Source: a virus. Taken from it: a stretch of 50,201 nucleotides of DNA. Positions 1-50,201 of the stretch are shown here, in pieces. Below the pieces are notes generated by a model. That model did no database searches, was not told the DNA's origin, and was given only the letters and a program-made list of their open reading frames with translations. The translations under genes were made by a program, and so were the position numbers. Within the stretch, counting starts at the first letter, position 1. Every line of letters starts with the position of its first letter. The DNA lies in IMG/VR virus record IMGVR_UViG_3300005747_000223, positions 1-50,201 of that record. One strand, written 5' to 3'.

Positions 1-130
1 CAAGTCGAAACTAGGCGAATTCAAACTAGGCAAGTCAAATTTACACTAAACGAATCTAGGCAAATCGAGTCTAGGCAAGTCAAATTAATGATAAGCAAGT
101 CCAGGCAAATCTAGACAACGCAAGGCAAAC
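1..130. repeat. Degenerate short direct-repeat array (about 10-15 bp units)
   Basis: Units of the type (A/G)A(A/G)TC-n-CTAGGC recur about every 10-15 bp. A 16-bp stretch, CTAGGCAAGTCAAATT, is exactly repeated at 26-41 and 71-86, and variants ending AGGC or AGAC lie between 50 and 130. No convincing gene lies in 1-260 on either strand. The array is cut by the window edge, so its full length is unknown. It may be an iteron-type binding region, a recombination remnant or a regulatory array. Confidence 0.6.
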
Positions 131-181
131 CTGCACTCAGCCACGGATCATCACCATAATGATCTACAGCTGTGTGTGCAG
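131..181. other. Nested dyad beside the repeat array
   Basis: CTGCAC (131-136) pairs perfectly with GTGCAG (176-181), CAG (138-140) with CTG (170-172), and GATCAT (146-151) with ATGATC (159-164) around the 7-nt loop CACCATA. The result is a three-tier cruciform or hairpin directly next to the repeats. It is not a tRNA. It could be a structured RNA element or, with the adjacent repeats, part of an origin or a protein-binding site. Confidence 0.4.
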
Positions 182-202
182 TGGAAGGTACCGAAGCAAC
201 AC

Positions 203-254
203 TCCCATTAAAAAAAGAAAATAAAAAAAGAACAGATGTGAGGTCTGTTCTTTT
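203..254 (-). terminator. Hairpin terminator with T-rich tail (leftward)
   Basis: AAAAGAACAGA (226-236) and TCTGTTCTTTT (244-254) form a perfect 11-bp stem with loop TGTGAGG. On the minus strand a T-rich run broken by one conserved A follows and ends in AATGGG. It starts 7 nt after the stop of the 261-428 gene. It may also stop rightward transcripts, because TTTT follows on the plus strand. Confidence 0.75.
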
Positions 255-260
255 ATGTGA

Positions 261-428
261 TCAATTTAACACAACTAGTATTCTTACTATATTGGCTGGT
301 AGATCATTTATACTCTGAATTTCGGATGGCCAGTAACCTGGTGCCCAATCCTCAATGCAGAGTATGAAGTTTGAATATGTATATCTTTGGTTGTAACAAT
401 CCCAAAGATACAAAGTACTACTTACCAT
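261..428 (-). CDS. Small unrecognised protein, 55 aa
   Basis: This short leftward frame begins MVSSTLYLWDCYNQRY and ends RILVVLN. It is supported by a strong ribosome-binding site (GGGAGGAATT then ATG at 428) and by a perfect hairpin terminator just after its stop, the same cassette layout as the five genes to its right. The product is tryptophan- and tyrosine-rich with no signal peptide or known domain that I recognise. The start is fixed by the Shine-Dalgarno site. Function unknown; probably one of the small accessory or early proteins of the phage. Confidence 0.6.
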   Translation of the reverse strand: MVSSTLYLWDCYNQRYTYSNFILCIEDWAPGYWPSEIQSINDLPANIVRILVVLN

Positions 429-456
429 AATTCCTCCCGGTTTATAGGTTTTAATA

Positions 457-512
457 CCGTTAGAAAAAGAAATAAAAAAAGGAAGAGACAGCTTTACCTG
501 TTTCTCTTCCTT
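457..512 (-). terminator. Hairpin terminator with T-rich tail (leftward)
   Basis: AAGGAAGAGACAG (479-491) pairs with 498-512 over 13 bp with a 2-nt bulge, loop CTTTAC. On the minus strand it is followed by TTTTTTTATTTC and then CTAACGG at about 457. It lies 8 nt after the stop of the 521-733 gene and immediately before the leader of the 261-428 gene, so it may hold both a terminator and the next gene's promoter. Confidence 0.75.
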
Positions 513-520
513 GCCACCAT

Positions 521-733
521 TTACTTACACCCTAATGTGCAGGCATGGAGGTAAATCCCATGCTTACACATTTTACGTGCAACTTTGCGTCGATGCCCTG
601 GAGAGACATTGTACGCAAACTTATTGCAACTAGTACAAGTTGCAACTTTGCCTTGATGTCTCACCAATTTGCCAACGCAATTGTAGTGGTGACACTGCCC
701 GTTTTTATGAGCAGTTACAGAACCTTTAGCCAT
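521..733 (-). CDS. Small Cys/His-rich protein, 70 aa (possible zinc-binding)
   Basis: A leftward 70-aa basic protein starting MAKGSVTAHK. It has seven cysteines (C14, C19, C33, C36, C56, C65, C69) and several histidines, including the pairs CHHYNC and CTSC, which resemble metal-binding knuckles of zinc-ribbon proteins. The ATG at 733 is chosen over an in-frame GTG two codons upstream because GGGAGG sits 6 nt before the ATG. Small Cys-rich phage proteins often bind nucleic acid or host proteins, but no specific role can be assigned. It is flanked by hairpin terminators on both sides, like its neighbours. Confidence 0.65.
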   Translation of the reverse strand: MAKGSVTAHKNGQCHHYNCVGKLVRHQGKVATCTSCNKFAYNVSPGHRRKVARKMCKHGIYLHACTLGCK

Positions 734-760
734 GAGCACCTCCCAGTGAGTGGTTAAGAT

Positions 761-824
761 CCATTAGAAAGAGAAATAAAAAAAGTAGAGCTTTCCTTAT
801 TTCTAAGTACTAACTCTGTCTACT
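761..824 (-). terminator. Probable hairpin terminator (leftward), weaker stem
   Basis: AGTAGA (784-789) pairs with TCTACT (819-824). The stem overlaps the stop codon of the 823-1044 gene. The minus strand continues into TTTTTTTATTTCTC and ends CTAATGG at 761, the same tail element as the other cassettes. The stem is shorter and the loop larger than its siblings. Confidence 0.45.
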
Positions 825-1044
825 AGCTTTTCCAACGGCAAACACGCATGTAGTTGCCGCTAATACCAACGATAACAGACTTACCAGGTGTTAGCTGGCA
901 CCAATTCTTAAGGTTAAACCTTATGAATGTAGGTGAAGTAAGCTTATCTTTGAGCTCTGGGCTCTTAACAAGTTCTTCGTTCATTGCTTCTGCAGTTTTT
1001 ATGACTACTTCTTTAATGTGTTTCCACTTTGCTTCTTGTTGCAT
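823..1044 (-). CDS. Small unrecognised protein, 73 aa
   Basis: A leftward gene whose product begins MQQEAKWKHIKEVVIKTAEA and ends VGISGNYMRVCRWKS. The N-terminal half looks alpha-helical and charged; the C-terminal half looks beta-rich. No family is recognised. The ATG at 1044 is chosen because TTGGAG lies 7 nt upstream; an in-frame TTG four codons earlier is part of that site. Its leader is almost identical to that of the 1484-1675 gene, which suggests shared control or a duplicated cassette. Confidence 0.6.
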   Translation of the reverse strand: MQQEAKWKHIKEVVIKTAEAMNEELVKSPELKDKLTSPTFIRFNLKNWCQLTPGKSVIVGISGNYMRVCRWKS

Positions 1045-1066
1045 GATATACTCCAATATATCGGGG
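1042..1066 (-). promoter_or_regulatory. Duplicated translation leader, copy 1
   Basis: On the minus strand the segment from CCCGATATATT through GGAGTATATCATG is repeated, with a single 1-nt indel, before the gene starting at 1675. A shorter version (GAGGTATATCATG) precedes the gene starting at 1359. Conservation exceeds what a ribosome-binding site alone needs. Confidence 0.55.
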
Positions 1067-1091
1067 TTGATGGCTTATGCTTGCGCAATCA

Positions 1092-1153
1092 CCGTTGAAA
1101 AGAGAAATAAAAAAAGAACCCATACAATACTAAATTAATAGTAAAGTATGGGT
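1092..1153 (-). terminator. Hairpin terminator with T-rich tail (leftward)
   Basis: ACCCATAC (1118-1125) pairs perfectly with GTATGGGT (1146-1153), and inside it TACTA (1128-1132) pairs with TAGTA (1139-1143). On the minus strand TTTTTTTATTTCTC follows and ends CAACGG at about 1092. It serves the 1174-1359 gene and abuts the leader of the 823-1044 gene. Confidence 0.7.
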
Positions 1154-1173
1154 CAGAGTGCTGTGAAAAAGGT

Positions 1174-1359
1174 TTACTTAGAAACGCCTGCTTCCTCACA
1201 GAACTCAACAGATGTAGTTGGCATTTTGCAAATGGTGACATCTATTGCTCTCGAAATGCTGATGGGCTCCATCAGCTGGCCTAGCTTTCCAAAGTGTTTA
1301 GGAGCGAGTGATGCTCCAACTGTTAGAAGACCGATAAGGCCGAAAATTGCTTTACGCAT
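1174..1359 (-). CDS. Small protein with hydrophobic N-terminus, 61 aa (membrane or exported)
   Basis: The product starts MRKAIFGLIGLLTVGASLAP: two basic residues, then a roughly 16-residue hydrophobic stretch ending in small residues, as in a signal peptide or single membrane anchor. The remainder (to EFCEEAGVSK) is short and mixed, with two cysteines. The ATG at 1359 follows AGAGG with 6-nt spacing. Its leader shares GGTATATCATGCG with neighbouring cassettes. No family is recognised. It could be an envelope-acting accessory protein such as a superinfection-exclusion or lysis factor, but nothing in the sequence shows which. Confidence 0.6.
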   Translation of the reverse strand: MRKAIFGLIGLLTVGASLAPKHFGKLGQLMEPISISRAIDVTICKMPTTSVEFCEEAGVSK

Positions 1360-1416
1360 GATATACCTCTTTTTGATCAGGCGGTTAAGGTCAAGGAATA
1401 TAGGCCTGTTCTATAT

Positions 1417-1464
1417 CCGCTAAAAGAAATAAAATAAAAAAGTCTTAGTATTTCTACTAAGACT
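1417..1464 (-). terminator. Hairpin terminator with T-rich tail (leftward)
   Basis: AGTCTTAGTA (1441-1450) and TACTAAGACT (1455-1464) form a perfect 10-bp stem with loop TTTC. On the minus strand it continues TTTTTTATTTTATTTC and ends TTTAGCGG at 1417. It serves the gene at 1484-1675. Confidence 0.8.
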
Positions 1465-1483
1465 CTCTCTCTACTTTTTTTAA

Positions 1484-1675
1484 TTATCGCTTTGGAAGCA
1501 ATGCTATTCCAGCAATATTAGCGATAAAAAATCCTACCATTGACAACCAGAAGTTTTCTTCTGAGCTAAACACAATGCTTGTTATAAGACTATCAAGTCC
1601 TGTAACAAATACGACGAAAGTTAAAAGAATAGCTACGGCCAAAGCTGCAATTACAGCAAACGCAAGATTACGCAT
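1484..1675 (-). CDS. Small membrane protein, 63 aa, two predicted membrane helices
   Basis: Starting at the ATG at 1675 (MRNLAFAVIAALAVAILL), the protein has one long hydrophobic helix at about residues 4-26 and a second at about 43-58 (FFIANIAGIALL), with a short polar segment containing SSEEN between them. It ends LLPKR. The start is set by TTTGGAG 7 nt upstream; a longer in-frame start at 1708 would add a proline-rich stretch with no ribosome-binding site. Probably an inner-membrane accessory protein (holin-like size, but no lysis partner is visible nearby). Function not assigned. Confidence 0.6.
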   Translation of the reverse strand: MRNLAFAVIAALAVAILLTFVVFVTGLDSLITSIVFSSEENFWLSMVGFFIANIAGIALLPKR

Positions 1676-1700
1676 GATATACTCCAAATATATCGGGTGT
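1673..1700 (-). promoter_or_regulatory. Duplicated translation leader, copy 2
   Basis: Minus-strand leader matching copy 1 at 1042-1066 apart from one inserted base, covering CCCGATATATTT then GGAGTATATCATG. The gene served encodes an unrelated protein, so the leader itself has been duplicated or kept. Confidence 0.55.
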
Positions 1701-1744
1701 GGATCCATTGAGCAAGGGAAGCAGGGGAGATCCGGGAACCTACT

Positions 1745-1803
1745 TCCGCTAAAAGAGTAAAATAAAAAAAGACCTCTACCTAGATAAACTAGATAGAGAT
1801 CTT
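1745..1803 (-). terminator. Hairpin terminator with T-rich tail (leftward)
   Basis: Positions 1769-1783 pair with 1789-1803 over 15 bp with loop ATAAA. The two non-Watson-Crick positions are G-U wobbles only in the minus-strand RNA, which shows the hairpin works in leftward transcripts. TTTTTTTATTTTAC and TTTTAGCGG follow. It serves the 1827-2348 gene. Confidence 0.8.
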
Positions 1804-1826
1804 CAATTACTTAAACCAATTAGCTA

Positions 1827-2348
1827 TTAGTATTTTACATACTCAAGCTTATTGATTTTGTTATCGTTATCGCGGGCTACCACAACGCTGATCCAATGTC
1901 CTTCAACTGTCATAGTTTTGAACTTGTAACCAACGCTAACATCGTTACCTACCTCTCTCGATACCTGCAAATCCCAATTAAAGCTCGCGGCTTCATTGTT
2001 CATTGAGGCACCAATGCTGAATTGGTACTGGATGTTATGTGGTTTCGCGTTGCTAACTGGTTTGGATTCTTTACCATCGTTAAACACAATGACCTTTCCT
2101 ACCGGGCCATTGGGAACCAAGGCTGCGATAGTCGGGTCGACGACGAACACACCTTTAGGTCCCCAATCTCCATATACACCATTCTTGCGAATAGGCATAG
2201 GAGTTGGGAGGACTGACTTGATGGTAACGTCGTCAATCGTGTCAACGAGGGTAAGGCGAACCTTAACTTCATTAGCAAGTGAAACGATAACGGGCGAATT
2301 GAGTGCACTAAGCTCATTAAATTGTGCAAGGGAAATAACCAAATTCAT
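1827..2348 (-). CDS. Unrecognised protein, 173 aa
   Basis: The largest leftward gene. The product, from MNLVISLAQFNELSAL to INKLEYVKY, is rich in alternating hydrophobic residues suggesting beta-structure, with a central proline/glycine stretch (PTPMPIRKNGVYGDWGPKG). It has no signal peptide, membrane helix or cysteine cluster. The ATG at 2348 is preceded by GGAAGGTGGGAA, a strong ribosome-binding site. I do not recognise a family; a soluble regulatory or host-interacting protein is possible. It is the first gene of the leftward array after the divergent control region, and ends shortly before a 15-bp hairpin. Confidence 0.65.
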   Translation of the reverse strand: MNLVISLAQFNELSALNSPVIVSLANEVKVRLTLVDTIDDVTIKSVLPTPMPIRKNGVYGDWGPKGVFVVDPTIAALVPNGPVGKVIVFNDGKESKPVSNAKPHNIQYQFSIGASMNNEAASFNWDLQVSREVGNDVSVGYKFKTMTVEGHWISVVVARDNDNKINKLEYVKY

Positions 2349-2445
2349 TTCCCACCTTCCTTGTTGTAAGGTTTAAAGATGGCGCTAAATTGACCGTACA
2401 GCAAGCTGCTTAAGCCAGACCAAGTCGCGTTCCCAATACTCGATC

Positions 2446-2530
2446 CGTTAAAAGAAATAAAATAAAAAAAGCATAGTTATTGAACCCGAGTGGGCTAACA
2501 ACTATACCGTTAGAAAATAATACATAATAT
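2446..2530 (-). terminator. Stand-alone hairpin between two T-rich/AACGG elements
   Basis: On the minus strand a TATTATTTTCTAACGG element (2505-2521) is followed at once by a hairpin (ATAGTT at 2473-2478 with AACTAT at 2500-2505, inner CCC/GGG 2485-2487/2492-2494, with G-U wobbles valid only in minus RNA), then TTTTTTTATTTTATTTC and TTTTAACGG at 2446. No gene lies upstream of it on this strand, so it is not simply the end of a gene. It may be an attenuator or a very short RNA of about 50-60 nt. Confidence 0.5.
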
Positions 2531-2754
2531 ATAATAGGTACATACCTAGTATATTTTTAAAACACTATTTTGCATTTTATTCAATTAACAGATTTAACAC
2601 CCCTCCCCCTTCAATATAAAAACTTTAGTGCTTTAAATAAAAAGCTATTTTAAAATTTTTAATTTAAAAAATTATTTCTTCTATATAGGAAATTTTCGTA
2701 AAAAATGTTATAAATCTTATATTGCTTATATTTTCCAAAAAGGAGCGCGCACCT
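2509..2754. promoter_or_regulatory. AT-rich divergent control region
   Basis: No gene is seen here. The stretch separates the leftward cassettes from the rightward virion operon and is very AT-rich, with runs of T and A at 2640-2680. An inverted repeat TAGGTA-CA-TACCTA lies at 2535-2548 (possible operator). TATAAATC at 2709-2716 matches 7 of 8 bases of the T4-type late promoter box and lies about 40 nt before the first rightward ATG. Neither site is proven. Confidence 0.4.
2535..2548. promoter_or_regulatory. Candidate operator (perfect inverted repeat)
   Basis: TAGGTA and TACCTA are separated by CA, a 14-bp near-perfect palindrome in the divergent intergenic region, where a dimeric regulator could act on both transcription units. 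Only one copy was seen. Confidence 0.3.
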
Positions 2755-3027
2755 ATGACCGAACAAGATATTTATAATTTTTCAAAAAGTATTAAATTTT
2801 TAGAAGATAAAGTAAGAAACTTGAAAAACAAACACATATACAGATATTCTAAACTAGTAGATACTTCTTCCAGAGGGTTTGAATGTTCTTATGCAAAGAT
2901 GACAATTCGCATGCTGCCAGAAGAGCATGATGACTTTTTGCAAGCTATATCAGAAATTGAAACTATATCAAGTTTAATAAAAGAAAAATATGAAAACGAG
3001 TTTGTAAATGAAGAAAAAGAAAAATAA
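2755..3027 (+). CDS. Unrecognised small protein, 90 aa
   Basis: First gene of the rightward block. The product begins MTEQDIYNFSKSIKFLEDK and ends NEFVNEEKEK. It is mostly charged and helical, with a coiled-coil-like end. The ATG at 2755 is preferred over an in-frame TTG at 2722 because AAGGAG lies about 9 nt upstream. It overlaps the next gene by 20 nt, suggesting coupled translation. Given its place just ahead of the packaging genes it may be a packaging or assembly accessory, but there is no motif to prove this. Confidence 0.65.
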   Translation: MTEQDIYNFSKSIKFLEDKVRNLKNKHIYRYSKLVDTSSRGFECSYAKMTIRMLPEEHDDFLQAISEIETISSLIKEKYENEFVNEEKEK

Positions 3028-3790
3028 CTCAATAATTAAAATTGAAGAATCTCACAATACTGAAACTGCTTTATCTCAAATTATGGAAGTAGACTCAGAC
3101 TACGACTCTTATTTAGAAAGACTACCTGACAAGAAAAAACAAAGACTTATAAATTCAGTTAATGCTACTAAATTTGGTCTTCACACTATAGCTCCTTTAA
3201 TGTGTGCTGGGCCCGAGAAATGTCCTTTCGTAGATAAGTGCCCTATCCCAGAGCGTTCAAGCGATGGAGAGCTAATATACGGCTCCGCAGAGCTATATCC
3301 GATTGGTAAACAGTGCGTGCTAGAGAAATTTTTTATGAAGCAGAAGCTAATAGAATATTACCAACACTTAAACATTGATATCAACAACCCTGTAGAAGCG
3401 TCTATTGCTAATGAGCTTGCAATTATAGACTTGTACAAAAATCGCGCGCTAATGATTATGTCAGTGGGAGATAAAGCCGGTCAAGGGAAAGACTTCATGA
3501 GAGTCGACATTATAGGGTTCAATGAGAATGGAGACGTTGCTGAACAAGCTAAACTGCATCCTGCTTTAGAAGTAATAGACAAACTAGAAAAGCGTCGTGA
3601 AAAATGGTTAGATAAGCTTATGGAAACTAGAAAAGCTAAAGCTGAATGGATGCTAAGAGTTGGCGGAACTCAAAATGAAAGTAAAATTCTAGCTGAAATA
3701 CAAAAGCTAAGAGAAGCTATTGGTAAGATAGAAATAGAAGAAGTAGAAGAGATAGATTCAGAAGATGATCAAATACTTCTAGACGACTAA
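3008..3790 (+). CDS. Putative terminase small subunit (four-cysteine type), 260 aa
   Basis: A 260-aa protein with a lysine-rich start, a conserved-looking block carrying C66-x5-C72-x5-C78-x24-C103 (MCAGPEKCPFVDKCPIP, then YPIGKQC), a helical core, and a strongly acidic C-terminus (EIEEVEEIDSEDDQ). Similar four-Cys proteins sit near the large terminase in other large phages, and a DNA-recognition role in packaging is the best guess. The cysteines could hold zinc or an iron-sulfur cluster. It overlaps the previous gene by 20 nt and precedes the nuclease-domain gene; the large terminase is about 4.5 kb downstream. The assignment rests on context and pattern memory, not a search. Confidence 0.5.
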   Translation: MKKKKNNSIIKIEESHNTETALSQIMEVDSDYDSYLERLPDKKKQRLINSVNATKFGLHTIAPLMCAGPEKCPFVDKCPIPERSSDGELIYGSAELYPIGKQCVLEKFFMKQKLIEYYQHLNIDINNPVEASIANELAIIDLYKNRALMIMSVGDKAGQGKDFMRVDIIGFNENGDVAEQAKLHPALEVIDKLEKRREKWLDKLMETRKAKAEWMLRVGGTQNESKILAEIQKLREAIGKIEIEEVEEIDSEDDQILLDD

Positions 3791-3804
3791 CAACGGAGTC
3801 ATTT

Positions 3805-6800
3805 GTGGCAAAAAAGAATAATCCTGCGCTGCAGTCTAATCTAAATTTAATAGAAGCTGCATTAAAACAAGAAGTTGCTTTAGATATTGAGACCCTTGGG
3901 CTTGCCAAGGGTTCTTCAATTGTAGAATTATCTATATTTGATCCAAATACCAATACTGTAAATCAATTTAGAATTGCTCCAAATCTTACAGTTACTGAAG
4001 CCTCTATCAAAATGCAAGATGTTTCTAATCTCAGAACATCTTCTAGCGACGTATTAATCGAACACCCTGCACTCTCTAGAATGAGAGAAATGGAAATAGA
4101 GGCAAAGCTTAAAGGTCAACAAGCTCCTAAAAAAATTGGAAAGTTAGATACTGTAGTATTGCAAACTCTTCTAGACGATACATTGACTGGCGGAACATTC
4201 GAAAAAGATATTAAAGCTAAGGCGGGCGTTTCAAACCTTTCAATTAAAAGCTTTGCGGAAATGTCCGACGATGAATTGAAACGTACAGTTTCAGCAATTC
4301 AAGACATTGGTGAAGGTGCTTTAAAGACGCAAGCAGGCGCAGACTACTTCGAGAAAGGAGTTAAAGAGGGATCTCAGTTCCTTGCTAGAGCTTACAAAGA
4401 AGGCGGAGTAGGAGAAATCCTTAGAGAAGAGTTCGTTCAAGGTAGAGTTAGAGAGGCTAGCAGTAAGACACCAAAAACCGACCAGATCGGAGCGCTTCGC
4501 GCTAATTTAGCTAAGTATTCTAAAAATCGAAATCTTATTTTAAAAGTGCACGATGCTACTGCATATGAAATGTTAGGAAAAGTGCAGGGTTTGATCAAAA
4601 ACAAATCCGTGCAGATCGCTAACGCGATGTTTGAATCTAAACAAATCGGTGCACTAGTTGCAGTAGCAGAACAAGATATTAGAAGAGATCTTATTGCAGG
4701 GCGGATAACTAAGGCAGAAGCAGCTTCTAAAAGTATGCAAGTATCTGGCATAAGGACAACGCTTGCAGAAACTCCTGTCGGAGTTTCTGATATTATGCCT
4801 ATTTCTGGTAAAGATGTAAATCAAGCGAGAATGCGAGCGCAGATTACCGGTGATTATAGCGGTTTATTTAGGCCTATGATTGAAGAAATGGCAAGTGGAA
4901 AGCATGCTAGAGTTACTGATATTTTAGATATAGTTAGGTCGCAATCTTCATTTGAACAAAAGCTCGGAATAGCATCTAGAAGAACACCCAATATGCTATC
5001 TGTTGACGTAGCGCAAAGACTTTATGGATTTGCTGAAGCTGTGGGTAGTGGACAGGGGAAGAAAGCGCAGAGCAAGGCTCTGCTTAAGAAAGAGTTGCAC
5101 GAAGGTTCATATGATGTACTTTCCCAATCCAAAGTAACGCGCTCTACGTTGATGCAAACAGAAGCACTAGCAGAAGTAGCAAACAGAACTGAAAGGGGAA
5201 TATCTTTAATACAGCAAGCTAAAAAGCAAGAGGGTTCACTTTATAAAGCTGTTGTTCTTGCTCAAGTTAAAAAAGAAGCAATGCCTTTTATGGAAGAAGC
5301 AAACATTGCAACACGACTTTCTAGAGCAGCTGAAAATATTGTAGACAAAGGGTTTTCGCCAGAAACTTCAGGTACTTTTAAAACTGGTAAAGAGCGAATA
5401 AGAATGACGGCCGATGGCAATCTTATGAAAGTTGCTAGTGCTATGCCTGGCGAAAGACTAAGACTTGAATCTTTAGACGATGTATTGGCGCATATTAAAT
5501 CTAGACCAAATTATGCACATGCTGACATGATGAAAGGCGTTAACCTTTTTATGAAGAGTATAAATGAAGGAAGGCAAGGTGGACCAATCATAAGCTTTGA
5601 TCAAGAAGCACAAAAATTTCAAATGACAAGCGATTTTAATAATTTGTCAAAATCTGATTTTAAAGCAGCTGAAGCAATAAAAAGAGATTACCTCCAAGAT
5701 GGTTTTGTTGAATTGAACAAAAAAATGAAAGCTGGGAAAGTTGCTGGATTGAGTCCAGAATCAATTCAATCTTATGTAGCTGGTATAGAGAAATCTTATT
5801 TAAGTAAAAACTCTTTTATAGCAAGACATGGAAATTGGAAGCATATCGATTTTAAAGCTGGAAAGACTGCTGGAGTTATGGTCGCTGCTATGGGAGCAGT
5901 AGGGATGCTAGGTGCAATTGGCAATATGTTAGGTGGAGTAAGGCACCAGAGAGGCGGTCCGGAAACTCTAAGAACAATGAACTATGAAAGATGGTTTGAA
6001 GCGAATGCACAGTATCATGGATTAGAAGAGTATGACAAGCGTGGAAACGCTGGCTTCAGTGAAAGAGGTATGGGAGCTGTACAAAGAAAGCAAAAGACGG
6101 ACTTTGGATCTCCATATCAAGGCCCAGGATACTCTCAATATGTAATGGAACAACAAGCGTTACTAAGAGAAAGAAAGATGTATGAAATGCAGGCTTTTGC
6201 TCATACACATTTTTCAAATGAAGGCGCTGTTGGGAATTTATTGAATAGCGTAATGGCTGCGAAAGATCCTCAATATAGTATAAATAGTTTTTTAAATTCT
6301 TTAGCTGTAACAAGCAGGATGATAGCGCCAGGAAGTACATTTGCTTCTCGAGGACAGTATGTATCTGGATCTGATTATGCAGGTATGTCAGATCAACAAT
6401 TGTTTAAAGTAGATCTATCTAAATACAAAGTTAGCGCTAGTGATGCGGATACGATTGTTTTGCAAAGCAAAAGCGCAAACCCAAAGATGGCTGGATTCTT
6501 TGGAATGAACAACAAAGATTCAATAAGTATTCGCCTTGCTGGTATCGATGCTCCAGAAATGCAACACGTTGGGAAAGAAGGTCAGCCTCTAGCTGAGCGA
6601 GCATTAGGCAGATTAAGAGCCATGATGCAAAGCGGCAAAAAGATGGAACTGCTTATTGATCCAAATAATATTACTTACGGGCGACAAGTTGGTTCTTTAT
6701 TTATAGATGGCAAAAACGTTCAATTGGACTTGATTAAAAGTGGTGATGTTAAATTCTTAAATTTCCAGAGGGGCGGAGGAAATCAATTTAATCCTCAAAT

Positions 6801-7404
6801 ATATGGAAGGATGTCAAAGGTAGCAGAAAAGAATAGAGCTGGTATTTACTCTCATCCGTTCTTTGAACCGATGATAGAGTTTGAAAAAAGAAGTAAGCAG
6901 AGTATCACTTTTAATACAATGGTAAATATAGAAAAAGTTTCTCAAAATGCTGGATTGATGTCTCTTTATTCTATTATGCACGCAGCAGATAAGAATGGAT
7001 TTGTTACTCCACATATGGCTAGCGAAGCTCAAAGAATTGCAGAAGGGACAACTACTTTAGCAGGGGATTATAAAACTCCTATAGTATTTGGAAAAGGTAC
7101 AGCTCCTCATAAATCTTACATTGATAACCTTGCTTATGATAATTCAATGTTGATGAAAGGAAGAGAAAGCGGTACTATAAATAAAGTATCTAGAAAAAAT
7201 GGATACGGAAACTTGGACAAAAAGCTTTCTATAGATTCAACTAGAAGTAGTACAAGTGTTTATAATAAAAGAAGATACGAAGTATTCGATAGATACAATG
7301 TAGATAGAACAATGAAATTGCGTAGACAAATGACTATGCAAGAGATGCAGAAAAGCGGATTGAGACAATTGAATCAATCTCCAATAGGTCACCATAGGAT
7401 GTAA
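3805..7404 (+). CDS. Giant protein with exonuclease-like N-terminus and staphylococcal-nuclease domain, 1199 aa
   Basis: Residues 23-55 (VALDIETLGLAKG...) match the first motif of DEDD/DnaQ-type 3'-5' exonucleases, with D27 and E29 as metal ligands; the later exonuclease motifs are not clear. A long helical middle follows, then a hydrophobic glycine-rich segment at about 685-711 (VMVAAMGAVGMLGAIG). Residues about 877-1000 form a staphylococcal nuclease-like domain: R910 and D915-A-P-E918 in RLAGIDAPE, and R960 in TYGRQVGSLFIDG, correspond to the family's catalytic Arg, Asp, Glu and Arg. It starts at GTG 3805 with ACGGAG 8 nt before. Lying between the putative small and the large terminase genes, it may be a virion or injected protein that cuts host DNA or processes packaged DNA. 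The nuclease domain is secure; the rest is inference. Confidence 0.75.
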   Translation: MAKKNNPALQSNLNLIEAALKQEVALDIETLGLAKGSSIVELSIFDPNTNTVNQFRIAPNLTVTEASIKMQDVSNLRTSSSDVLIEHPALSRMREMEIEAKLKGQQAPKKIGKLDTVVLQTLLDDTLTGGTFEKDIKAKAGVSNLSIKSFAEMSDDELKRTVSAIQDIGEGALKTQAGADYFEKGVKEGSQFLARAYKEGGVGEILREEFVQGRVREASSKTPKTDQIGALRANLAKYSKNRNLILKVHDATAYEMLGKVQGLIKNKSVQIANAMFESKQIGALVAVAEQDIRRDLIAGRITKAEAASKSMQVSGIRTTLAETPVGVSDIMPISGKDVNQARMRAQITGDYSGLFRPMIEEMASGKHARVTDILDIVRSQSSFEQKLGIASRRTPNMLSVDVAQRLYGFAEAVGSGQGKKAQSKALLKKELHEGSYDVLSQSKVTRSTLMQTEALAEVANRTERGISLIQQAKKQEGSLYKAVVLAQVKKEAMPFMEEANIATRLSRAAENIVDKGFSPETSGTFKTGKERIRMTADGNLMKVASAMPGERLRLESLDDVLAHIKSRPNYAHADMMKGVNLFMKSINEGRQGGPIISFDQEAQKFQMTSDFNNLSKSDFKAAEAIKRDYLQDGFVELNKKMKAGKVAGLSPESIQSYVAGIEKSYLSKNSFIARHGNWKHIDFKAGKTAGVMVAAMGAVGMLGAIGNMLGGVRHQRGGPETLRTMNYERWFEANAQYHGLEEYDKRGNAGFSERGMGAVQRKQKTDFGSPYQGPGYSQYVMEQQALLRERKMYEMQAFAHTHFSNEGAVGNLLNSVMAAKDPQYSINSFLNSLAVTSRMIAPGSTFASRGQYVSGSDYAGMSDQQLFKVDLSKYKVSASDADTIVLQSKSANPKMAGFFGMNNKDSISIRLAGIDAPEMQHVGKEGQPLAERALGRLRAMMQSGKKMELLIDPNNITYGRQVGSLFIDGKNVQLDLIKSGDVKFLNFQRGGGNQFNPQIYGRMSKVAEKNRAGIYSHPFFEPMIEFEKRSKQSITFNTMVNIEKVSQNAGLMSLYSIMHAADKNGFVTPHMASEAQRIAEGTTTLAGDYKTPIVFGKGTAPHKSYIDNLAYDNSMLMKGRESGTINKVSRKNGYGNLDKKLSIDSTRSSTSVYNKRRYEVFDRYNVDRTMKLRRQMTMQEMQKSGLRQLNQSPIGHHRM

Positions 7405-7406
7405 TA

Positions 7407-8345
7407 ATGTTAGGAACTTTGATAGGAATGGCTACTGTAGCTGGAATGAATAAAATTGATCCAATGAGTATGCAACATGGGCATATGTACATGATGGGTT
7501 TAGGTCCAGCAGTTGGATTAGAAAAAGGCTCTAGTATTACTTATAATCTAGCAGATACTGGTGGGAGAATGGCTTATGAGTTTGGTGGTCAGGGATATTC
7601 TGCAGGTGCTACTAGAGCTAATGCAGGGGTAGATTTCAAACCTTTAGACCTAAATAAAATTAGTGCTGAGACTGGAAAGGGAACTAAGACCACCTTGGGA
7701 AAAGTAGTTCCTGGTGGTTTAGGTTCTGTAGCTATGTCTGCAATTGGACCTTTAATGTCTGCTGGATTTATAGTTGGTGGATTTAAAGAGAATGGTTTTG
7801 CTGGAGCAATGGATGCTTACTTTTTAGATATAGCCACTTCGAGAGCTATGTCTGCAGCAACTTTTGAAACAACAGTTACACAAGGAGCAGGTACAAACAG
7901 TTTGGGCACTGTTACTCACACTAGAAGACTTGGAATGCTAGGTAGTTTAGGTACTGGTATGGGTGCTTTTATGGGATACGAAATCGGTAATCAAATTGCT
8001 GGAGTGCCAGGTGGTTTTGTTGGTGCTACAATGGGATCAAAAGCGGCACTAGCTTTTGGAAGAAATCCTGCTGGTATGGGAGCTCTTGTTCTTGGAGGGT
8101 TAGCAGCGAAAAAAGCAGGGGAAGCAGTTGTTAGTAAAATTGGCCATATAGTTAAAAAAGGATATCAAAGAGGAAAAATGAGACATAGAATTGATACAGC
8201 TGGAAGTACTGCTGCCTTCTTTACACAAAATGCAATCACTACAAGAGGTAGAGCATTCGAAGCAATGAGAAAATCTCATTTAAATGCTAGAAGTGCATTA
8301 GGTATGGAAGCTAGTATGACTCATATGAATAGGAGCTACTTTTAA
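7407..8345 (+). CDS. Glycine-rich hydrophobic protein, 312 aa (probable virion or membrane-interacting)
   Basis: The product is dominated by glycine, alanine and methionine with several hydrophobic segments (for example LGTLIGMATVAGM, VAMSAIGPLMSAGFIVGG and MGALVLGGLAAKKAG) and a basic C-terminus. The composition resembles phage ejection or membrane-spanning virion proteins. No known family is recognised. It begins 2 nt after the nuclease-domain gene and overlaps the large terminase gene by one base (TAATG), so it is translated in the same operon. A role with the upstream giant protein is plausible but unproven. Confidence 0.6.
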   Translation: MLGTLIGMATVAGMNKIDPMSMQHGHMYMMGLGPAVGLEKGSSITYNLADTGGRMAYEFGGQGYSAGATRANAGVDFKPLDLNKISAETGKGTKTTLGKVVPGGLGSVAMSAIGPLMSAGFIVGGFKENGFAGAMDAYFLDIATSRAMSAATFETTVTQGAGTNSLGTVTHTRRLGMLGSLGTGMGAFMGYEIGNQIAGVPGGFVGATMGSKAALAFGRNPAGMGALVLGGLAAKKAGEAVVSKIGHIVKKGYQRGKMRHRIDTAGSTAAFFTQNAITTRGRAFEAMRKSHLNARSALGMEASMTHMNRSYF

Positions 8346-10543
8346 TGAGTAAAGAATTATATTTGAAAAATGAATTTGGTGTAACTTATCAAAATCCAGA
8401 AGCAAGAGTATCTGAAGAAACTATACAAGAATATAAAGAAAAGTATGGTATTCGTACAGATGTTCATAGAACTTGTGTAAATTGCCAAATAAGACAAATA
8501 CAAAAGTACAAAAACTTAATGGGAAAAGATCCAGAGTTTAAAGTTAAGTGCGATTTTATTCCAAAAGGACTTCCTAAAGGAGCGACTAAAAAAATTAAAG
8601 AGATAGTAGATAAAACTGACATCGAATACGATAGAGCTAAGAAGTTAATGTTATCTACAGTAGATCCTGTTGCATGGGCAGAGCTTATGTTCGGTTTTGA
8701 TGATAGCAATGAAAATTGGTGTATTAGAAACTATCAAAAAGAACAGCTGAGATGCTCTGCATACAGAAACGTAATCAGAGAAGGTCGTCGTTCCGGAAAG
8801 ACTTTTATTATGGCTCTTAAATTAGCTTATTATGCTTTCAACCTTATGATCGATAGAGGCTTTAATGCTTCAGGGGATAAACTTATCACTGGACCTTCAA
8901 TTATGATTGTTACTCCTTATCAAGCTCAGCTTACAAATATATTTAATGAAATAGAAATGCTTATCAAAAGAAATGTAGAACTTTCAGAACAAGTTGAAAC
9001 TGGAACTGGAGATAGCTTATATATTAAAACTCCAATGTATAAAATGGAGTTTAAGAATGGAGCTTCTATTAGAGGTTTTGTTTCTGGTTTAGGCGTAAAA
9101 GGCGATGGATCGGGTGGTGGTACTATTCGTGGTCAAAGTGCAGATGTAATTTATATGGATGAGATGGATATGATTCCGGAAGATATTTTGGATAAAGTTA
9201 TCACTCCTATCCTTTTAACTAAACCAGGCGTAAGACTAATTGCTACTTCGACTCCAATTGGTAAAAGAGGAAAGTTTTTTCAGTGGTGTTTAGAAAGACC
9301 AGACTATAAAGAAGATTACTATCCATCCTCAGTGTTACCTCATTGGGACTCTATTAAAGAGGAACTTTTAAATGAAAATACAGAAGAAGGTTTTAAAGCA
9401 GAGTATATGGCTGAATTTATTGAGGGCTCTTTTGGAGTGTTTAAGCCTTCTTGGATTTTTAATTCTAAAAGAGACTATCATTATAGTGAAGTAGATAGCG
9501 GAAGAAGTTTAAGGCAACTGGGTGTTGGGCCTGGTTCTGATATGATTACATGCATCGGCATCGACTGGAATAAAAATGCTGGAACAGAATTCTATGTAGT
9601 AGGATATTCTCCTAACGAAGGTGTATGGATAGCTTTAGATGCTGTAAATGTAGAAGCTACTCAATATTCAGCTAAACGCTGGATGGAAGAAGTAGTAAGG
9701 CTTAACTACAAATGGAAACCTAATTATATATACGCTGATGAAGGATACGGTCACACTATTTTAGAAGACTTAAAGCTGTATTCTCATAGAATGAGAATGA
9801 AAGACAATCCGACTCCAATGGATTTAGAAACGGCTAAATTGAATGACAGATTAGTTTCGTTTAACTTTTCAAGAAACTTAGAGATAAGAGATCCAGTAGA
9901 TCATACTCTTGTCAAGAAATCTGGAAAACATTTTTTAGTAGAAAATACAGTACGTATATTTGAAGATGGAAAAATGATTATACCAGCTAGCGATGATACT
10001 ATTACTAAGCAGATGATGAACTATGTAGTTTTGAGGCGCAATCCTCAAAACAATAAGCCTGTCTATGGAATGGATAATAACAACATTGGAGATCACAGAT
10101 TAGACGCTATGATGCTCGCTTTAGCTGGATTAACATTAGAAACATCAGTTTATTCCAATAACGGTATGGGAGATATAACTGTACCTGAATTTCTCCCCAG
10201 AGAAAGAGGTGAGCGTTGGCTAGAAACCAATGAAGAGGTTGGAATGATTAAAAGTGGAATTGAACAAGCCAGGGTTCCAAGAGCTTTTAATATATTGAAA
10301 ATTATGAGAGGAAATGGTTCGCCTGATCAAGATACATATATTAAAGAAAAAATGTACGCTCAAGGTATTTGGGAAGAAAGAGAAGAAACTTTTCAAAGGA
10401 AAAGCAGGAGTGAGCCTTTTAAATATCAAGAACAATCTACTATAATAGAATCAGTAAGTAAAGGAAATAACAATTTTAGACCTTCAGAACCTATAAGAAG
10501 AGGGCCTAAGCGTGGACGCAAAGGTAGAAGGTCTTGGAAATAA
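8345..10543 (+). CDS. terL: Terminase large subunit (packaging ATPase/nuclease), 732 aa
   Basis: This motor protein pumps DNA into the prohead and cuts it. The N-terminal ATPase shows Walker A GRRSGKT (147-153), Walker B VIYMDE (268-273) and the coupling motif ATSTPIGKRGKF (300-311). The C-terminal RNase H-fold nuclease shows acidic residues D407 (CIGIDWNKN), D465 (YIYADEGYG) and D583/D587 (GDHRLDAM). A cysteine pair (CVNC, 44-47) lies in an extended N-terminal region not needed in typical terminases. The C-terminal tail is very basic (RRGPKRGRKGRRSWK). Length is slightly above the usual 450-650 aa. Start ATG overlaps the previous stop by one base. Confidence 0.95.
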   Translation: MSKELYLKNEFGVTYQNPEARVSEETIQEYKEKYGIRTDVHRTCVNCQIRQIQKYKNLMGKDPEFKVKCDFIPKGLPKGATKKIKEIVDKTDIEYDRAKKLMLSTVDPVAWAELMFGFDDSNENWCIRNYQKEQLRCSAYRNVIREGRRSGKTFIMALKLAYYAFNLMIDRGFNASGDKLITGPSIMIVTPYQAQLTNIFNEIEMLIKRNVELSEQVETGTGDSLYIKTPMYKMEFKNGASIRGFVSGLGVKGDGSGGGTIRGQSADVIYMDEMDMIPEDILDKVITPILLTKPGVRLIATSTPIGKRGKFFQWCLERPDYKEDYYPSSVLPHWDSIKEELLNENTEEGFKAEYMAEFIEGSFGVFKPSWIFNSKRDYHYSEVDSGRSLRQLGVGPGSDMITCIGIDWNKNAGTEFYVVGYSPNEGVWIALDAVNVEATQYSAKRWMEEVVRLNYKWKPNYIYADEGYGHTILEDLKLYSHRMRMKDNPTPMDLETAKLNDRLVSFNFSRNLEIRDPVDHTLVKKSGKHFLVENTVRIFEDGKMIIPASDDTITKQMMNYVVLRRNPQNNKPVYGMDNNNIGDHRLDAMMLALAGLTLETSVYSNNGMGDITVPEFLPRERGERWLETNEEVGMIKSGIEQARVPRAFNILKIMRGNGSPDQDTYIKEKMYAQGIWEEREETFQRKSRSEPFKYQEQSTIIESVSKGNNNFRPSEPIRRGPKRGRKGRRSWK

Positions 10544-10569
10544 ATTTTAAACAACAAGGGAAATAAAAA

Positions 10570-11991
10570 ATGGCTTTAAATAAAAGAGTGATAGAAAGAG
10601 CGCTAAATGCGACCTTTGGCGAGAGTACACTTACTCCATTTAGAAGAAATGCTGAGTTTTTCGGCAGTCTTGATTTAAAAACTAGAAAAGACGTTTTATC
10701 GGGTGTCCCGAAGGCGGCGGAGAATATAGAGAATGTTGTAGCAAGGACTAATCAAGTCTTAGATCAAGGGGCGCCTGTTTTGAGATACGATAGCAATACG
10801 AACATGATGTCTACAATCTCAAATACTAATGGCACCCGCACTGTAAAAAGGCAACAATTTGCCGCAGAGAGTGTGGATGATGCGAATAAAAACTTGCATG
10901 GCTTTTTAATGCAGCATTCAAGTGAATATCAGCAAAATGTTAGATTTGCAACTGCACAACGTAAACAAGAGCTAAGTTATCAGAGGGTACAAGCAAGAAG
11001 AAATAAAGCAAAAAAAGAGAACTTCTTTGACGCTGATGCTCGAAAACTTCGCGAAGAACGACTAATGGGAGCTAGAGAAAGAGGTCAAATTAAGCAAGAT
11101 TCTAATGCTGAGTATCGGTTAAATAAAAAAGAGATGTCACCAGCACAAAGAGCACAGGCAGTTGAGGAATTTGACGCTCCTATAAATCAAAAATATCAAA
11201 AAGATATGGACTTTTTAACGGGAAAATCACAACAGGCTGCCGATATGGGGAATTATCCTTTGCAAGGTCGAATTGATGAAGGAATTAAAAAATTTGAAGC
11301 AGGAGAAATAACTGACCCAGAAGACATTATGAGAATGAATTACAAAACCGAAAAATATGTTGAGCCTACCTATGGAAAACAAAGCATTATGGATAGAGTT
11401 ATGCGTCGTCCAAAAGAAGAAATAACGCCAGGAAGATATACCTATGAAAAAAACAATGTAGGAGAAGCACTTGGATATGAATTTAAAGGTGCAGCATCAA
11501 AACAAAAATCTAATGGTTCCATAAATCCAGTATCTTCAGAAAAAGCAGGAGCTGGAGATGTTACTCCTGGAGATATGGGTTATGCAGGTTTTAGTAACGC
11601 TTTCGAAAGGCATGCAGCTGGAGCTGCTATTGGAGCAGGAATGGGAATGATGTCAGAAGGTGAAGTTTCAGTAGGTGGAGCTGCAAGAGGAGCAATGTTT
11701 GGTGTAGTAGGTGGTAAAGCTGCTCGAATGTTTACTGGGTCTATGAGAGGTGGAGCTGTCAATTCAATGGCTAGAGGAGTTGGAGATACTCTTTCTTCTG
11801 CTGGTCCAAATACTATGAGAGAAACTGCTGGTCAATTTATAAATAAAACTATGAGTGGATTCGATGCTGCTAAATCTCAAGAAGCTATGCGTATGGCTAC
11901 TTTTGCAGGAGCTGGATTGGCTGGATTTTCTATGGGAAGAGATAGAAACCACTCAAGAGGAATGAATGGTAGCCGAGGAAGTAGATTCTAG
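10570..11991 (+). CDS. Unrecognised protein, 473 aa, with glycine-rich hydrophobic C-terminal segment
   Basis: Residues 1-330 are charged, Gln/Lys/Glu-rich and largely helical. Residues about 347-385 form a Gly/Ala-rich hydrophobic segment (AAGAAIGAGMGMMSEG, GAMFGVVGGKAARMF). A second such stretch lies near the end (MATFAGAGLAGFSMG). This layout resembles phage internal or ejected virion proteins and the 312-aa neighbour. A good ribosome-binding site (AAGGG) precedes the ATG at 10570. It is followed by a GC-rich hairpin at 12019-12037. Function unknown. Confidence 0.65.
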   Translation: MALNKRVIERALNATFGESTLTPFRRNAEFFGSLDLKTRKDVLSGVPKAAENIENVVARTNQVLDQGAPVLRYDSNTNMMSTISNTNGTRTVKRQQFAAESVDDANKNLHGFLMQHSSEYQQNVRFATAQRKQELSYQRVQARRNKAKKENFFDADARKLREERLMGARERGQIKQDSNAEYRLNKKEMSPAQRAQAVEEFDAPINQKYQKDMDFLTGKSQQAADMGNYPLQGRIDEGIKKFEAGEITDPEDIMRMNYKTEKYVEPTYGKQSIMDRVMRRPKEEITPGRYTYEKNNVGEALGYEFKGAASKQKSNGSINPVSSEKAGAGDVTPGDMGYAGFSNAFERHAAGAAIGAGMGMMSEGEVSVGGAARGAMFGVVGGKAARMFTGSMRGGAVNSMARGVGDTLSSAGPNTMRETAGQFINKTMSGFDAAKSQEAMRMATFAGAGLAGFSMGRDRNHSRGMNGSRGSRF

Positions 11992-12018
11992 TTATACTAA
12001 TATTTAAGTAAAAAAGTA

Positions 12019-12037
12019 GGGGTGCGATTCGCACCCC
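12019..12037. terminator. GC-rich hairpin in the head operon
   Basis: GGGGTGCG and CGCACCCC form a perfect 8-bp stem with loop ATT. The plus-strand side lacks a T-run (AAGATATATAATG follows), while the minus side has ACTTTTTTAC a few bases on. It may be a weak terminator, a processing or mRNA-stability hairpin, or precede a promoter-like TATAAT at about 12043. Confidence 0.5.
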
Positions 12038-12065
12038 AAGATATATAATGTTTAAAGAGGTTTAA

Positions 12066-12503
12066 ATGTCTTTAGTTTTTTTTGATAAAAATATGAAAGC
12101 TTTTAACGGAGATCCATTTAGAAGTTTTCATGATGGTTATTCTGGAGAAGTATTTGAAGATAAAATTTATATAAAAAATTTAGATAAAACTAGATTTTAT
12201 ACAGAAGTAACAGCAGAAGCAAAGTTTAAAAATATTTATCAGCAAGATACTGGAGAATATGGGAACACTGGATGGAGCATTAAATTAATGTATGGAGAGA
12301 GACAGCCTACGGAAGAAGAGTGGTCTTACGTTCCTCCTGCATCTATTATATCCATTCCAGACATTGGCACTAGAGAAAGAGCAGATACAATTAGAAAACA
12401 CCCTGTTTGGGTGAGAATTTTTTGCCCAGGAAACAGTAGAGCTCAAATTAAAAAAAATATTTTTATAGAACTTCAATATTATGAAAAGGTTGTAAATGTC
12501 TAA
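12066..12503 (+). CDS. Unrecognised head-region protein, 145 aa
   Basis: A compact, probably beta-rich soluble protein (MSLVFFDKNMKAFNGD to LQYYEKVVNV) with YQQDTGEYGNTGWSIKLMYG and PTEEEWSYVPP as its most distinctive blocks. There is no signal peptide or membrane segment. AGAGG lies 6 nt before the ATG at 12066. It overlaps the next gene by 8 nt. Its place between the terminase and portal genes suggests a virion or assembly protein, but the family is not recognised. Confidence 0.65.
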   Translation: MSLVFFDKNMKAFNGDPFRSFHDGYSGEVFEDKIYIKNLDKTRFYTEVTAEAKFKNIYQQDTGEYGNTGWSIKLMYGERQPTEEEWSYVPPASIISIPDIGTRERADTIRKHPVWVRIFCPGNSRAQIKKNIFIELQYYEKVVNV

Positions 12504-13011
12504 AAAAGAATTTAACAGTATGATTGATTTCCAAAACATATTAGATGAATTGGAAAAAGTAACTTACCAACATGAAGGAAAGCCTTTAAATTTTAACATT
12601 AAAGAAAAGTTTGAAACTTTAAGAGAAGAAGCAATAAGAGAAGCAGAGCAAGATTTAGATAATATCTTCAATCAAGCGGTAATGAAAAATGTAAAAACTT
12701 TAGATAAGATTCCAGAACCTTTAACTGAAAAAGAAGCAGAAGCTTTTGAAGATAAGAAGACTGAAACTAGAGCTAAAATAGAACTTAATAAAAGAAAAAT
12801 AGAATATGCTAAAGCGCTTTTAGAAAAAAGGATAGAAGAAAAGCAAGGCTACTCTATGGATCTAAAAGAAAGAAAGATTACAAAGAAAGCTGCTAAAAGA
12901 TTTTTCAAAGAGAATAAAAACGAAATTACTTTTGAAGATTATAAAATTGCAAGAGAATTTAAAAATAAACAAAACAAAAAAGAAGTAAAAGATTTTATGA
13001 AGGATGATTAA
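12496..13011 (+). CDS. Coiled-coil protein, 171 aa
   Basis: A very charged Lys/Glu-rich helical protein with long heptad-like stretches (about residues 30-150), such as KFETLREEAIREAEQDLDN. No catalytic or membrane features. It starts at an ATG inside the previous gene's end, so translation is coupled. It could be an assembly chaperone or scaffold-type protein for the head. Function not assigned. Confidence 0.6.
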   Translation: MSKKEFNSMIDFQNILDELEKVTYQHEGKPLNFNIKEKFETLREEAIREAEQDLDNIFNQAVMKNVKTLDKIPEPLTEKEAEAFEDKKTETRAKIELNKRKIEYAKALLEKRIEEKQGYSMDLKERKITKKAAKRFFKENKNEITFEDYKIAREFKNKQNKKEVKDFMKDD

Positions 13012-13013
13012 CT

Positions 13014-13346
13014 GTGGGATTCTTAAAAAGAAGTATAAAAGGTATAGGTCTAGTAGAAGACGATGAGGCCGGTAGCTCTAATAACGGTTCAGGCATCTCT
13101 TTGGAAGAAGAAAAATATATGAGCTTGTTTATGAAAATGGGAAGAGATTTTGTTCATCAAGAAGACTTTTACAGAATAATGGAAAGGCTTTTGGAAGTTC
13201 TAGATATAGATGAATCTGAACTAGAGCTAGATAGAAGTAAAAGTGGCGCTGAGCAAAGAGCTGAAGAGTATAAGCATTTTTTAAAAACAAGTCAGTCCGG
13301 AAGTGACTACTATCCAGACCTAATAGATTTAAATAAAGAAGATTAA
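13014..13346 (+). CDS. Unrecognised acidic protein, 110 aa
   Basis: Product MGFLKRSIKGIGLVEDDEAG... with a basic, amphipathic N-terminus and an acidic remainder (DIDESELELDRSK). It is read from a GTG start at 13014, with AAGGAT upstream, 2 nt after the preceding stop. The next gene begins 2 nt after its own stop. No known domain. Probably part of the same assembly gene group. Confidence 0.55.
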   Translation: MGFLKRSIKGIGLVEDDEAGSSNNGSGISLEEEKYMSLFMKMGRDFVHQEDFYRIMERLLEVLDIDESELELDRSKSGAEQRAEEYKHFLKTSQSGSDYYPDLIDLNKED

Positions 13347-13348
13347 AT

Positions 13349-15049
13349 ATGAGTATTGAACAAGATCAAAATTATTTAGATGCATGTAAAATTGTAGAAT
13401 CTTATGAAAGAGCGGTTAGGTCTGAAAGAAATGAGCTTTCAATACTTTTGATGATGGAAGCCAGTATAGAATTTATGAAAGAAATTCTTGAATCTGGAGA
13501 AGCTGCACTGAATGAAATGGATATAGTAGATGATAATCCTGCTCCAGAAAGAGAAATAGAAGTAAATATACCAGACAATAATCAAGGTGTATCAAATCAA
13601 AGTCAAGATCAAAATTCTTGCGCGGAAGAAAAAGATTTTGTATCTTTAGATGGTGCTACTATAAATTTTAATTCTCCTGACAATATATCGCTAGATGCAA
13701 GTGAACTATTGGTAGATCCTGTAAATGCTATAGATAGCTTTCTTGGAGGAGATGGTGAAATAACCCCTGAAGATATACAGAAAAGCGCTAGTGAATGTTT
13801 TGACTGCAACTTAAAGGCTGAGTTTGATTTTCAAATCAAACCAATAAATCTTTTATCAGAGTTGATGCCATTGATTAATCAGATTGGAGCAATGCTAGAC
13901 AATGTAATAAATGAACTTAAGCCTTTTGATTTAATGGCTAATTTATGCAATATGAGTAAAAATGTAAGATTATTTTGTTTACCTGATTTACTTTCAATTC
14001 TAGTAACTCTAGAAGGGTTAATACAGAGATACATAGGTGAAGCTTTTAAGCTTGTTTTAAACTGGACATTTATTATTGGTCCATTAATTAAAGGTATTGT
14101 AGATATTGCAGCGACTTTAATGGAACAAATAAGAAGGCTGCTAGTTGCTCCGTTAGATTGTGCAGCAGGAGTCATTGGTACAATTTTAAACTTTGAAGAA
14201 TCTGTAAAAGATAAATTTAGCAATATGGAAGCTTTTGCTGCATCTTTTGTTGATTATAATTACGAAACAAAAAGTAATGCTTTGAGCAGAAATATGAAGT
14301 TTAGTCCAAGCCCAGAATCAAATAATGTGAGAAATGCAAAAACAAATAAAAAAAAGAAGAGTGATTCAAATGCTGAATATAATCTTACCTATGGATGGGA
14401 GTTTAGCATAAATGATACTTTAGCTTCTTCCTATCAAAAGAAAAAAGAACAGATTAAAGCTAGGCAGCGTTTAAAGAAAAGAAATAAAGCAATTGAAAAA
14501 TTAAATAAAGATCCTAGAAAAGCACAAAGTATTTTAGAGCAAGCAGAAGAAAATATTTCACCAGAAATAATGAGTTTAGGAGATATAGACAAAAAATCAG
14601 TTACTCAAGCTGAAATAGATGCAATCGAAGAAGAGTTTGGAAGATTGGCTGAGCAAGAAAATCAAGGTATGCTTAAGAATTTATTATTTGCAATAAATGA
14701 AGGAAAGGCTTGGATTAACAACTTGCATGCAAATTTATTATTATCTTTGAAAACTTTAAATGCTTTAGTAGCCAATAATCTAGAAGTATCTTTAAAATTA
14801 GGTGGATGGGTGCTTATGATATTTGATATGATTAAAGTAATTCAATTAATTGTTTACTTTTTTAAGAGCGGAAATTTCAAAAGCATTTGTGATATAATGG
14901 ACAATGATCCGGAAAGACTAAAAGATATTTTAGAAAGAGATTTTAAATGGGCTGCTGTTGATTTAGAAAACACACAAAAACAAATAGACGAATGGGAAGA
15001 ACAAGTAATGTTATTTGCCAATCAAGAAGAGTTAATAACTTGTGAATAG
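13349..15049 (+). CDS. Unrecognised protein, 566 aa, with hydrophobic helical core
   Basis: The acidic N-terminus (1-150) leads to a hydrophobic helical region at about residues 160-285 (LLSELMPLINQIGAMLDNVI; LNWTFIIGPLIKGIVDIAAT) that contains five cysteines. A charged linker follows, then another hydrophobic segment at about 480-515 (LGGWVLMIFDMIKVIQLIVYF). Multiple membrane-like segments in a gene set directly before the portal are unusual. It may be an internal or ejected virion protein, or a portal-vertex factor. The start ATG at 13349 is tight behind the previous gene. No family recognised. Confidence 0.6.
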   Translation: MSIEQDQNYLDACKIVESYERAVRSERNELSILLMMEASIEFMKEILESGEAALNEMDIVDDNPAPEREIEVNIPDNNQGVSNQSQDQNSCAEEKDFVSLDGATINFNSPDNISLDASELLVDPVNAIDSFLGGDGEITPEDIQKSASECFDCNLKAEFDFQIKPINLLSELMPLINQIGAMLDNVINELKPFDLMANLCNMSKNVRLFCLPDLLSILVTLEGLIQRYIGEAFKLVLNWTFIIGPLIKGIVDIAATLMEQIRRLLVAPLDCAAGVIGTILNFEESVKDKFSNMEAFAASFVDYNYETKSNALSRNMKFSPSPESNNVRNAKTNKKKKSDSNAEYNLTYGWEFSINDTLASSYQKKKEQIKARQRLKKRNKAIEKLNKDPRKAQSILEQAEENISPEIMSLGDIDKKSVTQAEIDAIEEEFGRLAEQENQGMLKNLLFAINEGKAWINNLHANLLLSLKTLNALVANNLEVSLKLGGWVLMIFDMIKVIQLIVYFFKSGNFKSICDIMDNDPERLKDILERDFKWAAVDLENTQKQIDEWEEQVMLFANQEELITCE

Positions 15050-15058
15050 GTTTAAATT

Positions 15059-16888
15059 ATGAAATTAGAATATTTAAAACAAATTGCCAAATACAGTGAC
15101 TTTGAAAAAGAAAGCATAACTGATCAAACTATTATTTCTGCTCCAGGAAAAGTAAGAAAAGTTGGAAGTAAAAGTATTTCTTATACTGAAAGACATAGAG
15201 GTATTTGGTTTAGACCAGAATACGATTTGCATGAAATACAGATTGCTCAAGATACTGATGGTTATTTATTTAGAGCAATCAAAAAGAAAGTCAACCGATT
15301 TCTTACAGCTGGCTGGGAAATAGTCGGAGTAGATCCAGAAGTTGTATCTTATATTAAAAAAAGAATTGCTGAAATAGAATATGTATCTCAAACACCATGG
15401 AACTTACTATTAAGTAATACTGCATGCGATTTAATTAGATTCTCTAATTGCATGTGGGTTAAAGCAAGAAGCCTGGACTCTTCATCTGGTAAAAGAAGAA
15501 AGATTTTTGATAGTTTAGAAGTAGATCCAGTTGCCGGATACTTTATATTACCTTTTGAAACTTTAGCTTTTAAAACTAAAAGAAATGGCGAAATTAAAAA
15601 GATCAGGCAAAGAATGCCTAGTGGAGACGAAAGGTTTTTTAATCCCCAAGATGTTATCCACTTTTATGAGAATCGCAAACCTGGATTTGCGATGGGGACG
15701 CCAGAACTAACACCAGTACTTGATGATATATCTCTATTAAGAAGAATAGAAGAAAATGTAGAAGATTTAATTGAAAGCAATCTATATCCTTTATTTCATT
15801 ATACTGTAGGCTCTGACAACTTTCCTGAAAGATACTCTCCTGAAGGTTACAAAGAAACTGATATTGTAAAGAACACAATTGATTACATGCCAGCTGGTGG
15901 AATATATGTTTCAGATCATAGACACAAAATACAAGCGATTGGTTCGGAAGGTAGAGCTTTAAGAATAGAGGGTTATTTAGAATATTTTAAGAAAAGAGTA
16001 ATAGCTGGTTTAGGTTTGTCTTCAGTGGATATGGGTGAAGGCGACACTGCAAATAGAAGTACTGCTAATGCTTTATCTCAAAGTGCTATTCAAGATGTAG
16101 AAGCACTTCAACAAACTATGAAAAACTTTATTGAGTTTTTCGTATTTAATGAACTTTTATTAGAAGGTGGGTATGATCCTTTAGAAGCTAATAATAAAAT
16201 TGAAATTAAATTTGGTATTATTGATAGAGAGAATAGAAGTAAGCTAGAGAATCAAACTATTCAATTGTGGTTGAATAATTTACTTTCAGAAAATGAAGCA
16301 AGACAACGTTTAGGTTATGCGCCGAACGTAGATAAAGAAGATACTCATTTTAAATTGTATCAAGAACCATTGGCTTTATTAAAAGTAATGGGACCTTTCA
16401 ATGCTGCTTCAAAAGCTCTTTCAGAATCAAAAACTTCCTCTATAAGTGAAGAAGGGTTAAGCAGGGAAGAATCTAATGAAGCTAGAAGAAACGAAGCTAG
16501 AGGACAGAAGGGTTTAACTCAGGCTAAAGGGCCTGAAAATCTATCTAATAATATATCTAGACCAGCAAATCAAACTGGAGTTAGAAGTGCACCAAAGTTT
16601 TCAAGTGACATTTATTATCAGATAGCCAGCACTATAGAAGATATTGAAAGTTTTTTTAAAAATCGACTTGACAATAAAAATGAAAGTACCTTAGAATACA
16701 CTATGATAGCGCTTGAAAAAAATGAATTGATTTTTGATTTTATTGCGGAAGTAAAAAACATTTTAAAAAACTTGAAGTATAATAATAAAAATATTAATAT
16801 TGAAGATGTGCACACATCCAGTTATGCTGTTATATATGATTTCTGTGAAGAGTATAAAGCAAAATTAATTAATTCGGAGAAAAAATGA
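15059..16888 (+). CDS. Portal protein, 609 aa
   Basis: The portal forms the dodecameric DNA gate of the head. Typical features are an N-terminal block with AIKKKVNRFLTAGWEIVG, a clip/stem region with PQDVIHFYENRKPGFAMGTP, helices with LLRRIEENVEDLIESNLYP, and a core motif GLGLSSVDMGEGDTANRSTA followed by a long helix. C-terminal residues about 440-510 are a polar, Ser/Glu/Arg-rich linker, and a helical extension of about 90 aa follows that many portals lack. It ends in ATGA, overlapping the protease gene by 4 nt. Size (609 aa) is within range for large phages. Confidence 0.9.
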   Translation: MKLEYLKQIAKYSDFEKESITDQTIISAPGKVRKVGSKSISYTERHRGIWFRPEYDLHEIQIAQDTDGYLFRAIKKKVNRFLTAGWEIVGVDPEVVSYIKKRIAEIEYVSQTPWNLLLSNTACDLIRFSNCMWVKARSLDSSSGKRRKIFDSLEVDPVAGYFILPFETLAFKTKRNGEIKKIRQRMPSGDERFFNPQDVIHFYENRKPGFAMGTPELTPVLDDISLLRRIEENVEDLIESNLYPLFHYTVGSDNFPERYSPEGYKETDIVKNTIDYMPAGGIYVSDHRHKIQAIGSEGRALRIEGYLEYFKKRVIAGLGLSSVDMGEGDTANRSTANALSQSAIQDVEALQQTMKNFIEFFVFNELLLEGGYDPLEANNKIEIKFGIIDRENRSKLENQTIQLWLNNLLSENEARQRLGYAPNVDKEDTHFKLYQEPLALLKVMGPFNAASKALSESKTSSISEEGLSREESNEARRNEARGQKGLTQAKGPENLSNNISRPANQTGVRSAPKFSSDIYYQIASTIEDIESFFKNRLDNKNESTLEYTMIALEKNELIFDFIAEVKNILKNLKYNNKNINIEDVHTSSYAVIYDFCEEYKAKLINSEKK

Positions 16889-18687
16889 TTAAATTAATAG
16901 ACTATGTAAAAGTAATGCCAGACCCTAGTCTATACAAACTTTCGAAAAAAGAAAAGATTGAACTTATCGATTCTTCAATCAATCCTGTAAAGAATGGATT
17001 GATCATTACTTATGACTTAAGTCATTCGGCTAGAAGAATTAATAATAGAATTTATTCTATTAAAGGTCAACAAAATGGAATCAAATCATTGCTTACACCA
17101 TATGCGAAGCCCATTTTACAACATCACGATACCGGAAAAGATCCAATTGGTAGATTCGTTGGTGGAAAGTGGGAAGATCTTTCAAATGAAGCTATTAGGT
17201 TTTTTGATAACCTAGGGGCTTTTATGAAATTTAAGCAAGAAATGAATAGCGATGATCCAGAAAGAATGTATCAAGCATTAAAACGACACAATTTACTTAC
17301 TAATAAAAATTGGCCAGGTTTAGGAAGAATGAGAGCTACTGCTAAAATTACAGATAAAGAAGCAGTAGAAAAATTCTTAGATGGCAGATATATTACTTTT
17401 TCAGCAGGTTCAACTACAGATAAGCATGTTTGTTCAATTTGTAATTGCGATTGGGCAAAAGGTGATTTCTGCGAACATCGTCATGGAAAAATTTATGATA
17501 ACGAAACCTGCGTATTTTTTACTGGAGACTTTAGAGTGCTAGAAGGTTCAGTAGTCAATACTCCAGCTGATGATTTATCTCAAATACAATCTATGGAACT
17601 ATTGTCTGACAGCTCTAATGATCTTCCTACTTTAGGTGGAATTGAGCTTGACGATAGTTACATTTTTTTAAGTGATTCTACATTAAATTATAATATTCCA
17701 AATGAGGAGGTTTCAATGGAGAAAGATGAAACTTCTGTTAAAGAGGAAGTTTCTGAAGCTACCACTGAGCCTGAAGGTGAAGTAACTGTAGAAGATGAAG
17801 CTAAATCAGAAACAGAAGAAATTGAATTGTCTGATAAAGTAATGGAAAAGATTTTCAATTACATTAAAAACAAAATGAAGGAAGATGACAATGCCAAAGA
17901 AGAAAAAGAAGAAGCTCAATCCGAAAATCCTGGAGAAGTACTCGAAGCCAAAGATTCGCAAGTCGATGAAAAGCAAGAGTCACAAGGAAGCGATGGGGCC
18001 GAAGTATCGGGGGTACAAAGTGATGTACAAGATGAAAAAGAGAACAAAGAACAAGTAGGTGATTTTGACGGAGACATTAGTACTCTAGTCGATGATCTTA
18101 CTTTAGATTGGTATCTTTTAGATTCTGCTCTTGGTTTCGAGTTGGGTGATAAAGCCTTAACGACAGAACAAAGAAATGAATTGCCTGATTCTGCTTTCTG
18201 CGGTCCAGAACGCTCATTTCCAGTCAATGATTGTGCGCATGTAACTGCTGCTCGAAGATTGATTGGTAGAGCCAAATTGTCTGATTCTCAAAAAGCTAAA
18301 GTATTGGCTTGCGTTAATCGCAAAGCCAAGAGTATGTCTTGTGACAAAACTGCAGAAGATAAACTTGATGATCTTGCAATGAAGCTTGAAGCTGAAATTA
18401 AAGATTTAAAAGAAAAACTCAGTAATCTAGGTGATAGTAAAGAAGAAGTTGTAGTAGAAGAAAAGAAAGAATTAAAGATTGTTGAGAATCCTTCAGTTGG
18501 CACTTCAGACCAATCGAGTCCTACTGACAATAACAATATTAAACAACTTGGTTCTTACGAACAAAAGATTATTAAAGATTATAGTAAAATTTTAAATGAC
18601 GAGGGTGAAATCGCTGCAGAAAGCTTTTTCAACCGAAAGTCTAGATACCTTGCAAAAGGATTTCATCCAAAAAAATATATAAATTAA
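16885..18687 (+). CDS. Prohead maturation protease fused to scaffold-like domain, 600 aa
   Basis: Residues 1-235 fit a capsid maturation protease: PILQHHDTGKDPIGRF (76-91, candidate catalytic His) and YITFSAGSTTDKH (169-181, candidate Ser173), with a cysteine/histidine cluster C183, C186, C188, C196, H198 right after it that could bind zinc. Residues about 270-400 are acidic, Glu-rich and helical, as in scaffold proteins. Residues about 402-490 hold another conserved-looking module with LPDSAFCGPERSFPVND and RACVNRK-like CVNRKAKSMSCD. The C-terminus ends in a lysine-rich helix. It likely serves as scaffold during head assembly and then cleaves it. It overlaps the portal by 4 nt and precedes the capsid genes. 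Confidence 0.75.
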   Translation: MIKLIDYVKVMPDPSLYKLSKKEKIELIDSSINPVKNGLIITYDLSHSARRINNRIYSIKGQQNGIKSLLTPYAKPILQHHDTGKDPIGRFVGGKWEDLSNEAIRFFDNLGAFMKFKQEMNSDDPERMYQALKRHNLLTNKNWPGLGRMRATAKITDKEAVEKFLDGRYITFSAGSTTDKHVCSICNCDWAKGDFCEHRHGKIYDNETCVFFTGDFRVLEGSVVNTPADDLSQIQSMELLSDSSNDLPTLGGIELDDSYIFLSDSTLNYNIPNEEVSMEKDETSVKEEVSEATTEPEGEVTVEDEAKSETEEIELSDKVMEKIFNYIKNKMKEDDNAKEEKEEAQSENPGEVLEAKDSQVDEKQESQGSDGAEVSGVQSDVQDEKENKEQVGDFDGDISTLVDDLTLDWYLLDSALGFELGDKALTTEQRNELPDSAFCGPERSFPVNDCAHVTAARRLIGRAKLSDSQKAKVLACVNRKAKSMSCDKTAEDKLDDLAMKLEAEIKDLKEKLSNLGDSKEEVVVEEKKELKIVENPSVGTSDQSSPTDNNNIKQLGSYEQKIIKDYSKILNDEGEIAAESFFNRKSRYLAKGFHPKKYIN

Positions 18688-18699
18688 GGAGATTAAAAA

Positions 18700-20247
18700 A
18701 TGGCTATTAAAAGATTTAGTGGTTCATTCAGAACAAGAGATGATGTTTTCGATAACATTACCCCTAACAATATGGTTCAACCAAAAGTATCTCACCCTGC
18801 TGGCGAATGGAAGCCTGCTGCTTGGTTGCCTGTACAATGGAAAGGTGAAGCTTCAAAAGATTACTTTGTAATCTCATCAGGAAAAGTAGTATCACTTGAT
18901 GCTTCTGGACGTGTAGTTCCTTCTGGTATTAGAAAAAGACTTCCTACTGCTGCTGGAAGTGGTTTGTCTTTGACTGCAACCGCATCTGTGGCTACTGTAG
19001 CAACAATTTTAGGTGAAACAATTTTGACCTATACTAGCCTTGATGTAGCTGCAAAAACTGAAGATATTCGTACCGGTGTTGCTGTTACTGCAGCAGACAC
19101 AGTAACTATTCAAGAGTTTTGCGAAGCAGTTATTCAAAGAGGTTGGGTTGCAGAGTCAGATGTTGATTTAAGCAATGCAAATACAAATAGTTTTGGTGGT
19201 CAAGCTTTAAGTAATACTGCAAGTGGTTTTCTTTTCGATGTAGCTAGTACTCAAAAAGTTAGTGATATTATGTATCAAGCTCAGCAAGTCATTGAGCTGT
19301 TCTTGTCAAAGCCAGTTGGTATTTGCGCTTATGATGTTTATTCTTGGGCTGGAGATACTCCTGCTTCTTTGAAGTTCATCAACTACCAAAAGCAACACTT
19401 GATTCAGTTTATTACTGAAGCTCAAATGAAAATGCCTCAGATGGCATCTAAAACTCAACAAACTTCTGCAGCTTTGACTTCAGGTTTGACTGCATGGGCT
19501 GTACAATCTGGAACTGCAAATGGACAAAACATGCCTATGGGTAATGCTGCTTACATTTTAACTCGAAGTACTTTGAGAGATTTAGAAAGATACAATGTAT
19601 CAAGCGATGAAGTTCTTCATGTTTCTGCTTCTGCACCAGTAGTAGGTTTTTACTTAGGTAATGCTAGCGGTGGTACTGCAGACGCATTAGAAATTGTACC
19701 TGCAAATGGTGGATTGATTGCTTCTGAAGTGAATACTGCTGTAGTAGGTAATGCTGATATGGCAACTCTTGTTGTAAATAAAAAGAACAAGATTGCAGAT
19801 ATTGCAAAAGATGGAGATTACTTTGTAGATTACTCTAAAGGTATTGTTTTCGTTCATGCTAGTGACGGAGCAACTACTCCAATTACAAATTCAAGTACTG
19901 TTAAGTTCTATCAATACGGTGGAGCTTCTTCTGAAGATCATCAGCACATTTACTTTGTAGGAACTTGCAAGCCTGGAGATCATATTACTTGGGATTTTGA
20001 GTCTAACTTTATTGTTGATGCAAATCCTGCTTTTGGTACTACTTTGGGACGAGTTCTTGAAATTCAAGAGTTTCCTAAATCACTAATGGAAAGAACAACT
20101 ACAGCTTGGCAAGGTTCTTCTTTCGACGCATCTATGAGAATGCCAGGTACTGCTACTCAAGGTCTTCCAGACAATTTGACACTTGCTGGTCAGAATGACG
20201 AAGTTGTTGGTAACAGAATGGTTATTGCAAATATTAGAATTTTATAA
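18700..20247 (+). CDS. Capsid-adjacent structural protein, 515 aa
   Basis: A 515-aa protein, mostly beta-rich and Ala/Thr/Gly-rich, with a distinctive N-terminal block (QPKVSHPAGEWKPAAWLPV) and C-terminal EDHQHIYFVGTCKPGDH. It has a strong GGAG ribosome-binding site and lies between the protease/scaffold and the major capsid gene, a slot often used by decoration, vertex or minor capsid proteins. I cannot tell which of these it is. Codon use looks close to that of the major capsid gene, fitting high expression. Confidence 0.65.
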   Translation: MAIKRFSGSFRTRDDVFDNITPNNMVQPKVSHPAGEWKPAAWLPVQWKGEASKDYFVISSGKVVSLDASGRVVPSGIRKRLPTAAGSGLSLTATASVATVATILGETILTYTSLDVAAKTEDIRTGVAVTAADTVTIQEFCEAVIQRGWVAESDVDLSNANTNSFGGQALSNTASGFLFDVASTQKVSDIMYQAQQVIELFLSKPVGICAYDVYSWAGDTPASLKFINYQKQHLIQFITEAQMKMPQMASKTQQTSAALTSGLTAWAVQSGTANGQNMPMGNAAYILTRSTLRDLERYNVSSDEVLHVSASAPVVGFYLGNASGGTADALEIVPANGGLIASEVNTAVVGNADMATLVVNKKNKIADIAKDGDYFVDYSKGIVFVHASDGATTPITNSSTVKFYQYGGASSEDHQHIYFVGTCKPGDHITWDFESNFIVDANPAFGTTLGRVLEIQEFPKSLMERTTTAWQGSSFDASMRMPGTATQGLPDNLTLAGQNDEVVGNRMVIANIRIL

Positions 20248-20261
20248 TAAAGGAGTTCAAA

Positions 20262-21584
20262 ATGGAATTTAAACTATCAGACGGAAACGTTTTAGAGCTT
20301 CCAAGTAGCGAAAAAGCTGCGGCTAGATACTTGGCAGACATGATTGCAAATAATGGAAATCTTCCAGATAAGGAAGACAGAGTAAAATGGTCAACATTTG
20401 TTGAAACTATTTCACCTAAAAATACTGACTTGGTTCGTTCTTCAGAGATCACACCTTTGCTTCAGAAGTCTATGGAAATTTTGATCCGTGAGCCTGTCGA
20501 GCCACTTATGGTCATTACTTCTCTTTTCACTAGAGTTCAAGCTGAAGGTCTTTCTACTCAAGTTCTTGCTGGTGCAATTGGTGCAGTTTATGCACAAGAT
20601 GTACAAGAGCATGGTACTTATCCTGAAGTTAACTTCCAAATTGGTGGTGCAGTTTCTACAGCTTACATCGGAAAGGCAGGTATCGCTGCTTCGTTTACTG
20701 ACGAAGCGCTTCGTTACTCTACTTACGATATCATGGCTATGAATCTTCGACTTATGGGTAACGCTCTTGTTCGACACAAAGAACAAAAAGCAGTTGCTTT
20801 CCTTAAGTCTTTAGGTACATCACTTTTCGACAACAAGAATCCTACTCAATCTCTTTTTGGAGTTTGCACAGGTAGAAACGTTCAACTTGCTAAGAACGGC
20901 TCTATGACTATGGATGATCTTATGAGAGGTATGGCTCATATGGCTGAAGAAGGCTTTGCTGCCGATACTCTTCTTATGCATCCATTGTTCTATTACAACT
21001 TTGTTCAAGATCCAGTTCTTCGTGAAATGATGCTTGCTCATGGCGGTGGTGCTTACTTCAATCCTTACACTGGAAATCCTGGTCCTCAGCTTCCTTATCA
21101 GCAAGGTGCTATGGGTGCTATGGGTCCATCAAACGGACGTTCAATCGTTCCTGGTGGTCAAGCACGCGGTACCTATACTGGTAATACTCTTTCTGGAGAT
21201 CCAGCTACTGGTCTTGCTTCAAGATCTCAACAAGCTACTTCGGCTCCAAACTTGCCATCTTACTTCCCATTTGGATTTAGAGTGCTTGTTTCACCATTGT
21301 GTCCATTCGATCCAGAAAACATGTCAGGAGATATCTTCTTGCTTTCTTCTGGAAACATTGGATTCCACTTAGTAGACGAAGAGCCTACTACTGTGGAATG
21401 GAGAGATGAAAATACTGAAGTTGTTAAAGTTAAGATTCGTGAACGTTACGGTTTTGCTGTAGCTCATGAAGGTCAAGGTGTCGGCGTATTCAAGAATGTA
21501 TTTGCTAAGCAAAACTACTTTGATGGTCATGTACCTGCTCAGTCTCAGACAGTTGCTGAAATTGATCCTAACACTGCTATCTAA
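20262..21584 (+). CDS. Major capsid protein (HK97-type fold), 440 aa
   Basis: The shell protein of the head. The order after portal and protease, the size, and internal features fit an HK97-like capsid protein: a helical N-terminal arm, VEPLMVITSLFTRVQAEG before the core, an E-loop-like stretch, a spine helix (YDIMAMNLRLMGNALVRHKE) and the A-domain with PLFYYNFVQDPVLREMM. A Gly/Pro/Ser-rich loop lies at about 270-340. The end (ERYGFAVAHEGQGVGVFKNV) is typical of capsid C-terminal strands. Codons such as CTT, GTT, CGT, AAC and TTC are more frequent than in flanking genes, fitting heavy expression. AAGGAG lies before the ATG, and a strong terminator follows at 21615-21641. Confidence 0.9.
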   Translation: MEFKLSDGNVLELPSSEKAAARYLADMIANNGNLPDKEDRVKWSTFVETISPKNTDLVRSSEITPLLQKSMEILIREPVEPLMVITSLFTRVQAEGLSTQVLAGAIGAVYAQDVQEHGTYPEVNFQIGGAVSTAYIGKAGIAASFTDEALRYSTYDIMAMNLRLMGNALVRHKEQKAVAFLKSLGTSLFDNKNPTQSLFGVCTGRNVQLAKNGSMTMDDLMRGMAHMAEEGFAADTLLMHPLFYYNFVQDPVLREMMLAHGGGAYFNPYTGNPGPQLPYQQGAMGAMGPSNGRSIVPGGQARGTYTGNTLSGDPATGLASRSQQATSAPNLPSYFPFGFRVLVSPLCPFDPENMSGDIFLLSSGNIGFHLVDEEPTTVEWRDENTEVVKVKIRERYGFAVAHEGQGVGVFKNVFAKQNYFDGHVPAQSQTVAEIDPNTAI

Positions 21585-21614
21585 TCTTTAATTAATTAAA
21601 GTAAATCAAATTAC

Positions 21615-21641
21615 GGGGAGGGGGCAACTCCTCCCCTTTTT
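21615..21641 (+). terminator. Rho-independent terminator after the major capsid gene
   Basis: GGGGAGG (21615-21621) pairs with CCTCCCC (21630-21636), loop of 8 nt, followed by TTTTT. It lies about 30 nt after the capsid stop codon and would separate high capsid transcription from the tail operon. Confidence 0.85.
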
Positions 21642-21663
21642 ACTAAAACGAGTGAATACTTTC

Positions 21664-21873
21664 ATGGAAGAAAAAAGTTTATTAGAGCGATGGAAAACGA
21701 TTAAGAAAAAAGAAGAAAAAGATAATCCTTTTGGAAAATTTGTAGTAGACGAAGGTGAGTTTGTTACAATTACTCCAGGAGTGCAACAATTAAAAGTTGA
21801 AGAACTTTATGAAGAAGAAAAAGTAGAGGAACAAAATGGCAGCACCAACGATAAGCCTAATATATCCAAGTAA
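21664..21873 (+). CDS. Unrecognised small protein, 69 aa
   Basis: Product MEEKSLLERWKTIKKKEEKD..., charged and helical, with an acidic C-terminal half. The ATG at 21664 is used; a GTG at 21652 in the same frame would add MNTF and cannot be excluded. The ribosome-binding site is weak. It overlaps the next gene by 38 nt, which suggests coupling. It could be a small head or neck assembly factor; no family recognised. Confidence 0.5.
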   Translation: MEEKSLLERWKTIKKKEEKDNPFGKFVVDEGEFVTITPGVQQLKVEELYEEEKVEEQNGSTNDKPNISK

Positions 21874-22912
21874 CGAAGCAACAGCGGTTCCAGTAGGAGC
21901 TGATATTCAAATTACTTTTTCTTGTGGAGTTGATTTATCCACAGTTAAAAACAATGTAGTAGTTTATGGAAAAGATACTGATTTTATTTCAGGTCCTGGA
22001 ACTGCTACGTTTATCAATGAAGGCAAGAGTGCAGACTTTCTTAAATCGCCAGGTTTTAAAGGCGTTGTACCCTGCGATCACGAATTAGTTTATGTAGATT
22101 CAAATGGAGACAAAGTCAATGTTTCTTTGAACGATAGAGCTGCAGAAGAAGCTGGGCCGTATAAGCATAAATTAATTCTTTCTCCAAAAAGTATATTAGC
22201 ACCGAATGTGCTTTATACAGTTTATATTATTGGAGAAGATGAAGAAGGAACAGAAAAAGGAGTTTCTTCTAGAACAGTATATGAAGTAGATGATTCGAGT
22301 GCTACTTCTACTACTGGTGAAGTTTTTGTGTATGGCGGATTTACTGGCGAATCTGACGATACAATTAATATTAAAATAACTACAGCTGGAAATATTGGTA
22401 CAGCTAAATATAAGTGGTGGTACGCTTCTGAATTAGAATCAGAGGCAAGAGAAGGAAAAGTTACTAGTAGAAGATTCAGAAAGCTAGAAGACAATTTGCA
22501 AATTAGATTTTCTGGATCAGGTTTCATTTTAGACGACGCATACACTGTATCTTTAAATGATAGAGAGTTTCTAGATTCTTCTTACAGCTTTAGCTTTACT
22601 ACTTCTACTACTCAAATACAAGAAGTTCCTACTACTACTTCTACTACAGTTATTGGAACTGAAAATGATCCAATTGTAGGATATTTAAAAGTTGTAGAAA
22701 GTTCGCCAGAAGATGGCGATTCAAATTTGAGTTTTAAGAAAAAACAGATTATAATAGAGTTTGATAAAGAGTTAGATTCTAGTACAATTTCAGATGATAC
22801 TGTAACTATTCTTTCTTATCCAATTAGCGGCATTATTGACTCTACTGAAGATGAAGAAGAATTATTTAAAAAGCTTACCGTTAACGGCAAAAAGCTTATA
22901 ATTGATTTGTAG
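21836..22912 (+). CDS. Ig-like domain virion protein, 358 aa
   Basis: Residues 1-100 match a bacterial Ig-like (SbsA-type) domain: SLIYPSNEATAVPVGADIQI then TFSCGVDLSTVKNNVVVYG. A second partial copy at about 285-345 (VVESSPEDGDSNLSFKKK then IIIEFDKELDSSTISDDTV) repeats the pattern. A Thr/Ser-rich linker (TTTSTTQIQEVPTTTSTTV) divides them. Such domains often sit on virion surfaces or on neck/tail proteins and may bind cell-surface sugars. It lies between the capsid terminator and connector-like genes. AGAGG precedes the ATG at 21836. Confidence 0.7.
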   Translation: MAAPTISLIYPSNEATAVPVGADIQITFSCGVDLSTVKNNVVVYGKDTDFISGPGTATFINEGKSADFLKSPGFKGVVPCDHELVYVDSNGDKVNVSLNDRAAEEAGPYKHKLILSPKSILAPNVLYTVYIIGEDEEGTEKGVSSRTVYEVDDSSATSTTGEVFVYGGFTGESDDTINIKITTAGNIGTAKYKWWYASELESEAREGKVTSRRFRKLEDNLQIRFSGSGFILDDAYTVSLNDREFLDSSYSFSFTTSTTQIQEVPTTTSTTVIGTENDPIVGYLKVVESSPEDGDSNLSFKKKQIIIEFDKELDSSTISDDTVTILSYPISGIIDSTEDEEELFKKLTVNGKKLIIDL

Positions 22913-22920
22913 AGGCGCAT

Positions 22921-23907
22921 ATGGGTTACACAAGAGAAAAGGTTCCTTTAGGTAAAACTGTATCGCTTCGAGCAATATTCGTTGATGATACTGGTGAACC
23001 TATTGCTTTAGATAGTGTTACGGTGGAAGTAAGAGATCCTAATGGAAATCTAGTAACTACGCATACTTCTGCAACTACTATTACAGATGGATACTATGAA
23101 GTCCAAGAAACTATAAGCGCTTCAGCTACAAAAGGCACTTGGAAAGATACTTGGACAGGAGTAGTTGGAAGCGCAACTTTAACTGAAACTTTTAGTTTTA
23201 CAGTTGTAGAAACTGGAAAAGTTAGAACTCAAACTATTGATAAGAATAAGTTAATAGTAGTTTTACTTGATCCAACTATTGCAGATTCAGATGGTAGAAC
23301 TTTGAATGAAGAAATTCAAATTGCTTTCAGTACCAGATATGATCCTTACTATGCTTCTCCTGATTTAGTAAGAACTGAAGTAGGAACTTGGTTGGATTCT
23401 ATACCTAATGATACTTTAAGTCTTATGATACACTGGGCTTCAAAAGAAGCCGATCTAATAACTCCTAGAGGACCTAGAGGCTCTAATTACAATACTGCTA
23501 GAACTAAATTCGTTATCTTTGATGTAGCCTTAAGATGTTTAACCCTTCCTGTCGCTGGAGCTGGATCCGGCACTAAGCAGTTAGGTGATCTTATGATTAG
23601 AAAGAATCTTTCTTTTAAAGATGCTATAGAGGATATGAAGAAGAAAAGGGAAGAGTGGTTTAGAGTTGTTAATTCAAATGGAAGAATTAATCCTGGTCAA
23701 GGATTCGGACCTTCAGTTGCTATGAAAGGTCAATTCCATCCAGAAAACAAAAGGATGGGAAGACTATGGTGGCATCCTCTTGATTACCCTTATCCAATTC
23801 CTGCTGGAAATAATAAAATTAGAAAAAGTGGGCAGCGCAAGTTTAGAAAAGGTTATGCTGAAATAGTAGATGGAAGGATTTATCCTCCAGATGAGGAGCC
23901 AGATTAA
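22921..23907 (+). CDS. Ig-like/connector-like virion protein, 328 aa
   Basis: Residues 1-100 look like an Ig-type beta-sandwich (VSLRAIFVDDTGEPIALDSV, YYEVQETISASATKG). Residues about 115-235 are helical and could form a head-tail connector type module. The C-terminal part is basic with aromatic blocks (MGRLWWHPLDYPYPIP). It is placed between the capsid and neck genes, so a neck or connector role is likely but not proven. It starts 8 nt after the Ig-domain gene's stop and ends 2 nt before the next gene. Confidence 0.55.
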   Translation: MGYTREKVPLGKTVSLRAIFVDDTGEPIALDSVTVEVRDPNGNLVTTHTSATTITDGYYEVQETISASATKGTWKDTWTGVVGSATLTETFSFTVVETGKVRTQTIDKNKLIVVLLDPTIADSDGRTLNEEIQIAFSTRYDPYYASPDLVRTEVGTWLDSIPNDTLSLMIHWASKEADLITPRGPRGSNYNTARTKFVIFDVALRCLTLPVAGAGSGTKQLGDLMIRKNLSFKDAIEDMKKKREEWFRVVNSNGRINPGQGFGPSVAMKGQFHPENKRMGRLWWHPLDYPYPIPAGNNKIRKSGQRKFRKGYAEIVDGRIYPPDEEPD

Positions 23908-23909
23908 AG

Positions 23910-24473
23910 ATGGGATTTAAAAGAAAATTATTTAGCAATCAGACCCATAATAAAAAGTCCGGAAATGAGCTGGACTTAAGGTCGGAATTTGAAACTTTAA
24001 TTTATGGGGGATCAGGAGAGATCCCACATAAAAAGAGAGTTCTTATACGCAGATTCAGATTAGAAGATGGGGAAAAAGTATCTTGCGTTTGTTTAGAAAG
24101 CATAACAAGAGAAGGTGCGCCGGAATGCCAATATTGTCTTGGTGAAGGGTATTATTGGGATGAAGAGTTTTCTGATTGTTATTCTAGTTTTTTAGGAGCT
24201 GATTCTGGTCAAGGTAATAGAAAAAGAAACCTGAGTCCGGGGATCTTGAGAACAGATTACAAAATATTTTACTTTAGATATGATAAAGATATCAAATATA
24301 CTGATAAAATTGTTGAGTTAAAACTTGATACTGAAGGCTCACCAATAGTACCATATATTAGACAAGCAATATATAATCCGCAAACTATTGTAGAAAATAG
24401 ATCTGATTACGGAAAGCTAGAGTTTTTTAGTATATATTGTAGAGAGCAAGACGCAATTAGAGAAGACCCATGA
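23910..24473 (+). CDS. Neck/head-closure candidate with Cys cluster, 187 aa
   Basis: A 187-aa protein whose middle carries C59-V-C61, C73-x2-C76 and C90 (VSCVCLES, PECQYCLGEGYYWDEE), a likely metal-binding knuckle also seen in head-closure-type proteins of other large phages. The C-terminal half is beta-rich. Position after connector-like genes and before the tail-completion candidate fits a head-tail joining role. Its end overlaps the following gene by 4 nt (ATGA). Confidence 0.55.
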   Translation: MGFKRKLFSNQTHNKKSGNELDLRSEFETLIYGGSGEIPHKKRVLIRRFRLEDGEKVSCVCLESITREGAPECQYCLGEGYYWDEEFSDCYSSFLGADSGQGNRKRNLSPGILRTDYKIFYFRYDKDIKYTDKIVELKLDTEGSPIVPYIRQAIYNPQTIVENRSDYGKLEFFSIYCREQDAIREDP

Positions 24474-25228
24474 ACGACGAAACAAGAACAATACTAGATA
24501 AAGTAAGTGAAGATATTCTTAGAAAAGAACATCTTTATAAAATTCTTGTTGTTAATAACGATGAGGTTATTAGCACTTACGAAGTTCAAACACAAATTAA
24601 TAACATTTATAATTTAGACACTTCAGCTTTTCTTCCAAACGAAGATCCAATGAGTTTAGACAAGTTTATAACTTTGACTTCTAATATCATTGCAAGCGCA
24701 CAAGATGCTGAAAGTGTTGAAAAAGAAAATTTAATCGTACTAACAGAAGAATATCCGCCAGACGAATTTCATAATATTGGCAATGGTAATGAAGTTATAG
24801 CTTACAAACTGATAAAGAGAGAGCCCGCCAATATGAATCGTAAGGCAAGTGGTAGACCCCAAAGAACATTTTCACATTCATATGATTTACTAAACCCTAA
24901 TTATCCTAATAAAACAATAGTTGTAGAATCACGACCGGTAGATCATATAATAGAACTTGCTTGCTGGGCAAAATCTAACAAGATTGCAAATAAAAGAGCC
25001 ATCTGGTTAGAGAAATTATTAATAAACAATTCTTGGCAATATCAAACTAATGGAATTGAAAGATTTCATTGGGAAGGTAGAGGCACAGATACATACACAA
25101 CAACAGGTGAACAAAGATTATTTTACAGGCCTCTTCGTTTCTTTGTAAGATTCAGAGAGTTTGAGGCCAAATTAAATTCAGTTATACAAAACATTGAAAT
25201 TATTAACGGAGGAAATTACAATGGCTAA
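24470..25228 (+). CDS. Tail-completion/tail-terminator candidate, 252 aa
   Basis: An alpha/beta protein directly before the sheath gene, the usual place for a tail-terminator or completion protein. Distinct blocks are KLIKREPANMNRKASGRPQR, PVDHIIELACWAKSNKIANK and FHWEGRGTDTY. There are no membrane segments or catalytic motifs. It overlaps the sheath gene by 8 nt. Assignment rests on gene order and size. Confidence 0.5.
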   Translation: MNDETRTILDKVSEDILRKEHLYKILVVNNDEVISTYEVQTQINNIYNLDTSAFLPNEDPMSLDKFITLTSNIIASAQDAESVEKENLIVLTEEYPPDEFHNIGNGNEVIAYKLIKREPANMNRKASGRPQRTFSHSYDLLNPNYPNKTIVVESRPVDHIIELACWAKSNKIANKRAIWLEKLLINNSWQYQTNGIERFHWEGRGTDTYTTTGEQRLFYRPLRFFVRFREFEAKLNSVIQNIEIINGGNYNG

Positions 25229-28061
25229 TCCTTATAGTGGTCAAATTTTTTCAGAATTAGTTTCTGGAAACTTATTTCAAGCAGACCAAATTACCGGTCC
25301 TTTTATCTGTATCGTAGGTACAGCAAGTTCAGGACCATCTTACACTCTTAAAAGAATTTCTTCAGCTCAAGAAGCAGCTACATTGTTTGAAGAAGATGGA
25401 GACACTGATACTCCTTTTCTTCGAGACATTGCTTTAGCTCTTCAAGAAGGTGGAGAAGCTATTACACTTTATGCAATGAGAATTGGTGGAACTCAAGGCA
25501 GCTTGCTTTTTACTCAATCTGCAAGCACAGCTACTTTAAAAATTACACCTCAATACGAAGACGCAGAAGCGTTTGAAAAATACAAAATTGCTTTAATGGA
25601 ATCAACACTTACTGCTGGTACTCAAAGAATACTTATTTATGATGATGATTTAGATGCAGTTATTTTTGATAGTGATCTTATTATTGTTCCTGATTTAGGT
25701 TTAGTAAAAGTTGAACTTAGCGAAAGTTGGGATGGTCACTATGAGTTTGGATTGGATACTAACAGTCAGCCAGATTTCGAAGGAACTGCTCCTACTTTAG
25801 CAGAGCTTCATAGTACTCCATCAAATTACTTTAATGCTACAAATCACAGCGGTACAGATACTGCAGCTCTAACTACAAAAGTAGATCCAACTGACGGAAA
25901 GAACCTTTCTAAACCTGCTCAATATGCTTGCTTAGAAAAAGCTTACGGACTTATATCTACTAGATACATGGACTTTATTGTTCCTTCTGGTGTTTATTTT
26001 GATGCGCCAAACATTACTGACACTACAGATGGTAGAGATATTTCACAAGCAAATGCTTCTCAAAAAGTTTTTACTTCAGCAAATATTGACTGGTCAGATG
26101 CAACTGCAATCGAAGGAGATTCTACAAAAGATCTTCTTGGGTACTTGTGGCAATATAAATATAAAGGTACTAAATATTCTTTCATGACTCATGCTGCAGA
26201 TCTTTTTACTGGTACTGCTAGTGGAACTGCTTATATCAATCAAAATTCTTCAGATGTTGTATCTACAGAACTAGAAGTACTTGATACGGATCTTAAAACT
26301 TTACTTGATGCGTTACACGCTGCTATTAGCGGTGTTTCAACAAACCAAGCTGATGTGGCTGCAGAGCTTACTAATTTTGATACAACCAATTCAGCTACAT
26401 ATGGAACTCTCTTTGCAGACGTATCTACTGTTAGTGGCGCAGTAAGTCTTAGTGCTGCACAAACAGCAGCCTATACTCTTGTTAATGCAATTAGACTTAA
26501 TGTAGGTTTAGAAATTACTTTGGCGGCTAGAGCTAAGTTTCTTACTTTTGAAGATGCTAATGGAGAATATCATAAAGTAAAAAATCTTAAAATTCTTGTT
26601 AAGCAATCTGCTACAGACGAAGATGGAGCCTCACTTAGTACTGGTACTGCTGAATTAGGCGATCTTGAAGCAACTGAATGGAATTCTGCAACCGGTTTGT
26701 TGACTGTTCAAGTTTTATTTAATAGTACTGAAGCAGCAGCAGTTAATGGTACATCCGTGCCTGTTGGAGACGTAACTTTAGGTACTATTAAAACAGCTTT
26801 GGAAGCTTCTGACTATATTGATAGCGTAGCTTACACTGCTGCTAGTGCCCAAGTTGGAGTCACTTATACTGACGCTGATCTTGTTTATCCAACAATTGGA
26901 GTTGGTGGCTCAGATGTAGACACTAACTCTGGAGATATTGCAGTTGGTCAGTTCTGGTTAACTCATGAAGAACTTACAGGAGAAGAAATTCCTTCTCGAG
27001 TTTGGTCTAAATTAATAGATGAAGGAAGTAATACTCAATTGAGAGAAATTAACTTTGCTCATCAATTAGCTCAGTTCTGCTACTATGCTTCTAGCTCTTA
27101 CCATATGTGTTTAGGTTTCATTTCATTTAGTAAGCCAGATTCTTTCAATAAGATCGATCTTGCAAACTTTATGGGAGCGTTGCCTGAATATCAAGGTTGG
27201 GGTGGAAAACTTACAGACGAAGCAATTAAATCAGTAGGTGAAGGAATCCTTGGGAACAAGTTTCTCGGAGGTTCAATCGGTTACAGAGGGAATGAGCTTA
27301 AAGGTGGATCTGCATCTCAAGGTTATGCTTTTGGTGGACTTGTTTGCACTAAAGGACTTTCTCTTCCTAACAAAGAGCCTTATGGAATCGCTCAAGGTGA
27401 TGAAAAGAAAGATGTAAATAAATTCCCAGTTGATATTGGTAGACACATTGTAGTTTCTGCTTCTTGGCCAATTTGCTCTTTCAGTTTAAGCGGAACTACT
27501 ATTGCTGCTAGACATTCTATTCCTGCTTTGCTTGCTGCTAAAGTATTTGTGACTCCTGTCAATCAAGAACCTTTTGGAGAAGTAAATGGTGCGGTTAGAG
27601 CTAATGTTCTTCTTAGCGATGCTGAACAACAATTAGTTGCTGACGGATATGCTGGAGATTGTAGAATTGCTAGAATTACAATGCTTGATTCTGCTGCTAT
27701 TGGTGGAAGCAATTACATTACTAGTATTTCAACTGCTGCTCATTGGAAAGATGATTATAAAAGAATTTCTACTATTCGATGTGTAAATCGAGTTGTAAAT
27801 GGATTGAGAAATCTTGCAAAAAGATATATTGGTTCTTCTTTTAGCTCTGCTATGATTACTTCTCTTCAATCAGCAATTAATGGTTATTTGAAATCTGAAC
27901 AAGATGTAGGAGTTCACCAAGGTGCAATCGCTACTCTTTCTTACACAAGAGCAGATCGAATTAATGGAAATCTTAAAATTACATTGAAAATGGTTCCGCC
28001 ATTTGCTTTGGAAACAATTACTATCACAACTTCTGTTGCCGCAGATGCTAGTGAATTATAA
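25221..28061 (+). CDS. Contractile tail sheath protein, 946 aa
   Basis: The sheath contracts to drive the tube through the envelope. The N-terminal domain starts MANPYSGQIFSELVSGN, and the C-terminal 170 residues carry the typical sheath end (DCRIARITMLDSAAIGG, LAKRYIGSSFSSAMITSLQ, INGNLKITLKMVPPFALETI). The start is the ATG at 25221 with GGAGG 8 nt upstream rather than a longer in-frame start without one. At 946 aa it is clearly larger than most sheaths (about 400-700 aa); the extra mass is in Ala/Thr/Asp-rich inserts between about residues 190 and 590 that probably decorate the outside. It is followed by the tube gene. Confidence 0.9.
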   Translation: MANPYSGQIFSELVSGNLFQADQITGPFICIVGTASSGPSYTLKRISSAQEAATLFEEDGDTDTPFLRDIALALQEGGEAITLYAMRIGGTQGSLLFTQSASTATLKITPQYEDAEAFEKYKIALMESTLTAGTQRILIYDDDLDAVIFDSDLIIVPDLGLVKVELSESWDGHYEFGLDTNSQPDFEGTAPTLAELHSTPSNYFNATNHSGTDTAALTTKVDPTDGKNLSKPAQYACLEKAYGLISTRYMDFIVPSGVYFDAPNITDTTDGRDISQANASQKVFTSANIDWSDATAIEGDSTKDLLGYLWQYKYKGTKYSFMTHAADLFTGTASGTAYINQNSSDVVSTELEVLDTDLKTLLDALHAAISGVSTNQADVAAELTNFDTTNSATYGTLFADVSTVSGAVSLSAAQTAAYTLVNAIRLNVGLEITLAARAKFLTFEDANGEYHKVKNLKILVKQSATDEDGASLSTGTAELGDLEATEWNSATGLLTVQVLFNSTEAAAVNGTSVPVGDVTLGTIKTALEASDYIDSVAYTAASAQVGVTYTDADLVYPTIGVGGSDVDTNSGDIAVGQFWLTHEELTGEEIPSRVWSKLIDEGSNTQLREINFAHQLAQFCYYASSSYHMCLGFISFSKPDSFNKIDLANFMGALPEYQGWGGKLTDEAIKSVGEGILGNKFLGGSIGYRGNELKGGSASQGYAFGGLVCTKGLSLPNKEPYGIAQGDEKKDVNKFPVDIGRHIVVSASWPICSFSLSGTTIAARHSIPALLAAKVFVTPVNQEPFGEVNGAVRANVLLSDAEQQLVADGYAGDCRIARITMLDSAAIGGSNYITSISTAAHWKDDYKRISTIRCVNRVVNGLRNLAKRYIGSSFSSAMITSLQSAINGYLKSEQDVGVHQGAIATLSYTRADRINGNLKITLKMVPPFALETITITTSVAADASEL

Positions 28062-28084
28062 CAACAAAATAAGGAGATAAAACA

Positions 28085-28801
28085 ATGGCTTCAAGTTTAG
28101 ACTTATCAAGAACTTATACTAGTTTTTCTGGTGTAGATATTAAAGTTGTGATTGATGGAAATGTTGCTGGTACTATGCAGGCGGTTTCTTATGCAATTCA
28201 ACGTGAAAAAGCACCCATTTATGTTATGGGTAAAGTAGACCCTCTTTCCTTTTCGAGAGGAAAGAGAGGTATTGCAGGAACAATGATTTCAATCATGTTA
28301 GATCAACATATGATTTGGCGTGAACCTTGGGCAACTGGTGCAAATGTAGTCCTAGACAAAGATGAAATTATTCCGAGCGAATGGGACATGTCACTCGGTT
28401 TAGATCAAAGTATTGATAAATTTGCTGGAATACAAGCTGCGAATGGCTCAGCGCCTCCAGGAATAGATGATGCTTTAACAGGAAGTTTGTCTGATGGTTG
28501 GGAAGCACGCGGAGCTAATTATGTTGATCAAATTGCTCCATTTGATATTTCAATTATTGCAGTAAATGAATATGGTAAAGCTGCTATGATGCGAATTTAT
28601 GGATGTGAAATCCTTAATGAAGGGTCTGGTTTTTCTATTGACGATATTGTTATTGAAAATCAAATGACTTACATTTGTAGAACTATTCTTCCATGGAAAT
28701 CTATGGGCGGATGGAAAACAGATGGCAGTACTATTAACGGTCCTTATGGTGTGGGAACTGCATCTAATAATGGAACTAGTTATGATCAAGGTACTTCATA
28801 A
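28085..28801 (+). CDS. Tail tube protein, 238 aa
   Basis: Forms the inner tube of the contractile tail. It sits right after the sheath gene with an AAGGAG site. The pattern SSLDLSRTYTSFSGVDIKVV, IYVMGKVDPLSFSRGKRGI-AGTMI and PFDISIIAVNEYG then MRIYGCEILNEGSGFSIDD fits a tube-type beta-barrel. Both following genes share these blocks in expanded form. A perfect terminator follows at 28831-28867, consistent with strong separate expression. Confidence 0.85.
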   Translation: MASSLDLSRTYTSFSGVDIKVVIDGNVAGTMQAVSYAIQREKAPIYVMGKVDPLSFSRGKRGIAGTMISIMLDQHMIWREPWATGANVVLDKDEIIPSEWDMSLGLDQSIDKFAGIQAANGSAPPGIDDALTGSLSDGWEARGANYVDQIAPFDISIIAVNEYGKAAMMRIYGCEILNEGSGFSIDDIVIENQMTYICRTILPWKSMGGWKTDGSTINGPYGVGTASNNGTSYDQGTS

Positions 28802-28830
28802 TAAATCTTAAAAAATTTAGTTTATAAAAA

Positions 28831-28867
28831 GCTGCCCCTTTGTTGGGGCAGCCCATTTATTTTTATT
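28831..28867 (+). terminator. Rho-independent terminator after the tail tube gene
   Basis: GCTGCCCC (28831-28838) and GGGGCAGC (28845-28852) form a perfect 8-bp stem with loop TTTGTT, followed by CCATTTATTTTTATT. It ends about 10 nt before the next ATG, so downstream genes need readthrough or another promoter. Confidence 0.85.
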
Positions 28868-28875
28868 GAGAATGT

Positions 28876-30225
28876 ATGTCTTCAACTACTTTAAAGCATA
28901 GATACTCTTTTTCTGGTTCAGATACTAAAGCTTACGCTTATTATAGGCAAAGTGATAACAATGGAAAGATGTATCATCTTGAAGCAATGCACACTTTGTC
29001 TTGTTCAGTTTTCGAAGCAAAAGGAAGAGTGCGCTCACTTGGTTTCAAATCAATTAGAGGTTTCACTAGGGCGGTTCGAGAAATATCTGGAACTATGATC
29101 ATGCTAGTTATTGAAGATCATCCTTTAGCGCCTTTAATGAAAGCAAATCCTTTTAAAGGATCAAATAGATATGGCGGCGATAAAAGAAGCTGGTCTATAG
29201 ACGCCAGAGAAACTGCTCTTGGATCTACCTCATTCACTAGATACGGTCCACAAAGTGATGATTTTATGGAAACAGATTATACTAGAATTCCAACAACATT
29301 GCCTCCTTTTAATATTTTTGTAACTTTTCAAAGTGAAATTCCGATTGGAAGTGAAGTCAGAAATTTAAGTTCAACAGTAGTGGGACACCAAACTCGCGAA
29401 GACGGAACGATAATACAAAAAAGTCGAGAAACAGTTTTAAACAAAACAAAATACAGACGTGGAGGATTTGAAATTCAAGATGTAGAAATTCTTGGAGAAG
29501 GAATAGTTACTTCTGTAAACGATATGGTTACTGAAATTCAGTATCAATTTGTTGCTAGAGATTATAAAGAATTTTCTTTAGAAGAAGCTAGAAGCTATAT
29601 TGAGAAGTTAGAAAGAATAAAATTTGAAAATGTTCAAAAAAGCCATGAGCAGGAATTGTATTTGAATCTTTCAAATTTAGTAAATCCACCAAGTATAGTA
29701 ATAGGAAAAGATGGAACTATTAATCTTACAAATGTTGTCAGAAACAGCTCAGCATCTCCTGCCGCTAAGCAGCTTTTAGGAAATCCTAATATGATGAGTA
29801 GGGCTGATGGAAGTAATTCTCAAAAAACAAAAGAACAAGAAGCTGTAAATTACATTTTGGAGCAAAAAAGATTGAATGATGAGAAAAAAGCAGCATTTGT
29901 TAAAAGTACTTATTATGCTACTATTTCTGCAAGTTCATTGGCTAAGACTTTTTCAAAACAAGAAGCATCTGGAGAAAGCACTTTGTATAAAGTTTATGGC
30001 CCTACAAACAGGAATGGACAAACATCTCCTGGACATGATTACTATGGAGAAAAGATACCAGGAACAAATGCGGATATAGAGTATTATACTGTTCATCCTC
30101 CAAAGTTTGAAAACGGTGAGTATACATTCAAAGTAGATTTTTCCAATAAATCAGGGTCGCATACTCATGAAAGAATTATTAAAAATGCAACAGGTCAGAT
30201 CAGTTATGCTGATTTTTTACAGTAG
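28876..30225 (+). CDS. Tube-fold tail protein with C-terminal extension, 449 aa
   Basis: Residues 1-225 repeat the tube plan: HRYSFSGSDTKAYAYYR, VRSLGFKSIRGFTRAVREI-SGTMI, PFNIFVTFQ (about 144) and FEIQDVEILGEGIVTSVND (about 198), matching the equivalent blocks of the tube protein and of the next gene. Residues about 225-449 are a helical then beta-rich extension found only here. It likely caps or initiates the tube near the baseplate, as tube-like proteins do in other myoviruses. The ribosome-binding site is weak. It ends 6 nt before the next gene. Confidence 0.65.
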   Translation: MSSTTLKHRYSFSGSDTKAYAYYRQSDNNGKMYHLEAMHTLSCSVFEAKGRVRSLGFKSIRGFTRAVREISGTMIMLVIEDHPLAPLMKANPFKGSNRYGGDKRSWSIDARETALGSTSFTRYGPQSDDFMETDYTRIPTTLPPFNIFVTFQSEIPIGSEVRNLSSTVVGHQTREDGTIIQKSRETVLNKTKYRRGGFEIQDVEILGEGIVTSVNDMVTEIQYQFVARDYKEFSLEEARSYIEKLERIKFENVQKSHEQELYLNLSNLVNPPSIVIGKDGTINLTNVVRNSSASPAAKQLLGNPNMMSRADGSNSQKTKEQEAVNYILEQKRLNDEKKAAFVKSTYYATISASSLAKTFSKQEASGESTLYKVYGPTNRNGQTSPGHDYYGEKIPGTNADIEYYTVHPPKFENGEYTFKVDFSNKSGSHTHERIIKNATGQISYADFLQ

Positions 30226-30231
30226 GAAATT

Positions 30232-31620
30232 ATGAGTAATAGTAGTTTTTATGGATATAGTTATTTTTCCGGCGCTAACTGTTTTGTTAAAATAAATGGA
30301 ATGCCTGCTTTGGAAATGGCAGGAATATCTTATCAAGTTCAAGAAAGTACTCAACCTATTTATGGGTATTCTTCTAGAATTTTTGATGCAGTAGCTATAG
30401 GACAAAAAATAGTTAGAGGTAATTTTGTAATTAATTTTATTTCTCCAAATTATTTAGCCAGAATGATTGATGTAAGTAGAGCTAAAATAAATGCTGAAGC
30501 TATTGCTGCTCGCTATACCAAGTACAGTGGCGAAGAAATAGATCGTCTTGTTTCTGCTGATAAGAATACTGAACTTATTGGTTTAGAAAAAAAGTTTTTA
30601 AATGATTCTTATAGGGATTACAAGATTTACGAAATAGAAAGAGCAGCAGAAATGAAAGGTTTTAATGAAGTTGCACAAAAAGCTCGCAACTTGATTGATG
30701 GATCTTATGATAATACAAAAAGTTTATTGACTGTTAAATCGTTACAAGAAGAAGTCTACGATGATAAAATAAATGAGATTATGAGTAGATATAGTGACAG
30801 ATTGAGCGATGAAGAAATGAATGAGTATATTGATACTTATATTGGAAGAGGTCTATCCTATACTATTAATCCGATGTACAATGAGCTGGAAGAAAGATTG
30901 TTGAAAGTCAATCAAAGTGAAGCCCAAATGGTTGTTGATACTTTTCTTAAAGAAAAAAGAAAAGAAATAAGCGCGAGATATCAAGAAGACTATTTGAATC
31001 AAAGATATAATGAAGTGAATACAGCTGAAGTAGCGTTTTTAAAAGAATTAGAAATAATTGAAACAGAGTTAAAATATGAAGAAAGAATTCGAGCTTCAGA
31101 AGGAATGAGAATGAACCAGGCTAGAGGTAATGCTCTTAGTGCTGCTTACGATATAGCAGAATCAAATATAGAATATGATATTACAGTTGAAACTGCAGAA
31201 GAAGCTATTGAATACTATGAAAGTAATTTGAAAGCCTATAGACAATCATTGGAAGATGAAAATAAAAGTATCGTTGAGAAAGAAATAGAAACTAGAAGAA
31301 ATTATGAAATAATTATAGAAAAATTAAAAGCAGCAAAAACTATTAGTAGCAAAAAAGCAATAGAAGCCCAATTGAAAGCTTTAGAAGATGCTACAAATAG
31401 TTATTATACAAATCAAGAACAAAGCAATTTAGTAGGATTAAGTAGAATCAATGATATTGGTCTTTTAGGGCCATTTAATATTGACATTCAGTTTGCAGAA
31501 GAATATACTATAACAATAGTAGACGCTTTTCTAACATCAAGAGGAAGTATGATACAAATAGACGAGAATGCTATAGTTGAAGAATATAGTTTTTTTGCTA
31601 GAGATATTAAGTATACTTAA
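30232..31620 (+). CDS. Tube-fold tail protein with long helical insertion, 462 aa
   Basis: The N-terminus (GYSYFSGANCFVKINGMPAL, IYGYSSRIFDAVAIGQKIVR-GNFVI) and the end (GPFNIDIQF at about 413 and VDAFLTSRGSMIQIDENAIV) match the first and last strands of the tube protein. Between about residues 80 and 395 lies a charged helical, coiled-coil-like insert rich in Glu and Arg. The insert could project from the tube or plug its lumen. It sits between the second tube-fold gene and the tail chaperones, so a distal tube or tube-initiator role is likely. Confidence 0.65.
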   Translation: MSNSSFYGYSYFSGANCFVKINGMPALEMAGISYQVQESTQPIYGYSSRIFDAVAIGQKIVRGNFVINFISPNYLARMIDVSRAKINAEAIAARYTKYSGEEIDRLVSADKNTELIGLEKKFLNDSYRDYKIYEIERAAEMKGFNEVAQKARNLIDGSYDNTKSLLTVKSLQEEVYDDKINEIMSRYSDRLSDEEMNEYIDTYIGRGLSYTINPMYNELEERLLKVNQSEAQMVVDTFLKEKRKEISARYQEDYLNQRYNEVNTAEVAFLKELEIIETELKYEERIRASEGMRMNQARGNALSAAYDIAESNIEYDITVETAEEAIEYYESNLKAYRQSLEDENKSIVEKEIETRRNYEIIIEKLKAAKTISSKKAIEAQLKALEDATNSYYTNQEQSNLVGLSRINDIGLLGPFNIDIQFAEEYTITIVDAFLTSRGSMIQIDENAIVEEYSFFARDIKYT

Positions 31621-31629
31621 GGAGTATAA

Positions 31630-32358
31630 ATGCAAACCGTAGATGGTAAAATTAAACTAGGATCAGATCTAAACGATAATCAATTAAAAGCTTTGCAAAA
31701 AGCTTCTTTAACTGGAAGCGAGATACTAGATAATATGGATAATTTAAATCAAGAAATTGGTGAAACCACAGGGCAAGAAATGCCCAAAGCCAAGGTACCA
31801 AAAAATATTAAAAAAATAAAAAAGGCACAAACAACTATGACACTTGATCAAGAACTTGAAGAAATGAATAAGAAACTTGATGCTAAAATGAAAGCTCAAG
31901 AAAAAGAAATGGCAGTGGAAGAAGAAGAAGAAATTTTAGAAGAGCCAGAATCTCAAGGTTCTATTAAAGATCAAGTCATGGACTTATTGAAAAAAAGTCA
32001 TGGAGCTCCTAGTGAAGCTCAAATTGCACAATGGAAAGCTCAGCATGGTCAGAATGGAGTTTATGCTATTGGTATGGGTGAAGGTGATGTTTATGTCTTT
32101 ACTCATTTGAAACGTGGGCAATGGAAAAAAATTCAAGAGATCATGAGCAAGATGCAAGCTTCCGATGATTCTTTCGACGCAGAAGATGAAATGAAAAAGA
32201 AAGTAGTGCAATATTGTGTATTGTGGCCAAATCCTCTTCCACTGGAATTCTTTTACAATTCGCGAGCAGGTGTACTTGATGCAATTTATCAAAGTATTTT
32301 GTTGAATTCATACTTCTTGTCACCACAACAAACAATGATGCTTACTACTCAGCTCTAA
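31630..32358 (+). CDS. Tail assembly chaperone-like protein, 242 aa
   Basis: Residues 1-115 are a flexible, acidic, coiled-coil-prone arm (DQELEEMNKKLDAKMKAQEK). Residues about 120-240 form a compact domain with APSEAQIAQWKAQHGQNGVY and VYVFTHLKRGQWKKIQEIM, a pattern I associate with tail assembly chaperone or tail-adaptor proteins of large phages. It lies just before another chaperone-like gene and the giant tail genes, the standard place for chaperones of the tape measure. AAGGAG precedes the ATG. No -1 slippery site is apparent at its end. Confidence 0.55.
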   Translation: MQTVDGKIKLGSDLNDNQLKALQKASLTGSEILDNMDNLNQEIGETTGQEMPKAKVPKNIKKIKKAQTTMTLDQELEEMNKKLDAKMKAQEKEMAVEEEEEILEEPESQGSIKDQVMDLLKKSHGAPSEAQIAQWKAQHGQNGVYAIGMGEGDVYVFTHLKRGQWKKIQEIMSKMQASDDSFDAEDEMKKKVVQYCVLWPNPLPLEFFYNSRAGVLDAIYQSILLNSYFLSPQQTMMLTTQL

Positions 32359-32359
32359 T

Positions 32360-33007
32360 ATGATTGATGAAATTCTTGAAGCTAAAGGAAACATTTATCA
32401 AACGATTATGCCTGAAGAAGGCATATCGTTTAGGTATAGGCTTCTTACGCTTAAAGAATACAAAGTCCATAGACTTTTAATAGATAATCAAATATTAAAC
32501 CAAGAAGATTGCTTCATGAAAGTGTTCGAAAGATGCTTTCTTGGGCAGTCTTTTTTATTATCTGATAATTTACCTGCTGGTATACTTATTAGTATCGGCA
32601 GATTAATTATGTGGATGTCTGGAGATTCAGATGCCCAAACATTGATTCAAGACATAGATAGACATAGAGCTATGAACCCTACAGAGAGTGTATATGCTTA
32701 TATGCAAGCTGCTATTTTAACAGCAATGCCTTCTTACACCATAGAAGAACTTGAAGATTGGGACAGAGAAAAGTTATTAAAGATTTTTACTATTGCTGAA
32801 AATGTTTTAGAAAAACAAAGGGAAGGATACAGTAGGCTGACTCTTGAAATTAAGGAACCTGGAAAAAGAGAAAAGCCTGCTCATGGAATTGATTTCGAAA
32901 AAGAAAATAGAGTTATAAGAAAACATCAAAATCCTTTCGATTTAGAAGAAGCGCAAAGTAAACTAGATAAGGAGCAATTGCAAAAGCTTGAAAGAATGAG
33001 GAGATAA
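32360..33007 (+). CDS. Second tail assembly chaperone candidate, 215 aa
   Basis: A helical, charged protein beginning MIDEILEAKGNIYQTIMPEE, with ILISIGRLIMWMSGDSDAQ in the middle and a basic, Lys/Glu-rich C-terminus. It starts 1 nt after the previous stop, with no strong ribosome-binding site, so translation is probably coupled. Its place between the first chaperone-like gene and the 1392-aa gene supports a tail chaperone role; there is no motif proof. Confidence 0.5.
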   Translation: MIDEILEAKGNIYQTIMPEEGISFRYRLLTLKEYKVHRLLIDNQILNQEDCFMKVFERCFLGQSFLLSDNLPAGILISIGRLIMWMSGDSDAQTLIQDIDRHRAMNPTESVYAYMQAAILTAMPSYTIEELEDWDREKLLKIFTIAENVLEKQREGYSRLTLEIKEPGKREKPAHGIDFEKENRVIRKHQNPFDLEEAQSKLDKEQLQKLERMRR

Positions 33008-33009
33008 AA

Positions 33010-36000
33010 ATGCCAACTAGTATGATTCCAGCAACAAGCGAATTTTGGAGTTCAGATCCAGTATATCAGCAAACATCTCCTATAGAAAAGGTAGCCGGCT
33101 TAGGAATGAATATAGGTCTTCTTGGTGGAGGTTTATATTTAGCTAAAAATATAAGAATTGGAGAAAAGCAAGAAAGAACACTTTTGGATCATGTTCAGAA
33201 TGTAGTTAGAAGAACTGGATATGCTTCTCCTTTTTCCTTATTAAACACTTTTAGAAGTGCAGAGTTTCTTTCTCCTTTTGTAACCACTGGCTCGCTCCAG
33301 TTAGGATTGCAAAATTCAGTAATCGATCCTGCTAAAAAAGTAGTTCAATATAAATATGAAAATAGATTTTTAGCAGAAAGAACTACAAGAGAAGGATTGC
33401 TAAGGGGTTTTCCTGAGCTAGAAGCATTAGGAAAACAATCTGCAACTTACGATTTAGGTTTCAATCATTCTAATTTAGAATTAATTTTTGAATCAGATCC
33501 TAAAACTAATGCTGGTTCTTTATATATAAATAATTTAAAAAGCAGCGATGCGCCTCAGTTAGTTTCAGACAAAGTTTCTTTAATGGAACAAAGATCTACT
33601 GAAATAACTGCAGAAGGTATTCAGCCTAAATCTAAAATAAATCCTGCTCAAAAAGCAATACTTCAAGCTCAAGGCTACATAGACGATTTAGAAATTAGAG
33701 CTACTGGAGAGGGTACAACTGCTGATAGCTTATTAGAAAAGTTTGGGACTGCAAGAGACATTGAAGGCAATGTAGAAAAGAAAAGATTCAGCTTTATTAA
33801 AACTCCAGGATTAGATAAAGATGGATTGACTTTTACAAGAGCATTTCCTGCTTATGGGATGGAAAGAATCAAAAGACTTTTGGGGGGAGTTTTTGATCAG
33901 GTTCCAGTTTTTGGAAAAGCAGCAGAAAAGTTTGACAAGGTGTATGGTCTTGGAGAAATCAGATCAGGCACTGCTTCTAAAATGTTTGCTCGATATGGGA
34001 TTAGAGCTGCAGCCTTAGGAGCTACAGCTTTAGGAATCGAACAGTTAGATTATTATCGAAGAAACTTAGGTTTGCCTGGAGATGTTGGTGTTTCAGGTAT
34101 ATTTGCTTTAGCGGGAGCGGGAGCAGCTAAAAAAGCTTTTTCTAGCCTGACTGCTCCAAAGGCAGGAGCGCTAGGAGTTGGTTTATTTGCAGCACAGATG
34201 GTGCTGCCGGGTTTCGAGCAAGGCTTTATGCCTGGAATAGCTACGACTGCAGTAAACTTAGATGTAGCAACAACTGCTTTAGGCGAATTGACTTTTATGA
34301 ACTCTTACAGGAGAACAGTTGAAGGATTGCTTCCTGGTTTTAGTAGTTTTGAAATGAGTATTTTTGCTGGAGCAACTTTAGCAGGAGTTTCTGGAATGGG
34401 TTCGGATCCTATTTCAGCAAAGATATTCAGAAGATTAAACAATGATCAAAAAAGAAAGCTTTTTGGAGATAAGACTAATTTAGTTGCAGATACAGAAGTT
34501 CCATTTAGTAGAAAAAGATTTCAGCAAATTGGCTTCCATAATATGACGGAAGGAAAATTTCTAACAGAAGCTGCACAAGATTTATTTGGCGATAGCTTTT
34601 CAAATGTAAAGTATTCTATCAGTCCAGAAGTTCAAGCTCCTAAATTTGCTGATAATAGAAATGTTTACAATAACTTTTTCAGTACGGCTAAATCTATTGG
34701 TGGTGCTGACGCAATAGATGTTTTAGAAAAAGAACTCTTTGAACAGTACAATGCCGCTCTAGAAAAAAGACAACAAGTATACAGCGTAGAGAATCCTTTA
34801 AATACTAGCTATTATCGAAGGGTAGATGAAATAGAAAGAGCTGCGGCTGAGTCTGGTAAAGTTAGAACCGTTTTTGAAAGTATTAAAAATAAGCTAACTC
34901 ATGCTTTCTTTGGAGCATCTTTTGAAGGTAGTCAAGTAATAGATGATGCTATGACTAGTGGCAGGAAAAATCTTTTAAAAAGATTTCCTGCTTTATTCCT
35001 TGCTGGAGCGTTAGGTCACAGTTTAGTTTCAGGTAGCTTGCTTGGCAGTATGCAAACTGCTGATGAAAAAGCAGCTATATATTCAGGTAAAGAGTTAGTA
35101 GCAGTAAAAAGAGGTCGTTGGTGGGAAGGTGGAGGTACGCCATTTGCTGGTAGAGACACAATGTACTACCGGCCCCATGCTTACGTTCAATACATGAATA
35201 GGGTCGATGAAGTTGGAGTATGGGGTCCAGATGAAGACGACATCTCTCCTATTGGAAAGTTTATTCTTAAAAACTTCACTTATGAAATGGAGAAAAGAAA
35301 TTATTACAATAGGCCTTTTCCAGTAACAGCTGGAGCTTTTGAAGATATACCTGTTATTGGGAATATATTAGCAGCTACCGTAGGTCAGTTAATTAAACCA
35401 ACAAGACTGATGCATGTAAATGATTTTATGAGAGTTGGGCCAGACGGAAACGTAGAATACAAAACTCAAAATGAAATAGATAGACCTGCTTACAATTTAG
35501 GTGGAAGTTCACATGGAGCTCCAGTTAGCCCTTTTGAAACAGGAAAAGTTTTAACAAATCTACAGTATCAATTTAGAGAATTAGAAGGTCTTACTGGTTG
35601 GGCAAAAAATATGTTTCAGAAGGCTTCAACTGGTGCAGAAACATTTGGACTTGATGCTCCAGTTATGCAGTCTGCTAATGCCATGGCGTCTTTAAATCAA
35701 AAGTTTTGGGACATGGAGCTCGGTGGCGGTCTTTTACTTTCCGAACCAATTAGACGTTTTCTTCCAAAAGACAGATCACAAATAGTCAACTACAATCCAA
35801 TTCAAAATCAAATGCCCTCTTGGTTGCCTGAAAGATTCCATTATGGAGATCCTTACTCTAAAGTAAAATCTGGAACCGTAAGAATGCCCGGAGAAAGTTA
35901 TGCTAGTTTACATCCAGAACTTAAAGGCGTAGATCCTGAAAAATATCCAGACATTTATAAATATAAAATATTAGCTGATGTTGCTCCCACTTCAAAAGAG

Positions 36001-37188
36001 TTTAGGCAAGTAAGAGAATCAATGTATAAAAGACGTGCGCAAGGCACTCTTTCCAATAAAGAAATTCAGTTAATAGATCAAGCAGATAAGCTTTTAAATG
36101 AAAAAATAAGTTATCAGAATTTCAATGTAGATCCAAATGCTTACAATATACCTGTAGCCTCTGCAGTTAGTAGAACTCTATATGGCGGTGGAATAGATAT
36201 ATTGAAAGATACTATAGCTCCTATAGAGTATATGATTCCAATGGGTTTTAGACCCACTCAGAAGCTCATAAACTACAGCAACCCAATCGATCAATACGAA
36301 TACCAAAGACTGTATGGAACTATGTTTTCATTCTGGGACAAACCAATTAGAGATTGGTTTAGGCCAGCTTTTTATTCAGCTGCTCATGCTATGGGTTACG
36401 ATGGAACTCCTCAGTATAGAGAAAATGCTAATTCAGTAAACGAATATTTTGATAAACTACAGTTCTATAAAGAGATGCAGTTGGCTCAAAATGCAGAAAA
36501 TACATATCAAAAGAATTTACATTTAAGAAATGCAGGAAGAACTAGATATGGTATAAATCCAAATGCAAATGCAATGGCGATTTATCAAAGTTTACCTGAA
36601 GGGGAAAAAGAATTTTTTGACTCTTTTGCGGCTGCAACTGGCGGAGATAGAAAGAAAATACTTTCAATGATGCCTGAAGACCAAGTTAATCTTTATCAAA
36701 ACATTTACAGTAGAATAGATTCTGGAGACAGAAGTCTTTATCCTGGTGGAAATACAAAAGTAGACGAACAATACTTAGCTCAAAAGTTTTACGAATTGGA
36801 TGAATATTTTCAAGACAAAGCCCTGCCAGAACAAGATTGGATTGGATGGCATGAAGATGCTAATTTAGATGATATTAAAGTTAGATATGTAGAAGATTTA
36901 GGAATGGATCTTTACGATGTAGATATGTATAACAGCAAGTTGAGAGCTCAAAAAAGAAGAGGTTATCTTGAAGGTGCAGAGCAAGCTTTAATGCAAGGTC
37001 AAAGTGTTCCAGGGATAAGCTCAATACAGAACTATATTAGAAATGCTGTAAATTTAGAAGATCAAAGATATTCTGCTATAACTAATGTAAATATAATGTC
37101 ATTTGGTGAACAAAATAGAAGTTATTTTGAAGTTAACGATGACAGAAGATATGAAATGATAAGGATGATGCAAAATGGCTACGAATAA
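33010..37188 (+). CDS. Giant tail/virion protein in the tape-measure position, 1392 aa
   Basis: Directly after the chaperones, where a tape measure protein normally lies. It has hydrophobic glycine/alanine-rich segments at about 327-401 (RAAALGATALGIEQL, GIFALAGAGAAKKAF, ALGVGLFAAQMVLPGF) and 655-682 (ALFLAGALGHSLVSGSLLG), and a distinctive block at 702-722 (RGRWWEGGGTPFAGRDTMYY). The last third is polar and aromatic-rich (EQDWIGWHEDANLDD). It is much less repetitive and coiled than usual tape measures. It may span the tail tube and be injected. GAGGAG precedes its ATG, and its end overlaps the polymerase-like gene by 14 nt. Confidence 0.6.
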   Translation: MPTSMIPATSEFWSSDPVYQQTSPIEKVAGLGMNIGLLGGGLYLAKNIRIGEKQERTLLDHVQNVVRRTGYASPFSLLNTFRSAEFLSPFVTTGSLQLGLQNSVIDPAKKVVQYKYENRFLAERTTREGLLRGFPELEALGKQSATYDLGFNHSNLELIFESDPKTNAGSLYINNLKSSDAPQLVSDKVSLMEQRSTEITAEGIQPKSKINPAQKAILQAQGYIDDLEIRATGEGTTADSLLEKFGTARDIEGNVEKKRFSFIKTPGLDKDGLTFTRAFPAYGMERIKRLLGGVFDQVPVFGKAAEKFDKVYGLGEIRSGTASKMFARYGIRAAALGATALGIEQLDYYRRNLGLPGDVGVSGIFALAGAGAAKKAFSSLTAPKAGALGVGLFAAQMVLPGFEQGFMPGIATTAVNLDVATTALGELTFMNSYRRTVEGLLPGFSSFEMSIFAGATLAGVSGMGSDPISAKIFRRLNNDQKRKLFGDKTNLVADTEVPFSRKRFQQIGFHNMTEGKFLTEAAQDLFGDSFSNVKYSISPEVQAPKFADNRNVYNNFFSTAKSIGGADAIDVLEKELFEQYNAALEKRQQVYSVENPLNTSYYRRVDEIERAAAESGKVRTVFESIKNKLTHAFFGASFEGSQVIDDAMTSGRKNLLKRFPALFLAGALGHSLVSGSLLGSMQTADEKAAIYSGKELVAVKRGRWWEGGGTPFAGRDTMYYRPHAYVQYMNRVDEVGVWGPDEDDISPIGKFILKNFTYEMEKRNYYNRPFPVTAGAFEDIPVIGNILAATVGQLIKPTRLMHVNDFMRVGPDGNVEYKTQNEIDRPAYNLGGSSHGAPVSPFETGKVLTNLQYQFRELEGLTGWAKNMFQKASTGAETFGLDAPVMQSANAMASLNQKFWDMELGGGLLLSEPIRRFLPKDRSQIVNYNPIQNQMPSWLPERFHYGDPYSKVKSGTVRMPGESYASLHPELKGVDPEKYPDIYKYKILADVAPTSKEFRQVRESMYKRRAQGTLSNKEIQLIDQADKLLNEKISYQNFNVDPNAYNIPVASAVSRTLYGGGIDILKDTIAPIEYMIPMGFRPTQKLINYSNPIDQYEYQRLYGTMFSFWDKPIRDWFRPAFYSAAHAMGYDGTPQYRENANSVNEYFDKLQFYKEMQLAQNAENTYQKNLHLRNAGRTRYGINPNANAMAIYQSLPEGEKEFFDSFAAATGGDRKKILSMMPEDQVNLYQNIYSRIDSGDRSLYPGGNTKVDEQYLAQKFYELDEYFQDKALPEQDWIGWHEDANLDDIKVRYVEDLGMDLYDVDMYNSKLRAQKRRGYLEGAEQALMQGQSVPGISSIQNYIRNAVNLEDQRYSAITNVNIMSFGEQNRSYFEVNDDRRYEMIRMMQNGYE

Positions 37189-40100
37189 ATTCCCATTAAT
37201 TTATAACGCTTACGATGAAAATCAAAGAGAAAACTACACTACTAGCAACCCCTTAGGTCTTGCTAAGAGTATTGGTGGAGTTGCTGCAATTGGTGCACCT
37301 ATTCTTGCAGCAGGTATGAGTATAAATAAAAGAATGGCTTCAAACGAATTCAAAACTATTGCTGGTTTAAAATCAAATGCCTTAAATGATGCTTCTGCAA
37401 AAGTAGGAGATTCTTTACGTCATGCTCAAAACGCTCAGAACAAACTAAGACAAATTAAGCAAGAAGAATTTAAAAAAAGAATGTTTGATGGAAGATTGGT
37501 TGATGAAATTGGAGAAGCAAGTGAAAAGGGAAGAAGAGCTATTCTTAATGGTTTGCTTGAAGCTTTAAATGAAACAAATATAGATGCAGAAGGCGCTGGA
37601 GTTTTTAAGCAAAGAATTCAAAATTTAGTTCAATCTGAATTTGTGGAAATTGATGCACAAAACAAACAATTACTTAAAGAGACTTTTAGTACTTTGAAAA
37701 ATTCAAATCCTGATCTTTTTGGGAGAATGAAAAGTAATGTTAATTTTTATAAAAATGTTCAAGATAGTTTGGCTGCTCCGCTTCAGTTTTCTGGACAGTT
37801 AGGAAATGCTGGTTTTAATAAAGCAGATATGAAAAACTTTGGCGCGGTTGCAAACAACAGGATGGCAAAAATTAGAGATGTATTTGCAGAAACTAATTTA
37901 AAAGTAGAAAGCGTACTTATTAACGAAAGGCTAGGTAACATAAACGCAAATGCTTTGTACGCTAGAGTAACTGACAAAAGGGGAATGCTTACCAACTTCA
38001 TACCAGTGGATATAAGCAATGTAAAGAATGCAATTGGTGCTTCAATAATAAGAATGGGACACGGACAGCAATCTTATGTAATGCCTATGGCTATTGGAAA
38101 AGGAGCGCAAGTTCAAAAAGAATATTTAAATGCAGGAAAAAGTTTTACTGCTAAAGATATTGAAAATTCTTTAAGCGGTAAAATGAAAAGCCAACCTTTT
38201 ATGCATGCAGAAGATTTTATAATTCAACAGATAGAATCAATTAAAGAAAAGTCAGGAGGGGTATTTAGAAATTCAGATTTTAAAATTTTAAATGAAGATT
38301 TAAGAGGTATATCTGAGAACATAAATAGAACTTTCAGAACAGATGAATTTAGTAAAATATCTCAACAGCGAGTCAGATCCATAGGATCTTCTATAGGATT
38401 TGTTTTAGATGGACTTTCTTCAGCGGATAGAAGAGAGTTTTCTGCAAATGTTATTGCTTCTCAAGCTGACATGGGGCTTATGACTGGTCATTCTAATTTG
38501 CAAATTTCAAATATGAATAATTTCAATATGGTAAATTTAGTTATGACAGACGGAATGGAAATTAAAATGGCTAACACTTTTGCAAGTGGAGCAAAAGGAT
38601 TTACTTTTAGAGGTGTTGGTCTTGAAAATACTTTCCATTTAGGTGGGATTGCCATGAGCGATATAACTCATTCAATATTACCTTTAACTGCTAGACCTAA
38701 ACAGTTTTTTAATAATGATAACTTTTTTGCTAATAAAGTTGGTGCTGGAACAAATCCCTTAGACGTTAGAAAAGGAAGATCTTTGATGCTTCTTGATATG
38801 AAAGGATTAAGCAGGCTGGGTCTTTCTGAAGGGGAGGCTTATCTAAGTAAGGGTATGGTAACTAAAAAGATTTTTCCAAAAACTGTAATCGATCCACACA
38901 GTATGGGATATGCAGGGACTGACCTACTAAATGAATTAGTAAGGAGAACAAATCAAGGGCTTCCCGATTTAGTGATTGGGCAAGGTGAAGTATTTAAATA
39001 TGGTAAAGAAGTAATTGGGATTGGAGATGTTAGAGGAAACACTAGTGGTCTTAAAGCAACAAAGTTTTTTAATACTGTTGGAGATTTTTTTAGAAAGTAT
39101 GGAGCTGCAGGAACTGGAGCGTTACCATTAGGAAAGCTTGACAGTAAAAATGCAGAAGTTCCTTTCTTTAGAGGAATGGAAAGAGTTCAATTAGGAATAG
39201 TAGACAGGACTACTGAAACTGGAGCAGATCAATATAAAATTGTCGGTATGGCTGATCTTGTTGATGAAAGTCCTAAAATATTTGCTGAAGAAGCAAAGAC
39301 AACAGTAAAAAACTTAAAAGATTCGAATGCTATAGATAGGCTTTTTAATAAGCGGTATGGAGATATTGGGTTTGGTAAATTGAATATTCAAAATATAGTT
39401 TCAAGTGGAGGAAAAGTTGGAGACATGGCTTCGACCGTAGGAGCAACAGAAGGAGCTATGCTTAAAAAAGCTCACTATTATCATGCTAGACAAATGGCTA
39501 GTGCTGCAGAAGTATTTGCAGGAAGTAGAGGTATGGATACAGAAGCTTCTGCTAGAAGTATTTTAAAGCGAGCAGAAGACATAAGACTCGAAGGAGCAAA
39601 AGCTGCTGGAGTTACTACTTTCAAAGACATTCAATCAGTAAAGCAACAGCAAAAATTATACACTAGTTCTTTTGTTCAGTCTGTAAGCGAATTCATGGGA
39701 AGTAAAGAATTTACTCAAGCTGGAGGAGCAGTAACGTCTGAAGAGCTGGGAAGAACATTTGGAGGCTTCTTTGCAACCTTTAGCGGCAAGGAGGAAAAAT
39801 TTAGCTCTATGACAAGCAACGAAGTAATGAGTATTCTTAAAAAGAACGTCAAAGGAGATAGTGATTTTTTCAAAAGCGTAGATAAAGAAATTCAAAAAGG
39901 CCTGGCTGTGTCTTTGTCTAGTCTAAGACCCGGTCCAGATTTAGCAACTTATAGAGCTAACCAGGCTTCGATGGAAGCACGATTGTTCAATTTTCTAGGA
40001 ATGAAGTTAACTAAAGTTGGAGGATTGAATGCAAATGAAACTTCTGATTTTTTATTTTCTTTAATGTCAAGAAAAAGTGATGCTGGAAACGAATTGATTG

Positions 40101-42826
40101 CTTTAAAAGAATACTTGCAGTTTCACGACTATGCTAAAAGTCAAGAATCTATCTTTGATGCCAAAATGTACAGAGATATGGAGAAAGTATCTTTGCAAGA
40201 TTTTACTGCATTGAAAGATGAAAAAATGGATGAATTTTTAAAGTCAAGGAAGTCTGGTTTCTTACTTGAGTTTGGAGAAGGAACTTCAGCTTCGAAAGCT
40301 TTAAATAAAGTTTTTAAAGGCAAGGGATCTATGTATATTCCAGCTGGAGCCGAATTTATGGAAGCTATTGGTGCCTCAGGAACTGAAATGATGAAAAAAG
40401 AAGGAACCGTAAGGCTGCCTGGTGAATATAAAGCTCAGATGAGACACTTTGCTAGTAATCTTTCAGAGTTTATTAATCCTTCAGAGATGTCGATGGACCG
40501 TACCAGGAAAGCAGAAGTACATGTTAGAAATTTTGAAAAGAAGATGGCTGAAATATCTTCTTCAAGTTTTATTAATGTTATGAAAGGAAAAATGAAAGGA
40601 TCTGCTTCTTTAAGATCTGCTGGTATTACTTTAGACCCATTGGAACCTATGAGCGGTGATAAAACTGGTGCTTACTATGGAGCAAGTACTGCAAAAGAAA
40701 TTGCAAGAAGAGGTACTGATGTAGCTAGTGATATTAAACCGAGTTTAGATTTAACTAAAGCAGAAAGAACAAAAATGAATAAAATTGCAAGTATAGCTAT
40801 GGGAAAAAGAGGAGGAGGCCAAGTAGCATTTGTTGAAACACAAGGCTTTCTTGCAACTATGAATGATTTTATGGAAGGTGCTAAGACTGAATATCTTGCT
40901 GATGATATGGATGAAGCCAGCGGTAAAAAATTTAAATCTCTCAAAGGTAAGCAAAGGTATGCATTGAGAAAAGCTAAAGAAGATGCTGCTAAAAAATTTG
41001 AATCATTCTTTTTAGGTTCCTATGAAAGTTATGCTAAAAATAAATACACTGAAAGCTTAACAGGAATTGTTTCGCGGCATCCAATTTTATCAAGTGGACA
41101 TGTTCAAACAAGTACTCTTTTGAGATTTACTCCTGAAACTATGGGAGATGTAAATGATAAATATATTCAAAACTTAATGCAAAGTGGTGGGGATGATTTT
41201 CATGGTACTGGAGGAATCATGGATCGACTCCAAAAAGCTTTCAAAGATGATAACATTCTTTTAAATAAAAAAGGATATTTTAGTTTTGAAAAAATTGCAA
41301 ATATAGCTGCAAAAGGTTTAAATAAAGAACAAAAAGCTGCCCTAAAAGGGACTTCTCAAGAGCGTAAAGGTTTATTTACTTATATGGCTGAAAATATAGG
41401 CCGCTTTCAAGAAGGAGAAGGTGCTGGTAGAATATTCTTCCCAGATATGGAAATAGATGTTCACTACGGTCAAGATAAAGTAAAACGAATTAATCTTTCT
41501 TTAGCTTCCGCTGCTATTGGTGATATGGATGGTGACTTGTTTCAATTAATTATGCCATCTCAAAGAGCAGCCAAAACTTTAAATGAAAGACTAATGAATA
41601 AAGCAAGTCAAGAAGTGATGGCAGATGAAATGCTATATAGATCTAGTTTGAGATTGCTTTTTGATGAAGCTGGAACGGGTATAAATAATTTAGCTGCTAG
41701 TTTAGGCGGCGCGTCTGATCTTCCTAAGAATTTTTTAAAAGATGTGGCTATGAAAGAAATCATAGGAAAAGACGTAGGAAGAATTGATGTCGCTTTAGAT
41801 AGAATTAGAATGGGAATGGTAAATATGGACTTCAGTAAAGAGCAATTGAGAAGTGTTCAGACCGGGCTTTCTATACTTACTGTCCTTGAAGAAGTTGGTA
41901 CTATTAAAGGTAAAAAGCTTCCAATTGCAGTTGAACTTGGCAAATACATTACTGAAGCTGCCAATATTGCAGTAAATGAAGGTGATGTATCTAAGCTAAG
42001 AAATATTACTACGAATTTTGCATACAAAGGTGTAGACTTGCAAGAGCTGTTAAATCCAAAAGGATTAGACTTAAGTGGACTTGCTGATAAAGGCACAAGA
42101 AATGCTATTGAAAATGCCTATAAAAGTATGGGGAATTCTTTAGGAGACTTAGAGGAAGTATTTGAAATGATTGGGAAGGGAGCAACTTATTCTAAAAATA
42201 TTGGAGCAGACTATGCTAAAACTAAAGGAGGTTTTCAAAGAGCTGCTAGTAATCAAAGAGAATCAAGAATAAACTTGCAGGGGTACTTAGCTGCAGCAAA
42301 TGAAAATAATATTGCTAGAATGGCTGGACGAGGGCAAGACGATGTTTTCAGAGAAACAGCAAGAGTAATTGAACAAACTCAAGGCGCAATACAAAGATTA
42401 AGAAATGTTGCAGATAAAAGAATGCTTGGTCCAGCAATCGCAGGAATTGCAGGCGCACTTGGTCTTGCAGGGATACTTGGTTCCAGTGGTTCAAATCCAG
42501 AGCCACTACTTATGCCGGGAGAAGTTACAGATGGAGCTCTTGGTGAAAAAATTGCAGCAGGGCAATTATTTGATATGAGAGGTGCATCAATGGATCATTC
42601 GAATTATATTGCTGATAATACTATGAATGAAAGACCAATTTTAACTGGAGAAACTAGAGTAAATAGGAATTCAGGGTATATAATAAATGGAGAACTTCCT
42701 AATAGTTCTGCAATGCATAGAGTTCAAGAAATAATGAACTCTATTGGCGGGACATCTAATTTTGTAGTGAATGACACTAGAGGTCCTATTAGTATGAATT
42801 TTGTAAGTAAATATATGGGTGAATAA
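37175..42826 (+). CDS. Candidate virion-packaged single-chain RNA polymerase (double-psi beta-barrel type), 1883 aa
   Basis: Residues 1446-1463 (AAIGDMDGDLFQLIMPSQ) align with the catalytic NADFDGDQMAVHVP loop of the multisubunit-type polymerase beta' chain: three metal-binding aspartates D1450, D1452 and D1454, then a conserved Pro and a helix ending NERLM where beta' has EARALM. Upstream, SRHPILSSGH (1300-1309) resembles NRAPTLHRLG. Earlier, SEGEAYLSKGMV (551-562) and YGKEVIGIGDVRGN with GLKATK (609-630) resemble the beta-subunit barrel with its two lysines (K611 and K627 are candidates). Hydrophobic segments lie near the N-terminus (about 26-50) and at about 1750-1772. It sits between the tape-measure-position gene and the hub gene, so it is probably a virion protein that enters the cell, like the crAss-like phage gp66 polymerase. 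No search was run. The alternative is an unrelated structural protein with a chance DxDGD. Confidence 0.65.
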   Translation: MATNKFPLIYNAYDENQRENYTTSNPLGLAKSIGGVAAIGAPILAAGMSINKRMASNEFKTIAGLKSNALNDASAKVGDSLRHAQNAQNKLRQIKQEEFKKRMFDGRLVDEIGEASEKGRRAILNGLLEALNETNIDAEGAGVFKQRIQNLVQSEFVEIDAQNKQLLKETFSTLKNSNPDLFGRMKSNVNFYKNVQDSLAAPLQFSGQLGNAGFNKADMKNFGAVANNRMAKIRDVFAETNLKVESVLINERLGNINANALYARVTDKRGMLTNFIPVDISNVKNAIGASIIRMGHGQQSYVMPMAIGKGAQVQKEYLNAGKSFTAKDIENSLSGKMKSQPFMHAEDFIIQQIESIKEKSGGVFRNSDFKILNEDLRGISENINRTFRTDEFSKISQQRVRSIGSSIGFVLDGLSSADRREFSANVIASQADMGLMTGHSNLQISNMNNFNMVNLVMTDGMEIKMANTFASGAKGFTFRGVGLENTFHLGGIAMSDITHSILPLTARPKQFFNNDNFFANKVGAGTNPLDVRKGRSLMLLDMKGLSRLGLSEGEAYLSKGMVTKKIFPKTVIDPHSMGYAGTDLLNELVRRTNQGLPDLVIGQGEVFKYGKEVIGIGDVRGNTSGLKATKFFNTVGDFFRKYGAAGTGALPLGKLDSKNAEVPFFRGMERVQLGIVDRTTETGADQYKIVGMADLVDESPKIFAEEAKTTVKNLKDSNAIDRLFNKRYGDIGFGKLNIQNIVSSGGKVGDMASTVGATEGAMLKKAHYYHARQMASAAEVFAGSRGMDTEASARSILKRAEDIRLEGAKAAGVTTFKDIQSVKQQQKLYTSSFVQSVSEFMGSKEFTQAGGAVTSEELGRTFGGFFATFSGKEEKFSSMTSNEVMSILKKNVKGDSDFFKSVDKEIQKGLAVSLSSLRPGPDLATYRANQASMEARLFNFLGMKLTKVGGLNANETSDFLFSLMSRKSDAGNELIALKEYLQFHDYAKSQESIFDAKMYRDMEKVSLQDFTALKDEKMDEFLKSRKSGFLLEFGEGTSASKALNKVFKGKGSMYIPAGAEFMEAIGASGTEMMKKEGTVRLPGEYKAQMRHFASNLSEFINPSEMSMDRTRKAEVHVRNFEKKMAEISSSSFINVMKGKMKGSASLRSAGITLDPLEPMSGDKTGAYYGASTAKEIARRGTDVASDIKPSLDLTKAERTKMNKIASIAMGKRGGGQVAFVETQGFLATMNDFMEGAKTEYLADDMDEASGKKFKSLKGKQRYALRKAKEDAAKKFESFFLGSYESYAKNKYTESLTGIVSRHPILSSGHVQTSTLLRFTPETMGDVNDKYIQNLMQSGGDDFHGTGGIMDRLQKAFKDDNILLNKKGYFSFEKIANIAAKGLNKEQKAALKGTSQERKGLFTYMAENIGRFQEGEGAGRIFFPDMEIDVHYGQDKVKRINLSLASAAIGDMDGDLFQLIMPSQRAAKTLNERLMNKASQEVMADEMLYRSSLRLLFDEAGTGINNLAASLGGASDLPKNFLKDVAMKEIIGKDVGRIDVALDRIRMGMVNMDFSKEQLRSVQTGLSILTVLEEVGTIKGKKLPIAVELGKYITEAANIAVNEGDVSKLRNITTNFAYKGVDLQELLNPKGLDLSGLADKGTRNAIENAYKSMGNSLGDLEEVFEMIGKGATYSKNIGADYAKTKGGFQRAASNQRESRINLQGYLAAANENNIARMAGRGQDDVFRETARVIEQTQGAIQRLRNVADKRMLGPAIAGIAGALGLAGILGSSGSNPEPLLMPGEVTDGALGEKIAAGQLFDMRGASMDHSNYIADNTMNERPILTGETRVNRNSGYIINGELPNSSAMHRVQEIMNSIGGTSNFVVNDTRGPISMNFVSKYMGE

Positions 42827-45800
42827 TGGATGATCGTTTTAAGAATATAATTCCAAGGAAAGATAAATACGGAGAAACTGTACCGGGAGCTTTAGGAGAG
42901 TGGCATTTAAACAATAAATCAAATATAGATCCTAATGCTATTTTTATTATCAATGATATGGAATTAATTATTCCACCAACTCAGATAGTTGTTAAAAAGG
43001 AAAATTTAAGTTGGTCATGGAAAACATTAAGATCTGCAGTATCTACTAAAATAGCTAGTGGAAACGGAATTAACTATGTTGGTTTGACTATTGTTTTTAC
43101 TCCAGATTTGCTTTTACATTTGCATAGGTTGATAACTCAATTTAGACATTCTCCTTTTTGCTATATTGAAAATAGTTTTTTGCGTCACTCTTTGGTGCCT
43201 CATTGGTCGACTTGGCAAAACATGGCTTTTACTATGACAAGTTTAAATGTTTCAAATATGCCAGGGTATCCTGGTAGCTTTGTAGTTCAGCTGGAATTGA
43301 GAATGTTTGAATACAGAGCTTACACACCAAATTTTTTATATAAAGATGAATGGAAAACTAAGCCTGTCAGAGTATCTGCTCCCTCAAATACAGAAGGAGC
43401 TGGATATCTAGAAGAGCACTATGCAGTAATGACTATAGATACTGTGCAAGGTGCTGGTTACTATAAAGCTCCAACTGTAATAAACTATAAAACAGAAGGA
43501 GATTTTGTAGATAGCTACTCTCAAGTAACAGAAGAAACTAGAAAAAAGGAACGAATAAGTTTATACGATTTAGCTGCTGTTCATGCGGGCACTGTTTTTG
43601 ACATGCTACCCTTACCTGATATGATGCAAAATTCTAGGCCCGTACCTCCTTTTCTTTCTAATATTTACATTAGATATATAAACGATCTTCAATTCAGAGC
43701 ACTTTATGCAAATTTTGCAATTGATGTTTATTCAATTTATGAAAGTAATAGTAGTATTGAAAAGTTTAACTATTTAACAATTGGTGAACCTTATGGAGAA
43801 AATTTAGAAAAATCTGTTCCTAATTTAAATAGAACAACAAAAGTCTATGGACTTCAAAGTGGAGCAGTTCCTAAAATAGTTAGAAATGAAATTATAAAAA
43901 GAATGCTTGGTGCGACTGAAAATTTTAGAATTTATTTTGATCAATATAAATACTATGAAGAAAATCAAATAATTCAAGAAATAAAATACAAATTAAAAAA
44001 GATAGCAACTGCAAGAGTGCTAGAAGCTAATCCAAGAAGCAATGAGCCTTTTGGTACTAGTACTACTTTTAATGCAGATGCAGGATACCCTAGCGTGCCA
44101 GGTGAAGCTGTTGATTTAGAGCAAGTTGATTACGGAAATTTTAAAGATTCTTATAACGCTTATATAAAATCAAAAAAACAAAATTATTCTAGCTTTCCAA
44201 TGAATACTGCAAATCCAGCTCTAGGAAAAAGCTGTCCAACTGATGAAAATTTATATTTTTTTCCACCTGTAAAACAAGGAAAGATTACTTCTCCTTTTGG
44301 TATGAGAGACAGAAGGGATATTAATAAAAAAGCTGGTACTGATAAGCCGGACTTTTCACTCCATTCAGGAATAGATATAGTAAGTAAAATTCCAGAAGAA
44401 GCAGAAGCAAATAGAACTAGAAGATCAAATACAATTGTAGATCCTTCAGACAAATCTAAAATGAAAAGAATTGGAGGGTTAACACCAATTTATGCTCCTG
44501 AAGATGGAGTGCTAAGAGTAAATAAATCAAGTCGACAAAGTAGCAGTATGACTCTTTTTATTAAAAAAGATGCTCCTTTTCCTGGTAGCAATGGGAAGCC
44601 AGGGAAAATTGTGACTAAATATTACCATCTTTGCTATCCTGGAGACTGGGATACTGGATATTTAAAAGGATTAATAAGCGCTCGAGGAGAAACTCAACAT
44701 CTTTTTGACAGTAATGGAACTCCTAGCTGGGGAACTGATATAAAAAATAAAGAAGTTAAAAGAGGAGATATTATTGGAGTGATGGGAAATACTGGTGGCT
44801 CTACTGGACCTCATTTACATTTTGATGTTTTTGTAGATGGAGTCCCTGTTGACCCTTGGCTTTTTCTTAATGCAAAAAGTGAAGATGCTTCAACAGCTAA
44901 CCCTACTCCAGAAGAAGAAAAGAAAATACTTAACGAAAAGAAAGAAGAGTCTACTCCGGATACTACTACTCTTCCAGAAAGTGCAGAAGAGACAAGAGAT
45001 AAAGAAACTATTACTAGTAGTGATTTGAATGAAATTGAACTTACTAGATCTGAACTGGATGAAGTTCAGGAAAATAGTTTTTTAAGTGTTGAAGATTTAG
45101 AAAAAGTAATTAATGAAGTTACCATTACTGACAAAGATGGAAATGTAATTAAAGATGGCAAAGCTGCTTGGCAAGACCATATAGACAAATTGGCAATGCT
45201 TCAATTTGATGGTTTCTTTCCTTATTCAGAAGATTATAGAGCTGCTAATGTTTTTAAACGTACACGCGCTATGGTTTTTGATGATCCAGAGTTCAATGCA
45301 ATAAATGGATTACTAAAAGAAAGTTATTCCAACCAATCCTTAAATGAAGCTTTAAGAAGCGATGGTTTAAATTTGACAGCTGCAGAAAAAGCAGCACAGT
45401 CTATTTTAAAAAGAAAAGGATTGATAGTTACTGCAGTTGGAGCTAGCATACAGCATATTGTAGCAAATATTCCTATACTTGGATTAGAATATCCCACTCA
45501 TCAACATTTAGGATCTTTAGAGCCGACTTACCATATGGAATTTAATGCTTTAAGTGATGAAGTTACAAATCTTAGAATTGATGGTTTAGATGTTGAAGCG
45601 CAGTTATTCTTAGGAATGCAAACTCAATTGCAAGCTAATGCAAAAGACTTTAGACTTGTACCAGATTCGTATACATTTGTAGTTGATAGTTTTATTACAA
45701 AATTAATGGGAACTTATTCTGTTTATGATTTTTTCAAAGATGATGAGACTGGACGAGTTGAGTTGGCAAAAAAATGTATATTTTCAAATACAACTGTTTC

Positions 45801-48800
45801 TACTATTGAAGGCAGTCCAGGAAGACATGCTATTTTTACGCAGTTTAATGAAACAAATCCTTACAGTGGAGTAGAAGATATTAATGTTGGAAAAACTAAT
45901 CAACAAAAAGTAGATCCTGCTAGAACTCAAGAAGTACTTGAAAAAATAGATAATTTAAATTTGTCTGATCACGGTAGATTAGCGTTAATGATTGCTACTT
46001 TTGGAACCGTAATGAATACTAGTACGAGTAAGGATTTTTTCAAAGAAAAAGGAATTGAAGAAAACTTTATAGAAGACGACACAAAGGAAAACTATATAGC
46101 AGGTTTTGAAATAAAAGAAGAACAATATTTTCTACCAGAGCAAGGGAACTACACAAGTGATCAAGTTATTGCAAAAATGGAAGGGCACATTCAAGCTTTT
46201 TTAAAAGAAAAAGGAATGGATGGGGGCACCTGGATGGGTTTTGGGATAGCAGGAGCCTTATCTCTTTTTGTAGCTTATAAATTCAGAGGTGCTTCGCCTG
46301 CACAAGCATTTGGGAACCTTGCTAATTCTGGAGGAACAGTTAGATCATTTGCTGCTTATGGTGCTGCTGGTACAGCAATTGCAGGTACTGGAGGGGCAAT
46401 AGGTGGGGATCTTGTAGATGCTACTTTTGGCTTAGATAATCAAGCTAACAAAGTAGAACTAACTGAAAATTTAGCTGAAGAAGCTTACGAATACGTTGTA
46501 GATGCAATGGAAGGTGAAGGTTTCTCATTGGAAAGTAAACCTTTATTAGTCTCTCAAACGCCTATAGACGTAGACAGTCTTCAAATACTATTAGGAAACA
46601 ACAATGATAGTACTTATTTACTTCCAGATGGAAGAATAGGGCTGGATCCTTCTGTTCTAGATGATATAGAAGGACATTTTAAGGGATATGCTAGCTCAGA
46701 AAGTAGTTCAGCAACAATACGAAATTTATCTGATACTAAACAAGAAACATTTAAAGATGGAACTCTCTTAGTGAAAGATGTCACGGATTTTTTAAATGCT
46801 TATCCGGAATATCAAAGCTTAGTATTTAAAGGAGATCCAAGCCTACAAAAAGGACGTTATGTAAATCTAGAAACTTCAGGGATGGGGATTCGAAGTATCA
46901 TTCAGTATAACAAAGCAATAACAGCAATAAGGGGTATAGCCTTTCAGTTATTAGCAGAAAACTTTTTGGGCGGATTAGATCATGAAGAAATAGAAAAACA
47001 AACTTATGGAATTGTGAAGCCTACACCTTTAAGTGATGGAAGTATAATACCTCCCTCGGGTCAGTTTACTTCTTTTTTAAGATATGTATATCAATATTTA
47101 AGATTATATGTAGCTTCTGATGCTACTTATCTTAACGATAGCAGTTATATGACTAGGCACTTAGGTTACAATAAAGCTGAAATAAATGTTTTATTTGATA
47201 ATTTAAGAGTAAATAATTTAAAAAATAAAGTCAAAACTATATTACCGAGAGATGGTGATCAAAATGAATTTCAGATATCAAAACTGTTTGGAAACAATTT
47301 TAATCCTGCTACAGCTATAAAACTTAATGCAGCAGTAGAAAATGCAGGACAATTTAATTGGCCCTTAGCAAAAACATTAGTTGGGCGACCTGCTGGGAGT
47401 GATGTTCTTTCTGGTCTCAGAGATATAGCAGCTTTAGATGTAGGAGGTGGAGTTGGTCAAATAGTTGATGCTGCAGGTGGAGACGGTAGAAATACTGTAG
47501 TGCAAAAGCTTGAAGAATTTTATGATGCTAGAGCAGAAATAATTAATACTTATTTAGACAGATGCATGGTTCAAGCAGGTTATGGTTTAACTGAATCTGT
47601 TATCAATAATTACTTGCCCGTATTAGGGGGATTCTTAAATTCTTTTGCAAAGTCTTCAGAACTCTCAGGATATAAAGGTTTTTATGGAATATATAAAGAA
47701 ATTTTAAAGTTTATGCTTTCTCCTAGAACTGTAGATGGGCAAAGTGCTACTGCTAGATATGGGCATATGGGAGAATCGCTTATGGGAGCTGGAGAATATT
47801 TGACTGATCTTGCTTCTCCAGCTACTAATACTTTGGCATATTTACCTTTTGGAGCAGCAACTATAGCTTCTGGTGGTTATACTACGCTTGCTACAGGAAG
47901 CATAGGCGCTGGAAGTTTGACAGTTGGTGGCAGTACCATTGGGGAAGGTTTACTTGCTAGAGGAGCGGCAGCTGGAGGTGGTGCTCTTGCTAGTGGTACT
48001 GCAGGACTTATGATTGGCTACAACCTGGCAGATGATGCTTTAGACCTGAACCTTTTATACAGTCGAGATGTTACAGACTGGGCGTTTGAAGCAATTACTG
48101 GTACTAGCGCAGGAGAAAGAGGTAGAAGTAAAACTGAGCATCAAGTTTTAAATGAATATAAGGAAGATAGAAATTTAGATGTAGGATCTTATACGGCTGG
48201 TTTAACTTCAATTGTAACGGGAAATTGGTCCAGTAGTATTGAGAACGAAATAAGGACTGCAAATAGTAGTTTTATGAAATTTATTGGGAAGCCAAAAGAA
48301 GGACAAGCTTCTGGAAAGAATACTCCGGGAATGACTACTTATTACACTCAATTTAGCGATGATTTAAGAATTAAACCTGATGAGCCTTTTCTTTTAGAAT
48401 TAAGAAGACTTGTAAATTCTGATATAGAAAAAAGAAAACTACAGCAAATACGAGAACAGCTTGAAGCTTTAGTCAAAAGTGCAATGAAAGATTCTGAAGT
48501 AGCATTTGCTTTGGGCTACGAAGAACCCTATAGGGATAATATTGATTTTGGAAGTAGCAAGGGGATCGAATGCTATCCTGACTTAGCTTTACCAGAGCAT
48601 CCCTACTACAGAGATGATGTCGGCGGAGCATACGCTACTGGACCAGATTTTTACATGTGGAATATATATGGAGATGGACCTGGCGGACTAACCACTGAAG
48701 TTAAAAAATATTTAAATGAAACTATAGAAAATTCAGTAATGAAATCTTATGATTCTTTAAAAAGAATGAATGGCAAAGGCTTTGAAATGAAAGGCACTAT

Positions 48801-50201
48801 GGGATTGCAATTGTCTGGTCCAAATGCTGTATCGTCGGAAATAGCTCATAAAATCAATATGCATGCTGAAGGATCTGACATGACATTTGATTATGATGAA
48901 AATGGAGAAATGGTAACTGTGTCTCCAGGTATATCTGCTTTTTATGGAGGAGAAGTTTCTGGAGATACTTTAGAATATCTCAAACAAGAAGGTCAAAAAG
49001 GCATAAGTGCTCTTGAAAAAGAAATTGAATCAGCAAAAGAACAGATTAAAACAAAAAAAGATGATGGAAGTATAACAGATGAAGATGAAGAATTATTGAA
49101 TAATAAAATCAAAAAATTTGAAAATCAAATCAAATATGTTCGAGCAATGGAAAAAGGAGGGATGGATTACAAATATGTAGGAAGACTTTCTAACTGGCAT
49201 GATACAGCTGCAGGAGCAGATGATTTTAATGAAAGAGAAGTTGTAGCATATGAAGAGTTATACAATAAGGCTATAAATATAGAAAGAATGTTTGGAAGTA
49301 GAGCGGGATATACTGGAAACTATTTAACAGAAGAGAATAATAGAGGCGTATTCGAAGATACGCAAGATACGGTAGTTGCTGCCAATGATCAATTCGCGCA
49401 TCAGTTCGATCCAAATTCTTTAAAGAAATTAGCTAAAGATTCAACTCAAGATATTCTTTCAGAAAAGTTTTCAATGAAAAGAGCTTATCCTACCTTTAAA
49501 TTATACTTTGTAGAAGAAGATGAATGGGAGAGTAGATTTACAAACTTTGATGATTTTTATTCTTTCAACGGAGTGAAGGAATTTACAATTACAAAAAATA
49601 GAGAAAATCCTGGAGATGTAGCTACTATTGTTTTGCAAAACGTTTCTGGAACTTTAGACGGAACTAAACGGAACTCTTACAAAGATATTGATTATTTTGA
49701 TAAGAGAAAAAAGGGAGAAATGAAAAGTTATTATGGTGAAGATTCTGATCTAGAACCGTCAATGACTGAAACTAAAACAACTGTGAATGAAAAAGAACAA
49801 CCTTTCAGTTCTATAGTTTTGAGACCAGGGTTAAATGTTCAGCTTAGATGTGGTTATTCAAATGATCCAGACATGCTAGAGGTTATGCTTTCTGGAAGAG
49901 TTACAGAAGTTTCGTGGGGTAAATCCGGAGATTTATGTGAAATTACTGTTCAATCTTTTGGAACTGAATTAACTCAATATATCAAAACAGAAGATAGAGT
50001 CTTTAATACTACTCATCAGCTTTTAGGTGCAATGATGTTGGAAAAAGAGCTTCAGCATTTTGGTAGATTTGAATTTGATAACATTGCTCAATATGGAGAG
50101 AACAAAGATGTTTCTTTAGATTTTTATGATTACTCTCAAGATTCTGATAGACAGTCTTGGTGGATTGCTAATGGTACAGTTTCTTTCTTTAAAGACTGGG
50201 C
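42826..50201 (+). CDS. Giant baseplate hub protein with M23 peptidase, at least 2458 aa (partial, runs off the right edge)
   Basis: An open frame with no stop from the ATG at 42826 (TAATG overlap with the polymerase-like gene) to the window end. Residues about 485-690 form an M23/LytM-type peptidase: zinc ligands H513 and D517 (HSGID) and H663-x-H665 (GPHLHFDV) are intact, with extra loops; it would cut peptidoglycan during entry. A Glu/Thr-rich linker follows. Hydrophobic Gly/Ala-rich segments lie at about 1134-1200 and 1665-1740, and a coiled coil at 2054-2109. Residues about 2206-2395 (LYFVEEDEWE, LRPGLNVQLRCGYSND, SGRVTEVSWGKSGD) resemble the tail-hub fold of T4 gp27-type proteins. Residues 40-170 look like another baseplate module. 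It combines spike-hub, lysin and possibly membrane-spanning functions in one chain; the true end lies outside the window. Confidence 0.8.
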   Translation, partial: MDDRFKNIIPRKDKYGETVPGALGEWHLNNKSNIDPNAIFIINDMELIIPPTQIVVKKENLSWSWKTLRSAVSTKIASGNGINYVGLTIVFTPDLLLHLHRLITQFRHSPFCYIENSFLRHSLVPHWSTWQNMAFTMTSLNVSNMPGYPGSFVVQLELRMFEYRAYTPNFLYKDEWKTKPVRVSAPSNTEGAGYLEEHYAVMTIDTVQGAGYYKAPTVINYKTEGDFVDSYSQVTEETRKKERISLYDLAAVHAGTVFDMLPLPDMMQNSRPVPPFLSNIYIRYINDLQFRALYANFAIDVYSIYESNSSIEKFNYLTIGEPYGENLEKSVPNLNRTTKVYGLQSGAVPKIVRNEIIKRMLGATENFRIYFDQYKYYEENQIIQEIKYKLKKIATARVLEANPRSNEPFGTSTTFNADAGYPSVPGEAVDLEQVDYGNFKDSYNAYIKSKKQNYSSFPMNTANPALGKSCPTDENLYFFPPVKQGKITSPFGMRDRRDINKKAGTDKPDFSLHSGIDIVSKIPEEAEANRTRRSNTIVDPSDKSKMKRIGGLTPIYAPEDGVLRVNKSSRQSSSMTLFIKKDAPFPGSNGKPGKIVTKYYHLCYPGDWDTGYLKGLISARGETQHLFDSNGTPSWGTDIKNKEVKRGDIIGVMGNTGGSTGPHLHFDVFVDGVPVDPWLFLNAKSEDASTANPTPEEEKKILNEKKEESTPDTTTLPESAEETRDKETITSSDLNEIELTRSELDEVQENSFLSVEDLEKVINEVTITDKDGNVIKDGKAAWQDHIDKLAMLQFDGFFPYSEDYRAANVFKRTRAMVFDDPEFNAINGLLKESYSNQSLNEALRSDGLNLTAAEKAAQSILKRKGLIVTAVGASIQHIVANIPILGLEYPTHQHLGSLEPTYHMEFNALSDEVTNLRIDGLDVEAQLFLGMQTQLQANAKDFRLVPDSYTFVVDSFITKLMGTYSVYDFFKDDETGRVELAKKCIFSNTTVSTIEGSPGRHAIFTQFNETNPYSGVEDINVGKTNQQKVDPARTQEVLEKIDNLNLSDHGRLALMIATFGTVMNTSTSKDFFKEKGIEENFIEDDTKENYIAGFEIKEEQYFLPEQGNYTSDQVIAKMEGHIQAFLKEKGMDGGTWMGFGIAGALSLFVAYKFRGASPAQAFGNLANSGGTVRSFAAYGAAGTAIAGTGGAIGGDLVDATFGLDNQANKVELTENLAEEAYEYVVDAMEGEGFSLESKPLLVSQTPIDVDSLQILLGNNNDSTYLLPDGRIGLDPSVLDDIEGHFKGYASSESSSATIRNLSDTKQETFKDGTLLVKDVTDFLNAYPEYQSLVFKGDPSLQKGRYVNLETSGMGIRSIIQYNKAITAIRGIAFQLLAENFLGGLDHEEIEKQTYGIVKPTPLSDGSIIPPSGQFTSFLRYVYQYLRLYVASDATYLNDSSYMTRHLGYNKAEINVLFDNLRVNNLKNKVKTILPRDGDQNEFQISKLFGNNFNPATAIKLNAAVENAGQFNWPLAKTLVGRPAGSDVLSGLRDIAALDVGGGVGQIVDAAGGDGRNTVVQKLEEFYDARAEIINTYLDRCMVQAGYGLTESVINNYLPVLGGFLNSFAKSSELSGYKGFYGIYKEILKFMLSPRTVDGQSATARYGHMGESLMGAGEYLTDLASPATNTLAYLPFGAATIASGGYTTLATGSIGAGSLTVGGSTIGEGLLARGAAAGGGALASGTAGLMIGYNLADDALDLNLLYSRDVTDWAFEAITGTSAGERGRSKTEHQVLNEYKEDRNLDVGSYTAGLTSIVTGNWSSSIENEIRTANSSFMKFIGKPKEGQASGKNTPGMTTYYTQFSDDLRIKPDEPFLLELRRLVNSDIEKRKLQQIREQLEALVKSAMKDSEVAFALGYEEPYRDNIDFGSSKGIECYPDLALPEHPYYRDDVGGAYATGPDFYMWNIYGDGPGGLTTEVKKYLNETIENSVMKSYDSLKRMNGKGFEMKGTMGLQLSGPNAVSSEIAHKINMHAEGSDMTFDYDENGEMVTVSPGISAFYGGEVSGDTLEYLKQEGQKGISALEKEIESAKEQIKTKKDDGSITDEDEELLNNKIKKFENQIKYVRAMEKGGMDYKYVGRLSNWHDTAAGADDFNEREVVAYEELYNKAINIERMFGSRAGYTGNYLTEENNRGVFEDTQDTVVAANDQFAHQFDPNSLKKLAKDSTQDILSEKFSMKRAYPTFKLYFVEEDEWESRFTNFDDFYSFNGVKEFTITKNRENPGDVATIVLQNVSGTLDGTKRNSYKDIDYFDKRKKGEMKSYYGEDSDLEPSMTETKTTVNEKEQPFSSIVLRPGLNVQLRCGYSNDPDMLEVMLSGRVTEVSWGKSGDLCEITVQSFGTELTQYIKTEDRVFNTTHQLLGAMMLEKELQHFGRFEFDNIAQYGENKDVSLDFYDYSQDSDRQSWWIANGTVSFFKDW

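Follow-up and report, generated by a model that had tools for sequence, protein, structure and literature searches.

The array of T-rich elements

The window, a 50.2-kb stretch of viral DNA (positions 1 to 50,201 of IMG/VR record IMGVR_UViG_3300005747_000223), contains rightward genes, among them those for a terminase (8345-10543) and for a portal protein (15059-16888). At its left end, small genes run leftward and are separated by copies of a T-rich element. Does this element end the transcript of one gene, begin that of the next, or do both? The initial annotation described eight T-rich copies that end in GG, are fused to hairpins and mark gene borders, and suggested a combined terminator-promoter, with a polymerase of the phage itself as a possible reader. 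All eight copies were recovered on the minus strand of window 1-2560, no more than 2 nt from the positions first given, with their final G at 2507, 2445, 1746, 1417, 1092, 761, 457 and 205. Seven of the eight read T6-7 A TTT followed by mixed bases and A[AG][CT]GG. The full motif occurs seven times on the minus strand of window 1-2600; 100 dinucleotide shuffles gave 0.0 on average. A scan of both strands did not find it elsewhere in the window.

The inner A and the GG end had been held to be conserved beyond the needs of a plain terminator, and the remainder of the window bears this out. T5+[AG]TTT runs are followed by ARYGG in 7 of 7 cases in the array, versus none of the 11 other minus-strand runs and not at the single plus-strand run. 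Because the ending is missing from the remaining T-runs of this strand and the first copy carries it without a hairpin, A[AG][CT]GG is not part of a terminator tail. The features of the array, in the direction of reading, are as follows.

2524-2541, minus: conserved junction box GTACCTATTATATATTAT, about 42 nt upstream of AGCCCACC; about 25 loci
2507-2536, minus: element 1, putative promoter of the first unit, TATTATATATTATGTATTATTTTCTAACGG; no upstream hairpin
2471-2508, minus: hairpin formed by the first short unit, perhaps a small RNA; -19.7 kcal/mol, followed by T7 (terminator)
2445-2470, minus: element 2, TTTTTTTATTTTATTTCTTTTAACGG; U-tract and putative promoter of the 173-aa gene
1827-2348, minus: small early gene, 173 aa, function unassigned; 96-nt leader, no Pfam match
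1771-1804, minus: terminator hairpin, -21.5 kcal/mol
1746-1770, minus: element 3, ending AGCGG
1484-1675, minus: small early gene, 63 aa
1442-1466, minus: terminator hairpin, -14.0 kcal/mol
1417-1441, minus: element 4, ending AGCGG; leader opens with GGATATAG..CCTATATTCC, an 8-bp 5' stem
1174-1359, minus: small early gene, 61 aa
1116-1154, minus: terminator hairpin, -19.4 kcal/mol
1092-1115, minus: element 5, ending AACGG
823-1044, minus: small early gene, 73 aa
761-784, minus: element 6, ending AATGG; weak upstream hairpin, 27-nt leader
521-733, minus: small early gene, 70 aa, Cys/His-rich
481-512, minus: terminator hairpin, -16.4 kcal/mol
457-480, minus: element 7, ending AACGG; 28-nt leader
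261-428, minus: small early gene, 55 aa
230-253, minus: terminator hairpin, -9.9 kcal/mol
205-229, minus: element 8, ending AATGG; then a stretch without a listed minus-strand gene, to the window edge and beyond

Clear hairpins, with predicted energies of -9.9 to -21.5 kcal/mol, precede six copies. The element at 784-761 has only a weak upstream hairpin that was absent from the hairpin finder output, and the copy at 2507 has none. The fusion to hairpins therefore holds clearly for six of the eight copies, and the motif is not confined to U-tracts that follow hairpins. The assignment of the copies to gene borders also needs amendment at both ends of the array: the interval between the copies at 2507 and 2445 lacks a gene and contains only a hairpin of about 38 nt, and no minus-strand gene of at least 40 aa is listed after the copy at 205. 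An Rfam search of the array returned nothing convincing.

The six small genes have leaders of 27-96 nt, and none of them matched a Pfam family above the curated cut-off. The U-run and the ATG are separated by 52-123 nt in the gaps, and sigma70 promoters were considered there and rejected, the best sigma70-like scores reaching 6-8 of 12. Together, these distances and scores leave little space for another promoter. The units may have spread through duplication. Near the left end, irregular TTGCCTAG repeats occupy window 1-120 on the minus strand.

We propose that the element is probably a fused terminator-promoter, its U-tract doubling as the T-rich part of a promoter that is read by a phage polymerase. 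The hairpin and U-run would terminate the RNA of the small gene that lies upstream, while the same T-rich stretch together with A[AG][CT]GG would serve as the promoter of the next unit. Since one T-run would both release one transcript and start the next, each small early gene would form its own short transcription unit.

Distribution among related phages

Among annotated phages, the terminase places Moorella phage MTATph1, Acinetobacter phage ME3 and Bacillus phage KLEB27-3 closest, each at less than 30% identity. A search for related terminases yielded 53 loci in viral contigs and one in a gammaproteobacterial metagenome bin. The leftward early array is common to many of these relatives and takes clade-specific versions, such as TTTTTCTTTTAAYGAG in L173, TTTTTCTTTCTATGG in L179 and L183, TTTTCTTTACGG in L182 and CTTTTTATTTCAATGG in the GC-rich L154. 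In the 111.6-kb L100 contig the copies are clustered in the final 3.3 kb, and the other matches that a loose search gave there have no T-run. An exact motif scan of viral contigs yielded 96 stretches, each with a single match among the matches listed; these are mostly chance, and one of them, L071, is a close relative.

In a sample of 24 loci, the element is present at 68 of 88 early-strand hairpin terminators versus 13 of 100 other terminators, counts that overstate independence because the elements of the family share ancestry and related contigs repeat some of them. Scrambled cores match only 6-18 of the same 88 terminators. Comparison across phages favors the combined function, and the phage reader, that had been put forward for the element, and supports its putative role as a promoter. 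Some terminators that lack the element sit where other sequence follows. Two of these, L179 10757 (minus) and L183 15594 (plus), are followed by several ACTCCGC repeats, which perhaps mark the end of the array.

L182 and L183 contain displaced elements that lie away from a hairpin. These copies bear on another possible arrangement, in which the hairpin itself is the promoter and is extruded in the DNA, as in N4. N4-type virion polymerases use hairpin promoters, and a hairpin does lie just upstream of most copies in the window. An arrangement of this type with a hairpin at every promoter was rejected, as the first and the displaced copies have none. Moreover, the hairpins vary in length and sequence, whereas the T-run and GG are fixed. 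We consider hairpin-directed initiation highly improbable.

Long minus-strand stretches without an obvious gene are found in L129 (1360-36), L154 (4515-3770), L135 (520-1) and L127 (687-254), either inside the arrays or at their end. Rfam gave no match to these four stretches. They are possibly structured RNA, and window 203-1 may be the start of such a stretch.

Likely start site

Analysis of the sequence downstream of the elements points to GG as a likely site of initiation. Among 75 distinct elements, 39% have a stem of at least 5 bp that begins at the first G, versus 13% of shuffled sequences (maximum of 200 shuffles, 25%). In predicted RNAs from these 75 elements, the starts of stems peak at offsets -1 and 0 relative to the first G. 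Transcription would most likely begin at GG or at the preceding base, and the resulting RNA would often open with a short 5' hairpin. One unit of L128 is informative in this respect, since its Shine-Dalgarno sequence lies about 6 nt past AGTGG and leaves nearly no space for a later start.

The first unit and the divergent junction

The first copy lies where the early and structural genes diverge. This junction harbors a box with the family form GTACC[AT]GGTATTTATA, which precedes AGCCCACC by about 42 nt in about 25 related loci (window 2541-2489, minus). AACGG sits between the box and AGCCCACC in the window, and the hairpin of the first unit holds the conserved AGCCCACT at 2496-2489; the sequence of this hairpin is identical in L071. 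Counterparts of the first element, which likewise have no preceding hairpin, occupy the same junction in L071, L100, L127, L128, L129 and L236. In our model, the first unit would have a promoter without a preceding terminator, an extra upstream box and a short hairpin RNA ahead of the first gene. None of the other copies showed the box, which raises the possibility that the first promoter is stronger or regulated.

An alternative scheme has leaky intrinsic terminators of the plain kind, with one promoter at 2507-2541 driving the entire array and each terminator trimming the flow. Most copies do have a canonical hairpin and U-run, and the strong conservation of a box seen at no other copy makes the first site a possible main promoter. 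ARYGG would then have some other role, such as the start of a 5' hairpin that stabilizes the RNA after processing. Against this scheme stand the strong enrichment of ARYGG at early-strand terminators, its occurrence without hairpins and its resemblance to pre-early sites of phage P23-45 (see below). We regard a single promoter with leaky terminators as unlikely, and a role for ARYGG in processed RNA as similarly doubtful.

Comparison with known systems

In the hot-spring Thermus phage P23-45, genes 59-77 are the region to which the virion RNA polymerase gp96 binds; an AT-rich motif is common to 14 mapped transcription starts and agrees in location with gp96 binding (PMC10770324). We built a weight matrix from 16 elements, taken from the window and L100 only, and scanned the 84-kb P23-45 genome with it. 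The four best matches sit ahead of genes 67, 59, 68 and 69, all within the pre-early region to which gp96 binds; only 2 of 300 column-shuffled matrices placed all of their top four in that region. The DNA before P23-45 genes 59-77 repeatedly reads TTATTCYTTTATGG, which at several genes stands directly behind a GC-rich hairpin. Judging from their position, these T-rich sites presumably correspond to the mapped AT-rich motif. The sites in both phages consist of a T-rich stretch followed by TTT-A-YGG and precede small pre-early genes. They differ in that the ATG of the P23-45 site is mostly the annotated start codon, whereas ARYGG in the window precedes a leader of 27-96 nt. Furthermore, the polymerase resides inside the tape-measure protein in P23-45, whereas the window has a separate protein of 1883 amino acids.

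The element can also be compared with the PeSL elements of T4-like phages, which were reportedly described by Arbiol in 2010 and by Comeau in 2014. One account calls these promoter early stem-loops "composite conserved promoter-terminator motifs" (PMC4503421). In PeSL a stem-loop is joined to an early promoter and the unit is repeated between genes, and the window shows this joined structure with a putative promoter. Unlike PeSL, however, the promoter part in the window is not sigma70-like, the U-tract of the terminator and the T-run of the promoter are the same bases, and the likely reader is a phage polymerase. The terminase search revealed no link of these phages to T4. Intrinsic terminators share the hairpin and U-run with the elements of the window, but neither the constant A[AG][CT]GG behind the U-run nor hairpin-less copies belong to a terminator. 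The element is best read as belonging to the broad composite promoter-terminator kind that PeSL represents, with a promoter that is not of the sigma70 type and a shared T-run.

A candidate phage polymerase

In the proposed mechanism the most likely reader is a two-barrel RNA polymerase of the phage itself, which would probably travel in the virion and transcribe the leftward array early in infection. The candidate is encoded on the opposite strand.

37175-42826, plus: candidate virion RNA polymerase, 1883 aa, with DMDGD (the DxDGD signature of RNA polymerases); in the rightward structural gene block

Homologues in other contigs range from 1668 to 2420 aa (2061 aa in the L100 contig). An alignment of 11 divergent sequences, 18-27% identical to the window protein, shows no variation in the three presumed catalytic aspartates of DxDGD. 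A gene of 1169-1426 aa precedes the candidate in the four loci read on both sides, as it does in the window. The array and the DxDGD gene occur together: G027, G028 and G031 were found solely through the candidate protein, and all three carry the array. No polymerase was seen in G010 or in shorter fragments of the group, possibly because of divergence or missing sequence.

Sequence searches of the PDB with the 1883-aa protein gave no significant match to solved polymerases, and profile comparisons of the giant protein with P23-45 gp96 and with an ME3 giant protein likewise gave none. A first structure model was too poor for use (pLDDT 45.5). The model of the L218 homologue (pLDDT 70.5) retrieved nothing from the PDB at an E value of 0.001 or better; its best 50 matches are mostly RNA polymerase beta-prime-type chains, at E values of 0.1-0.7. 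Its best match among predicted structures is an uncharacterised protein of Acinetobacter phage ME3 (E = 4.9e-6, TM 0.36), and the fold may therefore be that of a general tail protein. ME3 has three consecutive giant genes, as does the window, and this order together with the single structural match suggests that the genes correspond one to one. Neither a D.D[GAS]D motif, among open frames of at least 600 aa, nor the array was found in ME3, a point in favor of the proposed model.

The same terminator-promoter might instead be read by the host RNA polymerase aided by a phage factor. That the 1883-aa protein is a candidate polymerase rather than an established one leaves room for such a reader. 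It would nevertheless have to work in gaps that offer no good sigma70-like hexamers, and on a motif that matches P23-45 sites in a region bound by a virion polymerase; we judge it to be improbable.

Considering the array and the phage polymerase candidate together, we lean toward an uncultured phage group that combines a two-barrel polymerase encoded in the structural block with a matching series of terminator-promoters that overlap, a single T-run both ending and starting transcripts. If so, the P23-45 type of phage-polymerase promoter would reach beyond a few Thermus phages into a broad uncultured group, and the little-studied single-subunit two-barrel RNA polymerases would gain a readable promoter rule. 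The arrangement would also be a very compact means of separating small genes, and it offers a simple sequence test for spotting such phages in metagenomes.

Relatives without the array

The array is absent from the relatives G003, G004 and G005 (L117-L123), whose early-gene gaps contain hammerhead-ribozyme-like cores instead. Rfam gave no report of these cores. Each genome has 6-7 of them, for example at 15257, 15397, 16421, 23601, 24602, 25189 and 25641 on the plus strand of G003. A strict test of the stems was passed by 6 cores, versus 0 in 60 shuffled genomes. The early region of these relatives also encodes giant proteins that are 1700-1861 aa long and contain a GDNDGD motif (G003, plus, 17482-23067; G004, plus, 15207-20726; G005, minus, 9875-14983), each of which is possibly an early RNA polymerase.
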